Assembly (NCBI RefSeq): GCF_000463015.1
Contig: NC_022234.1
Location: 806,001 to 870,000, forward strand
Source of the DNA: Variovorax paradoxus B4
Lineage (GTDB): Bacteria > Pseudomonadota > Gammaproteobacteria > Burkholderiales > Burkholderiaceae_C
Direction of reading: 5' to 3'
Length of the DNA: 64,000 nucleotides
A program made the translations under genes and the position numbers. The notes below the pieces were generated by a model. The model was given only the letters and a program-made list of their open reading frames with translations, was not told the DNA's origin and did not search any database. Below, in pieces: positions 1-64,000 of the stretch; positions within the stretch are counted from its first letter, which is position 1; the number at the start of each line of letters is the position of its first letter.

Positions 1-764
1 GGCGATGCAGACGTGCCGGCGAATGCGCCGGCGCGCAGCAGGGCCGCGAACATGGCCGAAATGTCTGCCCCCGGGTCGGCAGCCAGCGCGCGCTCCGCCG
101 CCTCGGCAAGGCTTGCTCCGTTGGCGCAGGCGTCGAGAAAAGCGCAGCCGGCTTGGGTGATCTCGTGCCAGTTCACCGTGTCGCCGGGCCGCGTCAGCAA
201 TGCGCCCTCGCCTCGCCAGGCCAGTTCGTCGCCAACGGCGCTCTGCCGGCGATTGCGCTCCCAGATGGTGTAGACCGGTTGCTCGTCGAACCAGGCCCAG
301 CGGGCCGCCGGATGCGGTGCGAGAGCCAGGGCCGCCATCTGTTGCGGCGTGCGGCGGGCGATCCATGCGGCGTCGGCGGCCGGTGCGTCCTGTGCGGCAT
401 GGGCTTCGCGCCAGAGCGTGTCGAGCCGCGCCACGCCGGGCAGGTAGACGAGCTCCGCGGCCGGCTCGAAGCCGCGCAGGAAACCGGGGAAGCCGCCGCC
501 GTAGTGCAGCAGGCGCCCGTCGCTCGGCGGATCGGCCGCCACGTAGAGTGCGGCGGCGGCGCGAAACCACTCCTCGCCCACCAGCTGCGCAACGGTCGGG
601 AAGTTGGCCTGCAGCGCATCGATGCAGGCCTTCATCACGGTGTTGCGGTACACCGCGAAAGCGGGCTGCATGGCGAGCGCCCGCACCGCGGGGTGCACGG
701 CTTGCGGCGGAGCGAACAAGGCGTGCGCAAAGGCTTGCCGGAACTGATCGAGCGGCGTCTTCAT
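1..764 (-). CDS. bufC: BufC/HvfC-like protein (DUF2063), partial
   Basis: The reading frame starts at an ATG at 764 and runs off the left edge without a stop, so the C-terminus is missing. The start overlaps the stop of the DUF692 gene as ATGA, which implies translational coupling. The visible product begins [16 protein letters not shown] and has the alpha-helical N-terminal domain of the DUF2063 (HvfC/BufC) family, with a VYRNTV motif near residue 38. In bufferin systems this protein works with the DUF692 enzyme to modify the precursor peptide; that role comes from the family and the gene order, not from a motif seen here. It is the last visible gene of a three-gene leftward operon. Confidence 0.82.
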
Positions 765-1603
765 GCCGTGGCCTCCTGCGCCGCGCGCTGCAGTTCGGCC
801 GCGGCCCGTTCCTGCTCGGCCATGAGCTCCTCGAAGGCCGGTACGTTGCCGTCGCGCTCGATCAGCGTGGGCCGCGCGCCGGCGCGATCGACGAAACGCC
901 GATACAGCTGCCAGACCTCCGGTGCGATGGGCGCGTCGTGCGAATCGATCAGCAGGGCATCGCCGAGCGTGGGGTCGGCGCTGTGACCCGCGAGATGGAT
1001 CTCGCCGACCAGCGCCTGCGGAAACCGGTCGATCCATTCCGTGGCCGAAAAACCCAGGTTGCGGGCAGACACATACACGTTGTTGATGTCGAGCAGCAGC
1101 CTGCAGCCGGTGCGCCGCGACAGCTCGGCAAGAAAATCGATCTCGTCCCATTCGTGTCCGTCGATGTGCAGGTAGTGGGACGGGTTCTCGATGGCAATCG
1201 CCGTGCCCAGCGCGTCCTGCGTGCGCGCAACGTTGTCGGCAATGCGGTGCAGCGCAGCGGTGCTGCGCGGGAAAGGCAGGAGGTCCGGAAAGTACTGGCC
1301 GTTCCATGCGGACCACGCCAGGTGCTCGGAGATCAGCGCGGGCTGGATGCGCCGGGCAAGCGCCGCCAGCCGCTGAAGATGCGCCGCATCGGGTTCCGCC
1401 TCGCCGGCGAGCGAGAGCGAGACGCCATGCAGCGACACCGGATGGTGCGCACGGATCGCTTCCAGCCATCCGATGCGCGGCCCGCCCGCCACCATGTAGT
1501 TCTCGGGATGCACCTCGAACCACAGGCCCTCGGCACGCGCGCCGAACGCGGCCTCGTAGTGCTCCGGCTTGAGGCCGAGGCCGGCCGCGAGGGTGTCGGA
1601 CAT
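761..1603 (-). CDS. bufB: BufB, DUF692 multinuclear iron enzyme (bufferin maturation)
   Basis: This is a 280-residue DUF692 protein. These are TIM-barrel, multinuclear-iron enzymes (MbnB/TglH relatives) that oxidatively modify cysteines of peptide precursors. Family features are visible: FEVHPENYM near residue 25, [14 protein letters not shown], an [21 protein letters not shown] stretch with metal-ligand-type His/Glu/Asp, DINNVYV, and GEIHLAGH. The start at 1603 (MSDTLAAG) is preferred to upstream in-frame codons because the family homology begins there. It lies 22 bp downstream of the precursor gene and its stop overlaps bufC. Together the three genes form a bufferin-type copper-sequestration operon. 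Confidence 0.88.
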
Positions 1604-1625
1604 GGCAGCGTGCGCAGTGCCGCGA

Positions 1626-1913
1626 TCAGGACTTGATCGGCGCCAGCGAGCCCATGCCCTTGGGCGTCTTGATGGTTGCACAGGTGCCGGCCGGAACGTT
1701 CTTCCAGGCGTTGCCCTGGTAGTCGACCTTGGAGGTGCCTGCGCAGGTGGTGCCGGGGCCGGCGGCACAGTCGTTCTTGCCGGCCATCGAAACGCCGTAG
1801 CACTTTTCCATACCGGCCATCTTGTCGGCCATCGGTTTGTCTTGCGCCATGGCGGAGCCGGCGGCAAGGGCACCCAGTGCAAGAGCGGTGATCGCGAAAG
1901 AACGGTTGATCAT
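1626..1913 (-). CDS. bufA: BufA1-type bufferin precursor (DUF2282)
   Basis: This is a 95-residue exported peptide precursor. Residues 1-23 form a signal peptide ([10 protein letters not shown]...AMA/QD). The mature part carries the four spaced cysteines typical of DUF2282: KCYG, NDC, TTC and GTC. In characterised bufferins, cysteines of the precursor are converted to copper-binding thiooxazole-type groups by BufB and BufC. I chose the ATG at 1913, which gives a normal signal peptide; an upstream in-frame ATG at 1949 would add 12 residues. It is the first gene of the leftward operon and probably gives periplasmic copper tolerance, which fits the copper efflux operon close by. Confidence 0.87.
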
Positions 1914-2072
1914 GGATGAACTCCAAAAAAATTTGATTGAGGGTTGCAACCGCGCCCCAATGCGCAGTCACTTGCTAGTTCGCGGTTCGCGCGACCGGGG
2001 TTACAGGGCCCTGCACGATCGGCGAAATTCTTTGCCGAGCCGCACGAGGATGGAGAACACCATCAACTGCAA

Positions 2073-3299
2073 CTACAGCATCGAATCCGCTCGCGCCACG
2101 CGCACGATGCGCGCCTTGGCGCCGTCCGTGAGCAGATAAAGACTGCCGTCGGGTCCTTGCCTCAGGTCGCGGATGCGCTCTCCCAGTTCGGCGAACAGGG
2201 CTTCGCGCCGAACCACGCGCGGTGCGTTGTCTTCGCCCGCCAGCTCGAAGCGCCATACGGCCCTGCCGGCCAATGTTCCAACGAAGACGTTGCCCTTCCA
2301 CGCGGGAAATTGATCGCCGGTGTAGAGGATGAGATTGCTCGGCGCGATCTGCGGCGTCTTCCAGAAGGCCAGCGGCGCTTCCATTCCTCGCCTCGATGTT
2401 CCCTCGCCAATCTTGGCGCAGGTGTCGTACTCGCAGCCGAAGGTCACCATCGGCCAGCCATGGTTCAGGCCCTTGCGCACAACGTTGATCTCGTCGCCGC
2501 CTTGGGGCCCGTGCTCGGCAATCCAGAGCTGCCCCGTCCGGGGATGAACGAATGCACCCTGGGGATTGCGATGCCCGAGACTCCAGATCTCGGGACGCGC
2601 ACCATGGCGCGCGGCGAAGGGGTTGTCGTCAGGCACGGTGCCGTCGGTGCGTATGCGCACGGTCTTGCCCTGGTAATAGGCGAGCGCCTGGGCGCGCATC
2701 CGGTCCTGCGGCGCATGGCGGTCGCCGATCGTGATGAAGAGGTAGCCGTCGGCGGAGACAGCGAGTCGCCCGCCGAGGTTCTGCCCGTTCACCGCGCCCG
2801 GTGTCTGGCGAAACAGCACCTTGAATTCATCGATGCGCGATCTGTCGTCGCTCAGGCGAGCGCGTGCCACCGTCAGGCTGTTGCGGTCGATGTGCAGTCC
2901 GCGGCCGGCTTTCGTGTAGCTGAGATACACGAGGCGGTTCGAGGCGAACGCCGGATCGATGGTGACGTCCAGCAGCCCCCCGTGATCGCGGTGGTCCACG
3001 CGCGGAATTCCCTGGATGGACGAGATGTCGCGCCCATCGGCGCTGATCATGCGCAGCCTCCCCCGGCGCTCGGTCACCAGCAGGCTGCCATCGGGCATGA
3101 ATTCCATGCCCCAGGGCGACTCCAGCCCGTCGGCGAAGGTGCTCGCCTGCGGCGCATCCGGCGCGGAGTTCGCGGGCATGGCCGAAGCACCGAGATGCCA
3201 GAGCCAGATCGTCGCGAGAAGCGCGGCGCCAGGGCCATGTCGTCGCCAGAACAGCGCAGCAGGCCTTGAACGACGAATGGCAGTTGGCGCTGTGTTCAT
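2073..3299 (-). CDS. PQQ-dependent sugar dehydrogenase (YliI/GSDH family)
   Basis: This is a 408-residue soluble aldose-sugar-dehydrogenase-like beta-propeller of the GSDH family. An N-terminal membrane or signal segment around residues 15-33 (AALLATIWLWHLGASA) suggests export to the periplasm. Typical blocks are visible: LESPWGMEFMPDG, VTERRGRLR, GLLDVTIDPAF, GGRLAVSADGYLFITIGDR, WSLGHRNPQG, EHGPQGGDEIN and GPDGSLYLLTDG. Family members oxidise aldose sugars with PQQ; the actual substrate is not evident. The ATG at 3299 (MNTAPTAIRR) was chosen because the 114 upstream in-frame residues look non-coding. It stands alone between the bufferin operon and the divergent copper efflux operon. Confidence 0.8.
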   Translation of the reverse strand: MNTAPTAIRRSRPAALFWRRHGPGAALLATIWLWHLGASAMPANSAPDAPQASTFADGLESPWGMEFMPDGSLLVTERRGRLRMISADGRDISSIQGIPRVDHRDHGGLLDVTIDPAFASNRLVYLSYTKAGRGLHIDRNSLTVARARLSDDRSRIDEFKVLFRQTPGAVNGQNLGGRLAVSADGYLFITIGDRHAPQDRMRAQALAYYQGKTVRIRTDGTVPDDNPFAARHGARPEIWSLGHRNPQGAFVHPRTGQLWIAEHGPQGGDEINVVRKGLNHGWPMVTFGCEYDTCAKIGEGTSRRGMEAPLAFWKTPQIAPSNLILYTGDQFPAWKGNVFVGTLAGRAVWRFELAGEDNAPRVVRREALFAELGERIRDLRQGPDGSLYLLTDGAKARIVRVARADSML

Positions 3300-3443
3300 G
3301 TCGGTTGATGCCGTGGGGCCGCGGCGACATTGCCGTTCGAAAATCTTATCGGCGAGCGGGCAGCCCCGACAGTCCATCCTTTCTATTACCCCCGCTATCG
3401 ACGGCCTCGGAACATTCTGTTGCTGGCGATACACTGATGGCCT

Positions 3444-3833
3444 ATGAGCGGCTATCGCCTCCCCCGACGTTGCATGACCGCGTTCCTCGTGGTCCTGTCG
3501 CTGCTGTTCTCGCAGCTCGCGCTGGCAAGCTACGTCTGCCCCGGGGCGGTGGATGCGGTATCGACGGCCGAAATGGCGATGGCGCCGGGTGAGCCCTGCG
3601 AAGGCATGGATACCGCCCAGCCGGTGCTGTGCCACCAGCATGCCGCCGACATGTCGCTGTCGTTCGAACCCGTCAAGCTCGCGACGCCGTCACTGCCTGC
3701 CATCGTGCAGGTGCTGCGCGTGCCGCTGGTGATGGTTGCGCAAGGCCACGCGCTTCCGCAGCAGGCCAGGCCCGAGCGGCAGCATCCGCCGCCCGATCCC
3801 GTTTTTCTCGAGACCCTCAGACTTCGCGTCTGA
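3444..3833 (+). CDS. small exported Cys/His/Met-containing protein, first gene of the cus operon
   Basis: This is a 129-residue protein of unknown family. Residues 11-29 form a signal-peptide-like hydrophobic stretch (MTAFLVVLSLLFSQLALAS). After it come three cysteines (YVCPG, EPCEGM and LCHQH), several methionines and histidines, and a Pro-rich tail. The composition suggests a periplasmic metal-binding protein, but that is inference. It lies 76 bp before the outer-membrane factor gene on the same strand, so it is likely co-transcribed with the copper/silver efflux genes. Small accessory proteins are common at this position in heavy-metal RND operons. Confidence 0.65.
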   Translation: MSGYRLPRRCMTAFLVVLSLLFSQLALASYVCPGAVDAVSTAEMAMAPGEPCEGMDTAQPVLCHQHAADMSLSFEPVKLATPSLPAIVQVLRVPLVMVAQGHALPQQARPERQHPPPDPVFLETLRLRV

Positions 3834-3909
3834 CATCTCCGTCGACTGACCGGTGCTGGTGCGGCGCGTCCGCTTGCCAGCGATTGCCTCGTTCCTCCGC
3901 GGAGTTGCC

Positions 3910-5142
3910 ATGCTCATTTCTTTTTCCCGCGCAACCGCCTTGGCTGTTGTGCTGCTGCCGTGTCTTGCGACGGCCGCTCCCCTGTCCCTCGAAGCCGCGT
4001 TCCAGCTGGCCGCCCGGCGCTCCGAAACCGCGCGCGCCGCCCGCGCAGGCCTGCTGAGCGCCACGGAAGCGGCGCAGGCTGCGGCCCAGCTTCCCGATCC
4101 CGTGCTGCGCGTCGGCATCGACAACCTGCCCGCGACGGGGCCGGACCGCTTCCACACCGCGCGCGAATCGATGACGATGAAGCGCATCGGCATCAGCCAG
4201 GAATGGCTGTCCGCCGACAAGCGCGCGGCACGCCAGGCCGCCGCCGATGCATCGGTCGGACGCGAAAGGGTGCAGGCGCAGGTCGCCGCGGCCGAGACCC
4301 GCCTGCAGACCGCGCTCGCGTACCTGGACGCCTTCTATGCCGGCGAAACCTTGAAGCTCGCCGCGCTCGCGGAACACCACGCCCATGAGGAACTGGAGGC
4401 CTCGCGCGCGCGCCTGTCGTCGGCCGCCGGCAGCAGCCAGGAGGTGCTGGCGATGGCGGGTGCAAGAGGCGTCGCGCAGGACGACGCGGCGGACATCCGG
4501 CAGCAGCAGAACGCCGCGCGCGTGGCGCTCGAACGCTGGGTGGGTGTGCAAGCCGACGAGCTGATGCCCGTCGGCGAACTTCCCGTGCCCGCTGAAGAAG
4601 CCTATGTGGCCGGGCACGCCACCGTGGCCGCGCTGCAGCGCGACGTGGACGTGGCCAGGCAGGCGGCGGCGGTCGCCGCCTCCAACCGCAAGCCCAACTG
4701 GACCTGGGAGCTTGCCTATGGCCAGCGCACCGGCTATTCCGACATGGTGTCGATGGGCGTGAGCATTCCGCTGCCCGTGGCGCCTGGCGAACGGCAGGAC
4801 CGCGACACTGCCGCCAGGCTGGCACTGGTCGAAAAGGCCGAAGCCGATCTGGCCGAGGCCACCCGCGCCGCCGGCGCCGAATACCGTGCGCTCGCCAGCG
4901 ATGCCGAGCGCCTGCAACAGCGCATCGAGCGCTATCGCGCCGGTGTCGTCGTTCCGGCCGGCCAGAGGACGGCCGCGACGACGGCGGCCTACCGCTCCAA
5001 CCAGGCGAGCCTCTCCGCCCTGTTCGAGGCACGGCACGCCGAGGTCGTGCTGCAGCGCAAGCTGCTGGCGCTGCAGCGCGATCTTGCACGGACCCGAATC
5101 CAACTGGCCTTGCGGCCGCTCACTGCCGAGGTGGCGCAATGA
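3910..5142 (+). CDS. cusC: TolC-family outer membrane factor of a Cus/Czc efflux system
   Basis: This is a 410-residue TolC-like outer-membrane efflux protein (OEP family). It has an N-terminal signal peptide (MLISFSRATALAVVLLPCLATAA/P) followed by two long alpha-helical repeats rich in Ala/Arg/Glu, as expected for the periplasmic barrel. It supplies the outer-membrane channel for the adaptor and pump encoded next. I chose the ATG at 3910 because the signal peptide starts there; the in-frame codons from 3853 would add an Arg-rich stretch without a normal signal. The stop overlaps the adaptor start (ATGA at 5139-5142). The name cusC rests on context with the CusB and CusA homologues. Confidence 0.83.
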   Translation: MLISFSRATALAVVLLPCLATAAPLSLEAAFQLAARRSETARAARAGLLSATEAAQAAAQLPDPVLRVGIDNLPATGPDRFHTARESMTMKRIGISQEWLSADKRAARQAAADASVGRERVQAQVAAAETRLQTALAYLDAFYAGETLKLAALAEHHAHEELEASRARLSSAAGSSQEVLAMAGARGVAQDDAADIRQQQNAARVALERWVGVQADELMPVGELPVPAEEAYVAGHATVAALQRDVDVARQAAAVAASNRKPNWTWELAYGQRTGYSDMVSMGVSIPLPVAPGERQDRDTAARLALVEKAEADLAEATRAAGAEYRALASDAERLQQRIERYRAGVVVPAGQRTAATTAAYRSNQASLSALFEARHAEVVLQRKLLALQRDLARTRIQLALRPLTAEVAQ

Positions 5143-6662
5143 ACCGAAAACTCACCGTGGGCGTGTCGCTGCTGGCCGCCCTGCTGCTGGCCGCCAGCGC
5201 CTTCTACCTGGGGCGCAAGACGGGCCAGGCCGCGGATGCATCGATGGCCGTGGCCGCCACGCCCGATGGCCGCAAGGTTCTCTACTGGCATGACCCCATG
5301 GTGCCCGGCCCGCGCTTCGACAAGCCCGGCAAGTCGCCGTTCATGGACATGCAGCTGGTGCCCGTGTACGCCGACAGCGCCGCCGGCACCGCCAGCGATG
5401 CGGGCGTGAAGATCAGCCCCGCCGCGCAGCAGAACCTCGGCATCCGGTATGCGAGCGTGCGGCGCACCGAAACATCTTCCTCGTTCGAAGCCATCGGGTC
5501 CGTGCAGTTCGATGAACGGCTCAATGCCGCGGTGCAGACCCGCGTGGCCGGCTACGTCGAGCGCCTGTCGGTTCGCGCACCGATGGAGCGCGTGCGCAAG
5601 GGCCAGGCCCTGGCCACCGTCTTCGCGCCCGACTGGCTCGGGCCGCAGAACGAGTGGCTCGCGCTCAGGCGCGCGGGTGTTTCGTCCGATCTCGTTGCGG
5701 CGGCCCGCGACCGCATGCGGGCCCTGTCGATTCCCGCCGAACTCATCCGGCGCAGCGAGGAAAGCGGCACGGCGCAGGCGCGCTACGTGCTCACGGCGCC
5801 GGTCGATGGCGTGGTGGCCGAGCTGGGCGTGCGCGAAGGCGTCGCGGTCACGCCCGGCATGACGCTGTTCCGCATCGCGGGCCTGCAGAAGGTCTGGGCG
5901 GTGGCCGAGGTTCCGGAGGCACAGGCGGTTCGCCTCGTGCGCGGGCAGAAGGCCAAGGCCGTTCTCCAGGCCGATGCATCGCAGTCGTTCGACGGTGCGC
6001 TCGACGAGATCCTGCCCGAGATCAACGCCGCCACCCGCACCTTGAAAGCCCGCTTCGAGGTCGACAACAGAAGCGGAAAACTCACGCCCGGCATGCTGCT
6101 GCGGCTGCAGGTGGCAGGGCCTGCCAGCAGCCGGCTGGTCGTGCCATCGGAGGCCGTGATCCGCACCGGCCGTCGCGCCGTCGTCATCGTGCGCAAGGCC
6201 GACGGCGCCTTCGAGCCGCGCGACGTATCGCCGGGCGCGGAGGTGGGCGACGACACCGAGATCGTCTCGGGCCTGGCCGAGGGCGAGCAAGTGGTGGCCA
6301 GCGGCCAGTTCCTGATCGACTCGGAAGCCCGGCTGCGCTCCGTGCTCGGCAACATGGCGGCACCCGCGGCCGCACCGGGCGCGGGCGCTTCGGCGCCGGC
6401 AGCGTCACCCACACCGGCCCCGGTGCCGCACCAGGCCGAAGGCCAGGTCGAGAGCGTGGCGCCCGACGGCATCACCATTTCGCACGGGCCGGTTGCGACG
6501 CTCCAGTGGCCCGCCATGACGATGGGCTTTGCCAAGGCCGCGCCCAGCGCGTTCCCCGAAATCAAGCCGGGTGACCAGGTTCGCTTCGAGTTCAGGGAAG
6601 GCGGCCCGATGGGCTACGAGCTGGTCTCCATCCAACGGCTGCCATCGGGCGCCAAGCCATGA
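5139..6662 (+). CDS. cusB: CusB-type periplasmic adaptor with N-terminal metal-binding and C-terminal CusF domains
   Basis: This 507-residue membrane-fusion protein links pump and outer-membrane channel. In order it has: an N-terminal membrane anchor (residues 8-24); a heavy-metal-binding segment (about 47-78, YWHDPMVPG ... [11 protein letters not shown]); the barrel-sandwich/lipoyl and beta-barrel domains (about 110-390); an Ala/Pro linker; and a C-terminal CusF-like domain (about 430-503). The last domain keeps the copper ligand pattern His...TLQWPAMTM (His, Trp, Met, Met). CusF is a separate chaperone in Escherichia coli; here it is fused. The gene overlaps both neighbours by 4 bp, so cusCBA is tightly coupled. 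Cu(I)/Ag(I) is the likely substrate. Confidence 0.88.
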
Positions 6663-9600
6663 TCGCCGCCCTGATCCGCTGGTCGGTCGGCAACCGCTTC
6701 CTGGTGCTGATCGCGACCCTGTTCCTGGTGGCCGCGGGATGGTGGTCGGTGGTGCGCACGCCGCTCGATGCCTTGCCCGATCTCTCGGACACGCAGGTAA
6801 TCATCCGCACGCCCTACCCCGGAAAGGCGCCCCAGGTGGTCGAGGACCTGGTCACCTACCCGCTGACCACCACCATGCTCAGCGTGCCCGGCGCCAAGAC
6901 CGTGCGCGGGTACTCCTTCTTCGGCGACTCGTTCGTCTATGTGCTGTTCGACGACAAGACCGATCCGTATTGGGCGCGCTCGCGCGTGGTGGAGTACCTC
7001 AACCAGGTGCAGGCCAGGCTTCCCGCGGGCGCGAGTGCCTCGCTCGGCCCCGACGCGACGGGCGTGGGCTGGATCTACGAGTACGCGCTGGTCGACCGCA
7101 CGGGCACGCGCGACATCGGGCAGCTGCGCGCGCTCAACGACTGGTTCCTCAAGTTCGAGCTGAAGACCGTGCCCGACGTGGCCGAGGTGGCCAGCATCGG
7201 CGGCATGGTGCGGCAGTACCAGGTGGTGCTCGACCCCGACCGCATGCGCGCGCTGGGCATCACGCAGGCGGCGGTGGTGGAGGCCCTGCAGAAGGCCAAC
7301 CAGGCCTCCGGCGGCTCGGTGGTGGAATTTGCCGAGGCGGAGTACATGGTGCGCTCGCGCGGCTTCCTGCGCTCGCTGGACGATTTCCGGACCATCCCGC
7401 TGTCGGTGACGGGCGCAACGCCGGTGCTGCTGCGCGACGTGGCCACCGTGCAGATCGGCCCCGAGATGCGCCGCGGCATCGCGGAGCTGGATGGCGAAGG
7501 CGAAGTGGCCGGCGGCGTGGTCGTCATGCGCTCGGGCAAGAACGCCCGCTCGACCATCGAGGCCGTCAAGGCCAAGCTCGAAGCGCTCAAGCCGGGCCTG
7601 CCGCCGGGCGTGGAGATCGTGCCTACCTACGACCGGTCGCTGCTGATCGACCGCGCGGTGGAGAACCTTCGCTCCAAGCTCATCGAGGAGTTCGTCGTCG
7701 TGGCACTGGTCTGTGCGGTGTTCCTGTTCCACCTGCGCTCGGCGCTGGTTGCGGTGGTGGCGCTGCCCATCGGCGTGCTGGCGGCGTTCGTGGTCATGCA
7801 CTGGCAGGGGGTCAACGCCAACATCATGTCGCTGGGCGGCATCGCGATTGCCATCGGCGCGATGGTGGACGGGGCGATCGTCATGGTGGAGAACGTGCAC
7901 AAGCACATCGAGGCCTTCGAGGCCGCGCAGGGACGGCAGCCCTCGATGCCCGAGCGGTGGCAGCTGGTGGCCGATGCATCCGTGGAGGTGGGGCCGGCGC
8001 TGTTCTTCTCGCTGCTGGTGATCACGCTGTCCTTCGTGCCGGTGTTCTCGCTCGAGGCGCAGGAGGGGCGGCTGTTCTCGCCGCTGGCCTTCACCAAGAC
8101 CTACGCCATGGCGGCCGCGGCGGGCCTGTCGGTGACGCTGATCCCGGTGCTCATGGGCTACCTGATCCGCGGGCGCATTCCGCATGAAGCTTCCAACCCG
8201 GTGAACCGCTTGCTCATGGCGGCGTACCGGCCCGCGCTGGAGCTGGTGCTGCGCTTCCCCAAGGGAACGCTGGCCATGGCCGCCGTGCTGCTGGCCCTCA
8301 CCGCGGTGCCGATGATGCGGCTTGGCGGCGAGTTCATGCCGCCGCTGGACGAAGGCGACCTGCTCTACATGCCGTCCGCGCTGCCCGGGCTTTCGGTGTC
8401 GAAGGCGTCCCAGCTGCTGCAGCAGACCGACCGGCTGATCAAGACCGTGCCCGAAGTCGAGCGCGTGTTCGGCAAGGCGGGCCGTGCGGACACGGCCACC
8501 GATCCGGCGCCGCTCGAGATGTTCGAGACCACCATCCAGTTCAAGCCCAGGGCGCAATGGCGCGCGGGCATGACGGCCGACAGGCTCGTCGAGGAACTGG
8601 ACCGCGCCGTCAAGGTGCCGGGCCTCACCAACGTCTGGGTGCCGCCGATCCGCAACCGCATCGACATGCTGGCCACGGGCATCAAGAGTCCCGTCGGCAT
8701 CAAGGTGGCGGGTGCGGACCTGGCCACCATCGACGCGCTGGCCTCGCAGATCGAGGCGGCGGTCAAAGGTGTTCCCGGGGTGTCGTCGGCGCTGGCCGAG
8801 CGGCTCACCGGCGGGCGCTACATCGATGTCGACGTCGACCGGCTCGCGTCGGCACGCCATGGGCTCTCGGTGGCGGACGTGCAGGCCGTGGTGTCCACGG
8901 CCATCGGCGGCGACAACGTGGGCGAAGTCGTTCAGGGGCGCGAGCGCTATCCGATCAACGTGCGCTATCCGCGCGAAGTCCGCGACTCGCTCGAGCGCCT
9001 TCGGCAGTTGCCTTTCGTCACGGCCAAGGGGGCGCAACTGCTGCTGGGCGATGTCGCAAGAATCCGCATCGAAGACGGTCCGCCGATGCTGCGCAGCGAG
9101 AACGCGCGGCTGTCGGGCTGGGTGTACGTGGACGTTCGCGGCCGCGACCTGCGCTCGGCCGTCACCGACATGCAGGCGGCCGTCGGCCGCGCCGTCAAGA
9201 TGCCCGCGGGCTACGCGGTGTCGTGGTCCGGCCAGTTCGAATACCTGGCGCGTGCGACCGAGCGGCTGAAGCTGGTCGTCCCGGCGACGCTGGCGGTCAT
9301 CTTCGTGCTGCTCTACCTGCTGTTCAGGTCGTTCGGCGATGCGGCGCTGGTGATGGCGGCCGTGCCGTTCTCTCTTGTCGGCGGCTTCTGGCTCGTCTGG
9401 GCCATGGGCCACTCGATCTCCGTCGCCACGGCGGTGGGCTTCATTGCGCTGGCCGGCGTGGCGGCCGAGTTCGGCGTGGTGATGCTGGTTTACCTGAAGA
9501 ACGCGCTGGCGCGGCACCTCGAAGCCGGAGAGCCGATGAACGACCAGACCCTGCGCGCCGCGATCCGCGAGGGCGCCGTGCTGCGCGTGCGGCCCAAGGC

Positions 9601-9793
9601 CATGACGGTGGCCGTCGTGATGGCCGGCCTGCTGCCCATCCTCCTTGGCAGCGGCACGGGCTCGGAGGTGATGACGCGCATCGCGGCGCCCATGGTGGGC
9701 GGCATGGTCACCGCGCCGCTCTTGAGCATGCTGGTGGTCCCTGCTGCCTGGTATCTGCTGCGCCGGCGGAGCATCAACAAACAAATACACTAA
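6659..9793 (+). CDS. cusA: CusA-type heavy-metal RND efflux pump
   Basis: This 1044-residue inner-membrane HME-RND pump is close to the usual 1040-1050 length. The N-terminus ([18 protein letters not shown]) opens with the first membrane segment. Family motifs include [16 protein letters not shown], the [10 protein letters not shown] proton-relay helix with its Asp (about residues 402-411), the [17 protein letters not shown] block after the second-half start, and [11 protein letters not shown]. The methionines in the porter region and the CusF-fused adaptor argue for Cu(I)/Ag(I) rather than Co/Zn/Cd. It is the last gene of the operon. Confidence 0.9.
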
Positions 9794-9863
9794 CGGCCAA
9801 CGAAGCATCGAATACCCTCGTGACACGTCTTTCTTGCTTTCCAAGGTAACTGCTCGCCGTTAG
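9790..9863. repeat. 8-bp inverted repeat upstream of the recombinase-like gene
   Basis: CTAACGGC at 9790-9797 is repeated in inverted form as GCCGTTAG at 9856-9863, separated by 58 bp. The first arm overlaps the cusA stop region and the second ends 10 bp before the next gene. It could be a recognition site for that protein, a weak terminator, or chance. Confidence 0.3.
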
Positions 9864-9873
9864 CGTATTTTCA

Positions 9874-10896
9874 ATGTCGTCCCTCCCCCTCTTCCCCGAA
9901 CCCTCCGGCGAATCGCATCAGGCGGCCTTTGCCAGCTGGTTGGCTGCGCAGCAGGAAAACGGGGCCTTGCGGCAGCCCTCTTCCATCGCGGTCTATCGGG
10001 ACATGTGGGGCAGTTTCACGGCCTGGTGTCTTGGCCAGTCGCCCGCGGTGACGCTGGCGTCGCTGAACAAGGGCGACCTGTCGGCGTTTCAGCAGGCGCG
10101 CTTCGGCATGAAAAGCGACGACCTGTCGCTGTCGCCGCGTTATGCGCTGCGCCTGCTCCGGCTGATCGACCGGGTGCTGCGCCACCATGCGCAGACGCAC
10201 GACACCCCCGTCAACATCGCCGCGTCGGAATGGATCGCGACCCAGCCGGACGTTCGGTACGCGGATTCGGCGCGGGCCGATCCGCTGCCGGAATTCCTCT
10301 CGGTCTCCGAGGCCAGGCACCTCATTGCCTTTCTCTCGAGCGCCCGGCCACGGCCCGGCGCGGCGGGTGATCGGCATGCCCAGGCAGCGCTCAGTTGGCA
10401 GGCGCTGCGCAACCGCACGGCCGTCGCCCTGCAGCTGGGCGCGGGACTCACCCCGGGCGACGTGCGCGTGCTGCGGCTCGATGCGCCGACATCGCAAATG
10501 GCCGGCCGGCGCGAACGGCCCTGGAAAGTCGCGGTGCCGGGCAACGGCAACTCGCCGGCGCGCGAGGCGCCGGTCGCCCCCTGGGCCGGCGAGCTGCTGC
10601 AGCACTGGCTGAACATACGCGCCGAGGCGCTGATCGCGGGCGAGTTCCTGTTTCCGGCCACGCGCACGGGCAAGCCCTGGAGCAAGGAGGCGCAGTACGT
10701 TGCCGCCAAGCAGGTGCTGGAAGATGCAGGCATCGAGGCCGCCGGCGGCGGCTCCTTCCTGCTGCGCCACACGTTCGCGCTGCGCCAGCTGCGCAGGGGC
10801 GCCAAGATCGATCAGGTGGCGCGCTGGCTCGGCGTGGAGCCCGAGGCGATGGGCAAGTACCAGCGCGTGCTTGCCGCTCCGGCCGAGGTCATCTGA
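9874..10896 (+). CDS. tyrosine-recombinase-fold protein with a degraded active site
   Basis: This 340-residue protein has the layout of a tyrosine recombinase: an N-terminal SAM-like domain (about 15-110) and a C-terminal catalytic fold (about 150-340). The C-terminal block LLRHTFALRQLRRG...VARWLGV...GKYQRV keeps Arg298 and Tyr329. Other catalytic positions differ from the family. The first Arg of the GLR motif is Thr (GAGLTPGD), the usual Lys turn reads GNGNSPAR, the His of HxxR is Phe (SFLLR), and the LGH/W position is Val (LGV). Strand exchange is therefore doubtful, and it may be a DNA-binding derivative. It is not next to a phage or integron. Confidence 0.68.
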   Translation: MSSLPLFPEPSGESHQAAFASWLAAQQENGALRQPSSIAVYRDMWGSFTAWCLGQSPAVTLASLNKGDLSAFQQARFGMKSDDLSLSPRYALRLLRLIDRVLRHHAQTHDTPVNIAASEWIATQPDVRYADSARADPLPEFLSVSEARHLIAFLSSARPRPGAAGDRHAQAALSWQALRNRTAVALQLGAGLTPGDVRVLRLDAPTSQMAGRRERPWKVAVPGNGNSPAREAPVAPWAGELLQHWLNIRAEALIAGEFLFPATRTGKPWSKEAQYVAAKQVLEDAGIEAAGGGSFLLRHTFALRQLRRGAKIDQVARWLGVEPEAMGKYQRVLAAPAEVI

Positions 10897-10899
10897 AGA

Positions 10900-11274
10900 T
10901 CAGTTTTCGGGCCGCCGCCACAGCCAGATCGCGACGGCCGCCATGAGGAGCGGCGCGCCGATCTTCACGGCAGCCGGTGCGGCGGTGGCCAGCAACACGG
11001 CCGAACTCAACGCCATCATCCCCGTTGCGGCCCACTTCGCGCGGCGGGGCACCGCTCCGCTTCGGCGCCACTGGCGAACGTACGCGCCATAGCGGGGGTG
11101 TTCGAGAAGCCGACGCTCGAGCGCCGGCCAGCCGCGTCCGGCGGCCCAGGCGGCCGCGAGCAGGAACGGCACCGTCGGCAGCACAGGAAGAAAGGCGCCG
11201 AGCAGGCCGAGGGCGACGAACACCAGAGCCAGCGCACGCCAGAGCAATCTCGCGACGGGGCCAGCGGGCCTCAT
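10900..11274 (-). CDS. YbaN family inner membrane protein (DUF454)
   Basis: This 124-residue membrane protein belongs to the DUF454/YbaN family. It has an N-terminal hydrophobic hairpin (about residues 10-45: LLWRALALVFVALGLLGAFLPVLPTVPFLL split by the PVLPTVPF motif), an amphipathic middle with LLEHPRYG and a C-terminal hydrophobic pair. The LPTVPF block and HPRYG are the family signatures. The function of the family is not established. I chose the start at 11274 (MRPAGPVARL), since homology begins there. It is convergent with the recombinase-like gene, with only 3 bp between the two stops. Confidence 0.75.
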   Translation of the reverse strand: MRPAGPVARLLWRALALVFVALGLLGAFLPVLPTVPFLLAAAWAAGRGWPALERRLLEHPRYGAYVRQWRRSGAVPRRAKWAATGMMALSSAVLLATAAPAAVKIGAPLLMAAVAIWLWRRPEN

Positions 11275-11431
11275 GAAGAATGGAGCCCTTCGGGGCGATC
11301 TGCCGGGATTTGCGAAGCAGGCATCGGTGCATCGTAAGCCAACCTTGGGTGGGAGAGATCGGCGGCCCCGGCTTGCATCCGCGCCGCATGCATTCGCCAT
11401 GCGGCCACGGTTCTCCGACAAAATCGGGGGC

Positions 11432-11782
11432 ATGAAGGAGATCGACAACCTGTTCGGAAAAGAGCCGGGTGCCACGGGAAACTGGCCCAGCACCGTGGCG
11501 GATGCCATGGCAAGGCGGGATGTGCAGGTCGACGAAGCCGTCACCACGCTTCGCCGCACAGCCGCCGCCACCGCGGCCAGCGTCGCCGCATTGATGCACG
11601 TGGTGAATCCGGACGCCTCGCACAGCCTGGCGCGCCAGGCCGCCTCGAAAATGTCGGATCACACCGGATTCGTCACCGTCGCCGAGCAGTTGCACGACAT
11701 TGCGTCCCAGTTGCGCGAACTCGAGTCCTCGGTGCGGAGCCTGCTGGCGCGCACGCGCAAGGACGCGGCCCCGGACGACTGA
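11432..11782 (+). CDS. hypothetical protein, Ala-rich helical
   Basis: This is a 116-residue product beginning MKEIDNLFGKEPG. It has no signal peptide or membrane segment. It is rich in Ala, Val and Arg and looks fully helical, with a heptad-like C-terminal half (TVAEQLHDIASQLRELESSV). I do not recognise the family. The ATG at 11432 follows a purine-rich stretch; the frame is open upstream to 11273 but those residues look non-coding. It is transcribed away from the DUF454 gene. Confidence 0.5.
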   Translation: MKEIDNLFGKEPGATGNWPSTVADAMARRDVQVDEAVTTLRRTAAATAASVAALMHVVNPDASHSLARQAASKMSDHTGFVTVAEQLHDIASQLRELESSVRSLLARTRKDAAPDD

Positions 11783-11825
11783 AGAAGCCCGTGCCGAAGA
11801 AGCTCTTTGCGCCGCATCGCCGGCC

Positions 11826-12101
11826 TCAGCGCACCGTGTTCCTCGACGCGGGCGGACGTGAATCGGATTTTTCGCCATCCCGATCCCAGTAGCCGCCGCT
11901 CATCAGGCTCGTGCGCACCATGGCGCGGGCGCGATGCAGTCGGCTCTTCACGGCTTCCACGCTCACTCCAAGGCTTGCCGCAACCTCGGGGGTGGTCAGT
12001 TCCTCGACATCGCGCAGGATCAGCGCGACGCGACAGGCCTCCGGCAATGCGGCAATGGCCTTCGCGAGGTCGAGGCGCAGGTCCGTTGTGGTGCGCTGCA
12101 T
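11826..12101 (-). pseudogene. ECF sigma factor fragment, region 4 only
   Basis: This is a 91-residue frame containing a clear sigma-70 region 4: LPEACRVALILRDVEELTTPEVAASLGVSVEAVKSRLHRAR. The core-binding region 2 that should precede it is absent, and no matching frame is visible upstream to 12279. An ECF sigma factor is about 170-200 residues, so this is a 5'-truncated remnant. A free-standing region-4-like DNA-binding protein is possible but less likely. The C-terminus (DRDGEKSDSRPPASRNTVR) looks like an unselected tail. Confidence 0.6.
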
Positions 12102-12279
12102 ATCCTAGCTGCAGGCATTGCCCTGCATGCAGAACGACCTGCACAGAAAAAGCAGTGCTCACGGATGGGCGTCCGGCGAACAGATGGATCGTCTCTCACA
12201 TGCTCTAGGGAAAAATTCAAACCCCTTCTATCGAAGATGGATGACGCTCTGCAGTTGCCGACGCAGCACGCTGCGCAGC

Positions 12280-12729
12280 ATGGACAAGTTCTTCGCATCC
12301 TTCGCCAATGCCACGGCGCGCGCTGCCGGCAGTCCGCTCACCTTCCTGCTGTGCGTCGCGCTGGTCATCGCCTGGGCGGTGTCGGGCCCCTTCTTCCATT
12401 TTTCGGAAAACTGGCAACTGACCGTCAACACCGGCACCACCATCGTCACCTTCCTGATGGTGTTCCTGATCCAGAACACGCAAAACCGCGATGGCGCGGC
12501 GCTTCAGACCAAGCTCGATGAACTGATCCGCTCATCGAACGCCGGCGACGAGTTCATGGGCATCGAGAAGCTCACGGACAAGGAGCTGGCCGAGCTGCAC
12601 GAGAAGTGCGAGGCGGCAGCCAGGAAGAGCCATGAGGCGCTCGACAGAACACGCAACGAGCGCGCGCGGCGCGGCCACAAGAACAGAACCCGGGAAGCTG
12701 CCCAAATGGAAATGGAAGGCAAGACTTGA
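12280..12729 (+). CDS. low-affinity iron permease family small membrane protein
   Basis: This 149-residue protein resembles the bacterial low-affinity iron permease family (PF04120). It has two membrane helices (about residues 20-40, FLLCVALVIAWAVSGPFFHF, and 50-70, TGTTIVTFLMVFLIQNTQNR) and then a cytoplasmic helical region with LDELIRSSNAGDEFMGIEKLTDKEL. The NTGTTIVTFLMVFLIQNTQNRD motif is characteristic. The basic C-terminal tail is unusual. Iron transport by bacterial members is not well proven. The ATG at 12280 (MDKFFASFA) matches the family start. Confidence 0.75.
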   Translation: MDKFFASFANATARAAGSPLTFLLCVALVIAWAVSGPFFHFSENWQLTVNTGTTIVTFLMVFLIQNTQNRDGAALQTKLDELIRSSNAGDEFMGIEKLTDKELAELHEKCEAAARKSHEALDRTRNERARRGHKNRTREAAQMEMEGKT

Positions 12730-12795
12730 AGTCGGGCCATGCAATCAGGTGTCGAGTTCCGGCGGACGCCGAGGCCCGCCGGAACCGGACCCGCG

Positions 12796-13227
12796 TCAGG
12801 AGCCGATGACCTGCAGGTCGCCGCTCGCGCCCAGCAGCTGGCGCACCTGCTGCGCCAGCGAACCGAATATCCGTCCCGCCAGGCTGGGCTCGTCCCGGCC
12901 GAAGACGATGCGGTCGCAGCCGAAGTCGCGGGCTGCCGAGACGATGCTCTCGGCACTGCGCCCGATCACCACGGTGCTGGTACAGGACACGCCAGCCATG
13001 GCGAGCAGGTTCCGCGCGGGCTCCAGGTCCTCGGCACCGGCACTCTGCTGCAGCTCGCGCAGCTCGTGCGCATCGAAGAACATCGCGACGTGGCCGGAGA
13101 CCGCGGGCTGCACCCGCAGCAGCCGAACCGCCGCCGGCTCCTGGCTGCAGATGTGCACGACCTGATCGACGGCCGAACGCGTGCGGGCCGGCTCGGTGGG
13201 GTCGATGGGTACCAGGATGCGTCTCAT
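12796..13227 (-). CDS. universal stress protein (UspA family)
   Basis: This 143-residue single-domain Usp starts MRRILVPIDPTEPAR, the usual first beta-strand. The C-terminal half has CDRIVFGRDEPSLAGRIFGSLAQQV, a variant of the ATP-binding GxxGxxxxxxGS motif: G at FGRDE, GRIFGS at the end. This is close enough for nucleotide binding, but it is not the canonical GSRG. It probably acts in general stress tolerance. It lies 10 bp downstream of the TerC-family gene on the same strand, so the two are likely co-transcribed. Confidence 0.82.
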   Translation of the reverse strand: MRRILVPIDPTEPARTRSAVDQVVHICSQEPAAVRLLRVQPAVSGHVAMFFDAHELRELQQSAGAEDLEPARNLLAMAGVSCTSTVVIGRSAESIVSAARDFGCDRIVFGRDEPSLAGRIFGSLAQQVRQLLGASGDLQVIGS

Positions 13228-13237
13228 GCGGGCCCCC

Positions 13238-13933
13238 TCAGGCGGCGGGCTGGTTGGCGGGTTCCGGTTGCTGGCGGCTGGTCAGCCACTTGCCGATCAC
13301 GACCACGGACACGGCGCCGAGCGCGGGAACCACGGTGTGCAGCGCATGCTGGCTGGCAGCCCAGCCGGCGATGGACGGGTCCGACATTGCCATTTCGCCG
13401 GCCACCCAGCCGAGCAGAGCGGCCCCGAGCGTGATGATGATCGGGAAGCGGTCCATCAGCTTCAGGATCAGGGTGCTGCCGAAGATGATCAGCGGAATGC
13501 TGATCACGAGGCCGAACACCAGCAGCGGAACGTTGCCCTTGGCTGCGGCTGCGACCCCGACGACGTTGTCCAGGCTCATGACCAGGTCGGCGACCACGAT
13601 GGTCTTGATGGCCGCGGCCAGGCTCGAATGACCTTCCATGTCCTCCTCGCCGTCGTCGCCCTTGAGCAGGCCGATGCCGATCCAGAACAGCAGCGCGGCG
13701 CCCACCAGCTTGAGGTACGGCAGCGTCAGCAGATAGACGGCAAAGAAGGTCAGCACCACGCGCAGCACGATGGCGCCCATGCTGCCGAACAGGATCGCCT
13801 TTTTCTGCTGCGCGGGCGGCAGCGAGCGAGAGGCCATCGCGATGACGACGGCGTTGTCGCCGCTCAGGACGATGTTGATCAGGATGATCTGCGACAGGGC
13901 AATCCAGAAATCCGGACTGGTCAAAAACGACAT
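13238..13933 (-). CDS. TerC family membrane protein
   Basis: This 231-residue inner-membrane protein has about seven hydrophobic segments. Both family signatures with buried acidic residues are visible: IILINIVLSGDNAVVIAMA (about residues 15-33) and VVADLVMSLDNVVGVAAAA in the second half. TerC-family (YjbE/Alx) proteins are linked to metal export, especially manganese, and to tellurium resistance; the ion is not determinable here. An acidic loop (GDDGEEDMEGH) separates the halves. The start at 13933 (MSFLTSPDFW) has a good GGAG upstream; the frame is open to 14005. The 11-bp repeat array at 13999-14086 lies just upstream and probably controls it. Confidence 0.85.
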   Translation of the reverse strand: MSFLTSPDFWIALSQIILINIVLSGDNAVVIAMASRSLPPAQQKKAILFGSMGAIVLRVVLTFFAVYLLTLPYLKLVGAALLFWIGIGLLKGDDGEEDMEGHSSLAAAIKTIVVADLVMSLDNVVGVAAAAKGNVPLLVFGLVISIPLIIFGSTLILKLMDRFPIIITLGAALLGWVAGEMAMSDPSIAGWAASQHALHTVVPALGAVSVVVIGKWLTSRQQPEPANQPAA

Positions 13934-13998
13934 GGTGTCTCCTCGAAGTGGACGCGGAACCACTGCGGTTCCGACGTGTTCGAGGCTACGGGGCTGCG

Positions 13999-14086
13999 CT
14001 GTCACCTTTCTGCCGGTAGGCTGTCAGCCGCTTGTCTGCCAGCTGTCAGCCAGCTTACAGCCGGCTGATGCGGCGCTGACTTGCAA
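13999..14086 (+). promoter_or_regulatory. eight-unit 11-bp phased repeat upstream of terC (candidate OmpR-family regulator sites)
   Basis: Units start at 13999, 14010, 14021, 14032, 14043, 14054, 14065 and 14076, an exact 11-bp period. The conserved core CTGTCA is perfect at 13999, 14021 and 14043, with CTGCCG, TTGTCT, CTTACA, CTGATG and CTGACT between and after them; several units extend to CTGTCAGCC. PhoB/OmpR-type response regulators bind direct repeats with this spacing. The array lies between the histidine kinase stop and terC, so the adjacent two-component system is the obvious candidate ligand. Confidence 0.55.
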
Positions 14087-14104
14087 GCCGGCCGGCCGGC
14101 CGGC
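14087..14104. repeat. short GC palindromic run (four CCGG units)
   Basis: Tandem GCCG units give a self-complementary run ending at the stop of the sensor kinase gene. It may help terminate the two-component operon as a hairpin, but there is no T-run after it. Confidence 0.3.
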
Positions 14105-15496
14105 TCAGGCCGCCCGCAGCGGGAAGAAGACGCTGAAGGTGTTGCCCACCCCATCGATGTCTTCCTCCAGCGTGATGCGCGCGCCGTGCAGCGTGGCGAT
14201 CTCGCTGACGATGGCCAGGCCCAGGCCGCTGCCATCTTCCTGCGTGCCGAGAAGGCGATGGAAGCGTTCGAAGATGCGCGCGCGCTCCTCCACCGGGACG
14301 CTGGGGCCGTCGTCGCTGATGGCCAGGCGGCACTGGTCGTGGTCGCTGCGGCCCACCTGCACGGTCACACGGCCGCCTGGCTGGCTGTAGCGCACGGCGT
14401 TGTCGATCAGGTTGTTGATCAGCTCGCGCAGCCGGTCGCGGTCGGCGTTGATCACCAGCGGATGCTCGGCGCCTTCGAAGCCCAGGTCGATGTCGCGCTT
14501 GATCGCCTGCGGCACCCAGTCCATGCTGACCTCCAGCGCGTAGGCATTCAGGTCGAGCGGCTGCAGCTGCATGGCGTCGAGCGCGCCGGGCTCGTTGCGG
14601 GCGAGCGAAAGCAGCTGGCGCACCAGCCTCGAGAGCCGGTCGGCGCTGATGTAGAGCTGCGCGAGCGAATGGCGCACCCGCTCCGCGTCGTTCTCCCGCA
14701 GCGCCAGTTCGATCTGCGCCTTCAGGCCGCTCACGGGCGTCTTCAGCTGGTGCGCGGCGTCGGCCACGAAGCGGTTCTGGAAATCGAAGGTGCGCCCGAG
14801 CCGCGCCATCAGCTCGTTGACTTCGTCCACCAGAGGCCGCACCTCTCCCGGCACGTCGTGGGTGTCGATCGGGCTCAGGTCCAGGTGCGAGCGGTCCGAC
14901 ACCGCGCGCCGCAGCCGCTGCAGCGGCTCGAGCCCGCGCGAGATGCCGAACCAGACCACCGCCGTGGCCATCACGATCAGCAGCAGCTGCGGCACCACCA
15001 CGTTGGCCACCATTTCCCACGCCAGGCGCGTGCGCTTGTGCAGGGTTTCGGCGACCTGCACCAGCACCATCGGGGCCTCCGGGTTGCCGCCGATGGGCAT
15101 CCAGGCCACCAGCATCCGCACCGGCTCGCCGCGCATGGCGTCGCGGTAGAAGCGCGGCTTGGCAGGGTCGCCCCCGCGCGGCGGCGGCATTTCCGCATCG
15201 CCTCCCAACGCCTTGCCGTCTTCGCTGGCGACGCGGTAGAAGAGCAGGTCTTCCTGATCGAGCAGCAGGATGTTGCCCGCGGCCTCGGACAGGTCGAGCC
15301 GCGGCTGCATGCCATCGAGCTTCACGTGCAGCACGATCTCGCGCCCGATCTCGTACAGCGCGCGGTCGTAGGCGAGGTTGGAGAAACGCAGCGAGTTCCA
15401 GTAGGCGGCACCGGTGTCCAGCACCAGCAGCACGGCGAGCGGACCGAGCAGCCAGGCCAGCAGCTTGCGCTGCAGCCTGGGCTCAGGTTTCCGCAT
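14105..15496 (-). CDS. TctE/QseC-like sensor histidine kinase
   Basis: This 463-residue inner-membrane kinase has two membrane helices (about residues 12-32 and 172-194) flanking a periplasmic domain of the 2CSK_N type. A HAMP-like segment (SRGLEPLQRLRRAV) follows. The H-box FVADAAHQLKTPVSGL carries the phospho-His near residue 255. The N-box (NLIDNAVRYS), the G1 box (DDGPSV) and the G2 box (GSGLGLAIV) are intact. It phosphorylates the response regulator encoded just upstream, whose 3' end it overlaps by 14 bp. The TctE/QseC group responds to tricarboxylates, metals or other signals; the input here is unknown. Confidence 0.88.
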   Translation of the reverse strand: MRKPEPRLQRKLLAWLLGPLAVLLVLDTGAAYWNSLRFSNLAYDRALYEIGREIVLHVKLDGMQPRLDLSEAAGNILLLDQEDLLFYRVASEDGKALGGDAEMPPPRGGDPAKPRFYRDAMRGEPVRMLVAWMPIGGNPEAPMVLVQVAETLHKRTRLAWEMVANVVVPQLLLIVMATAVVWFGISRGLEPLQRLRRAVSDRSHLDLSPIDTHDVPGEVRPLVDEVNELMARLGRTFDFQNRFVADAAHQLKTPVSGLKAQIELALRENDAERVRHSLAQLYISADRLSRLVRQLLSLARNEPGALDAMQLQPLDLNAYALEVSMDWVPQAIKRDIDLGFEGAEHPLVINADRDRLRELINNLIDNAVRYSQPGGRVTVQVGRSDHDQCRLAISDDGPSVPVEERARIFERFHRLLGTQEDGSGLGLAIVSEIATLHGARITLEEDIDGVGNTFSVFFPLRAA

Positions 15497-16157
15497 CGCT
15501 GCGGTCCATCAGATAGCCCATGCCGCGCACGGTGCGGATCTCGCATCCGAGCGGTTCGAGCTTCTTGCGCAGCCGGTAGACGTTGACCTCGATCGCGTTC
15601 TCGCCGACCTCGTCGCCCCACCCGTAGAGATGGTTGACCATCTGCTCCTTGCCCACGACGCGCCCTTCGCGCATCATCAGCAGCTCCAGCACGGCGAGCT
15701 CGCGCGGCGACAGGTCGAGCGGTTTCTTTTCGTAGAACACGCGGCGGCCCACGGTGTCGAAGCGCAGCAGGCCATGCTCGAGGTAGGGCGTGGAGTTGGT
15801 ACTGCGGCGCAGCAGCGCCCGAACGCGCGCTTCCAGCTCCGGCAGGTCGAAGGGCTTGGCCAGGTAGTCGTCGGCGCCCAGATCGAGCCCGCGAACGCGG
15901 TCCTGCAGGGTGTCGAAGGCCGTCAGCATCAGCACCGGCATCGTGGACTTGCGCGCGCGCAGCCGCCGCAGCACGTCCAGCCCGCTCAGCTTGGGCAGGC
16001 CGATGTCCAGGATCGCCAGGTCGTAGATGCCGAGCGCGAGCGCATGGTCGGCCTCTTCGCCGGTAGAGACGATGTCCACGGCGTGGGCGGACTGCACCAG
16101 CGCGCGCGAGAGCGCGTCCGCCAGCACCTTGTCGTCCTCTACAAGCAATATCCGCAT
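15483..16157 (-). CDS. OmpR/PhoB-family response regulator (TctD/QseB-like)
   Basis: This 224-residue protein has a receiver domain (about 1-115) with the acidic pair EDD (8-10), phospho-acceptor Asp51 (LAILDIGLP), a Thr switch (LTAFD) and Lys101 (LAKPF). A winged-helix DNA-binding domain follows (about 125-220: LSPRELAVLELLMM, NAIEVNVYRLRKKLE, TVRGMGYLM). It is the first gene of the two-gene operon. PhoB-type winged helices bind direct repeats with an 11-bp period, which matches the array at 13999-14086. Upstream is a short gap before the GntR gene. Confidence 0.9.
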   Translation of the reverse strand: MRILLVEDDKVLADALSRALVQSAHAVDIVSTGEEADHALALGIYDLAILDIGLPKLSGLDVLRRLRARKSTMPVLMLTAFDTLQDRVRGLDLGADDYLAKPFDLPELEARVRALLRRSTNSTPYLEHGLLRFDTVGRRVFYEKKPLDLSPRELAVLELLMMREGRVVGKEQMVNHLYGWGDEVGENAIEVNVYRLRKKLEPLGCEIRTVRGMGYLMDRSDAET

Positions 16158-16433
16158 TGATTGGCCCTACCGGTGTGCAGCCGAATATGCTAACCGCAAT
16201 GTCCTGGCGGGGTGGATAGCGATTCGGTACTGTCGAGCTGCAGACGCCGGCAAGAGCTGCATGGGCTGGCCGACGGACGAGGATCGAATCGCGCCGCAGC
16301 GCGTCGTGCGGGGGCGAGTGCGGGCACAATGGACGCCTATTCCCCACGCGGCGAACACAGGCCACACGCAGCGGCCCGGCGCCGCGCAACGGACTTTCAC
16401 CAGCCGGCCCCACCCGGGTCCCGGCGACGCACG

Positions 16434-17129
16434 ATGGCTATGGATTCGACGACTGACAACAAACTTGGAAAGCGCCACACGCCGCTCACCACGCTTGTCC
16501 TGACCGCCCTGCGCGAGCGCATCATGAGCGGCGCGCTGGCGCCCGGGGAGCGGCTGGTCGAAGGGCGTCTTTCCGAGGAACTGGGCGTCTCGCGCATGCC
16601 CGTGCGCGAAGCACTGCGCGCCCTGGCCGCCGAAGGCATCGTGGCCATCGAGCCGCGGCGCGGCGCAACCGTCACCACCTTCACCCGCGAGCAGATCCAC
16701 GAAATGGTCGAAGTGCGCGCCACGCTCGAGGCACTGAACGCCAAGCTGGCCGCGCGGCGCCACGATCCGGCGCAGATCGCCAAGCTCGAGCGCATCCTGG
16801 CCGAAGGCTCGCAGCTCACCAGCGACGACGACCTGACCCGCATCTCGGCGCTCAACCTGGACTTCCACGAGGCGCTGGGCAACGTGGCCGCCAATTCGGT
16901 GCTGCAGGACATCATGCGTTCGCTGCGCGAGCGCACGGCCCTCTTCTTCACGGTAAACAACCGCGAGCGCATGCGGCAGAACTGGGAAGAGCATGCCGCA
17001 ATCCTGCGCGCGGTGGTGGCGGGCGACGCCGAACTCGCTGCCCTGCTGGCCGCGCGCCACGTCTACAGCGCGGCCGAGCTGCCGCAGTCGATGCAGCAGC
17101 CACAACAGCAGCAGCCCACGCCCGCCTGA
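16434..17129 (+). CDS. GntR family transcriptional regulator, FCD subfamily
   Basis: This 231-residue repressor or activator has an N-terminal winged helix (about 18-82: ALRERIMSGALAPGERLVEGRLSEELGVSRMPVREALRALAAEGIV) and a C-terminal FCD ligand domain (about 90-215) with LNLDFHEALGN and EEHAAILRAVVAGD carrying metal-binding-type His residues. A poly-Gln/Pro tail ends it. It points toward the diiron-oxidase cluster, tail to tail with the cyclodeaminase homologue and only 19 bp from it. It is the best candidate for binding the four TATAC operators between 20.6 and 28.3 kb, because it is the only regulator in the region. A second ATG lies 6 bp inside the chosen start. Confidence 0.86.
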   Translation: MAMDSTTDNKLGKRHTPLTTLVLTALRERIMSGALAPGERLVEGRLSEELGVSRMPVREALRALAAEGIVAIEPRRGATVTTFTREQIHEMVEVRATLEALNAKLAARRHDPAQIAKLERILAEGSQLTSDDDLTRISALNLDFHEALGNVAANSVLQDIMRSLRERTALFFTVNNRERMRQNWEEHAAILRAVVAGDAELAALLAARHVYSAAELPQSMQQPQQQQPTPA

Positions 17130-17148
17130 GCGGGCCCGCGGCCGCGAT

Positions 17149-18072
17149 TCAGCCGCCGCGTTCGCCGAGCCGGCGCCAGGCCAGCCCGGCCAGTGCCACG
17201 TCTTCCAGGCCGACCCCGACCGACTTGTAGACCGTGATCTCGCCCCGGTCGCGCCGACCCGGCACGCGACCGGCCACGAGCTGCGCCAGTTCGACGATCC
17301 TTGCATCGGGCAGCACGCCCGCGCCGGCCTGCACCAGCTCGCCCGCTTCGCGCAGCGATTGCGCACGCCACTCGACCGCCACCACCGACGCGCGCGACAG
17401 CGCCGCGTCGTCCAGTTCGCGCGCGTGCGGCAGGCTGGAGCCGATCGCGGCGACGAAGCAGCCTGCCGGCAGCAGCTCGCCGGGGAAGAGCGGCGTGGTG
17501 GCGCGCGATGCGGTGACGACGATGTCGGCGCCGTCCAGCGCTTCGGCGGCGGCGCCGCACAGCCGCACCGGCACGCCGCACTGCGCGGACAGGCGCTGCG
17601 CCAGCGCGGGCGAAGGCTCCGGCGTGCAGATGCGGATGCTCTCCAGCGCAAAGGCCGCGGCCAGCTGGATGGCATGGGCCTGCCCCTGCGTGCCGGCGCC
17701 GAACAGCGCCAGGTGCCGCGCATCGGCCCGCGCGAGGTGGCGCGCCGCGATCACCGAGCATGCGGCCGTGCGCAGCCGCGTGATGGCGCCGGCATCGAAG
17801 GAGGCCAGCGGGCGGCCGTCCTCGGTGGAGAACAGCAGGATGACGAAGGAGAACTGCCCCTTGATCGTGGTGTAGACCTTGGCGCCCGCCACGCCCTGCC
17901 CCGGAATGACCGCGCCGAGCGTGGACAGCTTGACGCCGCCGGCTTCGGTGCGGATGCGTTCCTGCATCGCCGCGGCGCCCTCGCCGAAGCGAAGGAAGGC
18001 GTCGCGCAGCACCTGCTGCGCATCGGCCGGCGTGACGAGCGCGTCGACCATCGAATCGGAAATGTGTTGCAC
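17149..18072 (-). CDS. ornithine cyclodeaminase / mu-crystallin family protein
   Basis: This 307-residue NAD(P)-dependent protein is of normal family length. It has the substrate-side KVYTTIKG motif, GAITRLRTAACSVIAARHLA and the Rossmann loop LFGAGTQGQAHAIQL (about 124-138), with IVVTASRATTPLF after it. Family members include ornithine cyclodeaminase, alanine dehydrogenase, ketimine and delta1-pyrroline-2-carboxylate reductases. A role in handling a cyclic imine or amino acid in the adjacent pathway is plausible but unproven. It is the last gene of the leftward unit that starts with the diiron oxidase, 18 bp after the TauE/SafE gene. Confidence 0.83.
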   Translation of the reverse strand: MQHISDSMVDALVTPADAQQVLRDAFLRFGEGAAAMQERIRTEAGGVKLSTLGAVIPGQGVAGAKVYTTIKGQFSFVILLFSTEDGRPLASFDAGAITRLRTAACSVIAARHLARADARHLALFGAGTQGQAHAIQLAAAFALESIRICTPEPSPALAQRLSAQCGVPVRLCGAAAEALDGADIVVTASRATTPLFPGELLPAGCFVAAIGSSLPHARELDDAALSRASVVAVEWRAQSLREAGELVQAGAGVLPDARIVELAQLVAGRVPGRRDRGEITVYKSVGVGLEDVALAGLAWRRLGERGG

Positions 18073-18090
18073 GAGGAGCTCTCCGGAAGA

Positions 18091-18840
18091 TCAGGCGCCG
18101 AAGGCTTCGCGCAGCAGCAGCGCGATGGCGCCGAAGGCCGACAGGCCCAGCAGCATGCCGCGCACCGCGCGGCGCGAGACGCGGCGGTTGAGCGGGCCCG
18201 ACAGCGCGAAGCCGGCCACCATCAGCGGCAGCAGCCAGGCGCTCAGCCACAGCTCGTGCCGGCCGAAGCGCCCGACGCTGGCCAGCATCGCGAGCGAGAA
18301 GCTCGCGCCGACGAAGAACACGCAGCCGAGCGTGGCACGCAGCCGCGGCGGCGGCAGGTGCTGCATGACGAGGGCAAAGGGCGGCGCACCGGCCGAGGTG
18401 ATGGTGCCCATCAGGCCCGACGCGACGCCCGCGCCGACCATGTTGCCGCGCGACGCCTCGATGCGGCGCCCGCTCAGGCTCAGCGCCACGCCCGCGAGGA
18501 TGAAGAGCGCGAACATCACGCTCAGCAGTGCGGGCGGCAGCAGCATCAGGCACACCGCCGCGCCGAGCGTGCCGACCACGCGGCCGACGAGCGCCGTACC
18601 CGCGGCGCCCCAGTCGATCTGCTCGAACTCGCGCAGCGCGGACATGAGCGCGAGCGGTCCGCCGAGCGCCAGCAGTGGCCCCGGCGCGAGCTCCGGATAG
18701 AACAGCGCGGCGATGGGCGCCGAGAACATCGCAAAGCCGACCCCGCCGATGCCCTGCAGGCACGCGCCCACCAGCACCATGGCGGCCATGCCGGCGTAGT
18801 GGCCCAGGCTCATGCCCTCGGGCAGCAGCGACGCGATCAT
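18091..18840 (-). CDS. TauE/SafE family membrane exporter
   Basis: This 249-residue polytopic inner-membrane protein of the TauE/SafE (DUF81) family has about eight hydrophobic segments. Two repeats are visible, beginning LVGACLQGIGGVGFAMFSAPI (about 20-40) and NMVGAGVASGLMGTITSAGAPPFAL (about 132-156), with the conserved Gly/Pro pattern. The family exports sulfite, sulfoacetate or other organic anions, and also imports some. Its start overlaps the ferredoxin stop (ATGA), so it is translationally coupled. It may move an anionic substrate or product of the pathway. Confidence 0.82.
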   Translation of the reverse strand: MIASLLPEGMSLGHYAGMAAMVLVGACLQGIGGVGFAMFSAPIAALFYPELAPGPLLALGGPLALMSALREFEQIDWGAAGTALVGRVVGTLGAAVCLMLLPPALLSVMFALFILAGVALSLSGRRIEASRGNMVGAGVASGLMGTITSAGAPPFALVMQHLPPPRLRATLGCVFFVGASFSLAMLASVGRFGRHELWLSAWLLPLMVAGFALSGPLNRRVSRRAVRGMLLGLSAFGAIALLLREAFGA

Positions 18841-19190
18841 CGCGCCGCCGTGCGCGGCTGCCACGAGACGGCGATGTCGCCGTTCACGAAGGTCTGGCAC
18901 GCCATGCGGTAGCCCTGCTTCATCTCTTCTTCGGAGAGGTGCTTTCTTTCCTTGGGCTTGACCGCGTCGGTGTGCTCGAGGCCGGTTTCGATCAGGCACT
19001 TGCAGGTGCCGCACAGGCCGCCACCGCACTTGAAGGGAATGCCGCCCTGCTCGCGCAGCGAAATGCGCAGCAGGTTGCCGCCTTCGGCCGCGGACACGAC
19101 CTTGGCGTTGTTGCTGAGAAAGGTGATCTGGATCATGGAGGCGGTGGAGACGATGGAGGCGAAGGCCGCGGGCTGCGCAGCGGTGTTCAT
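18837..19190 (-). CDS. [2Fe-2S] ferredoxin (second in cluster)
   Basis: This 117-residue plant-type ferredoxin has the cluster ligands CGGGLCGTC (C-x4-C-x2-C) and a fourth Cys in YRMACQTF. The insert with KPKERKHLSEEEMKQG is typical of oxygenase ferredoxins. Two starts are possible. The ATG at 19190 overlaps the upstream stop as ATGA and gives an 18-residue Ala-rich extension; the ATG at 19136 (MIQITFLSN) gives the standard N-terminus. I chose 19190 for the coupling. It probably passes electrons from the ferredoxin reductase at 22.8 kb to the diiron oxidase. Confidence 0.85.
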   Translation of the reverse strand: MNTAAQPAAFASIVSTASMIQITFLSNNAKVVSAAEGGNLLRISLREQGGIPFKCGGGLCGTCKCLIETGLEHTDAVKPKERKHLSEEEMKQGYRMACQTFVNGDIAVSWQPRTAAR

Positions 19191-19480
19191 GTGCGCACCA
19201 GCGCCACGTCGGCGTCGCCCTCGCGCACGAGCTGGCGCAGCGCCTCGCGTGCGAGCGCCACGGTCTCGAACTTCTCGAGGAACTTGGTCGGCACGTGGTT
19301 GACGACCTCGGGCGGCGTCTCGTCGATCACCGGCACCTTGCACTCGGCCTCGAGCTCGGCGATCACGAAGCGCGCCTTGCAGCGGCCGAAGAAGAGATAG
19401 TCGAAGGACTCGAGCGGGCGCAGGCCCTCGACGGGTTCAGTGCGGAACTGGCCGGGCTTGCTGGTCAATATCACGTACAT
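19187..19480 (-). CDS. 97-residue protein of unknown function in the diiron-oxidase operon
   Basis: This protein starts MYVILTSKPGQFRTE and has no recognised domain, signal or membrane segment. It is acidic and compact, with FDYLFFGRCKARFVI in the middle (one Cys) and a helical end (FETVALAREALRQLV). It sits between two ferredoxin genes, 16 bp after the first and overlapping the second, so it is very likely translated in step with them. The position suggests a small accessory or effector subunit of the oxygenase, or a protein handling its product. I cannot assign a family. Confidence 0.7.
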   Translation of the reverse strand: MYVILTSKPGQFRTEPVEGLRPLESFDYLFFGRCKARFVIAELEAECKVPVIDETPPEVVNHVPTKFLEKFETVALAREALRQLVREGDADVALVRT

Positions 19481-19496
19481 GGGAAAGCGTTCGGAT

Positions 19497-19802
19497 TCAG
19501 GCGGCGGCAGTCTCGTCCTGCGCCAGTTCGATGTCGTGCTGCACCCAGAGCTGGCAGGCCAGCCGGTAGCCGGCATCGAGCCGCTCGCCCAGTTGCTTCT
19601 TTTCCTTCCAGTTGGGCGGCGGCAGGTGCTGCGCGCCGGCCAGCACGCGGCAGGCGCACTTGGAGCACTTGCCCATGCCGCACTCGTAGCGCAGGTGCGG
19701 ATACGGAAACTGCTTGATGCCGGCGCGCACGACGAGGTTCGTGTTGTCCTTGACCTCGTCGCGGTAGACCTGGCCGCCTTTGTGGAAGGTGATGATCGGC
19801 AT
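19497..19802 (-). CDS. [2Fe-2S] ferredoxin (first in cluster)
   Basis: This 101-residue ferredoxin has ligands CGMGKCSKC (C-x4-C-x2-C, about residues 41-49) and a later Cys in YRLACQLWV. It differs clearly from the second ferredoxin in the operon: it has a shorter N-terminus and an Asn/Pro/Trp-rich insert (LPPPNWKEKKQLGE). Two ferredoxins for one oxygenase suggest either two electron-transfer steps or two partners. It begins 34 bp downstream of the diiron oxidase gene. Confidence 0.87.
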   Translation of the reverse strand: MPIITFHKGGQVYRDEVKDNTNLVVRAGIKQFPYPHLRYECGMGKCSKCACRVLAGAQHLPPPNWKEKKQLGERLDAGYRLACQLWVQHDIELAQDETAAA

Positions 19803-19836
19803 GCGCGCTCAGCGGGGTACGACGGGACCGGGAGGC

Positions 19837-20568
19837 TCAGGCGGCCTCGAGCACCGGCTGCGCGGCTTCTTCGGTTGCCACGTAGTCGTGGTACAGCGCG
19901 GTGGTGTAGAGCAGGCGCATCTGGGCGCCGATCTCGCAGATCTTCAGGCAGCGCTGCTGCAGCTCGACCGTGTTGGCGTGCTCCAGCACGATCTGGTAGC
20001 CGCGTTCGCCATGGATCTCGTCCGAGACGATGTGCAGGTCGAAGAACTCGACCTCCTCGTCGCTGAAGCCGTACTTCTCGCGCAGCGTGGGCGTCTGCTT
20101 GCGGTAGATCGAGGGCACCTGCGATTCCAGGCCGACCACCAGGCCGGCGACGGCCACGATCGGGTCTTCGCGCATGGCCACCGCGTAGCACCAGCTTTGC
20201 AGGCCGCGCGTCGTGGGCGACATGTTGTCGGGGTCGATCACGCGCTCGCGCGTGGTGCCGCAGGCCTCGGCGAAGCGGATCAGCAGGTCGGTGTGGCGAT
20301 CGCCGCCGATTTCTTCCTCGTACATGTTGGCCAGCAGGAAGTCCTTGGCCTCGGTGTAGCGGTCGGGCATGCGGGCGTACAGGTAGCCGAGGTAGTCGGC
20401 GAAGGGGCCGACATAGTGATAGTGGTTCTCGGCCCAGCGGGCCAGGTGGGCGCGGCTCAGGGTGCCGCCGGCCCAGGCCAGGCTGAAGGGGGACTTGTTG
20501 GCGCTCTTGCCCTTGATGGCGTCTTCAAGGGCAGTGCGGAATTCATCGCGGTTCATGAGTGCGGACAT
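19837..20568 (-). CDS. haem-oxygenase-like diiron oxidase (HDO; CADD/TenA-PqqC fold)
   Basis: This 243-residue all-helical protein matches the iron-containing redox enzyme group of the TenA/PqqC/CADD superfamily. All six diiron ligand positions described for CADD are present with matching spacing: Glu85-x6-His92 (EEIGGDRH), Glu148 (GLESQ), and His179-x3-Asp183-x2-His186 (HIVSDEIH). That makes a metal-dependent oxygenase or oxidase more likely than a thiaminase. The ATG at 20568 follows AGGAG. It is the first gene of a leftward unit containing two ferredoxins. A TATAC operator lies 65 bp upstream. The substrate is unknown; family members cleave C-C or C-N bonds or oxidise amines. Confidence 0.87.
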   Translation of the reverse strand: MSALMNRDEFRTALEDAIKGKSANKSPFSLAWAGGTLSRAHLARWAENHYHYVGPFADYLGYLYARMPDRYTEAKDFLLANMYEEEIGGDRHTDLLIRFAEACGTTRERVIDPDNMSPTTRGLQSWCYAVAMREDPIVAVAGLVVGLESQVPSIYRKQTPTLREKYGFSDEEVEFFDLHIVSDEIHGERGYQIVLEHANTVELQQRCLKICEIGAQMRLLYTTALYHDYVATEEAAQPVLEAA

Positions 20569-20632
20569 GGCGGAGGCTCCTGGAGTGGCTGGAGGTGGCT
20601 GACGAAATGCGGCAAGAGCTTGCGGCTCTTCA

Positions 20633-20645
20633 GTATACTGTATAC
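20633..20645. promoter_or_regulatory. operator GTATACTGTATAC upstream of the diiron oxidase
   Basis: This is a 13-bp palindrome, perfect except for the central base. It lies 65 bp before the diiron oxidase start and is one of four related sites in the cluster. It probably binds the GntR/FCD regulator. Confidence 0.62.
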
Positions 20646-20729
20646 CAACATTCAGGTCGACGCAAGCGACTGACATTTTGGTTTGCCTCAGACGAGGTCT
20701 CGTTTGCGTCCAGCTTGAAAGTCTTGTTG

Positions 20730-20740
20730 GTATACAGTAT
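20730..20740. promoter_or_regulatory. operator GTATACAGTAT upstream of the aldehyde dehydrogenase
   Basis: This is the same motif as at 20633, in opposite orientation, 36 bp before the aldehyde dehydrogenase start. Both arms of the divergent promoter region therefore carry a site. Confidence 0.6.
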
Positions 20741-20775
20741 CCTTCAATCTGAATCATCTCAAGCCGACGACCCCC

Positions 20776-22236
20776 ATGACCCTCGCACCCGCTCCCCTTT
20801 TCCAGAACCACGTCGATGGCGCCTGGGTGTCCAGCGTGACCGGCCGCACCTTCGAGAGCACGAACCCGGCCGATGCCCGCGAGGTGGTCGGCCGCTTCCA
20901 GGCCTCGTCCGCCGAGGACGCCCGGGCGGCCGTCGCCGCCGCGGCAGCCGCGTTCGACGGCTGGAAGAAGACACCCATCTCCAGGCGGGCCGCGATGCTC
21001 AACGCCGCGGCGCTGTACCTGGAGATGCACGCGGCGACATTCGCGGAGGAACTGACGCGCGAAGAGGGCAAGCCCCTCGCGCAGGCCAAGGACGAGTTCC
21101 TGCGGTCGGCCCAGACGCTGCGCTTCTATGCGGTGGAGGGCCAGTCCTTCTCCGGCGAGACCTTCCCGCAGGACGATCCGGACATGGTGGTCTACAGCCA
21201 GCGCGAGCCGCTGGGCGTGGTCACGGTCATCAGCCCCTGGAACTTCCCGGTGTCGATCCCCGCGCGCAAGATCGCGCCGGCGCTGATCACGGGCAACACG
21301 GTGGTCTTCAAGCCTTCGTCCGACGCGCCGCTGTCGGGCCTGCGCCTGGCCGAGGCCTTCGTGCAGGCCGGCCTGCCCAAGGGGGTGCTGAACTTCATCA
21401 CCGGGCGCGCGTCGGAAGTCGGCCCCGCGATCACCGAATCTCCGGCCGTGCGCGCCATCTCCTTCACCGGCTCGACCGCGGCCGGCGAGCAGATCCACCG
21501 CGCCGCCGCCATGACCACGCGCACGCAGATGGAGCTCGGCGGCAAGAACCCGCTGATCGTGATGGACGACGCCGACCTCGACAAGGCGGTCGACCTCGCC
21601 GTCAAGGGCGGCCTCTCGCTCAGCGGCCAGGCCTGCACCGGCACCAGCCGCGTGCTGGTGATGAAGGGCGCGAAGGCCGCCTTCACCGACAAGCTGGTGG
21701 CCAAGGTGCGCGCGCTCAGGATCGGCAGCGGCATGGCGCCGGGCATGGACATGGGCCCGCTCGCGACGAGGAAGCAGCTGGAGACGGTGCTGGCCTACAT
21801 CGCCATCGGCAAGTCCGAAGCCACGCTGCTGTGCGGCGGCGAGCCGCTCACCGAGGGCGACCTTGCCCACGGCTTCTATGTGAGCCCGGCCATCTTCACC
21901 GACGTGACGCAGCAGATGCGCATCGCGCGCGAGGAGATCTTCGGCCCGGTGATCGCGCTCATCGAGGTCGACAGCTACGAAGACGCGATCGCCAAGGCCA
22001 ACGACACCGAATACGGCCTGTCCGCCGCCATCGCGACGAGCAGCCCGGTGCATGCGCACCGCTTCGCGCACGACATCCAGTCGGGCACGGTGAAGATCAA
22101 CCGCACCACCACCGGCAACCTCGTCAACGCGCCCTTCGGCGGCCTCAAGCGCTCCAGCACCTCGACCTTCCGCGAGTCGGGCCGCACCGGCCTGGAGTTC
22201 TACACGCAGATCAAGACCGTCTACCGCGGCTGCTGA
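20776..22236 (+). CDS. NAD(P)-dependent aldehyde dehydrogenase (succinate-semialdehyde dehydrogenase-like)
   Basis: This 486-residue ALDH has an intact active site: PWNFP (154-158), general base Glu253 (MELGGKNP), nucleophile Cys287 (GQACTGTSR), and the EEIFGPV motif. It most resembles the group oxidising short semialdehydes (succinate, glutarate or 2-oxoglutarate semialdehyde). It is the first gene of the rightward unit and starts 208 bp from the diiron oxidase, sharing the operator region. The likely role is oxidising an aldehyde made by the oxygenase step to an acid entering central metabolism. Confidence 0.88.
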   Translation: MTLAPAPLFQNHVDGAWVSSVTGRTFESTNPADAREVVGRFQASSAEDARAAVAAAAAAFDGWKKTPISRRAAMLNAAALYLEMHAATFAEELTREEGKPLAQAKDEFLRSAQTLRFYAVEGQSFSGETFPQDDPDMVVYSQREPLGVVTVISPWNFPVSIPARKIAPALITGNTVVFKPSSDAPLSGLRLAEAFVQAGLPKGVLNFITGRASEVGPAITESPAVRAISFTGSTAAGEQIHRAAAMTTRTQMELGGKNPLIVMDDADLDKAVDLAVKGGLSLSGQACTGTSRVLVMKGAKAAFTDKLVAKVRALRIGSGMAPGMDMGPLATRKQLETVLAYIAIGKSEATLLCGGEPLTEGDLAHGFYVSPAIFTDVTQQMRIAREEIFGPVIALIEVDSYEDAIAKANDTEYGLSAAIATSSPVHAHRFAHDIQSGTVKINRTTTGNLVNAPFGGLKRSSTSTFRESGRTGLEFYTQIKTVYRGC

Positions 22237-22265
22237 TCCCTCCACCCTCATCCTGCAAAGCCCCC

Positions 22266-22745
22266 ATGAAAACCACACTCAAGCTCGAACTCGAAGAAGC
22301 CCGCCTGATGATCGACGCCGCCATCCGCAAGGCGAACGAGATCGGCGTGCTGGAAACCATCTGCATCGCCGACGACGGCGGCTTCCCGATTGCCATGGAC
22401 CGCATGAACGGCGCGCGCATCACCGGGCCGCAGATCGCGTGGAACAAGGCCTTCACCGCGGCCGGCCACAAGCGCTCGACGCACCTGTTCACCACGCCGC
22501 CGAACGGGCCGGCGCTGCCGGGCAACGAGGCCTTCGGCATCCAGCTGAGCTTCGAGGGGCGCTTTGCGGCCTTCGTCGGCGGCTTTCCGATCGTGGTGGA
22601 CGGCAACGTCGTGGGCGGCGTGGGCCTGTCGGGCGGCAACGGCGAGCAGGACACGAAGTGCGGCCTGGCCGCGCTGCAGGCGCTGCACGAGCTGCTCGAG
22701 GCCAAGGGCCACACCGTGACGGTCGAGGCCGACATCAAGAAGTAG
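22266..22745 (+). CDS. GlcG/HbpS family protein (haem-binding type)
   Basis: This 159-residue cytoplasmic protein of the GlcG/HbpS (DUF336) family starts MKTTLKLELEEARLMIDAAIRKANEIG and carries the conserved DDGGFPIAMDRMNGA, AWNKAFTAA, GGFPIVVDG and VGGVGLSGGNGEQD blocks. Family proteins occur in many catabolic operons; some bind haem or cobalamin, others appear to be enzymes on small acids. It lies 29 bp after the aldehyde dehydrogenase gene in the same unit. Its role here is undetermined. Confidence 0.85.
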   Translation: MKTTLKLELEEARLMIDAAIRKANEIGVLETICIADDGGFPIAMDRMNGARITGPQIAWNKAFTAAGHKRSTHLFTTPPNGPALPGNEAFGIQLSFEGRFAAFVGGFPIVVDGNVVGGVGLSGGNGEQDTKCGLAALQALHELLEAKGHTVTVEADIKK

Positions 22746-22772
22746 CGCGGCACCTTCGACGACGGGATCGCC

Positions 22773-23780
22773 ATGGCCTACCGCATCCAGCTGCTCGAGA
22801 CAGCGCAGACCTTCATTGCGCAAGCGGGCGAATCGGTGCTCGAAGCCGCGCTGCGCCAGGACCAGCGCCTGCCGCACGAATGCCGCTTCGGCGGCTGCGG
22901 CACCTGCCGCATCAGGCTCGTCGAAGGCGCGGTGCGCTACGACGAGTTTCCGCCCGGACTCACGCCCGAAGAGGCCGCCGAAGGCTATGCGCTCGCCTGC
23001 CAGGCGCAGCCCGAGAGCGACCTGGTGATCAGCGCCGCGCGGCGCCTGCCGCCGTGCTCCGAACCGGCGCGCCACGTCGCCACGGTGAAGGCCGTGCGGC
23101 CGCTGGCCGAGGACGTGCTGCACCTCGCGCTCGAGGTGCCGTGCGAGGCCGAGCTGCTCTACCGCGCCGGCCAGTACATCAACATCCTGCTGCCCGACGG
23201 CAGCCACCGCAGCTTCTCGATGGCCTCGCGGCCGCACCCGCAGGTGCTCGACTTCCACATCCGCCGCATCCCCGAGGGCCGCTTCACCAGCGGCGACGCG
23301 GCCCGGCTGCAGCCCGGCGACCGGCTGCCGGTCGAGCTGCCGCACGGCACCTTCTGCTACCACGCGGAGGACTACCGTCCGCTGATCATGGTGGCCACCG
23401 GCACCGGCCTGGCGCCCATCAAGAGCATCCTCGAGTCGCTGATGGACGACGAGGACTGCCCGCCGGTGAGCCTCTACTGGGGCATGCGCACCGAGGCCGA
23501 CCTGTACCTGCACGACGAAATCCAGGCCTGGGCCGGGCGCCTGTGCGACTTCCGCTACGTGCCGGTGCTCTCGCGCGCCGGGGCCGGCTGGAACGGACGG
23601 CGCGGCCACGTGCAGGATGCGGTGCTGGCGGACGTCGACGACCTCTCGGAACACGCCATCTACCTCTGCGGCTCGCCTGCGATGATCGGCGACGCGAAGC
23701 GCGCCTTTCTCGCACGCGGCGCGAGCATCGACCATCTGTACAGCGACAGCTTCACCTTCCAGTCGGCCATCGCGGCCTGA
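22773..23780 (+). CDS. ferredoxin-NAD(P)H reductase with N-terminal [2Fe-2S] domain
   Basis: This 335-residue class IB-type oxygenase reductase has three domains in order. A plant-type [2Fe-2S] domain (about 1-90) has CRFGGCGTC and the fourth Cys in ALACQAQ. An FAD-binding barrel (about 95-195) has RSFSMAS. An NAD(P) domain (about 200-335) has MVATGTGLAPIKSIL and LCGSPAMIG. It is the only reductase in the cluster, so it is the probable electron source for the two ferredoxins and the diiron oxidase, although it is on the opposite transcription unit. Confidence 0.88.
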   Translation: MAYRIQLLETAQTFIAQAGESVLEAALRQDQRLPHECRFGGCGTCRIRLVEGAVRYDEFPPGLTPEEAAEGYALACQAQPESDLVISAARRLPPCSEPARHVATVKAVRPLAEDVLHLALEVPCEAELLYRAGQYINILLPDGSHRSFSMASRPHPQVLDFHIRRIPEGRFTSGDAARLQPGDRLPVELPHGTFCYHAEDYRPLIMVATGTGLAPIKSILESLMDDEDCPPVSLYWGMRTEADLYLHDEIQAWAGRLCDFRYVPVLSRAGAGWNGRRGHVQDAVLADVDDLSEHAIYLCGSPAMIGDAKRAFLARGASIDHLYSDSFTFQSAIAA

Positions 23781-23807
23781 CGGTACGCACGCACAAGGAC
23801 ACGATCC

Positions 23808-24587
23808 ATGGACCTCGGCATCGCACAACGCAAGGCGCTGGTTTTCGGCGGCAGCCGCGGCATGGGGCGCGCCTGCGCGCGGCAGCTCGCGATGGAGGGC
23901 GTGCAGGTGACCATCGCCGCGCGCACCCGAGCCACGCTGCAGCAGACCGCCGCCGAGCTCCTGGCCGAGACCCGCGTGCCGGTGGCCTGGGTGGTGGCCG
24001 ACATCACGACCGCGGCCGGGCGCGATGCCGCGCTCGCCGCCTGCCCTTCGCCCGACATCCTGGTCAACAACGCCGACGGCCGGCCGCCCGGCGACTTCCG
24101 CGACTGGAGCAGCGCCGACTGGCACGAGGCGCTCGACGCCATGATGCTCGGCCCGATCGAGATGATCCGCCGCACCGTCGACCCGATGATCGAGCGCGGC
24201 TTCGGCCGCATCGTGAACATCGTCTCGCGCAGCGTGAAGACGCCGCAGGCCGAACTGGGCCTGTCGAACGGGGCACGCTCCGGGCTGGTCGGCTTCGTGG
24301 CCGGGCTGGCGCGCCAGACGGTGCGGCACGGCGTGACGATCAACAACATCCTTCCGGGCGTGTTCGCGACCGATGCGCAGCGCCATCACATCGAAGGCCT
24401 GATGAAGACCGAGGGCAAGTCGTTCGAGCAGCTGTGGGACGAGCGCGGCCGCAACAACCCGGCGGGCCGCTTCGGCCGCGCCGAGGAGGTCGGCGCGCTG
24501 TGCGCCTACGTGTGCTCGGCGCATGCCGGCTACATCACGGGGCAGAGCCTGCTGATCGACGGCGGGGCCTACCCGGGGACCTTCTAG
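23808..24587 (+). CDS. SDR-like protein lacking the catalytic Tyr-Lys pair
   Basis: This 259-residue classical short-chain dehydrogenase fold has a glycine loop FGGSRGMGRA (about 13-22), NNADG (about 87-91) and Ser140 (NIVSRS). At the position of the YxxxK motif the sequence reads LGLSNGARSGL, so Tyr is replaced by Ser153 and Lys by Arg157. This matches a known subgroup of beta-ketoacyl-reductase-like SDRs with an imperfect tetrad. Ordinary reductase chemistry is therefore uncertain. It is the last gene of the rightward unit and ends 8 bp from the convergent hydrolase. Confidence 0.82.
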   Translation: MDLGIAQRKALVFGGSRGMGRACARQLAMEGVQVTIAARTRATLQQTAAELLAETRVPVAWVVADITTAAGRDAALAACPSPDILVNNADGRPPGDFRDWSSADWHEALDAMMLGPIEMIRRTVDPMIERGFGRIVNIVSRSVKTPQAELGLSNGARSGLVGFVAGLARQTVRHGVTINNILPGVFATDAQRHHIEGLMKTEGKSFEQLWDERGRNNPAGRFGRAEEVGALCAYVCSAHAGYITGQSLLIDGGAYPGTF

Positions 24588-24594
24588 GGCCGCT

Positions 24595-25278
24595 TCAGGC
24601 CAGCGCCGGCGCCTTCGCCAGCCGGCTGGCAACCTCCTCCACGCCGAGCACGTCACCGAAGAACAGCATCCAGTTGTGCAGCGAATGCACGTGCTCCTCG
24701 GGCGTGACGGCCGACAGCGCGTCCTCGACCATCACGGTGGCGTAGTTCATCATCATGGCGTCGCGCGCGGTCGATTCGCAGCACACGTTGGTCACGGTGC
24801 CGCCGATCAGCACCGTCTCGATGCCGCGCGCCTTCAGCACTTCATTCAGCGTGGATGAGCCCGGCACCAGGGCGCTGTAGCAGCGCTTGATCACGCGCGG
24901 GTCCTCCGGCTGCACGTCGAGCCCGGGCGCGATCTCGAAGCCGGCATGCGCGCGGCCGAGCTCGCGCAGCCGGCGCGCGCTGCGCTCGGGCGTGAGCATG
25001 TGGGCATGGTGGTGCGACCAGAAGCTGTCGGCGCCGTCCGAGCAGGTCTGCACCCAGATGACGGTGCCGCCCGCCTCGCGCAGCGCGGCTGCCAGCTGGT
25101 TGACCTTGCCGAAGGTGGCGCGCGCCGGCGCGCACTCGCCCATGAAGCCCGGCTGCGTGTAGTAGTTCTGCAGGTCCACCACCACGAAGGCGGTGCAGCC
25201 GGCGTCGAAGCGCGGATACGGGTGCAGGCTGCCCTGCCGCGCCATCACGCGCTCGACGATCCATGCGGGAAATTCCAT
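24595..25278 (-). CDS. cysteine hydrolase (isochorismatase-like family)
   Basis: This 227-residue alpha/beta hydrolase of the isochorismatase-like group has the catalytic triad positions: Asp in VVVDLQNYYTQPG, Lys in DPRVIKRCYSAL, and Cys in TNVCCESTARDAMMMNY. Members hydrolyse amides and carbamoyl compounds such as N-carbamoylsarcosine, ureidoacrylate and nicotinamide. It lies 35 bp downstream of the ABC permease on the same strand, so it is probably the last gene of the uptake operon. An amide or carbamate intermediate in the pathway is suggested. Confidence 0.85.
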   Translation of the reverse strand: MEFPAWIVERVMARQGSLHPYPRFDAGCTAFVVVDLQNYYTQPGFMGECAPARATFGKVNQLAAALREAGGTVIWVQTCSDGADSFWSHHHAHMLTPERSARRLRELGRAHAGFEIAPGLDVQPEDPRVIKRCYSALVPGSSTLNEVLKARGIETVLIGGTVTNVCCESTARDAMMMNYATVMVEDALSAVTPEEHVHSLHNWMLFFGDVLGVEEVASRLAKAPALA

Positions 25279-25313
25279 CGTGTTCTTTCCGTTCGATGAG
25301 AGAGAGAGCAAGG

Positions 25314-26186
25314 TCAGCCGTAGCGGCGGGCCAGATGGTGCTCGACGCGGGCGATGACGAGGTACATCAGCGCCGACATCAGCGCCAGCACCACGATCGC
25401 CGTCATCACGATGTTCAGCTTGAACACCTGGCTGCCGTTGACGATGAGAAAGCCCAGGCCTTCGCTGGCCGACTGGAACTCGCCCACGATCACGCCGACC
25501 AGCGACAGGCCGATGTTCATCTTGAGCGCGGCGATCAGCGTCGGCACGCTGCCGGGCAGCACCACCATGCGCAGCACCTGCGCTCGGCTCGCGCCGAGCG
25601 TGGTCGCGAGCTTGATCTTGTTCGGGTCGGTGGACTGGAAGCCTTCGTAGGCCACCATGATGGTCACGAAGATCGCGATGGCCACGGCCATGCCGTACAC
25701 CGAGTACTCGGAACCGAGCCAGATGTAGAAGATCGGCACGAAGGCGATCTTCGGCATCGCGTTGGCGACCACCAGGAACGGATCGAGCACCTTGTTCGCG
25801 AAGCGCGACCACCACAGCCCCGCGGCGATGGCGATGCCGAACACCATGCTGAGGACGAAGCCCACCACGGTCGCCTTGAAGGTCGCCCAGGTGTGCGTCA
25901 GCAGGTTGCCGTTGTGCAGCAGGTCGACGAAGGTCGGCCACAGCGCGCTCGGATAGCTGGTGAGCATCGGATTGACGACCTTGGTCTTCGCGAGGATTTC
26001 CCACAGGCTGAAGAAGGCGGCCAGCAGCAGCAGCCGGCTCGCGAGCACCAGCGTCTTCTCGCGGCGCTGGCGCGCCAGCCATTTCGCGTAGGCCGCGCTC
26101 GGAACCTTGGCGGGTGTGGCCGCGGGGAGCGCGGCGGCGGACGCGGGCATCGTCATCGGGGGGACTGCATTCATTTCAGCGCTCAT
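25314..26186 (-). CDS. ABC transporter permease (NitT/TauT type)
   Basis: This 290-residue inner-membrane permease is of the SsuC/TauC/BPD_transp_1 family. After a long Ala/Pro-rich cytoplasmic N-terminus it has about six membrane segments from residue 48 onward. The EAA loop is visible as TTLGASRAQVLRMVVLPGS (about 192-210), followed by IGLSLVGVIVGEF. It lies 3 bp after the ATPase gene. The family imports sulfonates, nitrate, thiamine precursors, aromatic acids and similar compounds. Confidence 0.87.
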   Translation of the reverse strand: MSAEMNAVPPMTMPASAAALPAATPAKVPSAAYAKWLARQRREKTLVLASRLLLLAAFFSLWEILAKTKVVNPMLTSYPSALWPTFVDLLHNGNLLTHTWATFKATVVGFVLSMVFGIAIAAGLWWSRFANKVLDPFLVVANAMPKIAFVPIFYIWLGSEYSVYGMAVAIAIFVTIMVAYEGFQSTDPNKIKLATTLGASRAQVLRMVVLPGSVPTLIAALKMNIGLSLVGVIVGEFQSASEGLGFLIVNGSQVFKLNIVMTAIVVLALMSALMYLVIARVEHHLARRYG

Positions 26187-26189
26187 GGT

Positions 26190-26999
26190 TTATCCCTCGA
26201 CATGCACGTCGAGCTCGTCCCAGAGCGTGCTGAAGTAGGTGTTGAATTCGGGCAGGGCCCGTGCTTCGAAGGGCGTGGGCCGCTTGCCGTGGCTCGGGAA
26301 CCGCATCAGGTGCTCCGACTTGATGCGGCCGGGGCGGCGCGAAAGCACCACGACCCGGTCGGTCATGGCGATCGCCTCGCCGATGTCGTGCGTCACGAGC
26401 ACCACCGACTTGCCTTCGCTGCGCAGCACCTCGACCACCTCGTCGGCAATCGCCAGGCGTGTCTGCGAGTCGAGCGCGGAGAAGGGTTCGTCGAGCAGCA
26501 CCACGTCGGGGTTGGTCACGAGCGTGCGCGCCAGGGCCACGCGCTGGCGCATGCCGCCGGACAGCTGGCGCGGGTAGTGGTGCAGGAAGTCGCCCATGCC
26601 GCACTTGTGCAGCAGGTGGATGGCGCGCTCGCGCGCCTCGCGCATGTCGCGCTTCTGGATCTGCGCGCCGAGCAGCGCGTTGTCCAGGATGCTGCGCCAC
26701 TCGTAGAGATAGTCCTGCTGCAGCATGTAGCCGATGCTGGGCGAAGGCCCGGTGACGGGCCGGCCGTCGACCGTGACGCTGCCGCCCGAAGGCTCCAGGA
26801 TGCCGGCGATGATCGACAGCAGCGTGCTCTTGCCGCAGCCCGACTGGCCGATGATGCTGACGAACTCGCCCGGCGCCACGGCCAGCGAGATGTCGTCGAG
26901 CGCCTGCGTCTCGCCCTGCAGCGTGAAATAGCGCAGCGACACGTTGCGCACGTCGATGCGCGGCAGGCCACCCGCCGCGCGAAGGTTCGCCGCCGCCAT
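26190..26999 (-). CDS. ABC transporter ATPase (NitT/TauT type)
   Basis: This 269-residue nucleotide-binding subunit has Walker A GQSGCGKST (about 50-58), the Q-loop in YMLQQDYL, signature LSGGMRQRVALAR, Walker B VVLLDEPFSALD, and the His switch in VLVTHDIGEA. The ATG at 26999 shares its A with the last base of the binding-protein stop (TGATG), so it is translationally coupled. It powers uptake by the adjacent permease and binding protein. Confidence 0.9.
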   Translation of the reverse strand: MAAANLRAAGGLPRIDVRNVSLRYFTLQGETQALDDISLAVAPGEFVSIIGQSGCGKSTLLSIIAGILEPSGGSVTVDGRPVTGPSPSIGYMLQQDYLYEWRSILDNALLGAQIQKRDMREARERAIHLLHKCGMGDFLHHYPRQLSGGMRQRVALARTLVTNPDVVLLDEPFSALDSQTRLAIADEVVEVLRSEGKSVVLVTHDIGEAIAMTDRVVVLSRRPGRIKSEHLMRFPSHGKRPTPFEARALPEFNTYFSTLWDELDVHVEG

Positions 27000-28030
27000 C
27001 ACTTGGCCTTCGCGGCGAAGTCGGTCACGACGACCTGCTCGTACTTCACGCGCTTGGCGCTTTCGAGCACGCCACTGGCCGCGAGCATGTCCTGCAGCTG
27101 CTCGACGGCGGCCTTCTCCACCAGCGGCGAGGTCTTCCACAGCTTGTAGCCGCGGTAGCGCTCGATCGCCTTCGCCAGTTCGGGCTGCGACATGCCCGGG
27201 AAGTACTCGGCGATCTGCTTGGCCAGGTCGGCGGCCGGCGCGGACTGCACGTACTTCTGCGCCCGCGCCACCGCGTTCGTCCAGGCCTGCAGCACGTCAG
27301 GGTTCTTCTGCATGAAGGCGTCGGTGGTGGTGAACACCGTGTAGTCGACCGGGCCGACCTCGCTGCCGATCGACGCCAGCACATGGCCGTTGCCGTCCTT
27401 TTCCAGGGTGCCCGCCTCGGGCTCCAGGAAGATGGCGTAGTCGTTCTGGCCGGCCAGCCAGGCGCCCGTGCGCGCGGCCGGGCCGATGTTGTTGACCAGC
27501 TTCAGGTCCTTCTTCGGGTCCAGACCGTGCTTGCGCAGAGCGGCTTCGAGGAAGACATCCGGGTTGGAGCCCGGACGGAAGGCCATGACCGACTTGCCCC
27601 GGAGCTGGTTCCAGTCGAACTTGCCGGTGACCGGCTTGCGCGACATCAGCAGGAAGCCGTCGGTGGCGGTCAGGCCGGCGAAGATCTTCGGTTTGGTGGG
27701 AGATTCGCTGTTGGCGACGTAGATGGAGGCCTCAGGCCCGATCAGCACGATGTCGGCGCTGCCGGACAGGAGCGCGGCCATGCCCTTGTCGGTGCCCTGC
27801 GAGGTCTTCATGCCCACGTCCAGCCCGGCGTCCTTGAAGTAGCCCTGGTTCAGGGCGACGTACATCGGCACGTAGAGCACGGAACGGATCACCTCCTCGT
27901 AGCGCACCTTGACGAGCGGCTTGGCCGGCTGGGCTGCGGCGCCACCGGCGAGGCCGAGCAGGCCGGCGGCAAGGGCAAGGGCGGGCGCGAGGCGGGCGAG
28001 GCCCGAGGAACGGCGCGGGAACAGGGACAT
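26999..28030 (-). CDS. ABC transporter substrate-binding protein (NMT1/THI5-like)
   Basis: This 343-residue periplasmic binding protein starts MSLFPRRSSGLARLAP and has a signal peptide ending near AGGAAAQ/P. Typical motifs of the NitT/TauT/THI5 group are present: VLYVPMYVALNQGYFKDAGLDV, LLSGSADIVLIGPEA and LRGKSVMAFRPGSNPD. The many aromatic and acidic residues do not identify the ligand. It is the first gene of the leftward ABC operon, with a TATAC operator 29 bp upstream, so import is probably controlled together with catabolism. Confidence 0.88.
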   Translation of the reverse strand: MSLFPRRSSGLARLAPALALAAGLLGLAGGAAAQPAKPLVKVRYEEVIRSVLYVPMYVALNQGYFKDAGLDVGMKTSQGTDKGMAALLSGSADIVLIGPEASIYVANSESPTKPKIFAGLTATDGFLLMSRKPVTGKFDWNQLRGKSVMAFRPGSNPDVFLEAALRKHGLDPKKDLKLVNNIGPAARTGAWLAGQNDYAIFLEPEAGTLEKDGNGHVLASIGSEVGPVDYTVFTTTDAFMQKNPDVLQAWTNAVARAQKYVQSAPAADLAKQIAEYFPGMSQPELAKAIERYRGYKLWKTSPLVEKAAVEQLQDMLAASGVLESAKRVKYEQVVVTDFAAKAK

Positions 28031-28058
28031 GGGATGGGCTCCGTGAGTGAAATAGTCA

Positions 28059-28068
28059 ATACAGTATG
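28059..28068. promoter_or_regulatory. operator ATACAGTATG upstream of the ABC operon
   Basis: This is a weaker copy of the TATAC-A-GTAT motif, 29 bp before the binding-protein start. It fits co-regulation with the diiron-oxidase genes. Confidence 0.5.
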
Positions 28069-28264
28069 CAAAACATGGGCCAGAAAGCAATCCTGCACCG
28101 CAACATGCGGGCGTGGCACCCTGCTGTGGTGCGCACTGAAAAAGCGCCTCTTCTGCCCCTTCTTTCCTCGAAATCGCGCACTTTTCGAGCGCACTCGCAC
28201 CAAGCCGACGCATGCCGGGCTGAGCTCCCGGTGTTTACCCCATGGCCCACTTTTTGCGGTGTTG
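28069..28264. other. divergent intergenic region, no gene seen
   Basis: This stretch between the binding-protein and permease genes (28031-28335 overall) is visibly less GC-rich than its surroundings. Apart from the two operator copies near its ends I see no conserved coding frame; it should contain both divergent promoters. Confidence 0.6.
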
Positions 28265-28277
28265 GAATACTGTATAC
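28265..28277. promoter_or_regulatory. operator GAATACTGTATAC upstream of the permease
   Basis: This is the fourth copy of the motif, close to a full match, 59 bp before the permease start. Confidence 0.58.
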
Positions 28278-28335
28278 CGTTTGAGCCAGTTCCTTCTCTC
28301 CAGAACAACCCTATAACTCCACGAGGTCCCCCAAG

Positions 28336-29871
28336 ATGGATTCCATCACCATCACCGCCGCCCACTGGGTCTACCTGCTGGGCGTCGGTGCCATCGTGCT
28401 GACGATGATCTTCCGCGCCAACGTCGTCGTGCCGTCGATCATCGCCACCTTCTGTGTGGCCCTGGCGTGGACGCACAGTCCCATCGCCGCACTGGGCAGC
28501 ATTTTCAATGCGAGCTTCGTCGCGGCGAAGGAGCTGTTCAACATCTTTCTGGTCATCGCGCTGATGACCGCCCTGCTCAACTCGCTCAAGACGCTGCGCT
28601 CCGACATCCGCATGGTCGAGCCGTTCCGCGCGGTGGTCAAGAACGGCCACGTCGCCTACCTGGTGCTGGCCGCCGTCACCTACGGCATCTCGATGTTCTT
28701 CTGGCCGACGCCGGCCGTGCCGCTGGTGTCGGCCGTGCTTCTGCCGGCGGCCATCGCGGCCGGACTGCCGCCGCTGGCGGGCGCGGTGGCCATCGCGATC
28801 GCCGGCCAGGGCATGGCGTTGTCGTCGGACTACGTGATCGGCGTGGCGCCGGGTATCAGCGCCAAGGCCGCCGGAACCAGCGCCGCGCTGGTCGGCCACC
28901 ATGCGCTGGTGCTCTCGCTGATCGTCGGGGGCATCGCGCTGGTGCTCGCCTACCTGCGCTTGCGCAGCAGCATCCGGCCGGCCGGCAACGACCTGCTGGT
29001 GCAGTGGCAGGCACAGTCGGTCGACACGACCGAGGCCGCCGCGATCGAGGAAGGCCACAGCTTCGACAAGGCCGAGATCGCGCGCGGCACGCGCCACGAC
29101 AAGGCCTCGTTCAGCGACTCGGACATCCAGCGCGAATTCGCCCTGGTCGAGGCGAGGCGCGTCAAGTGGTCCAAGTTGTTCGCGGTGCTGACGCCGCTCG
29201 CATTTCTTGCCGTGATCGCGGTGATGGTCCTGCCCAAGCTCGCAAGCGGCCTGCCCGAGCTCAAGGGCGGCGATGCCGCGGCCCTGGTGGGCGGCGTCGC
29301 CGGGCTGCTGATGATCCTCGCCTCGCTGGCGGCCAACGGCCCGCGCAAGATGCTCGACGTGAGTGCCGATCACATCACCGACGGCTTCGTCTTCGCCTTC
29401 AAGGCCATGGGCTCGGTGCTGCCGATCGCCGGCTTCTTCTTCATGGGCGCGAGCGAGACCTTCTCGGCCATCCTCTCGCTGCCGCCGGACCACAGTCCCA
29501 GCCTGCTGTTCCAACTGGTGCAAGGTGCGGAGCACTGGATTCCCAAGAGCCAGTTCTTCGTCGCCTTCGGCGTGCTGGTCGTCGGCATGATCACCGGCAT
29601 CGACGGCTCGGGCTTCTCGGGCCTGCCGCTGACCGGCGCGCTGTCGGGTGCGCTGGCACCCACCGTGGGCCTGGAGCCCGCCACGCTGGCGGCAATCGGC
29701 CAGATGGGCGCGGTCTGGACCGGCGGCGGCACGCTGATCGCGTGGTCCTCGCTGATCGCCGTCGCCGGCTTCGCCCGCGTCCCGGTGCTGGACGCCGTGC
29801 GGGCGCTGGCCCTGCCGGTGCTCACCGGGCTGGCCGTCGCCACCGTGAGCGCGGTGCTGCTGTGGGGTTGA
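28336..29871 (+). CDS. multi-pass permease of the ion-transporter type
   Basis: This 511-residue inner-membrane protein has about 11-12 hydrophobic segments. A central cytoplasmic loop (about 225-275: charged, EEGHSFDKAEIARGTRHDK) divides two halves, as in GntP/CitMHS-type transporters. Motifs include SMFFWPTPAVPLVSAVLLPAAIAAGLPPLAGA and IDGSGFSGLPLTGALSGALAP. I cannot name the substrate. It carries the same operator as the catabolic genes, so it may be an alternative importer or exporter for the same compound. Confidence 0.75.
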   Translation: MDSITITAAHWVYLLGVGAIVLTMIFRANVVVPSIIATFCVALAWTHSPIAALGSIFNASFVAAKELFNIFLVIALMTALLNSLKTLRSDIRMVEPFRAVVKNGHVAYLVLAAVTYGISMFFWPTPAVPLVSAVLLPAAIAAGLPPLAGAVAIAIAGQGMALSSDYVIGVAPGISAKAAGTSAALVGHHALVLSLIVGGIALVLAYLRLRSSIRPAGNDLLVQWQAQSVDTTEAAAIEEGHSFDKAEIARGTRHDKASFSDSDIQREFALVEARRVKWSKLFAVLTPLAFLAVIAVMVLPKLASGLPELKGGDAAALVGGVAGLLMILASLAANGPRKMLDVSADHITDGFVFAFKAMGSVLPIAGFFFMGASETFSAILSLPPDHSPSLLFQLVQGAEHWIPKSQFFVAFGVLVVGMITGIDGSGFSGLPLTGALSGALAPTVGLEPATLAAIGQMGAVWTGGGTLIAWSSLIAVAGFARVPVLDAVRALALPVLTGLAVATVSAVLLWG

Positions 29872-29933
29872 GCGGCCCCGAACCCGACGTTTGGCCGCGC
29901 CTGCAAGACGGACTCCGCCCGACCGGCGCCCCT

Positions 29934-31763
29934 TCAGGAGCAGGTATAGCTCGCGGCCAGGTTGGGGTCGCCCGAAGTGTAGTTCGCCTTGAGCGGATAG
30001 AGGCACAGCGGCCGTGACTTCACGACCGGAAAGCTGGCACTGGCGAGCGTCGTCGCTTCCACGCGCACCGGCGGTTCGATGCCTTTTTCCACCCAGGCGG
30101 TCAGCAGCTCGTAGAGCTGCGCGTTGGTCGGCAGCGGAGGATTCGCGCTCGCGTTGGACGTGCCATTGCTGAAGCCGTGGCCCATGCCGGGAACGAGATA
30201 GAGCCGATAGAAGCCCTGCGTGGCCGCGACGCCTCCCATCTGCGTGGCGACACGGCTGTAGTAGTTGATCGTGCCTTGCGGCGGGATCAATGTGTCGGCG
30301 AGCCCGTGGTAGGAGATCAGCTTGCCCTTGCGGTCGCGAAAGGCGCTCAGGTCTGCGCTGTCGGTGTTGATGTTGGCGAAGGCGGTTTGCAGTGCCACGC
30401 CGCGGTCCCACGCGTTGGCGAGCTGCGGGTAGGTGAGCGATTTCCAGCCGTCGGCCCCGTTGCCCGTTGCGTTGAGGAAGCTGGGCGTCGCGATCGTCGG
30501 GTCCTGCAGTTCGAGCGCCACCATGTCGCTGGAGATGGGGAACGGCGTGGCACCGGCCAGGCCCATGAGACTGGAGCCGCGCGCCAATCCGTACCACTTC
30601 TGCGAAGCTGCGGTGGCGGCCGCGAACCCGTTGTCGGCCGCAGGGTTCGGCACGGCGCCGTCGGCCGTCTGGCCGTACCAGAACTTGTTGAACGCAAGTG
30701 CCTGGGCGGGCGTCACGCAGCCCGCGGTGGCGTTGGTGCCGCCATCGGCGCTGCAGATCACGGCCGCGTCGGTCGTGGGGTCGTAGCGGCAGGCGGCAGG
30801 ATCCGGAACGTAGCCGAGGTGAACGCCGCCGACCACGTCGCAGGCGTTGATCGCGGCGTTCGAGACGCTCGTGTGCTGGGCCGCCGTGATCGACACGCCT
30901 GCAAGGTCGCGCTGGACGACGATCTGCGGATAGAGCTCGGTGGTGATGAACTTGGTCCAGTTGTTGGCGGGCGCGCCGGCAAGGATGCCGTCGAAGTCGG
31001 CGGGATTGGCCTGGGCCTCCTTCAGCCCTTGCCGCCCTCCCGTCGAGAATCCGTTCCAGTAGGCGTACTTCGCGTCTTCACCGTAGTACGCCTTGGCCAG
31101 CGCCTTGGTCTTGACGGCCATCTCATGGATGCCGCGCTCCGAGAAGTCCTTCCACAGGACCGTGTTGACGGTGCCGTCCGGGTTCATCGCGAAGGACCCG
31201 TTGCTGACGGCGTGGCCAGTGTCGGTGGTGGCGGAAACGGCGCCCTCCACGCCGGCGGTCTCGCTGGCCGAACCGGCGCTGCCGGAGTTCGGCGTGATGC
31301 CGGTGAGGGTTCCCTGGGTGCCGCCCGCCCAGCCGCCGCCGCCCTTCACATGGATGCGCTTGTTCCAGTTGGCTGCCGTGGGCAGCCAGATCTCGATGCC
31401 GATCCCCGCAGACGTGGATGGCGCATCGGCAACGCCCGGGTTGCCGGGGCCGACGTTGAGCTTGACGAAGCACAGGTCGTTCTGCGCCACCGGCGTACTC
31501 GGCGATGCGGTGCCTGTCAGCAGCAGCGCGTCCCCCTTCTTGAAGGCCCTGACCATCAGGACCGCGGTCGCGGCATCCGGCGCGAAGCGGGACTTCATGC
31601 TGTCGTCGCATGCCAGCTTCTGCACCGGCGGTGCGCCCGTGACCGGAGGAATGCCCACGATCGGAAAGCCGCGGGTGCCGCCGCTGCCTCCGCAGGCAGT
31701 GAGGAATGCTGCAATGCAACAGCAGGTGGCGGCTCTTGAAGCGCCTGATCTCTTGACGGCCAT
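29934..31763 (-). CDS. tannase/feruloyl esterase family lipoprotein
   Basis: This 609-residue exported esterase has a lipoprotein signal (FLTAC/GGSGG, Cys near residue 27). The alpha/beta-hydrolase domain contains the nucleophile in GFSTGGRQGLKEAQ, the acid in YHGLADTLIPP and the His in GMGHGFSNG, all typical of the tannase family, which hydrolyses aromatic acid esters. Several Cys residues probably form the family disulfides. The ATG at 31763 gives a proper lipoprotein signal. It converges with the permease gene and appears to be a single-gene unit. Confidence 0.87.
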   Translation of the reverse strand: MAVKRSGASRAATCCCIAAFLTACGGSGGTRGFPIVGIPPVTGAPPVQKLACDDSMKSRFAPDAATAVLMVRAFKKGDALLLTGTASPSTPVAQNDLCFVKLNVGPGNPGVADAPSTSAGIGIEIWLPTAANWNKRIHVKGGGGWAGGTQGTLTGITPNSGSAGSASETAGVEGAVSATTDTGHAVSNGSFAMNPDGTVNTVLWKDFSERGIHEMAVKTKALAKAYYGEDAKYAYWNGFSTGGRQGLKEAQANPADFDGILAGAPANNWTKFITTELYPQIVVQRDLAGVSITAAQHTSVSNAAINACDVVGGVHLGYVPDPAACRYDPTTDAAVICSADGGTNATAGCVTPAQALAFNKFWYGQTADGAVPNPAADNGFAAATAASQKWYGLARGSSLMGLAGATPFPISSDMVALELQDPTIATPSFLNATGNGADGWKSLTYPQLANAWDRGVALQTAFANINTDSADLSAFRDRKGKLISYHGLADTLIPPQGTINYYSRVATQMGGVAATQGFYRLYLVPGMGHGFSNGTSNASANPPLPTNAQLYELLTAWVEKGIEPPVRVEATTLASASFPVVKSRPLCLYPLKANYTSGDPNLAASYTCS

Positions 31764-32177
31764 CGTGGTCTCCAAACAGGAAATAGACTGCAGATGAAGG
31801 TTCATCTATCCAGCCCCGGCACGCCAGGGCTGCACGATGTTGCATCTTCAAAGCGTTTTCCACGCTGGGGGAAACCACACGAAGTGAAAAGCGGGGATTT
31901 CGGCCTTGCCCGAGCCGCTGAACATCGAGAATTGAGCGCACTTCAGTGCATGTGGCTGCCGATGGCGGCCCTGCCGGGCAAGGATCAGGGCGGTCGGGAG
32001 CCTTCGAGCAGTTGATCGGCCAGGCCTTGGATGTCGCCGCGCATGGGCGACACCGGAGATGATCACGATCGAGCCATTGGAGTTTGACCCGCCAAAGGCG
32101 CTGCGACCTGCTCCAGCCATGCTGAATCGCGGGATTTGAACTGGCCCCCAGAAGCTGGACGAACTTCCAAGGGTTCC
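31764..32177. other. intergenic region ahead of IS debris
   Basis: No convincing gene is visible. A 26-codon frame beginning near 32057 (MITIEPLEFDPPKA) ends just before the IS3 fragment and could be the tail of an older gene, but I cannot identify it. Codon-like structure is otherwise absent and the GC content falls. Confidence 0.5.
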
Positions 32178-32305
32178 ATGAAGAAGTATCAAACAGAGTT
32201 CAGGCTCGAGGTCGTCAAGAGTTTTTTGCTGGTGAAGGCGGGGCGAAGCTACTGGCGCGGCAGTGGTCCGTGCCCGAAGAGAAGATCCGGTGGGCTACCG
32301 CGCAG
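32178..32305 (+). pseudogene. IS3-family OrfA fragment, frameshifted
   Basis: The N-terminus MKKYQTEFRLEVVKSF matches the helix-turn-helix OrfA of IS3-group transposases. At about 32228 one base is missing; after it, frame 2 continues AGEGGAKLLARQWSVPEEKIRWAT. The match stops near 32305, so about two thirds of OrfA and all of OrfB are gone. Confidence 0.65.
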
Positions 32306-32328
32306 CAGTGCCTTCCTCCGCACCCAGT

Positions 32329-33194
32329 TCAAATAACGCGCAATGCTGCAGCCTTCAGGATGGCCGGCCCAAGCTGGTCGCGCAACAGCGCAACCACATC
32401 GGCCAACGGGTGCACCGCCATATCGTTCTTCCTGAGGAACGCGAGCCACAGCGCTTGGCGTGACGGATCATTCGCGAACTCGTGGGTCAGGCCTACGGGC
32501 AGCGAACTCGGCACTACCATGCCACGCCGGGTGAACGTTGCGGCAATGGCGCTGGCCAGCGTGTCGACATCCAGGGCCTCGCGCTCCAGCAGGACCGACA
32601 GGTCCAGATAGTCCTTGAGCCGGCTGTTGGTCATGCCCAGCACGGCAACCGCGTGCAGCTTCTCCGAAACGACGGTATAGACCGGGTATGTGCGCAGGCA
32701 TGGCGCCGGCAGATCAGCGATCAGGACTGGATAGACCGCCTCGACCGGCTCTGGCGTGACGGCGTCACCAAAGCCGATGTCGATCTGCGTTTGCAGCGCG
32801 CCCTCGCAATGTCGGCATCGATCAAGACCCGCGCCCCGGCATAACCGGCGTCCTTGCGGATTTCCTCGACCTTGACCGAGGCCGGATCGAAGGTGATGCC
32901 ATCATCCACTTGCACGCTCGCGATATCCCGAAAGGTCTGGGCAATGGACGCCAGATCGCTTGCCCCGAAGCCGAGCAGGTCGGCATCCCGCGTCGCGCGG
33001 TGCGGCATGTCGTACCAGAGGGTGAACAGCAGTGCGCCCTTGAGCACAAAGCGATCGGCATGCGCCGACTGGCCCAAGCGATAGAGCATGCGCTCCAGGG
33101 CGAAGCGCACCAGCACCTGGTTGAAGTCGACGCCTTGCGCCTTGGCGATATTGAGCAGACGCGCCCGCACGGACGCCGGAAGCTCCTTGCTCAT
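32329..33194 (-). pseudogene. AbiEii nucleotidyltransferase toxin, frameshifted
   Basis: The 5' part (33194 to about 32805) encodes MSKELPASVRARLL..., with the nucleotidyltransferase block FVLKGALLFTLWYDMP...RATRDADLLGFG. At about 32800-32808 the frame shifts by two extra bases (GCGCGC in place of a shorter run). The 3' part then continues in another frame as LQTQIDIGFGD ... TYPVYTVVSEKLHAVA ... SRLKDYLDLSVLL to a stop at 32329. Together they form a normal-length AbiEii (type IV toxin, DUF1814). As read, the toxin is broken after about 130 residues. Its ATG overlaps the antitoxin stop. Confidence 0.75.
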
Positions 33195-33817
33195 TCGATA
33201 GCTTCCAGGTAGGGGCGCATCACGTTGGCGACGCGACAGATCTTGGCGTAGTGCCAGAGATCGTCCGCCGATGCCTTGCGCTGGGCCCGCGCATCCCGCA
33301 GGGCTTCGAGCGCCACGTCCAGGCCGATCTTGTTGCGATGCTTGAAGCAGTCGACCACGGTCTTGGCCACGCCGTAGACACGCAATTGCACGTGATCGCG
33401 TTCAACCACCTCGATGCCCGCCGCGTAGGCCTCGCCAGAAACCTGGATCATCTTGAGGGGCGGATAGTCGATCCTCGGCACATGGCTGCCGCGCGGCATG
33501 GCAATCCAGACTTGGCGCGGCAACTGTGTGGTCAGCCCATGGAATTGCAGGGCGGTGAGTAGACAGAACACTGCCTGGGGGACCTTGGCGGCAACCGCCG
33601 CCAGGCTCTCGTGCTCGGAGCCTCCGCGCTCGGGCAGGCGGTAAAGGCCGCGGCCCACTTTCTCCACCAGGCCGGCCGCTGTCATGCGCGTCAGCGCCAC
33701 CCGGGGCGCTTCAATGGCGTCCAGATCGCTGGGACGCAGCATTCCCTTCTGCGCGAGCAGATCAAGGACGCGCCGGGCGTGGGTGTCTTGCCGCATGATT
33801 TTCGCAGTATGTTCCAT
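33191..33817 (-). CDS. AbiEi-family antitoxin (type IV TA)
   Basis: This 208-residue protein has an N-terminal winged helix (about 10-60: ARRVLDLLAQKGMLRPSDLDAI...LTRMTAAGLVEKVGRGLYRLP) and the AbiEi C-terminal domain (ALQFHGLTTQLPRQVWIAMPRG...VYGVAKTVVDCFKHRNKIGLDVALEAL). AbiEi antitoxins repress their operon and counter AbiEii. The downstream toxin overlaps by 4 bp but is frameshifted. The pair lies between IS3 fragments, so it probably arrived by transfer. Confidence 0.84.
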   Translation of the reverse strand: MEHTAKIMRQDTHARRVLDLLAQKGMLRPSDLDAIEAPRVALTRMTAAGLVEKVGRGLYRLPERGGSEHESLAAVAAKVPQAVFCLLTALQFHGLTTQLPRQVWIAMPRGSHVPRIDYPPLKMIQVSGEAYAAGIEVVERDHVQLRVYGVAKTVVDCFKHRNKIGLDVALEALRDARAQRKASADDLWHYAKICRVANVMRPYLEAIE

Positions 33818-33928
33818 TTTTTCGTCACTTTCTATTATCTGACGAAATTAAGGAACAAGTAGAACAGCTTGCGAAAAGAGTGCGCATGTCCTTGGTCATG
33901 GGGGGGCGGATAAAAATTCGGACTGGTT

Positions 33929-34090
33929 TTATGCCGTACGTCTGAGACTCTCTCGGTATTCGATGGGGCTGAGAGAGCCAAGGGAGATCTTGATCCGCTT
34001 TTCGTTGTACCAACGGATATAGGAATCGACTACCTCAATGAACTGCTCAAGGGTTGTGGTCTTCGATCGCTGGATTTCGCGGTGTATGCG
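33929..34090 (-). pseudogene. IS3-family OrfB C-terminal fragment
   Basis: The C-terminal end of an IS3-group DDE transposase is visible: TTTLEQFIEVVDSYIRWYNEKRIK and SLGSLSPIEYRESL, ending at a stop at 33929. The catalytic core is missing. It is on the opposite strand to the OrfA fragment at 32178, so the two are not ends of one intact element. Confidence 0.72.
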
Positions 34091-34555
34091 TACTCCAGTT
34101 CGGCCCGAGCGACCTTCTCCTTGCCCTTCGCTTCTTGAGTGCAGATGTGGCACGACCGGGCGGTGTTCCACTTTCCCAGCAGCACCGAACAGCGGCCACC
34201 CTATGTCGAGCAGGTGCTCAGGGCCCCCTCAAGCCCGGCGGGCACGCAATCGTTGGCGCCTTCAGGCCCGAAGGACCTGAAAAATGCAGTGGTTTGCCAG
34301 TGGCACGTTAGGGACCGGATGCACTGCATGCAAGTTTCGGAGAACCCTTTGAGTTGGTCGACAGCAGTATCGAAGTGCATCAGACACCCTGGGGAACACC
34401 TCAGCAGTTCGCATATTGCTTTTGCAAGCGGGACGACCATGACCCGCCGGCGCGCAAGCTGCATGAGGTCGCTCGCCGCAGACAGTGAGACGACCGACCA
34501 TACAGTTGCCTTGCGGCAAAGGCAGGGTTATCAATGTGCTGCGGGTCGGTTCGAA
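34091..34555. other. IS-derived and unassigned sequence
   Basis: The first few dozen bases may belong to the same transposase remnant in another frame. The rest has no frame I can assign on either strand; codon usage does not look like the surrounding genes. Confidence 0.5.
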
Positions 34556-35071
34556 CTACCGTGGCGACACGCTGTCGTGCGTGTGATGTTGGCCGGGCAT
34601 CGCATCAGCTCCGTGGTCCGAAAGCTGCGCGTCGAACCAGGCATGCAGTGACGAAACAAGCTTCGGGTCGCTAGCCCGATACGTCAACTCCGCGCCACCA
34701 TCCACTTCTCTGTAATCGATGGAAATCTGTCCCGGCTTGGCCGCCTGGAGTTGAGCCAGACCGGGCATCTGGGCACCATGGACGTGGGACGGCCCCGAAA
34801 AATCACCGTTGATGAACTGGTCCTGAATCTCGTGAAGATGAGCGCGTACCAGCTCGACTTGCTGCTTTTCGGCGGCGCCTTTGGCCACGACTCGCTGCAC
34901 GCCTCCGTGCGTTGTTTTGGTGAAGACATGCGTTGTTGCCTTGAGGTTGAACGGCATGACGTCTGCCCCGCGGCCTGCAACCTCGGCCTGTCGTGCGGGG
35001 TCAGCGGCGTGTGAACTCCAGGGCAGCAGGATGAAGGCGGCGGCTGCCACGGCCAGGAAGCGCTTGTTCAT
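34556..35071 (-). CDS. exported hypothetical protein in the ars-like group
   Basis: This 171-residue protein has a signal peptide (MNKRFLAVAAAAFILLPWSSHA/AD). The mature part has FNLKATTHVFTKTTHGGVQRVVAK and HLHEIQDQFINGDFSGPSHVHG, with a His-rich end (GQHHTHDSV). I do not know a function for this family. The ATG at 35071 gives the signal peptide; codons up to 35185 are in frame but unlikely. The His clusters and the position downstream of DUF302 and ArsA genes hint at a metal or metalloid role. Confidence 0.65.
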   Translation of the reverse strand: MNKRFLAVAAAAFILLPWSSHAADPARQAEVAGRGADVMPFNLKATTHVFTKTTHGGVQRVVAKGAAEKQQVELVRAHLHEIQDQFINGDFSGPSHVHGAQMPGLAQLQAAKPGQISIDYREVDGGAELTYRASDPKLVSSLHAWFDAQLSDHGADAMPGQHHTHDSVSPR

Positions 35072-35242
35072 GGGAGATAGCTCGAGAGAAATCCCGTTCG
35101 TTGGCATTGCTGTCATTCTGGGCCCAGGTCGCAAGCGCTCATGAGGTTTTGTCATGCGCGCTTCGAGCGCGCGGGCTATCTGCAAGCCGCAAAGACCCCT
35201 GTCGCTCGCGTGCGCCCCCGGCGCCTCATCGACCCTCTGTCC

Positions 35243-35647
35243 TTAGGGACCAGCAGGCGGTCCAAGGCTCAGACATACGCGGCGCAAGCGTCGCTCAGCC
35301 TCATCGGCCACAGCCTTGACCGAAGGCTCGTCAACCAACTGAGTCATCACCTGCGGGTCGAGGAAACCCACCACCATCCGGTCGGGAGCCTCCTGACGCA
35401 CGATCACGTTGCACGGCAGCAGCAGTCCGATATCGGGCTCGGCCTGCAGAGCCTGGTGCGCCAGTGGCGGATTGCACGCACCAAGGATGCGATAGGGTGC
35501 CATCTCCACGCCCAGCTTTTCTTTCATGGCGTGCTGCACGTCGATGTCGCTCAGCACGCCGAAGCCTTCGGCCTTGAGTGCGGCAACGGTCCTGGAGAGC
35601 GCTTGTTCGAACGACATGCCACTGAGTGCTGTGCTGAATCCGTACAT
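35243..35647 (-). CDS. DUF302 domain protein
   Basis: This 134-residue protein of the DUF302 family starts [17 protein letters not shown]. Conserved parts are [33 protein letters not shown] and [12 protein letters not shown], with Cys residues in the ACNPP and LPCN motifs. The family is often found with arsenic, sulfur or metal genes; its activity is unknown. It lies 33 bp downstream of the ArsA-fusion gene on the same strand. Confidence 0.82.
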
Positions 35648-35680
35648 GGGGAACCTCGATAAGTGGGTGAGTAAGTAAGT

Positions 35681-37699
35681 TCATGGGTGTGCTGTCGCCA
35701 CGGCACCTTCTTTGGCGACCAATCCGGACAGTTCCGTAAACCCGATCGGCGGACGGATCAGCCAGGCCAGCGTGAAGATGCGCTTGGCCAGACCGTTGGA
35801 CATGCGCTGCATCTGCCTGCGCTCGCCCGCCAGCCGGGTCGCCAGCAAGGGGTCGTGCGTGCCTGCAGCCAAGACGCTCTTGTTCAGGACCCACGCATAG
35901 GGCTCGATGCCGGCGCGGCGCAGGTCTTCCTGCAAGGCGGCGGCCTGCGAGATCGGCGTGATCTCCGGCAACGTCACCAGAATGATCCTTGTGTACGCAG
36001 CGTCCTGCAGCCTCATCAGCGGCGTGACGATGCGCATGCTCCCCTGCCCTTCGAACTCCCGCACCATCTGCCGGTGGTATGCGCCCGTGGCGTCCATCAG
36101 CAGCAGCGAATGTCCGGTGGGCGCGGTGTCCAGCACCACGAAGGCCGTGCGCGCCTCTCCGACGATGCGCGAGAAAGCGTGGAAGACGGCCACTTCTTCC
36201 GTGCATGGGGAGCGCAGGTCTTCCCGCAGCAGCGCCTGCTCCTGCGCGTCAAGGCCGGGCGACCTGGCCGCCATGATCTTGTCAACATAGCGCTGGGTCT
36301 CGACCTTCGGATCGATCCGGTCCACGTGCAGCCCCGGCACATCGCCATCGAGCGTGCCCACCAGGTGCGCGGCCGGATCGGTGGTGCTCAGGTGAACGGT
36401 CTTGCCGCGCTGGACGAGGCCCAAGGCCAGTGCCGCCGCGACCGTTGTCTTGCCGACACCGCCCTTGCCCATCACCATGATCAGTCCCCGGCCCGCCATG
36501 GCCAATTCGTCCGCCAAGGCGTCCAGCCCTTGTAACGGCGGCGCGGGTTCGAGTGGCATGGCCGCTTCGGGCGGGACCGGGGCCGCTGTGGTGCCCAGCA
36601 GCGCGCGCAGGGCCGGCAGACCGACCGTATCGAATGCACGCAGCGGCACGCTGTCTTGCGGCAAGGCGCGCAGTGGCTGGGGCATCTGCGCCAGCGCTCG
36701 CTGCCCGAGTGCCTCTATGGCGCAAGCTACCGCGTCCGTCGATTCGCTGGCATGGAACACGCCGTTGATCGCCAGACGCTGGTTGCCCAAGCCTAGCGCG
36801 CGCAACTCCTCGGACGTCCTCGCCGCCTCGGCCATCGCGCCCATGTCGGGTCGCGTCACCAGGACCACGGTCGTACGGGCCGGATCGCCCAGAGCGTCGA
36901 GCGCGTCCTTGAAGCGCTCCTCCTGCATCTTCAATCCCGAGTGCGGCCCAAGGCACGATGCCCCACGATCGTTGTCCTGCAGGAATCCGCTCCACGCCTT
37001 GGGCAGGCTGAGCAAACGCAGCGTGTGTCCGGTCGGTGCCGTGTCGAAGACGATGTGATCGAAGGCCCCAGCACCGTCGGACAACAGGGATGCGAACTCG
37101 TCAAAGGAGGCGATCTCGGTGGTGCATGCGCCCGACAACTGTTCACGCACGTTCGCGCGTTCGGCTTCGGATGCATCGATGTCCATCTGCGCCAGGACGC
37201 GGCGCCTATAAGACTCGGCCGCGTTGTCCGGGTCGATGTTCAGGACACTCAGACCACGCGCGCCAGGAACCGGAACGGGCGTATTGCGCAGTTCAACCCC
37301 CAGCATCTCGTCCAGGTTGGAAGCCGCATCGGTGCTGACCAGCAGAACCGCCTCGCCCGCATCTGCCAGCGCCAGGGCCGCGGCAGTGGACAGCGAGGTC
37401 TTGCCGACACCACCCTTGCCCGTGAAGAACAGATACCGTGTCGGCATTTTCAGGAACCCCGGGAGATCGGGCTTCAGCCAGCCTTGCACCATCTCGTGCG
37501 AAGGAATCCCGCCGCTGTGAACGATCTTCTCGCCGATGACGACAGCGGGGGTCGCATGTACGCTCAGTCGCCTGATCTCGTCGGGGCTTTCTACCTTGAC
37601 GATCTCGACCTCGACGCCCGCGGCCTGCGCTGTCCGCTCGATCAGTGCAATCGTGCTGCGGCACTTGCTGCACCCCGAGCCCAGAACCCTGATTTCCAT
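35681..37699 (-). CDS. arsA: thioredoxin-like domain fused to a two-halved ArsA ATPase
   Basis: This 672-residue protein has an N-terminal small thioredoxin/glutaredoxin-like domain (about 1-78) with a CSKC redox motif (Cys10, Cys13) and cis-Pro region ATPAVVIG. Two ArsA-type ATPase halves follow, each with a Walker A: GKGGVGKTS (94-102) and GKGGVGKTT (409-417). DTAPTGHT boxes are present in both. Cysteines resembling the three metalloid ligands of Escherichia coli ArsA are visible at Cys190 (GACTTE), Cys247 and Cys497 (SPCTEE). It may drive an arsenite or antimonite pump, yet no ArsB, ArsD or ArsR gene is nearby. The start at 37699 opens the thioredoxin domain exactly. Confidence 0.84.
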   Translation of the reverse strand: MEIRVLGSGCSKCRSTIALIERTAQAAGVEVEIVKVESPDEIRRLSVHATPAVVIGEKIVHSGGIPSHEMVQGWLKPDLPGFLKMPTRYLFFTGKGGVGKTSLSTAAALALADAGEAVLLVSTDAASNLDEMLGVELRNTPVPVPGARGLSVLNIDPDNAAESYRRRVLAQMDIDASEAERANVREQLSGACTTEIASFDEFASLLSDGAGAFDHIVFDTAPTGHTLRLLSLPKAWSGFLQDNDRGASCLGPHSGLKMQEERFKDALDALGDPARTTVVLVTRPDMGAMAEAARTSEELRALGLGNQRLAINGVFHASESTDAVACAIEALGQRALAQMPQPLRALPQDSVPLRAFDTVGLPALRALLGTTAAPVPPEAAMPLEPAPPLQGLDALADELAMAGRGLIMVMGKGGVGKTTVAAALALGLVQRGKTVHLSTTDPAAHLVGTLDGDVPGLHVDRIDPKVETQRYVDKIMAARSPGLDAQEQALLREDLRSPCTEEVAVFHAFSRIVGEARTAFVVLDTAPTGHSLLLMDATGAYHRQMVREFEGQGSMRIVTPLMRLQDAAYTRIILVTLPEITPISQAAALQEDLRRAGIEPYAWVLNKSVLAAGTHDPLLATRLAGERRQMQRMSNGLAKRIFTLAWLIRPPIGFTELSGLVAKEGAVATAHP

Positions 37700-37749
37700 G
37701 ATGGATGTACCTGTGCGTGTCGTCGTGAAAGGCAGACAAGGCCTTCGCC

Positions 37750-37774
37750 CATTTGAGTAACTGTGCGTCAAATG
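37750..37774. promoter_or_regulatory. inverted repeat CATTTGA-N11-TCAAATG upstream of arsA
   Basis: Two perfect 7-bp arms (37750-37756 and 37768-37774) lie 51 bp upstream of the ArsA-fusion start. ArsR/SmtB-family repressors bind such AT-rich inverted repeats, so this is a plausible operator left after loss of the regulator gene. Confidence 0.45.
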
Positions 37775-37910
37775 CGAAACGTGGGTTTGCGATTCATCAA
37801 GTCATGCTCAATCGACAAGGCGAGGCTGCAACTGCCGTGATGCTTCGAGCCGATTCGATCATTCCCTTGATCTGTATCAAACGCCGCACGGGTCGCTGCC
37901 CCGCGAGAGG

Positions 37911-38459
37911 TCATACACGCGATAGGCTCCGTGAGCCGTCGCGGAACTTGCCGTTGAAGCTCTCGTCGGTGCCGTTCTGCCAAGGCTTGCCCGGGTCGTT
38001 GAGCACAGTGGCGATGCCGGCGTGCGCGATCCACTCCAGGATGGCCTGGCTGACGAACTCGGGCTCGTTGTCCGAGCGCATGAACAGCGGTGCCCCGTGC
38101 AGGCTCACCAGGCGCGGCAGCACCTCGATCACCCGTTTGGACCGGATGGCCCCGGCCACATCGATGGCCAGGCGCTCGCGGGCCTACTCGTCCAGCACCG
38201 TCAGGCATTTGATCTGCTGGCCGCTGGCCGTGGTGTCGAAGACGAAGTCGTAGGCCCAGACCATGTTGGCCTTGAACGGCGTGGGATGCGCGGGCGCACC
38301 GAGGCGATGCGCTTGTGCGGCCGTTTCCGGGGCACCAGCAGGCCTGCCTGGCGCCACAGGCGATGTGTGCGAGACCCGCTCAGCTCGAAGCCCTTGCGGC
38401 GCAGGAACACGCGGATGCGGCGATAGCCGACGCTGCGCGAGTTGCAGTAGCGGTTCATC
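37911..38459 (-). pseudogene. IS3-family OrfB remnant (DDE transposase)
   Basis: Parts of an IS3-group transposase can be read over several frames: [17 protein letters not shown], then after a frameshift [19 protein letters not shown] with the first catalytic Asp, then RSDNEPEF (second Asp) and GKPWQNGTDESFNG (Glu). An in-frame TAG near 38185 (TVLDE*ARE) and the lost C-terminus after NGKFRD show that it is dead. It cuts into the ADP-ribosylglycohydrolase gene at its upstream end and borders the arsA region at the other. Confidence 0.78.
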
Positions 38460-38674
38460 TGATCGACGGGATCGAAACCGCGCCGCCAGACGAGACTGGT
38501 CGCCAGGCACAGCGCCATGGAGGTGTCGTCGGTCCACTCGCCCGGCTGCACGCCGCCGGCCATGCCCGTGACGGGCTCGAAGGTTCCCCGCGGCATGAAC
38601 TCGACGGTCGTTCCCACCGCATCGCCGCAAGCCAGTCCGAGGAGGCAGCCGCGGTATCGCTCCCGGTCATTCAT
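38460..38674 (-). pseudogene. ADP-ribosylglycohydrolase (DraG-like), N-terminal fragment
   Basis: The first 72 codons encode [26 protein letters not shown] and [17 protein letters not shown], which contains the TDDT metal-binding motif of the ADP-ribosylglycohydrolase family. Near codon 73 the frame runs straight into IS3 transposase sequence, so most of the usual ~300-residue enzyme is lost. The start overlaps the stop of the NMN adenylyltransferase gene (ATGA), which shows that it was the last gene of the NAD operon before disruption. Confidence 0.78.
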
Positions 38675-39747
38675 GCGGCGCTGCCTTCCGCGGCATCCGC
38701 CGTCAACCCGAAGAAGAAATCGAGGATGTGGAAGTGGTCGTCATGGAACTGGTCCTCCATGCCGGCCAGCTGATCGATAGGCACCCACCGGGCTTCCGAG
38801 GCATCGTCGCCGGCAGTCAGCTCGGGCGGGCGGCGCGGGCCCAGGTCGAACCAGTGCGCATGGGTGATGACGCGGCCGCGCTGGCTGCGGTCGGGATGGT
38901 CGAACACCCGCACCGCCTTGAAGGCGGCTTCGACGTCGCTGTCCAAGAGCCGCAGTCCGGTTTCCTCGGCCAGCTCCCGCAAGGCCGATTGCCACACGGT
39001 CTCGCGCGGCTCGATGAAGCCGCCCGGCACCGCGAACAGCCCCTTGCCGGGCGAACGGCCGCGCCGGATCAGCAGCACCTGGCGTGCGCACTGCACGACG
39101 GCATCGACCGTGACGAAGACGGGCGGGTACGGCGAGCCGGACCACAGCGCCTTCTCGCGGCGCAGGTTCTCCCATTCCTGCGCCAGCACGGCGTAAGGCG
39201 GCAGGCTGGCCCAGGCGCGCAGGAACTGCAGCGTGCTGGCCGGCGCCTGGCCGACGAGGGCCGCGAGGGCAGCCTCCAGCGAGCCGTCGCGGGCCGCCCC
39301 GAAATAGGCGTCGCGCAGCGCGCTGGCATGGATGTCGCCCCGGCGCCCGGCGTCGTCGAGCGCCCAGTCGGGAAAGTCGCGCAGGTAGCTGCTGGTCGCA
39401 TCCTTCAGGTGCCCCACCAGCACCACCGAGGGCTGGCCGGAATGCAGCCGGGCCACGCCCTTCTTCACCGCCGCGACCCACTGCGCGAGGTTGTAGTAAT
39501 CGCGCACGGGCAGGAACTTCAGCCGCAGGCGGTCCGCCTCCGGCAGCGCGATACGGATCATTTCCGCACGCTCCTCCCAGGTGAAGGGATTGCGCGGCGT
39601 ACGCGCCTGGAAGGCCGAGCCGAGCACCACGACGCATTCGGGCGCGGCGGCCAGTGCGCGGCGCAGCAGCGCCAGCTGGGCGTTGTGGAAGATCTGGAAC
39701 CGTCCGATGTAGACGGCGACATCGGGCGCCTTGTTCATGCGTGTCAT
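38671..39747 (-). CDS. bifunctional NMN adenylyltransferase / Nudix hydrolase
   Basis: This 358-residue protein has an N-terminal NMN adenylyltransferase domain (about 8-185) beginning [19 protein letters not shown]. The usual HxGH reads HNAQ here. Later motifs ([24 protein letters not shown]) fit the NadM-Nudix group. The C-terminal Nudix domain (about 205-350) has an intact box, [24 protein letters not shown]. It would make NAD from NMN and hydrolyse an ADP-ribose-type compound. The start at 39747 follows GAGGA. It lies 10 bp after the NadE gene. Confidence 0.85.
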
Positions 39748-39757
39748 CTCTTGGTCC

Positions 39758-41458
39758 TCACGGCCATCGGGCAGCGATCGGCATCTGGCGACCGGAGCCG
39801 AATGCCCGCGGCCTGACCCGAACGATGGGCGGCGACTGCCGCCGCTTGTATTCATTGCGCGCGACCATGCCGCGGATGCGCTCGACCAGCGCCTCGCCCT
39901 CGGGCGTGGCGCGCAGCCGGCCGACGAAGGCGCGCGCCTGCTCGTACTCCCCTCCCGCGAGCCGCTGGCCTTCGATCAGCATCTTGAGGATTTCGTCCAG
40001 CACTTCATACGGCGGCAGGCTGTCGGCGTCCTTCTGGTCCGGCGCCAGCTCGGCGGAGGGCTCCTTGTCGATGATGGCCTGCGGGATGAGTTCGCGTCCG
40101 GCCTGCGCGTTCATGTGCCGTGACAGCGCGAACACCTCGGTCTTGTAGAGATCGCCGATCAGTCCCAGGCCGCCATTGGTGTCGCCATACAGCGTGCAGT
40201 AGCCGACCGAGATCTCGGACTTGTTGCCCGTGGTGAGCAGCAGGTGGCCGAAGCTGTTGGAGTATTCCATGAGGATCGTGCCGCGCACGCGGGCCTGCAG
40301 ATTCTCCAGCGCCACGCCGTGCAGCCCGCGGCCGAACGCCGTCTCGAACCCTTGCTCGAACTGCGAGACGATGCCGGCGATGGCATGCGCCTTCAGCGGC
40401 ACGCCGAGGTTGCGGCACAGGGTTTCGGAATCGTCCACCGACCCGGCTGAGGAGAAGCGCGACGGCATGGTGATGGCGACGACGTTCTCCGCGCCCAGCG
40501 CCTCGACCGCCAGCGCGAGCGTCAGCGCCGAGTCGATGCCGCCGGACGAACCGACCACGGCCTGCCGAAAGCCGCAGCGCCGCGCATAGTCGCGCAGGCC
40601 CAGCACGATCTGCTGGCGGTAGAACTCCAGCGTCGGCAGGCCTTGCGGCGGTACGCGCGACGGCGCCTCGCCGCCCGGCGCGAGAAAACGGCCCTCGTCG
40701 AACCGCAGCGTGCGCACGTCCTCTGCGAAGCGCCGCGCCTCGTAGACCACGCCGGCCTGCGGCTCGACGGCGAACGAGGCCCCGTCATACACCAGCTGGT
40801 CGTGCCCGCCCACCTGGTTGACGTAAAGGATGGGCAGGCCGTTGCGGCGGCTGGCCGCGCTGAAGATGCGGTGCCGCTGCTCGCGCTTGCCGATGTTCGA
40901 CGGACTCGCGTTGATCGACACCACGAGATCGGGCGCTGCATCGCGCATGCGGTCGAACGGATTGACGAGGTAGTCCTGGCCCTCGTCGTTCCAGCCGTCC
41001 TCGCAGATCAGCAGGCCGACGCGCGTGTCGCGGATGCGGAGTACGCGCGCCACGTCGGGCCCCGGCTCGAAGTGCCGGCGCTCGTCGAAGACGTTGTAGG
41101 TCGGCAGCAGTTGCTTGGCGTACTCGAGCCGCACTTCGCCCGCGCAGATGACACGCAGCACGTTGCGAAGCTTCTTGCCCGCGCCTTCGCGGTGCGCCGG
41201 CAGCCCGATCGCCCAATGCAGTGCCGGCATCTCGCGCGACGCCGAGAGCAACTGCCCGAACGCATCCTCCACGCGGTCCATGAAGCCCTCTTCCTCCAGC
41301 AGGTCGGCCGGGTAGTAGGCCGTCAGCGACATCTCGGAGAAGACCACCAGGTCCGCCTGGTCGGCCGTGGCCTGGCGCGCGGCCTCGATCATCCGCGCGG
41401 CGTTGCCGGCCAGGTCGCCGATGGTGTAGTTGAGTTGGGCGACGGTGATGCGGAGCAT
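39758..41458 (-). CDS. nadE: NAD+ synthase, glutamine-dependent (two-domain)
   Basis: This 566-residue enzyme has an N-terminal glutaminase (carbon-nitrogen hydrolase) domain with the Glu-Lys-Cys triad in FSEMSLTAYYP, LRNVLRVICAGEV...YAKQLLPTY and LLICEDGWND. The C-terminal NAD synthetase domain (about 290-560) has the PP-loop VGSSGGIDSALTLALA. It converts deamido-NAD to NAD using glutamine. The start at 41458 (MLRITVAQLNY) is the normal family start. Only 5 bp separate it from the PncB stop. Confidence 0.92.
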   Translation of the reverse strand: MLRITVAQLNYTIGDLAGNAARMIEAARQATADQADLVVFSEMSLTAYYPADLLEEEGFMDRVEDAFGQLLSASREMPALHWAIGLPAHREGAGKKLRNVLRVICAGEVRLEYAKQLLPTYNVFDERRHFEPGPDVARVLRIRDTRVGLLICEDGWNDEGQDYLVNPFDRMRDAAPDLVVSINASPSNIGKREQRHRIFSAASRRNGLPILYVNQVGGHDQLVYDGASFAVEPQAGVVYEARRFAEDVRTLRFDEGRFLAPGGEAPSRVPPQGLPTLEFYRQQIVLGLRDYARRCGFRQAVVGSSGGIDSALTLALAVEALGAENVVAITMPSRFSSAGSVDDSETLCRNLGVPLKAHAIAGIVSQFEQGFETAFGRGLHGVALENLQARVRGTILMEYSNSFGHLLLTTGNKSEISVGYCTLYGDTNGGLGLIGDLYKTEVFALSRHMNAQAGRELIPQAIIDKEPSAELAPDQKDADSLPPYEVLDEILKMLIEGQRLAGGEYEQARAFVGRLRATPEGEALVERIRGMVARNEYKRRQSPPIVRVRPRAFGSGRQMPIAARWP

Positions 41459-41463
41459 GGCGC

Positions 41464-42651
41464 TCACTCCTCGATATGGAAGACCTGGCGCAGATAGGCC
41501 AGGAAGGTCTGGTCTTCGCACAGCGTCTTGCCCGGGCTGTCCGACAGCTTGGCGACGGGCTGGCCGTTGCAGCCCGTGAGCTTCATCACGATGTTCAGCG
41601 GCGTGAGGCCGACGTCGTTGCTCAGGTTGGTGCCGATGCCGAAGCCGGTCTGGGTGCGGTCGGCAAAGGTCCGGTACAGGCGGATGGCTGTCTGCAGGTC
41701 GAGCCCGTCGGAGAACACCAGCCGCTTGGTGTGCGCATCGATGCGCAGCCTGGCATAGTGCGCCAGCGCCTTTTCGCCCCAGACGATCGGATCGCCCGAG
41801 TCATGGCGAAGGCCGTCGAACAGCTTGGCAAAGTACAGGTCGAAGTCGGCCAGGAAGGCATCCATGCCAACCACGTCGGTCAGCGCCACGCCCAGGTCGC
41901 CGCGGTACTCCTGCACCCAGCCTTCCAGCGCGGCATTCTGGAAGTCGCGCAGCCGCACGCCGAGCGCCTGGTAGGTCTGCAGATACTCGTGCGCCATCGT
42001 GCCGATGGGCACCAGCTCCAGATCCTTGGCCAGCAGCACGTTGGAGGTGCCCTTGAAATACATCGGCACTTCGCGCTTGAGCGTGCCGACCACCTCCCGC
42101 TGCCAGTCGCGGGAGAAGCGGCGGCGCACGCCGAAGTCGAAGAACTCGAAAGGATGCCGGGCCGCCGGCTCCTTGGCAAAACTGCGCAGCAACTCGATCT
42201 TGGATTGCAGGCGCTGCCGGCCCTCGGCCAGCGCCGCCTGCGCATCGAAGCGGCGGAAGTACAGCTCGTTGACGATCGCGAGCACGAAGATCTCGAACGC
42301 CATGGTGTGGACCTGCGGGCCGACCGCGCGGATGCGAAGCGCATCGCCATCGGCCGCAGCGGTGATGAATTCGCGCTGAAAGCTGAAGATGCGCAGGAAG
42401 TCGACGAAGTCGCTCTTGATGTAGCGCAGGTCGCGCAGGTAGGCGAGTTCGCCGGGCGCGAAGCGCAGCGTGCAGAGATGGTCGAGCTGCTCGTTGACGT
42501 CCGCCAGCAGCTCGGCCAACGGATAGGCCGGCTGGTTGCGGCACACGAAGCTGTACTCGGCCTGCGTCTGCGGGTGGCTGTGCAGCATCGCCTGCCACAT
42601 CGTGAACTTGTACAGGTCGGTATCCAGCAGGCTCTGGATGATGGGTTGCAT
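41464..42651 (-). CDS. pncB: nicotinate phosphoribosyltransferase
   Basis: This 395-residue enzyme matches the usual length of about 400. The start [24 protein letters not shown] is the family signature. Other conserved parts are [40 protein letters not shown] with the phosphorylatable-His region, and [16 protein letters not shown]. It makes nicotinate mononucleotide from nicotinate, the step after nicotinamidase. It lies 25 bp downstream of pncA. Confidence 0.93.
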
Positions 42652-42676
42652 GGTGTGGTCCTTTGGCGGGTTGGCG

Positions 42677-43540
42677 TCAGGCGTTGGCCGCCAGCAGGGG
42701 GAGCACTTCGGCGCTGGAGCGAAGCTGCACGCCGCGCGCGGCCATGTCGTTCAGAAAGGCCTGGTGCTGGGCTTCGAAGCCGGTCACCGGGCTCATGCAG
42801 TCGGTCACGAGCACCAGCTTGGCGGGCCTGCCCGACGGCAGGTTGGCGGCGATGTGCTCCGTGGTGGCCTTCACGCAATGGCTGCTGGCTTCGCCGGCGA
42901 TGACGATCAGCTCGGCGCGGTCCAGCGACTCGACCAGCCGCATGTTGAGCGAGGTGCCCGGATCGTCCGCATCCGGCACCTCGGCCTGGATGGCGCTGTA
43001 GTGCTCGGTCCAGGGATTGCTGCCCTTGGCGATCTTTTCCACCACGCCGGCCTGTTCGTCTTCCCAGGCGTTATAGGCAGCCTTGACGGCCGCGTGCACG
43101 TTGTGGCCCCAGCTGCCGATCTCGCAGTGCACCGGCCACACCATCAGCGTGTAGCGGCCCCTGCGCTCGAGCTCGTCGAGGTAGGCCAGCGCGCGCGGCA
43201 GGGCCGCGGCGTCGCGAGGCAGATAGTCGCCGCCGCGAACCTGCGCTGCCGTGATTGCGGTGAAAGGCGCCACGGCACCGCCATCGCGCGCTTGCCAGAA
43301 CGTGGGATGCGCAATGTCGAACCTGTGGTGCGAGTCCAGCGTGACGGTGATGCCGGCGATGCCGCCCGCCCCTTCGCGGATGAGGTCGGCCAGCCTCAGC
43401 ATGTCGGCATGGGCACCTGCAACCGGCAGGGCCGGCTGCAGCTGGGTGCCCGTGGACGCATCCGCCCCGAGCCAGTCGGGCGGCAGGTCGCAGAAATCGT
43501 TCTGCGGATCGATCACGAGGAGATGGATGTTCTGCTTCAT
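42677..43540 (-). CDS. pncA: nicotinamidase-type cysteine hydrolase
   Basis: This 287-residue isochorismatase-fold protein is longer than the approx. 210-residue Escherichia coli PncA. The catalytic Asp lies in [15 protein letters not shown], metal-binding Asp/His residues in VTLDSHHRF, and the nucleophile in [18 protein letters not shown]. It converts nicotinamide to nicotinate. It is the first gene of the leftward NAD operon pncA-pncB-nadE-nadM-draG, and two NrtR-type operators lie just upstream. Confidence 0.88.
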
Positions 43541-43555
43541 GGCGTCCTCTTGTTA

Positions 43556-43570
43556 GTTGTACTGTACAAC
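43556..43570. promoter_or_regulatory. NrtR-type operator GTTGTACTGTACAAC
   Basis: This 15-bp palindrome, perfect except for the centre, lies 16 bp before pncA. It matches the sites at 43579 and 44375. Confidence 0.72.
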
Positions 43571-43578
43571 TCTTGTTG

Positions 43579-43593
43579 GTTGCACTGTACAAC
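43579..43593. promoter_or_regulatory. NrtR-type operator GTTGCACTGTACAAC
   Basis: This second copy has one mismatch. Its centre is 23 bp from the first site, close to two helical turns, and it lies near the end of the regulator gene. Confidence 0.7.
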
Positions 43594-43607
43594 CACGAAA
43601 GAAAAAG

Positions 43608-44351
43608 TCAAGCATCCGGCACCTCGGCGTCCCGCGGACTGAAGGTGCGGGGAAACAAGGCGGCCTGCGACCGGTCGCGCAACCGGTAGCCCATGGCCGG
43701 CCGGCCGGAGGCACCCTCCACCGTGCCGGCCTCCTCCATGAAGCCGCCGTCGAGCATCCGCTTGCGGAAGGCGCTCTTGTCGACGGCGCGGCCGAGCACG
43801 ACCTCGTAGGTGTGCTGCAGCTGCGGCAGCGTGAAGGGCTCATTCAGAAGAAAGGCCGGAAGCGAGGTGTATTCCACCTTGCTGCGCAGCCGTGCGATGG
43901 CGCTCTCCAGGATCCCGGCATGGTCGAACGCCAGGCGCTTGCGGCTCGCGGCCGCGGCGTCCATCCATTCGACCTGCGCGGCGTTCACGCCTTTCTCGAG
44001 CACCAGGTCCTGGCTCGGCATCAGCGCGAAGAACGCATGCGTGGCCGACCAGCCCCGCGGATCGCGGTGCGCGCCGCCCCAGCTGCCCAGCTGTTCGAGA
44101 TACGGTGCGGCAACGCCGGTCTTCTCCCGCAGCTTGCGCAACGCGCAGTCGAGCAGGCTGGTGTCCTTGTCGACGTCGATGAACCCTCCGGGAAGGGCCC
44201 AGCGACCGGGAAAGGGATCGTCGAGGCCGTTCGGGCGGCGTACCAGCATGACCTTCAGCGCATCTTCCAGCACGGTGAAGATGACCACGTCGACGGTGAC
44301 CAGCGGCCTGGGAAAGTTCAGATCGGCCTGATTTTTTCTGGATGGCTTCAA
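43608..44351 (-). CDS. nrtR: NrtR-type transcriptional repressor (Nudix-like + winged helix)
   Basis: This 247-residue protein has an N-terminal Nudix-like domain (about 15-150) beginning RPLVTVDVVIFTVLED. Its Nudix box is decayed (GGFIDVDKDTSLLDCALRKLREKTG instead of REUxEExG), as expected for a ligand sensor that lost hydrolase activity. A C-terminal winged helix follows (LPQLQHTYEVVLGRAVDKSAFRKRMLDGGF). I chose a TTG start at 44351, because AGAGGAG lies 8 bp before it and no ATG precedes the domain downstream of the operator. It represses the NAD genes in the presence of ADP-ribose or NAD-like ligands. Confidence 0.85.
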   Translation of the reverse strand: MKPSRKNQADLNFPRPLVTVDVVIFTVLEDALKVMLVRRPNGLDDPFPGRWALPGGFIDVDKDTSLLDCALRKLREKTGVAAPYLEQLGSWGGAHRDPRGWSATHAFFALMPSQDLVLEKGVNAAQVEWMDAAAASRKRLAFDHAGILESAIARLRSKVEYTSLPAFLLNEPFTLPQLQHTYEVVLGRAVDKSAFRKRMLDGGFMEEAGTVEGASGRPAMGYRLRDRSQAALFPRTFSPRDAEVPDA

Positions 44352-44374
44352 GACGCGAGCTCCTCTTGATTTGG

Positions 44375-44389
44375 GTTGTACAGAACAAC
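44375..44389. promoter_or_regulatory. NrtR-type operator GTTGTACAGAACAAC (autoregulation)
   Basis: This third copy of the palindrome, with one mismatch, lies 24 bp before the TTG start of the repressor, indicating autoregulation. Confidence 0.68.
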
Positions 44390-44649
44390 TCTGGAAGGGG
44401 AATATAGCGACCGCGTGTGCGTCCGGGTTTTCCCAGCCAGCGGCATTTCGAGCAACGTATCCGAAGCGACTGCCAGAAATGCCGGCAGCCATGCTCTCTA
44501 CGAGCACCGCGATCAGCATACCCTTGTGCGCAGCCGCCCTGGATGATCCGGGGACGGCCCGAGGCGCGCAGGGACTTCTGAAGCACAGGTGCGTCCGCCA
44601 ACTTCATAATCCAGGCTTTTCCCAAAGACCTGAACGAGCAACAACACCC

Positions 44650-45315
44650 GTGAGTGCTGCAGATTTTCTCCTGTCCCCCGCTGTGCAGAAGCTCATGCAG
44701 GTCGTATATGCAGCCCCCGATCACCCGTACTCGGTGAACGAGTTGGCCCAACGAACGAAATTGGAGCCGAGCGAGGTCGACGCCACAGTGGAACACCTCG
44801 TCAAGAGCGGCATCCTGGCAAAACAAAAGGCAATGGCAGATCAGACCGAGACCGTCAAAGCGAACCGTTCGTTCGTCTTCTATCGCGAGCTGCGCAGCAT
44901 CGCGTTGAAGTCGTTCGCTGCGGCCGAGCCGATCCGTTCCATGCTGCGTTCCAAGTTCAAGAACTCGGTCGTGCGCGCCTTCGTCTTGGGGGAGGACAAT
45001 GACAATGTCATAGAACTCCTGGTCGTGCACGGCGCGGTGACGCCCGACGAGGCGACCATGACGGAGGCCTGCCGGAAGCTGTCGAAGGCCCTCCACCGCC
45101 ATCTGCAGGTGCACGTGATCTCGAACGCCAGACTCGAAGGACTGACGTCTCGCGACGCACTCACCGCAAAACTGGCGGCCGCCTCGGCGTTCGAGATCAT
45201 CGCGCCAGGAGACACCAAGGCACAGCTGCCGACCGAGCGGCTCGGCCTGCTGCAAAGCGCAAGGAAGAAGCTGGCCGCACTATCTCTTTCTCAGCACCGG
45301 AGCGGGTCGCATTAA
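44650..45315 (+). CDS. winged-helix protein with a possible nucleotidyltransferase-like domain
   Basis: This 221-residue product has an N-terminal winged helix (about 10-70: AVQKLMQVVYAAPDHPYSVNELAQRTKLEPSEVDATVEHLVKSGIL). A central domain (FKNSVVRAFVLGEDNDNVIELLVVHG) resembles the core of MNT-type nucleotidyltransferase-fold regulators, though the catalytic GSxxxG motif is not evident. I chose a GTG start at 44650; the frame is open upstream without a good initiation site. It has no operon partner. Function uncertain. Confidence 0.6.
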   Translation: MSAADFLLSPAVQKLMQVVYAAPDHPYSVNELAQRTKLEPSEVDATVEHLVKSGILAKQKAMADQTETVKANRSFVFYRELRSIALKSFAAAEPIRSMLRSKFKNSVVRAFVLGEDNDNVIELLVVHGAVTPDEATMTEACRKLSKALHRHLQVHVISNARLEGLTSRDALTAKLAAASAFEIIAPGDTKAQLPTERLGLLQSARKKLAALSLSQHRSGSH

Positions 45316-46113
45316 GACCATCTCGCGCAGGCAGGGCATCCGCCAGGTGAGCCAGCCTGTTCGGCGCAATCCCCGTTGCAGCATCAGCCATGGGCACGGC
45401 GGCCGCGCTGCTTCTGCAAGCATGGAACTCCGCCGGCTACAGCTCCTTGCACTGATGGCTCACGCTTGCGCCGCATGTCCGGCATCCAGCCTCGGCATGG
45501 GCACGATACCGTCGGCAAAGAGCTGATCGATTTCAAGCGCGGTGAATCCGAGCGAATTCAGGACGCAAACGGCGCCTGAATTGAAAGGCCGAGGACTGGC
45601 GCCCGGCGAACCTGGCGTACCACGCAAACGGGTAGGAAGACCGATTCCCTTGTGGCCATCGCGGGCGTACACCATCTCGCGATGCGTTGCGTGAGGCTGA
45701 GGCGTCGCGCACACGCTTGTCGCCACTGGTCTTTCCGACAAACTGGCCGGCACGGCCGGCACCGACCTGGCATTGGCCATGAAGAAGGAAGCCGACGCGC
45801 TGGCGGCGCTGCTTCCATCGCGCAGGTGAGCAGGATTTCCTTCCCGTTTCGCCGATCGCCGCGCGCGAGGGGGCGAGGATGCGGATGTTCATGGGAGGGC
45901 GAGCACCGGATGGCCGACGTCGATGTAATGGCAGAACATGTGCGGCGTGCGGTAAGTGCTTGAATTCTCCTTCGTGTGGAGCTGCCGCAAATTGCGCCGT
46001 TGCTTCCGCGATCGGGTGGCTTCGATCACGAGCCAGGTCGAGAGCTTGCCGGCACAGGGCGTGCGCGTGGATTCATGCCTGCGGAGTCTATCTGCCGGGC
46101 GGCCGAGAGCGGA
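45316..46113. other. decayed region with short coding remnants
   Basis: No intact gene is visible in about 800 bp. Apart from the CoA-transferase-like tail listed separately, the plus strand around 45717-45829 reads like the end of another gene (TGLSDKLAGTAGTDLALAMKKEADALAAL). The minus strand near 45900-45960 ends a frame as HMFCHYIDVGHPVLALP. These look like relics of a lost gene group. Confidence 0.5.
45460..45590 (-). pseudogene. CaiB/BaiF CoA-transferase C-terminal remnant
   Basis: The frame reads VLNSLGFTALEIDQLFADGIVP before a stop. This is the pattern at the C-terminus of class III CoA transferases (VLxxLGxxxxEIxxLxxxGxI). Nothing upstream on the strand continues the enzyme, so this is a fragment at most. 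Confidence 0.35.
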
Positions 46114-46770
46114 TCACGTGGCCTGAAGTTCGAGCCGCTCCCAAGGCTTGTAGGCCCACTCGTATTTTTCGCACGCATAGGACACCAGGGTGTCGACGGC
46201 TTCATCCGCGCTGACGGGCTCGGTCCTGCGATAGTGCGACCCAGGGGTGACCAACTGGTGCTCCAGATGAAAGCCTTCGAGATCGGCGAACACCTGCATG
46301 TACGTTCCACCACGTCGTTCAATGACCGCGAACGCGGACGGCTGGCCTTGCAACAACGGAATCCAGTGACGGATATTGGCTTCGTTCGCCGGTTCCGCCA
46401 CGCCGAACTCGGGGCAATCCAGCATGGGCTCCTGATATTCCGCGCCGATGTCGAAGAGAAGGTGCTCCTGCGCGGTGGGCGCACCGTTCCTGAATATGGC
46501 GATCAAGAAGCAATCACTGATGTGAAGGGGCACATGAACCAGCAGTGCATCGTGCGCCCTGGAGCGGCGGGCGAAAACCTGCGCCAACTCCGGGGCCGTC
46601 CGTGCTTTCAATTGCAGGGGTTCGCGAAGGCTGTGCGCAAGCTCCACGGCGCTGCGTTTGACCGCATCGCTTCCGGCGTGATCCTCGGTGCCTCCGTGGA
46701 GCAGGTCGATGTACTCGTGCAGCTGCATGAGCCTCGATGAGGGCGGCTTCGGTTTGCGAGAAAAGAACAT
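46114..46770 (-). CDS. hypothetical protein
   Basis: This 218-residue soluble product starts MFFSRKPKPPSSRLMQLHEYIDLL and has no signal peptide. It is mixed alpha/beta with several Trp/Tyr and acidic residues, and ends AYKPWERLELQAT. I do not recognise the family. The coding potential looks real: it has a steady codon pattern and no overlapping frame of similar quality. An internal ATG near residue 15 could be the true start. It is isolated between the decayed region and the LysR gene. Confidence 0.55.
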   Translation of the reverse strand: MFFSRKPKPPSSRLMQLHEYIDLLHGGTEDHAGSDAVKRSAVELAHSLREPLQLKARTAPELAQVFARRSRAHDALLVHVPLHISDCFLIAIFRNGAPTAQEHLLFDIGAEYQEPMLDCPEFGVAEPANEANIRHWIPLLQGQPSAFAVIERRGGTYMQVFADLEGFHLEHQLVTPGSHYRRTEPVSADEAVDTLVSYACEKYEWAYKPWERLELQAT

Positions 46771-47042
46771 CTGGACGTGGTCCCCATCACTGTTTGAGCG
46801 ATGCCCGACGGATCTGAGCCTCGATCATGAATGCCATCGAATCCTTGTGAACCGGGTCACCCCGGTGGCAGATGTGAATGTTGATGTTGAAGCGGCGCCC
46901 GCCATGCAAGACCGAGGCACAGACATATTCCGGTGCTCGAGCCCTTCGTCAAATGCGTCGATCTTCATGTGCCTTTCACCCTGCCGCCTATCGTACGCCC
47001 GGTCAGACGCGATTGACCGTGCTTCGCTCATGCAGGCCAGGC

Positions 47043-47984
47043 TCAACGGGCGCGCACGCGGCGCTTTGGCGGGCCGAATTGCTCGGAGATCGCCGAGAGC
47101 TCGGCTTCGAAATACTGCAGGAACATGCCCATCGCCGCCGCGGTGGCCTGACCGGTGCGCTGGTAGAGGCAGCTGTGCGAGCGGGCGCCCTCGTCGGCCA
47201 GTGCGTTCCAGGCCAGGCGGCCGGCCGCCACGTCCTGCGCCACGTTCTCGGGGATCAGGAAGCTCACGCCGAGACCTTCCGCCACGAGCCGCCGGGCCAT
47301 TGCCACCGAACTGGTCTCGATCAGCGGCCGCGAGGGACGGTGCTCGCGCTGGCCGATCTGCTCGACCATTGCCCGCAGTTCCGTGTCCGTCGTCATGAGG
47401 ATGAGCGGCGCGTCCAGGCAGTCACGCAGGCGCCGGGCGCGCGCTGGCGCGGCAAGCGGATGGCCTGGCGGCGCGACGACGCCAAGTTGCTGCGCGAAGG
47501 CCCGCACCTCCTCCACGCCCGGCGGCGGCTTGCGGCGCAGGCAATAGCCGATGTCCGCCTCGCCGTTGGCGACCCAGCCCAGGATTCGCTCGCCGCTGCC
47601 GGTGCGCACCGTGTAGGTCACGCCGGGATGGCGCGCCATCACGGCGCGTATGGCGTCTGGCACCAGTTGCTCGGCCGAGGATTGCGACACCGCCAGGTTG
47701 ATGTGGCCCCGGCGCAGTGCCCGCAGATCTTCCACCTGGGTCACCGCGTGGTCGATGTCCCGCTGCCCGCGGCGGATGGCGGCCAGCATGATTTCGCCGG
47801 CGGTGGTCAGCTGCATGCCGCGGGGCAGCCGATCGAACAGCGGCGTGCCGACCTGGGCCTCCAGGTTGAGCACCTGCTGGTGAACCGCCGCCGCCGTGAG
47901 GTGCAGCGATTCGGCCGCCTTGCGGATGGAGCCCCGGCGAGCGACCTCGTCGAAGCAGCGGAAGGATTGCGAGACGACAAGCAT
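47043..47984 (-). CDS. LysR family transcriptional regulator
   Basis: This 313-residue LTTR has an N-terminal winged helix (about 3-62: FRCFDEVARRGSIRKAAESLHLTAAAVHQQVLNLEAQVGTPLFDRLPRGM) and a C-terminal effector domain (about 85-300) of the periplasmic-binding fold. The start at 47984 (MLVVSQSF) is normal for the family. It is divergent from the arylsulfotransferase-fold gene with 107 bp between, the typical arrangement for an LTTR controlling its neighbour. Confidence 0.9.
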   Translation of the reverse strand: MLVVSQSFRCFDEVARRGSIRKAAESLHLTAAAVHQQVLNLEAQVGTPLFDRLPRGMQLTTAGEIMLAAIRRGQRDIDHAVTQVEDLRALRRGHINLAVSQSSAEQLVPDAIRAVMARHPGVTYTVRTGSGERILGWVANGEADIGYCLRRKPPPGVEEVRAFAQQLGVVAPPGHPLAAPARARRLRDCLDAPLILMTTDTELRAMVEQIGQREHRPSRPLIETSSVAMARRLVAEGLGVSFLIPENVAQDVAAGRLAWNALADEGARSHSCLYQRTGQATAAAMGMFLQYFEAELSAISEQFGPPKRRVRAR

Positions 47985-48091
47985 CGCGCGAAGTGTACGG
48001 TTTTGATTGACAGGGCGTTCGAAACAAACAGCTTTTCCTGACGACACTTCGCGCCTAGATTGCATCCCGTACCCACACACGAAGGACCGCA

Positions 48092-49213
48092 ATGACCTCC
48101 AGCACCACCGTCGACCAGATCACGCAGCGCCGCCGCGGCGTCGGCCTGATCGCCCACGATCCCGCGCTCTCGGCCGGCGGATACACGCTCATCGCGCCGC
48201 AGACGGCCGACGGCAACGTCTACCTGATCGACATGCAGGGAACGGTGGTCCACCAGTGGAAGATGCCGCTGCGCGCCGGGCGCCACGCGGTGATCCTGCC
48301 CAACGGCAACATGGGCTACAACGGCAGCCATCCGGACTCGCCGGAGCGCTATGCGCCCTGGTCGATGTGGCACGGCGGCGATTTCTCCGAGGTGACGCCG
48401 CAGGGCGAGGTGGTCTGGCATTTCGAGGACCCCGGGCACCATCACGACGCCCGGTGGCTCGACAACGGCAACTTGCTCTACGCTGCCTGCGAGCTTGTGC
48501 CGGCGGGCTTCGCCGACCGGGTGAAGGGCGGCACGGCGCACCACCCCGACGAGCCGATGTGGGGCGACGTGATCCGCGAAGTGAACCGCGCCGGAGAGCA
48601 GGTCTGGGAATGGAAGGCCTGGGAGCACCTGGACCCGTCGAAGCATCCGATCCACCCCGGCTTCGGCCGATACCACTGGCCCCTGGTCAACGGCCTGGAC
48701 GTGGATGGCGAAGGCCGCGTGCTCATGAGCTTGCGCACCACCGCCGGCATCGTCGCCGTCGACAAGGCCAGCGGCGAGGTGAAGCTGCACATCCCCCCGA
48801 GCGTGGTCTCGCACCAGCATGCGCCGGTGGCGCTGCCGAACGGCAACATCCTCGCATTCGACAACGGCAACTTCCGCAGCGGGGCGCACGTGCCGTTCTC
48901 GCGCGTGGTCGAGATCGACCCCGCGACACAAGCGGTGGTCTGGTCCTATGCGGACGAGATGGTCAATGCCTTCTTCACGGCCTTCATGGGCAACGCGCAG
49001 CGCTTGCACAACGGGAACACGCACATCACCGAGTCCGCAACGGGACGCCTGTTCGAGGTGACACCGGCCGGCGAGGTGGTGTGGGAGTACATCCTGCCGT
49101 GGTTCGCCGAGTACCCGGACGAGGCCGCCCGCAAGACCGGGCCCGGGCGCCTCAACAGCGTGTTCCAGACCCACCGCTACCAGGCCAGCCAGCTGCCCTG
49201 GCTGCAGCGTTGA
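48092..49213 (+). CDS. arylsulfotransferase (ASST)-family beta-propeller protein
   Basis: This 373-residue protein has repeated blocks such as GTVVHQWKMPL, GEVVWHFEDPGHHHDARWLDNGNLL, EQVWEWKAWEHL, RYHWPLVNG and HAPVALPNGNILAFDNG, typical of the ASST/arylsulfotransferase propeller. No signal peptide is visible, whereas characterised ASSTs are periplasmic, so sulfotransfer is uncertain and it may act on another compound in the cytoplasm. It is the first gene of a unit with a Bug-type binding protein, under a divergent LysR regulator. Confidence 0.78.
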   Translation: MTSSTTVDQITQRRRGVGLIAHDPALSAGGYTLIAPQTADGNVYLIDMQGTVVHQWKMPLRAGRHAVILPNGNMGYNGSHPDSPERYAPWSMWHGGDFSEVTPQGEVVWHFEDPGHHHDARWLDNGNLLYAACELVPAGFADRVKGGTAHHPDEPMWGDVIREVNRAGEQVWEWKAWEHLDPSKHPIHPGFGRYHWPLVNGLDVDGEGRVLMSLRTTAGIVAVDKASGEVKLHIPPSVVSHQHAPVALPNGNILAFDNGNFRSGAHVPFSRVVEIDPATQAVVWSYADEMVNAFFTAFMGNAQRLHNGNTHITESATGRLFEVTPAGEVVWEYILPWFAEYPDEAARKTGPGRLNSVFQTHRYQASQLPWLQR

Positions 49214-49227
49214 TGCGAGGTCACGCC

Positions 49228-50226
49228 ATGTCTTCCCTTGATGTCCTGCTGGCGCCGCTGCGCTGCGCCCTGGGCCCGGGCCTGTTCGCACTCGCCCTCG
49301 CGGTGGGCGCGCAGCCAGGCCCCGGCGCTTCCGACCCCATCGTCGCTGTGGTCCCGTTCTCCGCCGGCGGCAGCGTCGACGTGGCGGCCCGGCTGCTGAT
49401 GCCCCGCCTCTCGGAAAGGCTGAAGCAGCCGGTCGTGGTGGAGAACACGGTCGGCGCCTCGGGCACCATCGCCACCCAGCGCGTGATCCGCGCACGTCCG
49501 GATGGCCATACCCTGCTGTTCGCCGTGGCGAGCCCGATCAACGTCGCGCCGCTCGTGTCGCCCAAAACGTACCGCTACGACGCGCTGAAGGAGCTCGTGC
49601 CGGTGGTGCCGGTCGCGGCTTCGGCGTTCGTGCTGGTGGGCAGGCCGACCCTGGCGGTCGGCACCACGAGCGAACTGCTTCGGCTGGTCCGCAGCCAGCC
49701 CGGCAAGCTGAACTTCGGAACGGATGGCGTCGGTACCGGGCTGCACGTGACGGCCGAGATGATCAAGCAGAAGGCCGGCCTGGACATGGTGCACGTGCCC
49801 TACAAGTCCGGCCCGCAGGTACTGACCGAGCTGGCCGGCGGCCAGATCGACCTGGCGGTGCTGCCGGTGTCGCTGGTGCAGGGCTTCGTTCGCGACGGCA
49901 AGGTGAAAGCCTTCGGCGTGACCTCGCGTACCCGCTGGCCGGGCCTGCCCGACGTACCCAGCCTGTCCGAGACGCCGGAGCTCAAGCGCCTGGATGTGGA
50001 GGCATGGCACGGCCTGCTGGTGCCTGCGAAGACGGACCCGGCCATCGTCGAACGGCTGGCCCGCGAGATGACCGCCGTGCTGGCCGAGCCCGAGACCGTG
50101 CGCAAGCTCGCCGATGCCGGGTTCAAGCCGATGCAGATGACGCCTGCGCAGTTCGCGGCCCACCTCGCGAGCGAGCGCAGCGACATGGCACGCACCATCG
50201 CGGCGGCGGCGATCAAGGTCGACTAG
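49228..50226 (+). CDS. Bug-family tripartite-tricarboxylate-type binding protein
   Basis: This 332-residue periplasmic binding protein has a signal region (about 1-29) ending near GAQPGPGAS. Bug signatures are visible: VVPFSAGGSVDVAARLL, VVVENTVGASGTIA, GKLNFGTDGVGTGLHVTAEM and VHVPYKSGPQVLTELAGGQIDLAV. It binds a small carboxylate or similar solute. The ATG at 49228 has GAGG upstream; an ATG at 49213 overlaps the preceding stop and would add five residues. No TctA/TctB membrane genes are adjacent, as is common for Bug proteins. Confidence 0.88.
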   Translation: MSSLDVLLAPLRCALGPGLFALALAVGAQPGPGASDPIVAVVPFSAGGSVDVAARLLMPRLSERLKQPVVVENTVGASGTIATQRVIRARPDGHTLLFAVASPINVAPLVSPKTYRYDALKELVPVVPVAASAFVLVGRPTLAVGTTSELLRLVRSQPGKLNFGTDGVGTGLHVTAEMIKQKAGLDMVHVPYKSGPQVLTELAGGQIDLAVLPVSLVQGFVRDGKVKAFGVTSRTRWPGLPDVPSLSETPELKRLDVEAWHGLLVPAKTDPAIVERLAREMTAVLAEPETVRKLADAGFKPMQMTPAQFAAHLASERSDMARTIAAAAIKVD

Positions 50227-50334
50227 GGTGAAGCGTGAGGCGCAAGAAGCGGCGAATGCGGGCTCGTCCAAGGCGGCCCTCCGAACGTGCAGGACGCACA
50301 GGACGCGCAGGAGCGAACAAGGATCTTTCGTCCT

Positions 50335-51588
50335 TCAATCGACGTTCTCGCCCCGATGCATCAGGCTGTTCGATGGCAGCGTCTCGTCCAGGAGCTTGCG
50401 CGCGGTCTCGACACCGGCCACGGGCAGCAGTTTCGGATCGAGCAGGCCCACCTGCACCAGCACGCTGGCCTGGTCCCAGTAGATGTGCTCGTGGTAGAGC
50501 TTGTCGCCGCGGAACTTGACCACCGCCAGCAACGGAATTTCCACGCGCTTGCCGGTCGGCGGCACGCCCGGCAGCATCCACGGGATCTCGGTGGTGTGCG
50601 TGAAGCAGAACAGCATCTCGTCGACCACCTGCGACGCACCCACGGTGCGCGAGATCGGCACCAGCGAGGTATCGGGCGGATTGCTGTTGACGAAGTGGTT
50701 GCTGTAGAAGCTGTGCAGCGCCTCGTAGCCCACGCCGCCGGTCATGGTGGGAATGTGGTTGACGTAGGGTTCGGCCACCATGGTGGACATGGTGTCGTCG
50801 ACGTTGCGCGTGGCGAACTCGTACTCGCAGTGCTTGTCCCATAGCGCGGCCAGGTCGTAGTGCGGGCCGATGGCGGACTTGAGCGCGGCAATGCTGCGCT
50901 CGTGGGCCATGAGGGCCGAGGCGCGGTGGTAGTGCTCGCCGCCCACCCGTGCAAAGGCGTGGTCCACACCCGGGTACACATGCACCTCGACATCGGGCCG
51001 GCCGCGCAGCGCCTGCACGATGCGTTCGCGCGCTTCGGGCGGGCAGAAACCGTCGAGCTCGGCCACATGCAGGGCGAGCGGGCAGCGGATGTTGCCGGCC
51101 TCGTCCAGCGCCGCATCGATGCCCACGCCGTAGTAGCCGACGGCGACATCCGCATCGGTGCGGCAGGCCGCCAGGTAGGCCAGCTTGCCGCCCAGGCAGA
51201 AGCCGAGCACGCCGACCTTGGCGTCCTGCACTTCGGGCCGCAGGCGCAGCGCGCTGATGGAAGCCTGCATGTCCTCCATGCCACGGGCCTCGTCAAAACC
51301 CTTGTAGAGGGCGAATGCGCGCTGCCAGTCGTCCGGCGAATAGCCGAGCTCGACATCGGGCTGCTGGCGCCAGAACAGGTCGGGCACGAGCACCACGTAG
51401 CCTTCCTCGGCGTAGTAGTCGGCCACCTCGCGCATTGTCGCGTTCACGCCGAAGATCTCCTGTGCGAGCACCAGGCCGGGGCCGCTGCCCGAGCGCGGCA
51501 TGGCGAGGTAGCCGTTGAAGCTGCCGCTGCCGTCGGTGGCCTGGATGCGGACGTGCTGCGTGGCGCTGGTTGCTCTGTTTTCCTGCAT
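50335..51588 (-). CDS. dienelactone-hydrolase domain fused to a SnoaL-like domain
   Basis: This 417-residue two-domain protein has a DLH domain (about 15-245) carrying the triad Cys131 (GFCLGG), Asp179 (ELDGFC) and His210 (GVDHAF), plus QEIFG (Glu44). The second domain (about 260-410: DLAALWDKHCEYEFATRNVDDTMSTM...PYVNHIPTMTGG) has the SnoaL/NTF2-like fold. It is the last gene of the indole/styrene-type monooxygenase unit, 44 bp after StyA2B. Similar proteins accompany indole-oxidation genes, where they probably act on an oxindole-type product; that role is inferred. Confidence 0.83.
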   Translation of the reverse strand: MQENRATSATQHVRIQATDGSGSFNGYLAMPRSGSGPGLVLAQEIFGVNATMREVADYYAEEGYVVLVPDLFWRQQPDVELGYSPDDWQRAFALYKGFDEARGMEDMQASISALRLRPEVQDAKVGVLGFCLGGKLAYLAACRTDADVAVGYYGVGIDAALDEAGNIRCPLALHVAELDGFCPPEARERIVQALRGRPDVEVHVYPGVDHAFARVGGEHYHRASALMAHERSIAALKSAIGPHYDLAALWDKHCEYEFATRNVDDTMSTMVAEPYVNHIPTMTGGVGYEALHSFYSNHFVNSNPPDTSLVPISRTVGASQVVDEMLFCFTHTTEIPWMLPGVPPTGKRVEIPLLAVVKFRGDKLYHEHIYWDQASVLVQVGLLDPKLLPVAGVETARKLLDETLPSNSLMHRGENVD

Positions 51589-51632
51589 GTGGACTTGCTC
51601 CGTTCAAGAATGGGAAGGTGCGGGCCGCGCGC

Positions 51633-53366
51633 TCACTGAACGCATTCCGGGTGGCGCGTCGTCACCTGGTAGTAGCCCGAATGGAAGACCAGCGGTTCGC
51701 CGTCGAAGCGGTCGTAGCGCTCGACTTCGCCGATGAAGATCAGGTGGTCGCCGCCGTCGTACTGCTTCACGTTGCGGCAGACGAACCGGGCGATGACGCC
51801 ATTGAGCAGCGGCACGCCGGCCGTGCCCTCGCAGCAGTCCACCCCGCCGAACTTGTCCGCCTGCGGCGTCGAGAACTGGCGCGACAGGTGATGCTGGTGG
51901 GCCGCCAGCACATTGATCGCGAAGTGGCTGGCGCCGGTGAAGTCGCCCACGCTCGGCGCCTGCCGGGCCAGGCTCCACAGCACCAGCGGCGGGTCCAGCG
52001 AGACCGAGGAGAACGAATTGGCGGTCATGCCCACGCGGCGGCCGTCGATCGCCCGGGTGGTGATGACGGTCACGCCGGTGCTGAACTGCCCGAGAGCCTT
52101 GCGGAAGTCGCGCCGGTCGAAGCGGTCGACAGCGGCTTCGCGCGCACGGGTCTCCAGAAAGCGGTCTGCCTCGACGGCATCGAACCACCAGGGCGCGAAG
52201 GCACGCGGGTCGTCGAAGCCGTTGACGATGGTGCTCGCCACGGCGGGCATGTGGGTCGCGCTCTGGAGCAGCTTCTGCAAGTGCGGCTTCGGCGCTGCGA
52301 GCAGGCTGTTTGTCCAGTCGGTCGCCCAGCGGGCATAGCCTTCCCAGTAGCGGTCGAAGGTCTCCTGCATCCAGGCGGCGCCGAACGGTGCATCGCCGTG
52401 TTCGAGGATCCGCTTCAGGTAGATGTCGGCGCACTTGGCCGCGTTGTTGGCGCCCTGCCCCGTGATCGGGTCGTTGAGCACCACCGCATCGGCCAGGCCC
52501 AGCACCTTGCGCCCGGAGGGCAAGGTTGCCACCGGCTTGCGCACCGTCGGCGCGAAGCGGCCCGCGAGAATGCCGTTGTCGTCGGTCAATTCGATGTTCC
52601 CGCAGCGCTCGGCCTCCCACGGCAGGAAGGTCTCGAGAATCCACTTGCTGCGTGCGAGGTGCTCCTGCGGTGTCTTCACGTCCGCCCAGCAATCCATCGG
52701 TCCGCCCGGCACGCCCTCGAACACCATGATCTCGCAGGGCCCCGTCGTCGTCAGTGCCGGGAACACGAAGTATTCGCCCACGCCGGGAATGAGGTTGAAG
52801 CACACGGCAGAGAACGGCTCGCGCGGCTTCATCCCCTTCACATAGGTCAGCGCCAGTGCGCGCTGGGGCTGGTCGAACGGCGAGCGCTCCGCGTCGCGCT
52901 CGAACAGCTGCGAGATCTCGCCCTTGCCGCTGGCGACGACCACGAGATCGTGCGTCGCAGCGCAGGCCTCCAGCGCGTCGATCCCCACTTCCTGCAGCAC
53001 CAGCCGGCCGCCGCGCTTCTCGAACCCGGCCATCCAGGCAGGTATCTTGAGGCGCTGGTCGACCGACTGCGCAGGTCCGTCGAGCCTCGCACTCCATTCG
53101 ATGGCCTTGCCGCCTTCCGGGTTGCGCACCGCCATGCCGATGCCCTCCACGAGGGGGCATTCGCCCGCCCACCAGTCCAGCTCCAGCTCGCGCTCGGTCT
53201 GCAGCGCGGTCTCGAACATGCACTGGCTCGACATCACCGGCCCTTCGAAAATCTCCCTCGCCGTGCGGTTCGAAAAAACCGTCACCTCGTGCCCCGCGCG
53301 CTGCAGGCCGAGCGCGAGCTGCATGCCGGACTGTCCGGCGCCGACGATGGCCACGCGTCGCTTCAT
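51633..53366 (-). CDS. styA2B: StyA2B: flavin monooxygenase fused to flavin reductase
   Basis: This 577-residue fusion has a StyA-type FAD monooxygenase (about 1-410) with the dinucleotide motif GAGQSGMQLALGL (about 9-21), GKGEIS and GLADAVVLNDPITGQGANNAAK. From about residue 415 to the end it has a StyB-type flavin reductase (DFRKALGQFSTGVTVITT, GMTANSFSSVSLDPPLVLWS, HFAINVL). Such StyA2B fusions paired with a StyA1 are known from Rhodococcus opacus 1CP and Variovorax paradoxus EPS and act on indole and styrene-like substrates. It can make reduced FAD for itself and for StyA1. It shares a 377-bp identical block with styA1. Confidence 0.9.
   Translation of the reverse strand: MKRRVAIVGAGQSGMQLALGLQRAGHEVTVFSNRTAREIFEGPVMSSQCMFETALQTERELELDWWAGECPLVEGIGMAVRNPEGGKAIEWSARLDGPAQSVDQRLKIPAWMAGFEKRGGRLVLQEVGIDALEACAATHDLVVVASGKGEISQLFERDAERSPFDQPQRALALTYVKGMKPREPFSAVCFNLIPGVGEYFVFPALTTTGPCEIMVFEGVPGGPMDCWADVKTPQEHLARSKWILETFLPWEAERCGNIELTDDNGILAGRFAPTVRKPVATLPSGRKVLGLADAVVLNDPITGQGANNAAKCADIYLKRILEHGDAPFGAAWMQETFDRYWEGYARWATDWTNSLLAAPKPHLQKLLQSATHMPAVASTIVNGFDDPRAFAPWWFDAVEADRFLETRAREAAVDRFDRRDFRKALGQFSTGVTVITTRAIDGRRVGMTANSFSSVSLDPPLVLWSLARQAPSVGDFTGASHFAINVLAAHQHHLSRQFSTPQADKFGGVDCCEGTAGVPLLNGVIARFVCRNVKQYDGGDHLIFIGEVERYDRFDGEPLVFHSGYYQVTTRHPECVQ
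52489..52865. repeat. 377-bp perfect direct repeat, copy 1 (in styA2B)
   Basis: Identical base for base, as far as I could read, to 53739-54115; the offset is exactly 1250 bp. Sequence on either side of the block diverges at once. Confidence 0.9.
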
Positions 53367-53380
53367 GCGTTCGCTCCAGG

Positions 53381-54619
53381 CTATACGGCAGCCGCGCAGG
53401 TTTCGATGTAGCGCTCCGCTTCCGCGGGATCCGCGAACCACGGGAAGAAGGTGCGCGGATCGTCGAAACCGTTGGCGAAGGCACTGGCCAGCGGCGGTAT
53501 CGCGCCGGCGCTGCCGAGCAGCTTGAGCACATGGGGCGGTGGCGGCGCGAGCAGCATGTTGGTCCACTGCGTGACCCATTGCGCATAGCCGAACCAGTAG
53601 CGGTCGAAGGTCTGCTGCATCCACGCCGCATCGGCCGCGCCCTCGCCGCGCGCGAGGATGCTCTTCAGATAGGTGTCGGCGCACTTGGCCGCGTTGTTGG
53701 AGCCCTGGCCGGTGATCGGGTCGTTGAGCACCACCACGTCGGCCAGGCCCAGCACCTTGCGCCCGGAGGGCAAGGTTGCCACCGGCTTGCGCACCGTCGG
53801 CGCGAAGCGGCCCGCGAGAATGCCGTTGTCGTCGGTCAATTCGATGTTCCCGCAGCGCTCGGCCTCCCACGGCAGGAAGGTCTCGAGAATCCACTTGCTG
53901 CGTGCGAGGTGCTCCTGCGGTGTCTTCACGTCCGCCCAGCAATCCATCGGTCCGCCCGGCACGCCCTCGAACACCATGATCTCGCAGGGCCCCGTCGTCG
54001 TCAGTGCCGGGAACACGAAGTATTCGCCCACGCCGGGAATGAGGTTGAAGCACACGGCAGAGAACGGCTCGCGCGGCTTCATCCCCTTCACATAGGTCAG
54101 CGCCAGTGCGCGCTGCGGCTTGTCGAAGCTCGACTTGTGGGCATCGCGCTCGAAGAGTTTCGAGATCTCGCCCTTGCCGCTCGCGACCAGCGTGAGGTCG
54201 TGGCTTTGCGTGCAGGCTTCGAGCTCGTCGATGCCCGCATCCTTGAAGACGAGTTCGCCGCCCTTCTTCTGGAATACTTCCATCCAGGCGGGAATCTTCA
54301 CGCGCTGGTCGACCGACTGCGCGCTCGAATTCAGCCGCGCGGCCCAGTCGATGGCCTTGGCGCCCTTCTGCTCGGGATGCGGCACGGCCAGGCCGATGCC
54401 GTCCACCGTGGGGCAGTCGTGCGCCCACAGGTCCAGGCCCAGGTCGCGTTCGATCTGCAGCGAGGTGTGGAACATGCACTGGCTCGACATGACCTTGCCA
54501 CGGCGGATGTCCTCGCCCGTGCGGTTGCTGAACATCGTGACCTCGCAGCCTGCTGCGAGCAGCCCGAGCCCCAATTGCAGGCCCGACTGGCCCGCGCCGA
54601 CGATTGCGATTCGCTTCAT
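53381..54619 (-). CDS. styA1: StyA1: FADH2-dependent indole/styrene monooxygenase
   Basis: This 412-residue single-domain flavoprotein monooxygenase has the FAD motif GAGQSGLQLGLGL (about 7-19), MSSQCMFHTSLQ, and GLADVVVLNDPITGQGSNNAAK near residue 305. It lacks its own reductase, so it probably uses reduced FAD made by StyA2B, encoded 14 bp downstream. The expected reaction is epoxidation of indole or a styrene-like compound. The middle of the gene is identical in DNA to styA2B while both ends differ, a sign of recombination between the paralogues. Confidence 0.9.
   Translation of the reverse strand: MKRIAIVGAGQSGLQLGLGLLAAGCEVTMFSNRTGEDIRRGKVMSSQCMFHTSLQIERDLGLDLWAHDCPTVDGIGLAVPHPEQKGAKAIDWAARLNSSAQSVDQRVKIPAWMEVFQKKGGELVFKDAGIDELEACTQSHDLTLVASGKGEISKLFERDAHKSSFDKPQRALALTYVKGMKPREPFSAVCFNLIPGVGEYFVFPALTTTGPCEIMVFEGVPGGPMDCWADVKTPQEHLARSKWILETFLPWEAERCGNIELTDDNGILAGRFAPTVRKPVATLPSGRKVLGLADVVVLNDPITGQGSNNAAKCADTYLKSILARGEGAADAAWMQQTFDRYWFGYAQWVTQWTNMLLAPPPPHVLKLLGSAGAIPPLASAFANGFDDPRTFFPWFADPAEAERYIETCAAAV
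53739..54115. repeat. 377-bp perfect direct repeat, copy 2 (in styA1)
   Basis: Second copy of the block at 52489-52865. Both copies are in the same frame of their genes and encode the central monooxygenase segment from FSAVCFNLIPG onward and the residues before it. Confidence 0.9.
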
Positions 54620-54647
54620 TGCTTGCTCCTTGCTGCTCCGTTGGGAG

Positions 54648-55439
54648 CTAGTCCATCAACTTGGGAATGGCCGGCACGGCCTGCTCGGGGCCCATGGCGG
54701 AATAACCGCCATCCACCGCGTAATCGGAACCAGTCACGAAGCTCGCGTGGTCCGAGCAGAGGAACAGCACCACCTGCGCCACCTCGTCCGGATCGCCGAC
54801 ACGCCCGAGCAGATGAAAAGGCGCGGCCACGCGGTCGGTCTTGGCGCGGTCGCCGCCGCTGAGCCGGTCCATCACGGCCGACCAGGTCCAGCCCGGCGAC
54901 ACGCTGTTCACGCGGATGCGGTCCGGCGCCAGGTCCATCGCCATGTTGCGGGTGAGCTGCGCCATGGCGGCCTTGCTCACCGGATAGAGCCAGCGCCCCG
55001 TCTGCGCCACGCGCGACGAGATGCTCGTGAAATTGACCACCGCCCCGCCGCCGGCCGCGACCATGTGCGGATGCACGGCCTGCAGCATCGCCACCGCGCT
55101 CGCCACGTTCACGTTGAACGAAGCGAGCCAGTCGGCGCGCTGCGACTTGAAGCCGTCGTCCAGGTAGGAGCACGCCAGGTTGACGAGAAAGTGCACGCCG
55201 CCGTGCCGCGTGGCCGCTTCCGCCACGCAAGCCTGCACCTGCGCGTCGTCGGTGATGTCGGTGCGCACGAAATGCACGCCCGCGCCAAGCGAATCCGCCA
55301 GCGCCTGGCCGTTGGCGGCATCGATGTCGGCAACGACGACCTTCGCACCCGCCGCGTGCAGCGCGCGCACCACGCCGGCGCCTATCAGTGTGGAGCCACC
55401 GGTGACGATGGCGCTCTTGCCCTCGAGTCCCTTGAACAT
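54648..55439 (-). CDS. short-chain dehydrogenase/reductase
   Basis: This 263-residue classical SDR has the cofactor loop TGGSTLIGAGV (about 13-23), catalytic Ser (NFTSISS), and Tyr/Lys (YPVSKAAM) intact, and PGWTWSAVM after it. The NLACS motif replaces the usual NNAG. In indole-oxidation operons an SDR oxidises the dihydroxy-indoline formed after the monooxygenase step; that is the most likely job here. It is the first gene of the leftward unit, 28 bp before StyA1 and divergent from the AraC regulator. Confidence 0.87.
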   Translation of the reverse strand: MFKGLEGKSAIVTGGSTLIGAGVVRALHAAGAKVVVADIDAANGQALADSLGAGVHFVRTDITDDAQVQACVAEAATRHGGVHFLVNLACSYLDDGFKSQRADWLASFNVNVASAVAMLQAVHPHMVAAGGGAVVNFTSISSRVAQTGRWLYPVSKAAMAQLTRNMAMDLAPDRIRVNSVSPGWTWSAVMDRLSGGDRAKTDRVAAPFHLLGRVGDPDEVAQVVLFLCSDHASFVTGSDYAVDGGYSAMGPEQAVPAIPKLMD

Positions 55440-55619
55440 GACGCTTGCTCTCCTCGGTTCGGTCGGGCAGGCCAGGATGGCCTGTGGGAGCGAACGTTAC
55501 GAGGCAGCAGGCCTTCGGCGAGTCCCGCAAACGCAGCGCCTGTCCCTGGCGCGCAGGTTTTATCGAGGGCTGGTCCGAATTGTGGCCGGGGATGGTTTTT
55601 GCTAGGGTGGCCTCGCCCC

Positions 55620-56618
55620 ATGGAAACCGCCACGACCCCACCGCTGCCGCTGCAGCGCTACCGGCTTTTCGAGAGCCACGACATGGACGAGGCCCGTGAA
55701 AGCGTGGCCCGCGTGTTCTGCCCGCACGGCCTGGTCATGCTGCGGCCCCGCACCGAGCTCGACGCCTGCCATCACAGCGCGCGCCTGCATCGGGACGTGA
55801 GCCTCAACTACGTGCAGTACGGCCCGGGCGTGCAGATCGACCCCGGCTACCTGCAAGATTTCTTCCTGTTGCAGATTCCGTTGCGCGGCGGCGCCGAGAT
55901 CCGTTGCGGCGCGCAGCATGTGGATGCGAGCCCCCGCCTGGCCTCGCTGCCTTCGCCGACCGAGCCGCTGTCGATGCGCTGGGCCGACGACAGCCCGCAC
56001 CTGATCGTGCGGCTGGCTCGCTCCGCGCTGCTCTCGCGGCTCGAATCCCTGCTCCAGGCGCCCGCCAGGCAGCACCTGGTGTTCGACCTCGGCGTGCCGC
56101 TCGACACCCCCGCACTGGCGCCGGTGGTGCACTTCATCGACTACCTGCGGCTCACGCTCGACAGCGGCACCGCCCTGCAGGCCGGCGGCCGCCTGGCCGA
56201 GCATGCCGAGGAGTACCTGATGGCCAGCCTGCTGATGTCCGCGGGGCACAACCATTCGCGCGCCCTGGCCGGCGATGCCCGGCGCAGCCTGCTGCCGCGC
56301 GTGGTCCGCAGGGCGCAGGACTACATGGCCGCGCACGCCGAGCAGCCCTTGTCGCTGGCCGACGTTTGCCGCGAAGTCGGCTGCAGCGCGCGTGCGCTGC
56401 AACTCGCGTTTCGCCAGCATGCGGGCCTGGGTCCGATGGAATTCCTGCGCGAGCAACGCCTCGACAAGGTGCGCGCCGAACTGCGCGTGCCGGGCCACGG
56501 CGGCGTACGCGACGTTGCGGCGAAGTACGGTTTTCTTCACATGGGCCACTTTGCGGCACAGTACCGCGCCCGCTTCGGCGAGCGGCCGTCGGAGACTCGG
56601 GCACTGCGCGCCTCCTGA
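55620..56618 (+). CDS. AraC family transcriptional regulator
   Basis: This 332-residue regulator has an N-terminal AraC-binding-like sensor domain (about 25-200) with VSLNYVQYGPGVQIDPGYLQDFFLLQIPLRG. The C-terminal AraC HTH pair (about 225-325) has LSLADVCREVGCSARALQLAFRQHAGLGPMEFLREQRLDKVRAEL and DVAAKYGFLHMGHFAAQYRARFGERPSE. It is divergent from the SDR-StyA1-StyA2B-DLH unit with 180 bp between, so it probably activates that unit in response to an aromatic compound. The ATG at 55620 (METATTPPLPLQRYRLF) fits the family. Confidence 0.9.
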   Translation: METATTPPLPLQRYRLFESHDMDEARESVARVFCPHGLVMLRPRTELDACHHSARLHRDVSLNYVQYGPGVQIDPGYLQDFFLLQIPLRGGAEIRCGAQHVDASPRLASLPSPTEPLSMRWADDSPHLIVRLARSALLSRLESLLQAPARQHLVFDLGVPLDTPALAPVVHFIDYLRLTLDSGTALQAGGRLAEHAEEYLMASLLMSAGHNHSRALAGDARRSLLPRVVRRAQDYMAAHAEQPLSLADVCREVGCSARALQLAFRQHAGLGPMEFLREQRLDKVRAELRVPGHGGVRDVAAKYGFLHMGHFAAQYRARFGERPSETRALRAS

Positions 56619-56626
56619 CTTTGGCG

Positions 56627-57595
56627 TCAGGGCAGCAGCAGCAGCTTGCCGGTGGTCGCGCGGCTGGCCATGTCGGCGTGGGCCTTGGCCGCATCGGCCA
56701 GCGGGTATACGCCGCCGACATGGACTTTCAGCTTGCCTTCGGCGATCCAGTCGAACAGCCGCGCCGAGTGCGCGCGCAGCAGTTCCGGCGTATGGATGTG
56801 ATCGGAGAACACCGCGTAGCCCAGCTTGACGCTCCTGGGCAGGCTCATGATGTCGATGGCACCCGGCCCGCCCAGCACCGGGCCGTACCAGCAGAAGGTC
56901 CCCGAGCGGCGCAGCACGTCCAGCGACCCCTGGAAGGTGGTGGGGCCCGAGCCGTCGAACACCACGTGCACGCCCTCGCCGCCGGACAGCTGTCGCGCCT
57001 GCTCGGCGAACCTGCCTTCGCTGTCGACGATCACGTGATCCGCGCCGGCCGCCGTGGCCACCGCCACCTTGTCCGTCGATGACACGCGGCCGATCACCCG
57101 CCCGCCGCGCAGCCTGACGATCTGCGTCAGCAGCAGCCCGAGGCCGCCGGCTGCCGCGTGGACGAAGGCGATATCGCCAGGCTGCACCGGATAGAAGTCG
57201 GTGGCGAAATGGCTGGCGGTCAGGCCTTGCATCATCACCGCCGCCGCGGTCTTGTCGTCGATGCCATCGGGGATGGGCACCAGCGACGTGGCCGCAATGG
57301 CGATCTTCTGCGCATAGCTGCCGGGCGCATAGACCCACGCCACGCGCTGCCCGATGGCAAAGCCCTCGGCCCCTTCGCCCACGGCCAGCACGCGGCCCGC
57401 GCCCTCGACACCCAGGATCTTCGGGTTGGGCATCTCGTTCCACGCCATGCCCTGGCGCACACCGATGTCCATGAAATTGACGCCGGCGACGGCGACCTGC
57501 ACCAGCACCATCCCGCGGCCGGGCACAGGGTCCGGCCGCGTCACATACGCCAGCACGTCGACGTTGCCGGTCCGGTTCATCACCACTGCTTTCAT
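56627..57595 (-). CDS. quinone oxidoreductase / zinc-independent MDR-family reductase
   Basis: This 322-residue medium-chain reductase of the quinone oxidoreductase type starts MKAVVMNRTGNVDVLAYVTRPDP. Motifs include GVNFMDIGVRQG, GVEGAGRVLAVG, the NADPH loop VHAAAGGLGLLLTQIVRLRG and VFDGSGPTTFQGSLDVL. The zinc ligands of alcohol dehydrogenases are absent. It lies 14 bp after the aldehyde dehydrogenase gene on the same strand. It reduces a quinone or enone using NADPH; the substrate is unknown. Confidence 0.86.
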   Translation of the reverse strand: MKAVVMNRTGNVDVLAYVTRPDPVPGRGMVLVQVAVAGVNFMDIGVRQGMAWNEMPNPKILGVEGAGRVLAVGEGAEGFAIGQRVAWVYAPGSYAQKIAIAATSLVPIPDGIDDKTAAAVMMQGLTASHFATDFYPVQPGDIAFVHAAAGGLGLLLTQIVRLRGGRVIGRVSSTDKVAVATAAGADHVIVDSEGRFAEQARQLSGGEGVHVVFDGSGPTTFQGSLDVLRRSGTFCWYGPVLGGPGAIDIMSLPRSVKLGYAVFSDHIHTPELLRAHSARLFDWIAEGKLKVHVGGVYPLADAAKAHADMASRATTGKLLLLP

Positions 57596-57609
57596 CGTTG
57601 TTTCCTTTT

Positions 57610-59040
57610 TCACGCAATGCCGTTCGCGACGGCGATGGTCTTCGGCTCCAGGAAAGCCTCCATGCCGAAGACGCCGAACTCCCTGCCGACGCCCGACTGC
57701 TTGACGCCGCCGAAGGGCGCGGCCAACTCGGGCGTGATGCGGTTCACCAGCACCGTGCCGGCGCGCAGCCGCGAGGCCACGCGCAGGGCACGCTGCGCGT
57801 CGGACGAGAAGACGTAGGCCTGCAAGCCGTACGGCGAGTCGTTCGCGATGTCGATGGCGTCGTTCTCGTCGCCATAGCCGATCATCGAGAGCACCGGCCC
57901 GAAGATCTCCTCGCGCGCGATGTCCATGTCGTTGCGCACCTCGGCGAACACGGTGGGCCGCACGAACCAACCCTTTTCAAGACCGTCCGGCCGACCCTCG
58001 CCGCCGGCCACGAGGGTTGCGCCCTGCGCCAGACCGCGGCGGATGAAGTGCTGCACGCGATCGAACTGCGCCTGGCTCGCGAGCGGTCCGACCGCGGTGG
58101 CAGGGTCACGCGGATCGCCCACGCGCAGGGCCGCCACCGCCGCTCGCACGTGTTCGGCGGCGGCCTCCATGTGCGCGCGCGGGATCAGCAGGCGCGTGCC
58201 CGCCACGCAGGCCTGGCCGTTGTTCATGAAGGCGGCATTCAGCGCCAGGGGCAGCGTGGCGGCCAGGTCGGCGTCGTCCAGCACCAGGGTGGCCGACTTG
58301 CCCGAGAGCGCGAGACTCACGCGCTTCATGGTTTCCAGGCTCGCGCGCGCAATGAGCTTTCCGGTCTGCGTGGAACCGGTGAACGAGATCTTCGCGATGC
58401 CCGCACTGGTGGCGATCTCGTCGCCCACATCGCTGCCGCGCCCGAGCAGCACGTTGAAAACGCCGGGCGGCAGGCCCGCGTCGTGCAGCGCCTCGGTCAC
58501 GGCCTGCGCCTGCAGCGGGCCCAGCTCGCTCGGCTTGACGACCGAGGCGCAGCCCGCGGCGATGGCCGAAGCCAGCTTGCTGCAGATGCTACCGGCGGCG
58601 GCGTTCCAGGGCGCAATGAGGCCGGCGACGCCGACCGGTTCCATCACCACGGCGGCTTCGCCCAGCCGGCGCTCGAAGGCGTAGTCCCGCAGCGCCTGCG
58701 CCGTGGTGGCGAAGCATTGCGAGGCGTAGTTGCTGACCCACTGCGAGCGGGCCAGCGGGCCGCCGTACTCCTCGATGGTGGCCTCGCGGATCTGGTCGGT
58801 GCGTGCCAGCACCGCGGCCTCGAGGCGCCGGAGCATGTCGATGCGCTGCGCCCTGGTGCTTCGCGCGAGCGCCGGCTGGGCGCGGTTCGCCGCGGCAATG
58901 GCGCGCTTCGCGTCCTCGCGGTTCGCCAGCGTCACCGTGCCGATGGCCCGTTCGGTCGCGGGGTTGCAGATCTCCAGCCGCTCGCTGCCCTGCACGGGCA
59001 CGAAGGCGCCATCGATGTAGGCCTGGTCGATGTTCCACAT
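57610..59040 (-). CDS. aldehyde dehydrogenase family protein with Glu-to-Ala change
   Basis: This 476-residue ALDH-fold protein has an intact nucleophile, Cys278 (NNGQACVAGTRLL), PWN at 144-146 and EEIFGPV. The general-base position in the LELGGK motif reads SLALSGKSA, with Ala244 (codon GCG) in place of Glu. This should slow deacylation or alter the reaction, unless the base is supplied elsewhere. It lies between the quinone oxidoreductase gene and an exported epoxide-hydrolase-like gene, 12 bp after the latter. Confidence 0.85.
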   Translation of the reverse strand: MWNIDQAYIDGAFVPVQGSERLEICNPATERAIGTVTLANREDAKRAIAAANRAQPALARSTRAQRIDMLRRLEAAVLARTDQIREATIEEYGGPLARSQWVSNYASQCFATTAQALRDYAFERRLGEAAVVMEPVGVAGLIAPWNAAAGSICSKLASAIAAGCASVVKPSELGPLQAQAVTEALHDAGLPPGVFNVLLGRGSDVGDEIATSAGIAKISFTGSTQTGKLIARASLETMKRVSLALSGKSATLVLDDADLAATLPLALNAAFMNNGQACVAGTRLLIPRAHMEAAAEHVRAAVAALRVGDPRDPATAVGPLASQAQFDRVQHFIRRGLAQGATLVAGGEGRPDGLEKGWFVRPTVFAEVRNDMDIAREEIFGPVLSMIGYGDENDAIDIANDSPYGLQAYVFSSDAQRALRVASRLRAGTVLVNRITPELAAPFGGVKQSGVGREFGVFGMEAFLEPKTIAVANGIA

Positions 59041-59052
59041 GGGGCCGCCGCC

Positions 59053-60075
59053 TCACCCGCGCGCCACGTCGACCACCGCCTTCGCGAAGGCCTCGGGCGC
59101 TTCCTGCGGCAGGTTGTGGCCGATGCCGCCGCTGACCAGCCGATGCTCGTAGCGCGCCGAGAACTTCTTCGCATAGGCGCGGGGTTCCGGATGCGGCGCG
59201 CCGTTGGCGTCCCCTTCGAGCGTGATGGTCGGCACGCCGATCACCGGCGCCTTGGCGAGCCGGCTCTCGAGCGCCTGGTACTTCGCCTCGCCGTCGGCCA
59301 GGCCGAGGCGCCAGCGGTAGTTGTGGACCGTGATGGCCACGTGGTCGGGGTTCTCGAATGCCACCGCGCTGCGCTCGAACGTGGCCGCATCGAAGTTCCA
59401 CTTCGGCGATGCGAGTTGCCAGATGAGCTTGGCGAAGTCGTGCCGGTTCTTCTCGTAGCCCGCGCGGCCGCGCTCGGTCGCGAAGTAGTACTGGTACCAC
59501 CACTGCAGCTCGGCCTGCGGCGGCAGCGGCGTCTTGCCGGCCTCCTGGCTGCCGATCAGGTAGCCGCTGACCGACACCAGCGCCTTCACGCGCTCCGGCC
59601 ACAGCGCGGCCATGATGCATGCCGTGCGCGCGCCCCAGTCGCAGCCGGCCACCGTGGCGGTCTTGATCTTCAAGGCATCCATCAGCGCGATGATGTCGAC
59701 GGCGACGACCGACTGCTGCCCGTTGCGCGGCGTGTCGGCCGACAGGAAGCGCGTGGTGCCGTAGCCGCGCAGATACGGCTCGATGACGCGGAAGCCCGCG
59801 GCGGCAAGCAGCGGTGCGACGTCCACGAACATGTGGATGTCGTAGGGCCAGCCGTGAAGAAGAATCACCGGCGCGCCGTCGGCCGGCCCCGCCTCGAAGT
59901 ACCCGACGCTGAGGCTGCCGGCCTCGATGCTCTTGAGTGGCTCGAGGCGCTTGACGCTGCCTGTGCCGGCGGATTGAGCGAAAGCGGGAACGATCGAAGC
60001 CAGCTGGGCGGCGGCGATGCCGAGCGCCGCCCTGCCGAGGAACGAGCGGCGGGGCAATTGGCGGGAAGTGGTCAT
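59053..60075 (-). CDS. exported alpha/beta hydrolase, epoxide-hydrolase/dehalogenase type
   Basis: This 340-residue protein has a Tat signal (MTTSRQLPRRSFLGRAALGIAAAQ, with RRSFLG). The alpha/beta-hydrolase fold has the oxyanion HGWP motif (VILLHGWPYDI), the nucleophile Asp in AGCDWGARTACI rather than Ser, and a late His in GGIGHNLPQEAPE. A nucleophilic Asp with HGWP is typical of epoxide hydrolases and haloalkane dehalogenases. The ATG at 60075 has GGAG upstream. It is the first gene of a leftward unit with the aldehyde dehydrogenase and quinone oxidoreductase. Confidence 0.85.
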   Translation of the reverse strand: MTTSRQLPRRSFLGRAALGIAAAQLASIVPAFAQSAGTGSVKRLEPLKSIEAGSLSVGYFEAGPADGAPVILLHGWPYDIHMFVDVAPLLAAAGFRVIEPYLRGYGTTRFLSADTPRNGQQSVVAVDIIALMDALKIKTATVAGCDWGARTACIMAALWPERVKALVSVSGYLIGSQEAGKTPLPPQAELQWWYQYYFATERGRAGYEKNRHDFAKLIWQLASPKWNFDAATFERSAVAFENPDHVAITVHNYRWRLGLADGEAKYQALESRLAKAPVIGVPTITLEGDANGAPHPEPRAYAKKFSARYEHRLVSGGIGHNLPQEAPEAFAKAVVDVARG

Positions 60076-60357
60076 TGGAATCTCCTGGATTGCGAAGTGA
60101 TGGTGCGATTGTTCGGCGCACAGGCGGCCTGGCGATCGGCTTGCGTATGCCTCTGTATCTGGGCCGGCTTCGTCAACAATAAATTTCAATTGCAGGCCGC
60201 CCGGGCGCAGGCCGTTTGCAAAGTAATGTCGCAAGGCGAGCCGCGGACACACGCGCATACAGAGAAGGCCGGCTGGCGCGCGTGCCGCTCCTAGATTCGA
60301 CGTCGTCGGTTTTCAGCCGACTCTTGTTTTTCAACGTCGAACCAAGGAAAGACCGTC

Positions 60358-61170
60358 ATGACAAAGTTCTCCCGCCGCATCGGCATGGCCCTGATTGCCG
60401 GCGCCGTCGGCCTGGCCGCCCTTGTGCCACTGCAATCCTTCGCACAGCCGGCTGCGGCCGCGCAGCCGCCCAAGCCCACGGTCGTGCTCGTGCACGGGGC
60501 GTTCGCGGATGCGTCCAGCTGGGACGGCGTGGTGCGCGGCCTGCAGGCCCGGCACTACCCGGTGATCGCCGCTGCGAACCCGCTGCGCGGGCCCAAGTTC
60601 GACGCCGCCGCCGTCGCCAGCATCGTCGATTCGGTCAAGGGGCCGGTCGTCCTGGTCGGCCATTCGTACGGGGGCTCGGTCATCTCGGCGGCCGCCAGCG
60701 GAAAGGCCAACGTCAAGGCGCTGGTCTTCGTGGCGGCGTTCGCGCCCGAAGCCGGCGAGACGGCAATCGGCCTCACCGGCAAATTCCCGGGCAGCACGCT
60801 CGGCCCGACGCTCGCCCCGGCAGTGCCGCTGGCCGACGGCGGCAAGGACCTGTACATCCAGCAGGACAAATTCCCCGCCCAGTTCGCGGCCGACGTGCCG
60901 CTCGGAAAGGCGCGCCTGATGGCCGCGGGACAGCGCCCCATTGCCGAGGCCGCGCTGAACGAGCCGGCCGAGGCGCCGGCCTGGAAGTCGGTGCCCTCGT
61001 GGTTCGTCTACGGTGACCGCGACAGGAACATTCCGCCCGCGGCGATGGCCTTCATGGCCGAACGCGCGAAGGCCGTGAAGACCGTGGTGGTCAAGGGTGC
61101 GTCGCACGTGGTGATGACGTCGCAGCCCGATGCGGTGACGAAGGTGATTGCCGAGGCGGCCGCACACTGA
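60358..61170 (+). CDS. exported alpha/beta hydrolase
   Basis: This 270-residue protein has a signal peptide (about 1-30, ending QSFAQ/P) and an alpha/beta-hydrolase domain: HGAFADASSWDGVV (about 45-58), nucleophile Ser in LVGHSYGGSVIS (about 99-110), acid in VYGDRDRNIPP, and His in GASHVVMTSQP. It resembles EstC/SabP-like small esterases. It is divergent from the Tat-exported hydrolase with 282 bp between them. The substrate is unknown. Confidence 0.85.
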   Translation: MTKFSRRIGMALIAGAVGLAALVPLQSFAQPAAAAQPPKPTVVLVHGAFADASSWDGVVRGLQARHYPVIAAANPLRGPKFDAAAVASIVDSVKGPVVLVGHSYGGSVISAAASGKANVKALVFVAAFAPEAGETAIGLTGKFPGSTLGPTLAPAVPLADGGKDLYIQQDKFPAQFAADVPLGKARLMAAGQRPIAEAALNEPAEAPAWKSVPSWFVYGDRDRNIPPAAMAFMAERAKAVKTVVVKGASHVVMTSQPDAVTKVIAEAAAH

Positions 61171-61197
61171 ACGCGATGTCTCGCGAACCTCAGGACC

Positions 61198-61626
61198 TCA
61201 CTGCCCGACCGGCTTGGGCGTCAGATAGCCGATGTTCGGCCGTACGCTGTCGTTGGTGTAGCAGGCACCGGTCGGCACATAGCGAATGACCTTGCCGCCT
61301 TGAATGTAGAACAGGTTGTTGCATGCAACACTGCTCTCCGAGCAGGTAGTGAATGCGGTGTGGCTCACGTACTTTCCATCTCCTCGGCGAGCACCATGGC
61401 TGGTGAAGCATTGCTCCACTTCCCTGCTGTTGACGTAGTTCCGTGTCTCGACGCCGCTCGCGGTCTGCGCGCGATAGACAGGCATCGTGAGAAACAACGG
61501 GTGCGCGTCCAGGGCCTCCACGGGAGCGCCTACCCAGGCGTCCAGATCTTGCTGGCGCACGGTGGCGCAACCGCTGACGAAGCCCGCGACGAGCGCGGCG
61601 CTCGCGACGGATTTGAAGATCGACAT
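61198..61626 (-). CDS. hypothetical lipoprotein
   Basis: This 142-residue protein has a lipoprotein signal (ALVAGFVSGC/ATV, Cys at residue 20). The mature part has VRQQDLDAWVGAPVEALDAHP, similar to small outer-membrane-lipoprotein repeats that bind nothing known, then several Cys residues (QCFTSHG, TTCSESSVACNN and GACYTND) that probably form disulfides. I do not recognise a specific family. It converges with the hydrolase gene. Confidence 0.68.
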   Translation of the reverse strand: MSIFKSVASAALVAGFVSGCATVRQQDLDAWVGAPVEALDAHPLFLTMPVYRAQTASGVETRNYVNSREVEQCFTSHGARRGDGKYVSHTAFTTCSESSVACNNLFYIQGGKVIRYVPTGACYTNDSVRPNIGYLTPKPVGQ

Positions 61627-61867
61627 TGTTTTTGGCCTTTCTGTATTTCGAGCGATCTCGAGATGGAAAGCAGATGTCGAGACTCTTGGTGTTGTTGACG
61701 ACTCGTTGGGCCATGTGGACCGCTTTTTTCAGTGTAGCGATGCATGCCGAACGTTCTAGAGAACGTTCGATTTACATCCGCGTCGAGCTCGCCAAATCGG
61801 TGGGCCATCGTTGTATCTTCTTTGCAGCGCGATCAAAAAATAAGGTCTGGGGCCTGTGCAATGAATC

Positions 61868-62015
61868 GACGAAGGACCCTCGGGGCGATCAGCGCACCGG
61901 CAAGCTGTTGGTGGACGCCCAGAAAAAATGGCTGGGCTTCCGCGACGCCGAGTGCGCCTTGCAAACTGTGCGGACAACCGGCGGCAGCATTCAATCCATG
62001 ACCGTTGCCATCTGA
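61868..62015 (+). pseudogene. LprI/DUF1311-like fragment
   Basis: The frame reads LLVDAQKKWLGFRDAECALQTVRTTGGSIQSMTVAI before a stop, the core of the lysozyme-inhibitor LprI (DUF1311) domain. The signal peptide, the first half and the final helix are missing. Confidence 0.5.
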
Positions 62016-62023
62016 CGAACGGC

Positions 62024-62788
62024 CTACGCGGGATTGCCGCCACGCGCACTGAATTCATGGGCGATCTGCTCGCCGAGCGCCAACAGCGATGCACTCATCT
62101 CGAGCGCCACCTCGTTCGCCGGCTCGCTGGTGGAGAGGCTCGCATTGAGAACGTGCACGCGCTCGTTCGGAAGCGCCAGCGGCGTGGCCAGCGCAACGAT
62201 CTCGGGCTGCCATGAGGCCACGCACCAGCCGCGGCGGTGCACGCTCTCGATGGCCTTGTCGATTTCCCTGCGAAGCCGCGGCCAATTGCCGCGACGCGCC
62301 TCGAACTCCTTCATCAGCTCGGCGCGGCGAACTGGCGGCGCCGTCGCCAGCCAGGCACGGCCGAGCGAGGTGAGTTCGATCGGCACGCGCTGCCCGCTCA
62401 CCACACTGCGCAGCGACGCCTTCTTGTTGTAGCGGATCGACTCGAGGTACAGCATCTCCGAACGATCGGCGACCGCGAGCCCGACATTGATGCGCAGCTT
62501 CTCGGCCAGCGCCCGCATCCGCGGGGCGGCCACCTGCAGCACGGTGGAGCCGGTGCGCATGGCGTGCGCGAAGCTCAGCACCGGCGCCGCGAGCCGGTAG
62601 GCGCGCGCGGGCCGGTCGTGCTCGAGCAGGCCCGCACCGACCAGCGTCTGTGTCAGGCGGCTCACCGTGGCCGGCGCCAGGCCGGTGCGCTCCGCGAGTT
62701 CGCCGTTGCCCAGCAGCGTGGAGCCGGGCCGGAAGGCACGCAGGATCTCGATCCCGCGTTCGAGCGAGCGGTTGGATGGGGTGGGCAT
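62024..62788 (-). CDS. IclR family transcriptional regulator
   Basis: This 254-residue regulator has an N-terminal winged helix (about 7-70: LERGIEILRAFRPGSTLLGNGELAERTGLAPATVSRLTQTLVGAGLLEHD) and a C-terminal effector domain (about 85-250) with the GVASW-like WCVASWQPEI motif. It is divergent from the Bug-type binding protein with 183 bp between, so it probably controls that gene and those after it. Confidence 0.9.
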   Translation of the reverse strand: MPTPSNRSLERGIEILRAFRPGSTLLGNGELAERTGLAPATVSRLTQTLVGAGLLEHDRPARAYRLAAPVLSFAHAMRTGSTVLQVAAPRMRALAEKLRINVGLAVADRSEMLYLESIRYNKKASLRSVVSGQRVPIELTSLGRAWLATAPPVRRAELMKEFEARRGNWPRLRREIDKAIESVHRRGWCVASWQPEIVALATPLALPNERVHVLNASLSTSEPANEVALEMSASLLALGEQIAHEFSARGGNPA

Positions 62789-62971
62789 TCGATGTCTCCT
62801 TGCGGCCGCTCTTCAATTCCATGCAGTGGAAGGAGGCAGGTGCGCTGGCGAAGTATGCGTCCTAAGCTCGGGACACACCGACAAGCGGGAAAGAGAGACA
62901 TCCGTGCGCGCCGCCGACGGCGTGGCCGTGCTCGCCGCTTGATCCGATGCATGACAAAAACAGGAGACACC

Positions 62972-63964
62972 ATGAACCCGAATCGCATTTCGCGCCGAAG
63001 CTTCAACGCCGCTGCGGGCGCCGGCATCGCGCTGGCGGCCTTGAGCCCGCTCGCGAAGGCACAGTCCGCCTTTCCGTCGAAGCCGATCCGCATCGTCGTG
63101 CCCTTTGCGGCCGGCGGCCCGACCGACCTGATGGCGCGCGCCATCGCCAAGAACATGGCCCCCAGCCTCGGCCAGCCGGTGATCGTCGACAACAAGCCGG
63201 GCGGCGGCGGCGTGATCGGCATGAGCGAGATCGCGCGCGGTCCGGCCGACGGCTACACGATGGTCTTTCCCTCGATCCTCGCGGTCACCAACCCGGCGCT
63301 GATGCCGAACTATCCGTTCGATACGCTGCGCGACTTTGCACCGCTCACGGTGGTGGGCTTCATTCCGCACGCGGTGGTGGTGAAGCCGGACTTCCCGGCC
63401 AGGAGCCTGCAGGAACTGGTTGCGATGGCCAAGGCCAAGCCCGACAGCCTCTCCTACGGCTCCTCGGGCAATGGCACCTCTGCCCACCTGGGCGCCGCAT
63501 TGTTCGTGCAGCGCGCCGGCATGCGCGCGGTCCACGTGCCCTACCGTGGCGCCGGCCCGGCGGTGCAGGACCTGCTGGGCGGGCAGATCCAGTTCATGTT
63601 CCTCGACATGAGTTCGGCACTGGCGCAGATCAAGGCGGGCAAGCTGCGCGCGCTCGCCGTCGCGCCCAAGTCGCGCTTCGCCGGCCTGCCCGATGTGCCG
63701 ACCGTCGCCGAGCAGGGCTATCCCGGCTTTGACGTGCATGGCTGGTACGGGCTGCTGCTGAAGGCCGGCACACCCGCACCGGTCGTGCAGCGGCTCTATA
63801 CCGAGGTCAAGCGCTCGCTCGATACACAGGAAGTGCGCGAGATCTTCCAGGCCCAGGGCATCGAGCCCGGAGGCATGCCGCCGGCCGAATTCACGGCGCT
63901 GATACGCGACGACCTCGCGCTGTGGAAGCGCACGGTCGGGCAGTTGAACATCACCTTGCAATAA
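62972..63964 (+). CDS. Bug-family tripartite-tricarboxylate-type binding protein
   Basis: This 330-residue periplasmic protein has a Tat-like signal (MNPNRISRRSFNAAAGAGIALAA, ending near AKAQ/SAF). Bug family blocks are present: PIRIVVPFAAGGPTDLMAR, VIVDNKPGGGGVIGMSEIARGPADGYT, SYGSSGNGTSAHLGAALF and VPYRGAGPAVQDLLGGQIQFMF. The start at 62972 follows AGGAG. It is the first gene of a rightward unit that continues out of the window. Confidence 0.9.
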   Translation: MNPNRISRRSFNAAAGAGIALAALSPLAKAQSAFPSKPIRIVVPFAAGGPTDLMARAIAKNMAPSLGQPVIVDNKPGGGGVIGMSEIARGPADGYTMVFPSILAVTNPALMPNYPFDTLRDFAPLTVVGFIPHAVVVKPDFPARSLQELVAMAKAKPDSLSYGSSGNGTSAHLGAALFVQRAGMRAVHVPYRGAGPAVQDLLGGQIQFMFLDMSSALAQIKAGKLRALAVAPKSRFAGLPDVPTVAEQGYPGFDVHGWYGLLLKAGTPAPVVQRLYTEVKRSLDTQEVREIFQAQGIEPGGMPPAEFTALIRDDLALWKRTVGQLNITLQ

Positions 63965-63978
63965 AGGAGCGCTGCCCC

Positions 63979-64000
63979 ATGCGCATCGTCATTCCCGACG
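63979..64000 (+). CDS. start of a further gene, possibly D-2-hydroxyacid dehydrogenase
   Basis: An ATG at 63979 follows AAAGGAGC with normal spacing and encodes MRIVIPD before the window ends. This N-terminus is common in D-2-hydroxyacid dehydrogenases of Comamonadaceae, but seven residues cannot prove it. It is very probably in the same operon as the binding protein. Confidence 0.4.

Follow-up and report, generated by a model that had tools for sequence, protein, structure and literature searches.

A gene cluster of Variovorax paradoxus B4 is probably the Variovorax version of a catabolic cluster for dipicolinic acid (pyridine-2,6-dicarboxylate), a reading by analogy to which we give a probability of about 0.7. 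It lies in a window of 64,000 nucleotides, the whole stretch of DNA analysed (contig NC_022234.1, positions 806,001 to 870,000), whose own numbering is used below. At its centre is a haem-oxygenase-like diiron oxygenase (HDO), a member of a family known so far mainly from the making of compounds and found here in a breakdown setting, and dipicolinic acid is the most likely substrate of the HDO cluster judged by the same analogy. The original prediction took the system to be undescribed, and this probably does not hold, as the pathway type looks like that of the published dip cluster. The dip genes belong to Alcaligenes faecalis JQ135 (Mu et al. 2022, Appl Environ Microbiol 88:e00360-22, a paper also cited by PMC11494986).

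The HDO gene (19837..20568, minus strand) encodes 243 amino acids and would be the counterpart of DipD and a putative dipicolinate 3-hydroxylase. Its product belongs to PF14518 in a Pfam profile search (E 1e-36, the query carrying 14 extra residues upstream of the chosen start), has the predicted seven-helix haem-oxygenase fold, and finds CADD, PqqC, UndA, HrmI and TenA proteins as the top matches of its predicted structure. A ferritin-like diiron hydroxylase was rejected on this family assignment and because the top structural neighbours are of the CADD/PqqC/UndA/HrmI/TenA type. Residues E85, H92, E148, H179, D183 and H186 are the same in all 18 sequences aligned and line up with the CADD residues that we take to be metal ligands, so that the three histidines and three carboxylates of the HDO superfamily are in place and the predicted CADD-type ligand set is complete. 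The nearest named models are those of CADD (TIGR04305, 90.8 bits against a curated cut-off of 200) and PqqC (TIGR02111, 49.1 bits against 240), and both identities were rejected at these scores. Database names for relatives of the HDO are TenA regulator or PQQ (pyrroloquinoline-quinone) synthase.

That these two models are the nearest, and that public names include pyrroloquinoline-quinone synthase, would suit a biosynthetic CADD/PabS or PqqC relative standing among catabolic genes by chance, but this is highly improbable, with both scores far below their cut-offs, with Ser29 and Gln158 at the positions of CADD Tyr27 and Lys152 in the alignment, and with nearly complete co-occurrence of the HDO with ferredoxins, a dehydrogenase and a GlcG protein in the best 80 of 499 related loci. 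Tyr27 and Lys152 are given as the donor residues of CADD/PabS in a 2026 review (PMC13108848), and since they are missing here a self-sacrificing pABA synthase mechanism is refuted; near-complete co-occurrence in the 80 loci likewise refutes chance proximity to the catabolic genes.

The HDO is accompanied by its own electron-transfer proteins, and the two [2Fe-2S] ferredoxins and the three-domain reductase that had been predicted are all confirmed by profile matches. Fdx2 (19497..19802, minus strand) and Fdx1 (18837..19190, minus strand, start uncertain) are both plant-type ferredoxins (PF00111), and their CX4CX2C motif is kept in 103 of 103 orthologue rows for Fdx2, repeats of a locus being counted, and in 76 of 79 for Fdx1. 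The ferredoxin-NAD(P) reductase FdR (22773..23780, plus strand) joins Fe-S, FAD and NAD domains (PF00111, PF00970 and PF00175) and scores 201 bits with the BenC model, below its cut-off of 430. The gene p97 (19187..19480, minus strand) encodes a 97-residue beta protein of no known family, cysteine-poor and devoid of an Fe-S motif, for whose predicted structure no convincing neighbour was found among the chains aligned; it is a candidate accessory protein or effector of the HDO.

On the plus strand, the aldehyde dehydrogenase ALDH (20776..22236) has as its best NCBIfam model the alpha-ketoglutaric-semialdehyde dehydrogenase NF042993, at 554 bits and below the cut-off of 770, and its catalytic motifs are intact (GQxC in 90 of 90 orthologue rows, ELGGK in 89 of 90), which agrees with the predicted semialdehyde-type enzyme. 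In 78 loci its direct neighbour, reading in the same direction, is the gene of a GlcG/HbpS-like protein of a haem-binding family (22266..22745, plus strand; PF03928, 1e-31). The remaining assignments also stood, namely a degenerate SDR (23808..24587, plus strand; PF13561), a Rossmann protein without the YxxxK motif; an isochorismatase-type cysteine hydrolase (24595..25281, minus strand; PF00857), whose best NCBIfam model is RutB, below cut-off, and which is proposed for an amide-hydrolysis step; a NitT/TauT-type ABC importer, on the minus strand, of permease (25314..26186; PF00528), ATPase (26190..26999, start approximate; PF00005) and SsuA/NMT1-type substrate-binding protein SBP (26999..28033; PF09084); a TauE/SafE-type permease (18091..18840, minus strand; PF01925); and the cyclodeaminase homologue, an OCD/mu-crystallin protein resembling ketimine reductases (17149..18072, minus strand; PF02423), whose best NCBIfam model, the pyrroline/piperideine-2-carboxylate reductase PRK06141, gives 160 bits where the cut-off is 322. 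A second permease (28336..29871, plus strand) has no match in Pfam or NCBIfam. The GntR/FCD regulator (16434..17129, plus strand; PF00392 and PF07729) is the proposed repressor and would correspond to DipR. With electron-transfer proteins, a dehydrogenase and transporters alongside the HDO, the predicted setting of uptake and breakdown is upheld.

A word search for ATACWGTAT finds four copies in the 64-kb window, where 0.01 would be expected, and these are confined to two divergent promoter regions: between HDO and ALDH lie ATACTGTAT on the HDO side (20635..20643) and ATACAGTAT on the ALDH side (20732..20740), and between SBP and the second permease lie ATACAGTAT on the SBP side (28059..28067) and ATACTGTAT on the permease side (28267..28275). 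The operator motif of the original prediction is thus real, but it marks these two regions rather than tying all units together; no copy precedes the GntR gene at 16434 within the window, and Fdx2, p97, Fdx1, TauE and OCD would come under the operator only if the HDO promoter transcribes them. Among relatives, 19 of 68 long loci carry the exact word, with 42 copies in all, every copy being near the start (-30 to 350 bases) of HDO, ALDH, SBP or permease, and it is missing from the other 49.

Gene counts were taken over the best 80 of 499 related loci, a sample that leans to close relatives, lying mostly in Burkholderiales and Bradyrhizobium. HDO and GntR (the latter at an identity of at least 40%) are present in all 80, Fdx2, p97, Fdx1 and GlcG in 79 each, ALDH in 78, the second permease in 74 and FdR in 62, and the order Fdx2-p97-Fdx1 is kept in 79 of the 79 loci that have this trio. 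The neighbourhood comparison that had been suggested therefore does find both ferredoxins, p97 and ALDH beside the HDO. The single locus lacking the trio starts near a contig end. FdR is absent from 13 of the 68 long loci, all of them Bradyrhizobium or other Alphaproteobacteria by record titles, and the order HDO-ALDH-GlcG-FdR is seen in, for example, loci L079 and L009. A single pathway for all the genes had been proposed, and whereas the core recurs, other members are optional: TauE is found in 50 of the 80 loci, OCD in 34, the hydrolase in nine, each time with the ABC genes, and the SDR in four, which are the four Variovorax loci only. As the gene set and its operator recur in relatives, the set often being rearranged, the association exceeds chance.

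In wider samples, each including the genome studied, HDO was found in 10 of 399 Burkholderiales genomes and p97 in nine, all within those 10, while among 398 genomes of the phylum HDO was found in five and p97 in four, again nested; the two samples have three hits in common. In 165 genomes sampled around one further genome, HDO and p97 occur once each, in the centre genome itself, which is not independent evidence.

Gene content is what points to dipicolinic acid. The JQ135 cluster reportedly comprises the monooxygenase DipD, the haem-binding DipF, the reductase DipG, the ferredoxins DipJ, DipK and DipL and the repressor DipR, and the dip study is said to have found 3-hydroxydipicolinate as the first product from dipicolinic acid, with repression by DipR. 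The window holds an oxygenase, a GlcG/HbpS protein, a reductase, two ferredoxins and a GntR regulator, with p97, lacking an Fe-S motif, as third small gene; HDO-ALDH-GlcG-FdR can presumably be read as dip D-E-F-G, E as ALDH being our guess, and Fdx2-p97-Fdx1 as J-K-L. On this basis we infer orthology of the window genes to the dip genes. Among the matches listed for the query proteins (120 each, many rows nameless; one query was a piece of the L069 protein without its N-terminus) none was named Alcaligenes faecalis, and a literature search returned no paper on bacterial oxidation of dipicolinic acid.

The same machinery might instead act on another pyridine or N-heterocyclic carboxylate or amide, the dip likeness being that of a sister system. 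An amide substrate could be indicated by the hydrolase and ABC genes downstream of the same operator. Substrate range may also vary: in the tree, sister HDOs of 77-83% identity occur in different settings. At locus L105 an HDO 83% identical is found with Fdx2, Fdx1 and GlcG, without p97, in a different gene context, and the Variovorax loci L088 and L089 pair an HDO 77% identical and the trio with another ALDH and reductase and have no GlcG, permease or GntR of the window type. These divergent settings suggest that the HDO clade may serve more than one substrate. Another substrate for the window's own cluster is nevertheless unlikely, given how close its gene list and order, including GlcG and the three small genes, are to the reported dip list, and given an HDO 89-97% identical across many genera in the best 80 of 499 loci, which suggests one substrate.

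Homarine (N-methylpicolinate), the substrate originally put forward, has a ring similar to that of dipicolinate, and N-methylglutamate could form if OCD reduced an N-methyl ketimine, but OCD is present in only 34 of the 80 loci, and the homarine operon is reportedly common in abundant marine groups, a spread unlike that of the Burkholderiales and Bradyrhizobium loci. Homarine catabolism is decidedly improbable; dipicolinate fits better, and nothing specific for homarine was found. A conserved homarine pathway is in print (Nat Microbiol 2026 11:1531-1546), in which Mgd takes part according to a citing paper.

For dipicolinate, uptake would be served by the conserved permease and, in the Variovorax window, the ABC importer, and electrons would pass from NAD(P)H through FdR (FAD, [2Fe-2S]) and Fdx2/Fdx1 to the predicted diiron site of the HDO, which with O2 would convert dipicolinate into 3-hydroxydipicolinate, GlcG and perhaps p97 being accessory components. 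The ring might then be cut between C2 and C3, in the direction of alpha-ketoglutarate semialdehyde; that the core has no dedicated ring-cleaving enzyme for this step speaks against the reading. The C5 semialdehyde left could be oxidized to alpha-ketoglutarate by ALDH, an oxalyl amide or oxamate could be split by the cysteine hydrolase, and the optional OCD-type reductase could catch an imino acid. In favour of the reading, 31 of the 80 loci carry amide hydrolases, drawn from three Pfam families that are unrelated to each other (isochorismatase at 9, GGT at 6 and amidase at 20, with overlaps tallied once by hand); against it, the other 49 have none of the three within the stretch covered. GntR would repress at the ATAC(A/T)GTAT sites as their putative reader.

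Bacterial endospores contain dipicolinate as a major constituent, so that its breakdown bears on the carbon and nitrogen of soils. If the oxygenase of this breakdown is an HDO, the family gains a catabolic ring hydroxylase present in many soil Proteobacteria. DipD would then be a catabolic, ferredoxin-fed HDO, a link that looks new. A bolder and rather doubtful proposal is that this is the first HDO resembling a multicomponent monooxygenase, a catabolic pyridine hydroxylase fed by dedicated [2Fe-2S] ferredoxins and gated by p97, a small non-redox effector of a new family, with the orphan oxygenase DipD joining the HDO superfamily and a five-part module (HDO, Fdx2, p97, Fdx1 and reductase) used in at least two pathways, those of the main clade and of the sister clade in other Variovorax. 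In its available part, the 2026 review counts about a dozen validated enzymes, associated chiefly with fatty and amino acids and with natural product synthesis, contains neither "dipicolin" nor "pyridin", and states that no protein effector is needed by any HDO studied to date, a statement that an HDO in this pathway would put to the test (PMC13108848).

Compared with known systems, the window HDO differs from the self-sacrificing pABA synthases CADD/PabS in lacking Tyr27 and Lys152, in having its own electron-transfer genes and in its catabolic context. It resembles MboA/MboB of mangotoxin, where an HDO is paired with a reductase of flavin and [2Fe-2S] type, whereas that pair performs a biosynthetic peptide desaturation and no separate ferredoxin is mentioned in the available part of the source (PMC13185094). 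With bacterial multicomponent monooxygenases the cluster would share a hydroxylase, an electron-transfer chain and possibly a small non-redox effector, but their hydroxylase is a ferritin-like diiron protein and that of the window an HDO. In its parts it would resemble the dip cluster, which reportedly combines a monooxygenase, a haem-binding protein, a ferredoxin reductase, three small ferredoxin genes and a repressor. DipD is said to lack similarity to known oxygenases, whereas the oxygenase of the window clearly belongs to the HDOs. In p97, the middle one of the three small genes, an Fe-S motif is absent, and beyond the reported dip gene list the Variovorax window adds the SDR and the hydrolase-ABC unit.

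The window occupies C1:806001-870000 of a 7.15 Mb genome, and the gene inventory of the original prediction for 16434-29871 was borne out by domain searches (Pfam and NCBIfam). From 16434 onward, one side encodes a GntR/FCD regulator, an OCD-family protein, a TauE/SafE permease, the [2Fe-2S] ferredoxin Fdx1, a 97-residue protein (p97), a second [2Fe-2S] ferredoxin (Fdx2) and the haem-oxygenase-like diiron oxidase (HDO). The opposite side encodes an aldehyde dehydrogenase (ALDH), a GlcG/HbpS protein, a three-domain ferredoxin reductase (FdR) and a degenerate SDR, followed up to 29871 by an isochorismatase-type hydrolase, an ABC importer and a permease for which neither Pfam nor NCBIfam gave a match. 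A tannase/feruloyl esterase family protein (PF07519), absent from all 80 related cluster loci, is encoded at 29934-31805 (-), and the ORFs at 32329-32643 (-) and 32721-33194 (-) appear, by eye, to be the halves of one split AbiEii-type nucleotidyltransferase gene. Outside the window, the same genome carries two more PF14518 genes (C1:359688-360191 and C2:2648335-2648787).

A scan of genome contigs yielded 499 loci, and gene presence was scored at identity thresholds of 38-60%, set per gene, in the best 80, a selection that biases the set toward close relatives; the four best-matching loci that bear a name come from Variovorax strains, with HDOs 96-97% identical. Among these best 80 of 499 loci, HDO and GntR were found in 80, Fdx2, p97, Fdx1 and GlcG in 79 each, ALDH in 78, the permease in 74 and FdR in 62, and, less frequently, TauE in 50, OCD in 34, the hydrolase with the ABC importer in nine and SDR in four. 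The order Fdx2-p97-Fdx1, on the same strand and within 1.5 kb, is kept at 79/79 of the loci having the trio; at the sole trio-less locus of the 80 (L014), the HDO match begins at contig base 614. The HDO gene lies immediately 5' of Fdx2 in 49 loci and elsewhere in 30, so that membership is kept though blocks are shuffled, which argues for function and not mere common descent. One Cupriavidus basilensis cluster (L021) carries two HDO copies, at 5831 (-) and 9926 (+), each 90% identical to that of the window. Among the matches listed, members of this HDO clade bear public names such as TenA family transcriptional regulator, pyrroloquinoline-quinone synthase and even aldehyde dehydrogenase.

The window holds four copies of the motif ATACWGTAT, where 0.01 would be expected, and they flank the divergent promoters of HDO/ALDH and of the ABC substrate-binding protein (SBP)/permease. 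In 68 long loci, 42 copies were found in 19 loci, every copy falling in the start region of the HDO, ALDH, SBP or permease gene; the 49/68 loci without it show enriched GTATAC-containing words 5' of permease, HDO, TauE, ALDH or GntR. We infer that the GntR protein reads these operator sites.

The distribution of the cluster is patchy. In a Burkholderiales sample of 399 genomes, including the window's own, HDO (E <=1e-30) was found in 10 and p97 (E <=1e-4) in nine, all among the 10; in a phylum sample of 398 genomes, HDO (E <=1e-25) was found in five and p97 (E <=1e-3) in four, again nested, with the window's genome, G194 and G350 being hits common to both samples. Of 36 further genomes of the genus, three encode an HDO at 96-97% and two at 76-77%, the remaining matches being <=28%. 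In the latter two (L088 and L089), HDO is followed by Fdx2 (70%), p97 (51-57%) and Fdx1 (70-73%), then by a reductase that has no Fe-S domain of its own and by an alpha/beta hydrolase, and is flanked by a LysR regulator and a different ALDH (35%), these neighbours being named by eye; no match to the main-type GlcG, permease or GntR adjoins this sister module. In the tree, its HDOs cluster with that of genome G216 with moderate support (92/70), where HDO (83%), GlcG, Fdx2 and Fdx1 occur without p97 in a different gene setting (L105). HDO, ferredoxins and p97, shared across differing settings, therefore look like one oxygenase unit that has been redeployed. The original prediction had tied HDO to ferredoxins, ALDH and transporter alike: the ferredoxins do stay with HDO, but ALDH and transporter do not always, as the sister module illustrates, which goes part of the way towards refuting that prediction on its own terms. 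A homologue in G568 (L110; 44-46%, 8769-9563 (+)) adjoins a gene that is Rieske-type by eye, and none of the window's ferredoxins matched within the 18.5 kb inspected; it belongs to another HDO branch, possibly with a Rieske partner.

For p97, no family match was obtained in Pfam or NCBIfam, and the best match among PDB sequences had an E value of 0.59. Its alignment contains 20 invariant or nearly invariant columns, with no Cys or His among them, and its predicted structure is beta-rich and confident (pLDDT 93.9), structural comparison of the model giving no convincing neighbour. This protein is a candidate effector or scaffold, a role against which its absence from L105 counts.

Judged by its parts, the closest known system is the dipicolinic acid (dip) cluster of Alcaligenes faecalis JQ135. 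There, DipD is reportedly an oxygenase without similarity to known oxygenases that converts dipicolinate and O2 into 3-hydroxydipicolinate, and DipF is said to bind haem, DipG to be a ferredoxin reductase, DipJ/K/L to be ferredoxins and DipR to act as a negative regulator, with wide reported occurrence in Alpha-, Beta- and Gammaproteobacteria. The parts resemble those reported for dip, except that the middle small gene reportedly encodes a ferredoxin in dip, whereas p97 is not one. The orders HDO-ALDH-GlcG-FdR and Fdx2-p97-Fdx1, found in L079 and others, would read D-E-F-G, on the guess that dip E is an ALDH, and J-K-L. The name Alcaligenes faecalis is absent among the protein matches listed (120 per listing, many without a name). 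We put the probability that the cluster encodes a dip-type pathway at roughly 70%; homarine, previously offered as a candidate substrate, seems unlikely.

An older Achromobacter report is said to describe dipicolinate oxidation via 3-hydroxydipicolinate to alpha-ketoglutarate. Cleavage of the ring at C2-C3 would yield alpha-ketoglutarate semialdehyde plus oxalyl amide or oxamate; no obvious ring-cleaving enzyme was seen among the core genes, and HDO may act twice. The ALDH is nearest to the alpha-ketoglutarate semialdehyde dehydrogenase model (554 bits, cut-off 770). Amide hydrolases of three unrelated families occur at 31/80 loci (isochorismatase-type at nine, gamma-glutamyltranspeptidase (GGT)-type at six, amidase-signature at 20; overlaps counted once, by hand, excluding the L032 GGT at 40% and the L074 amidase at 38%), and none of these families was seen within the stretch examined at the other 49. 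GGT-type oxamate amidohydrolases exist. At L053, an aspartate-dehydrogenase-type gene, encoding an alpha-imino acid enzyme like OCD relatives, lies 3' of Fdx1.

The cluster is a real catabolic, co-regulated and widespread one. It had been described as undescribed-looking, and is probably the known dipicolinate pathway in a different host. No text linking the dip and HDO literatures was found in the literature searched, outside which most subscription papers lie. What makes the cluster of interest is that its oxygenase is an HDO having its own dedicated redox chain. For MboA, a known HDO, a redox partner is noted (PMC13185094, PMC13108848); the window system would be a catabolic, ferredoxin-fed HDO.
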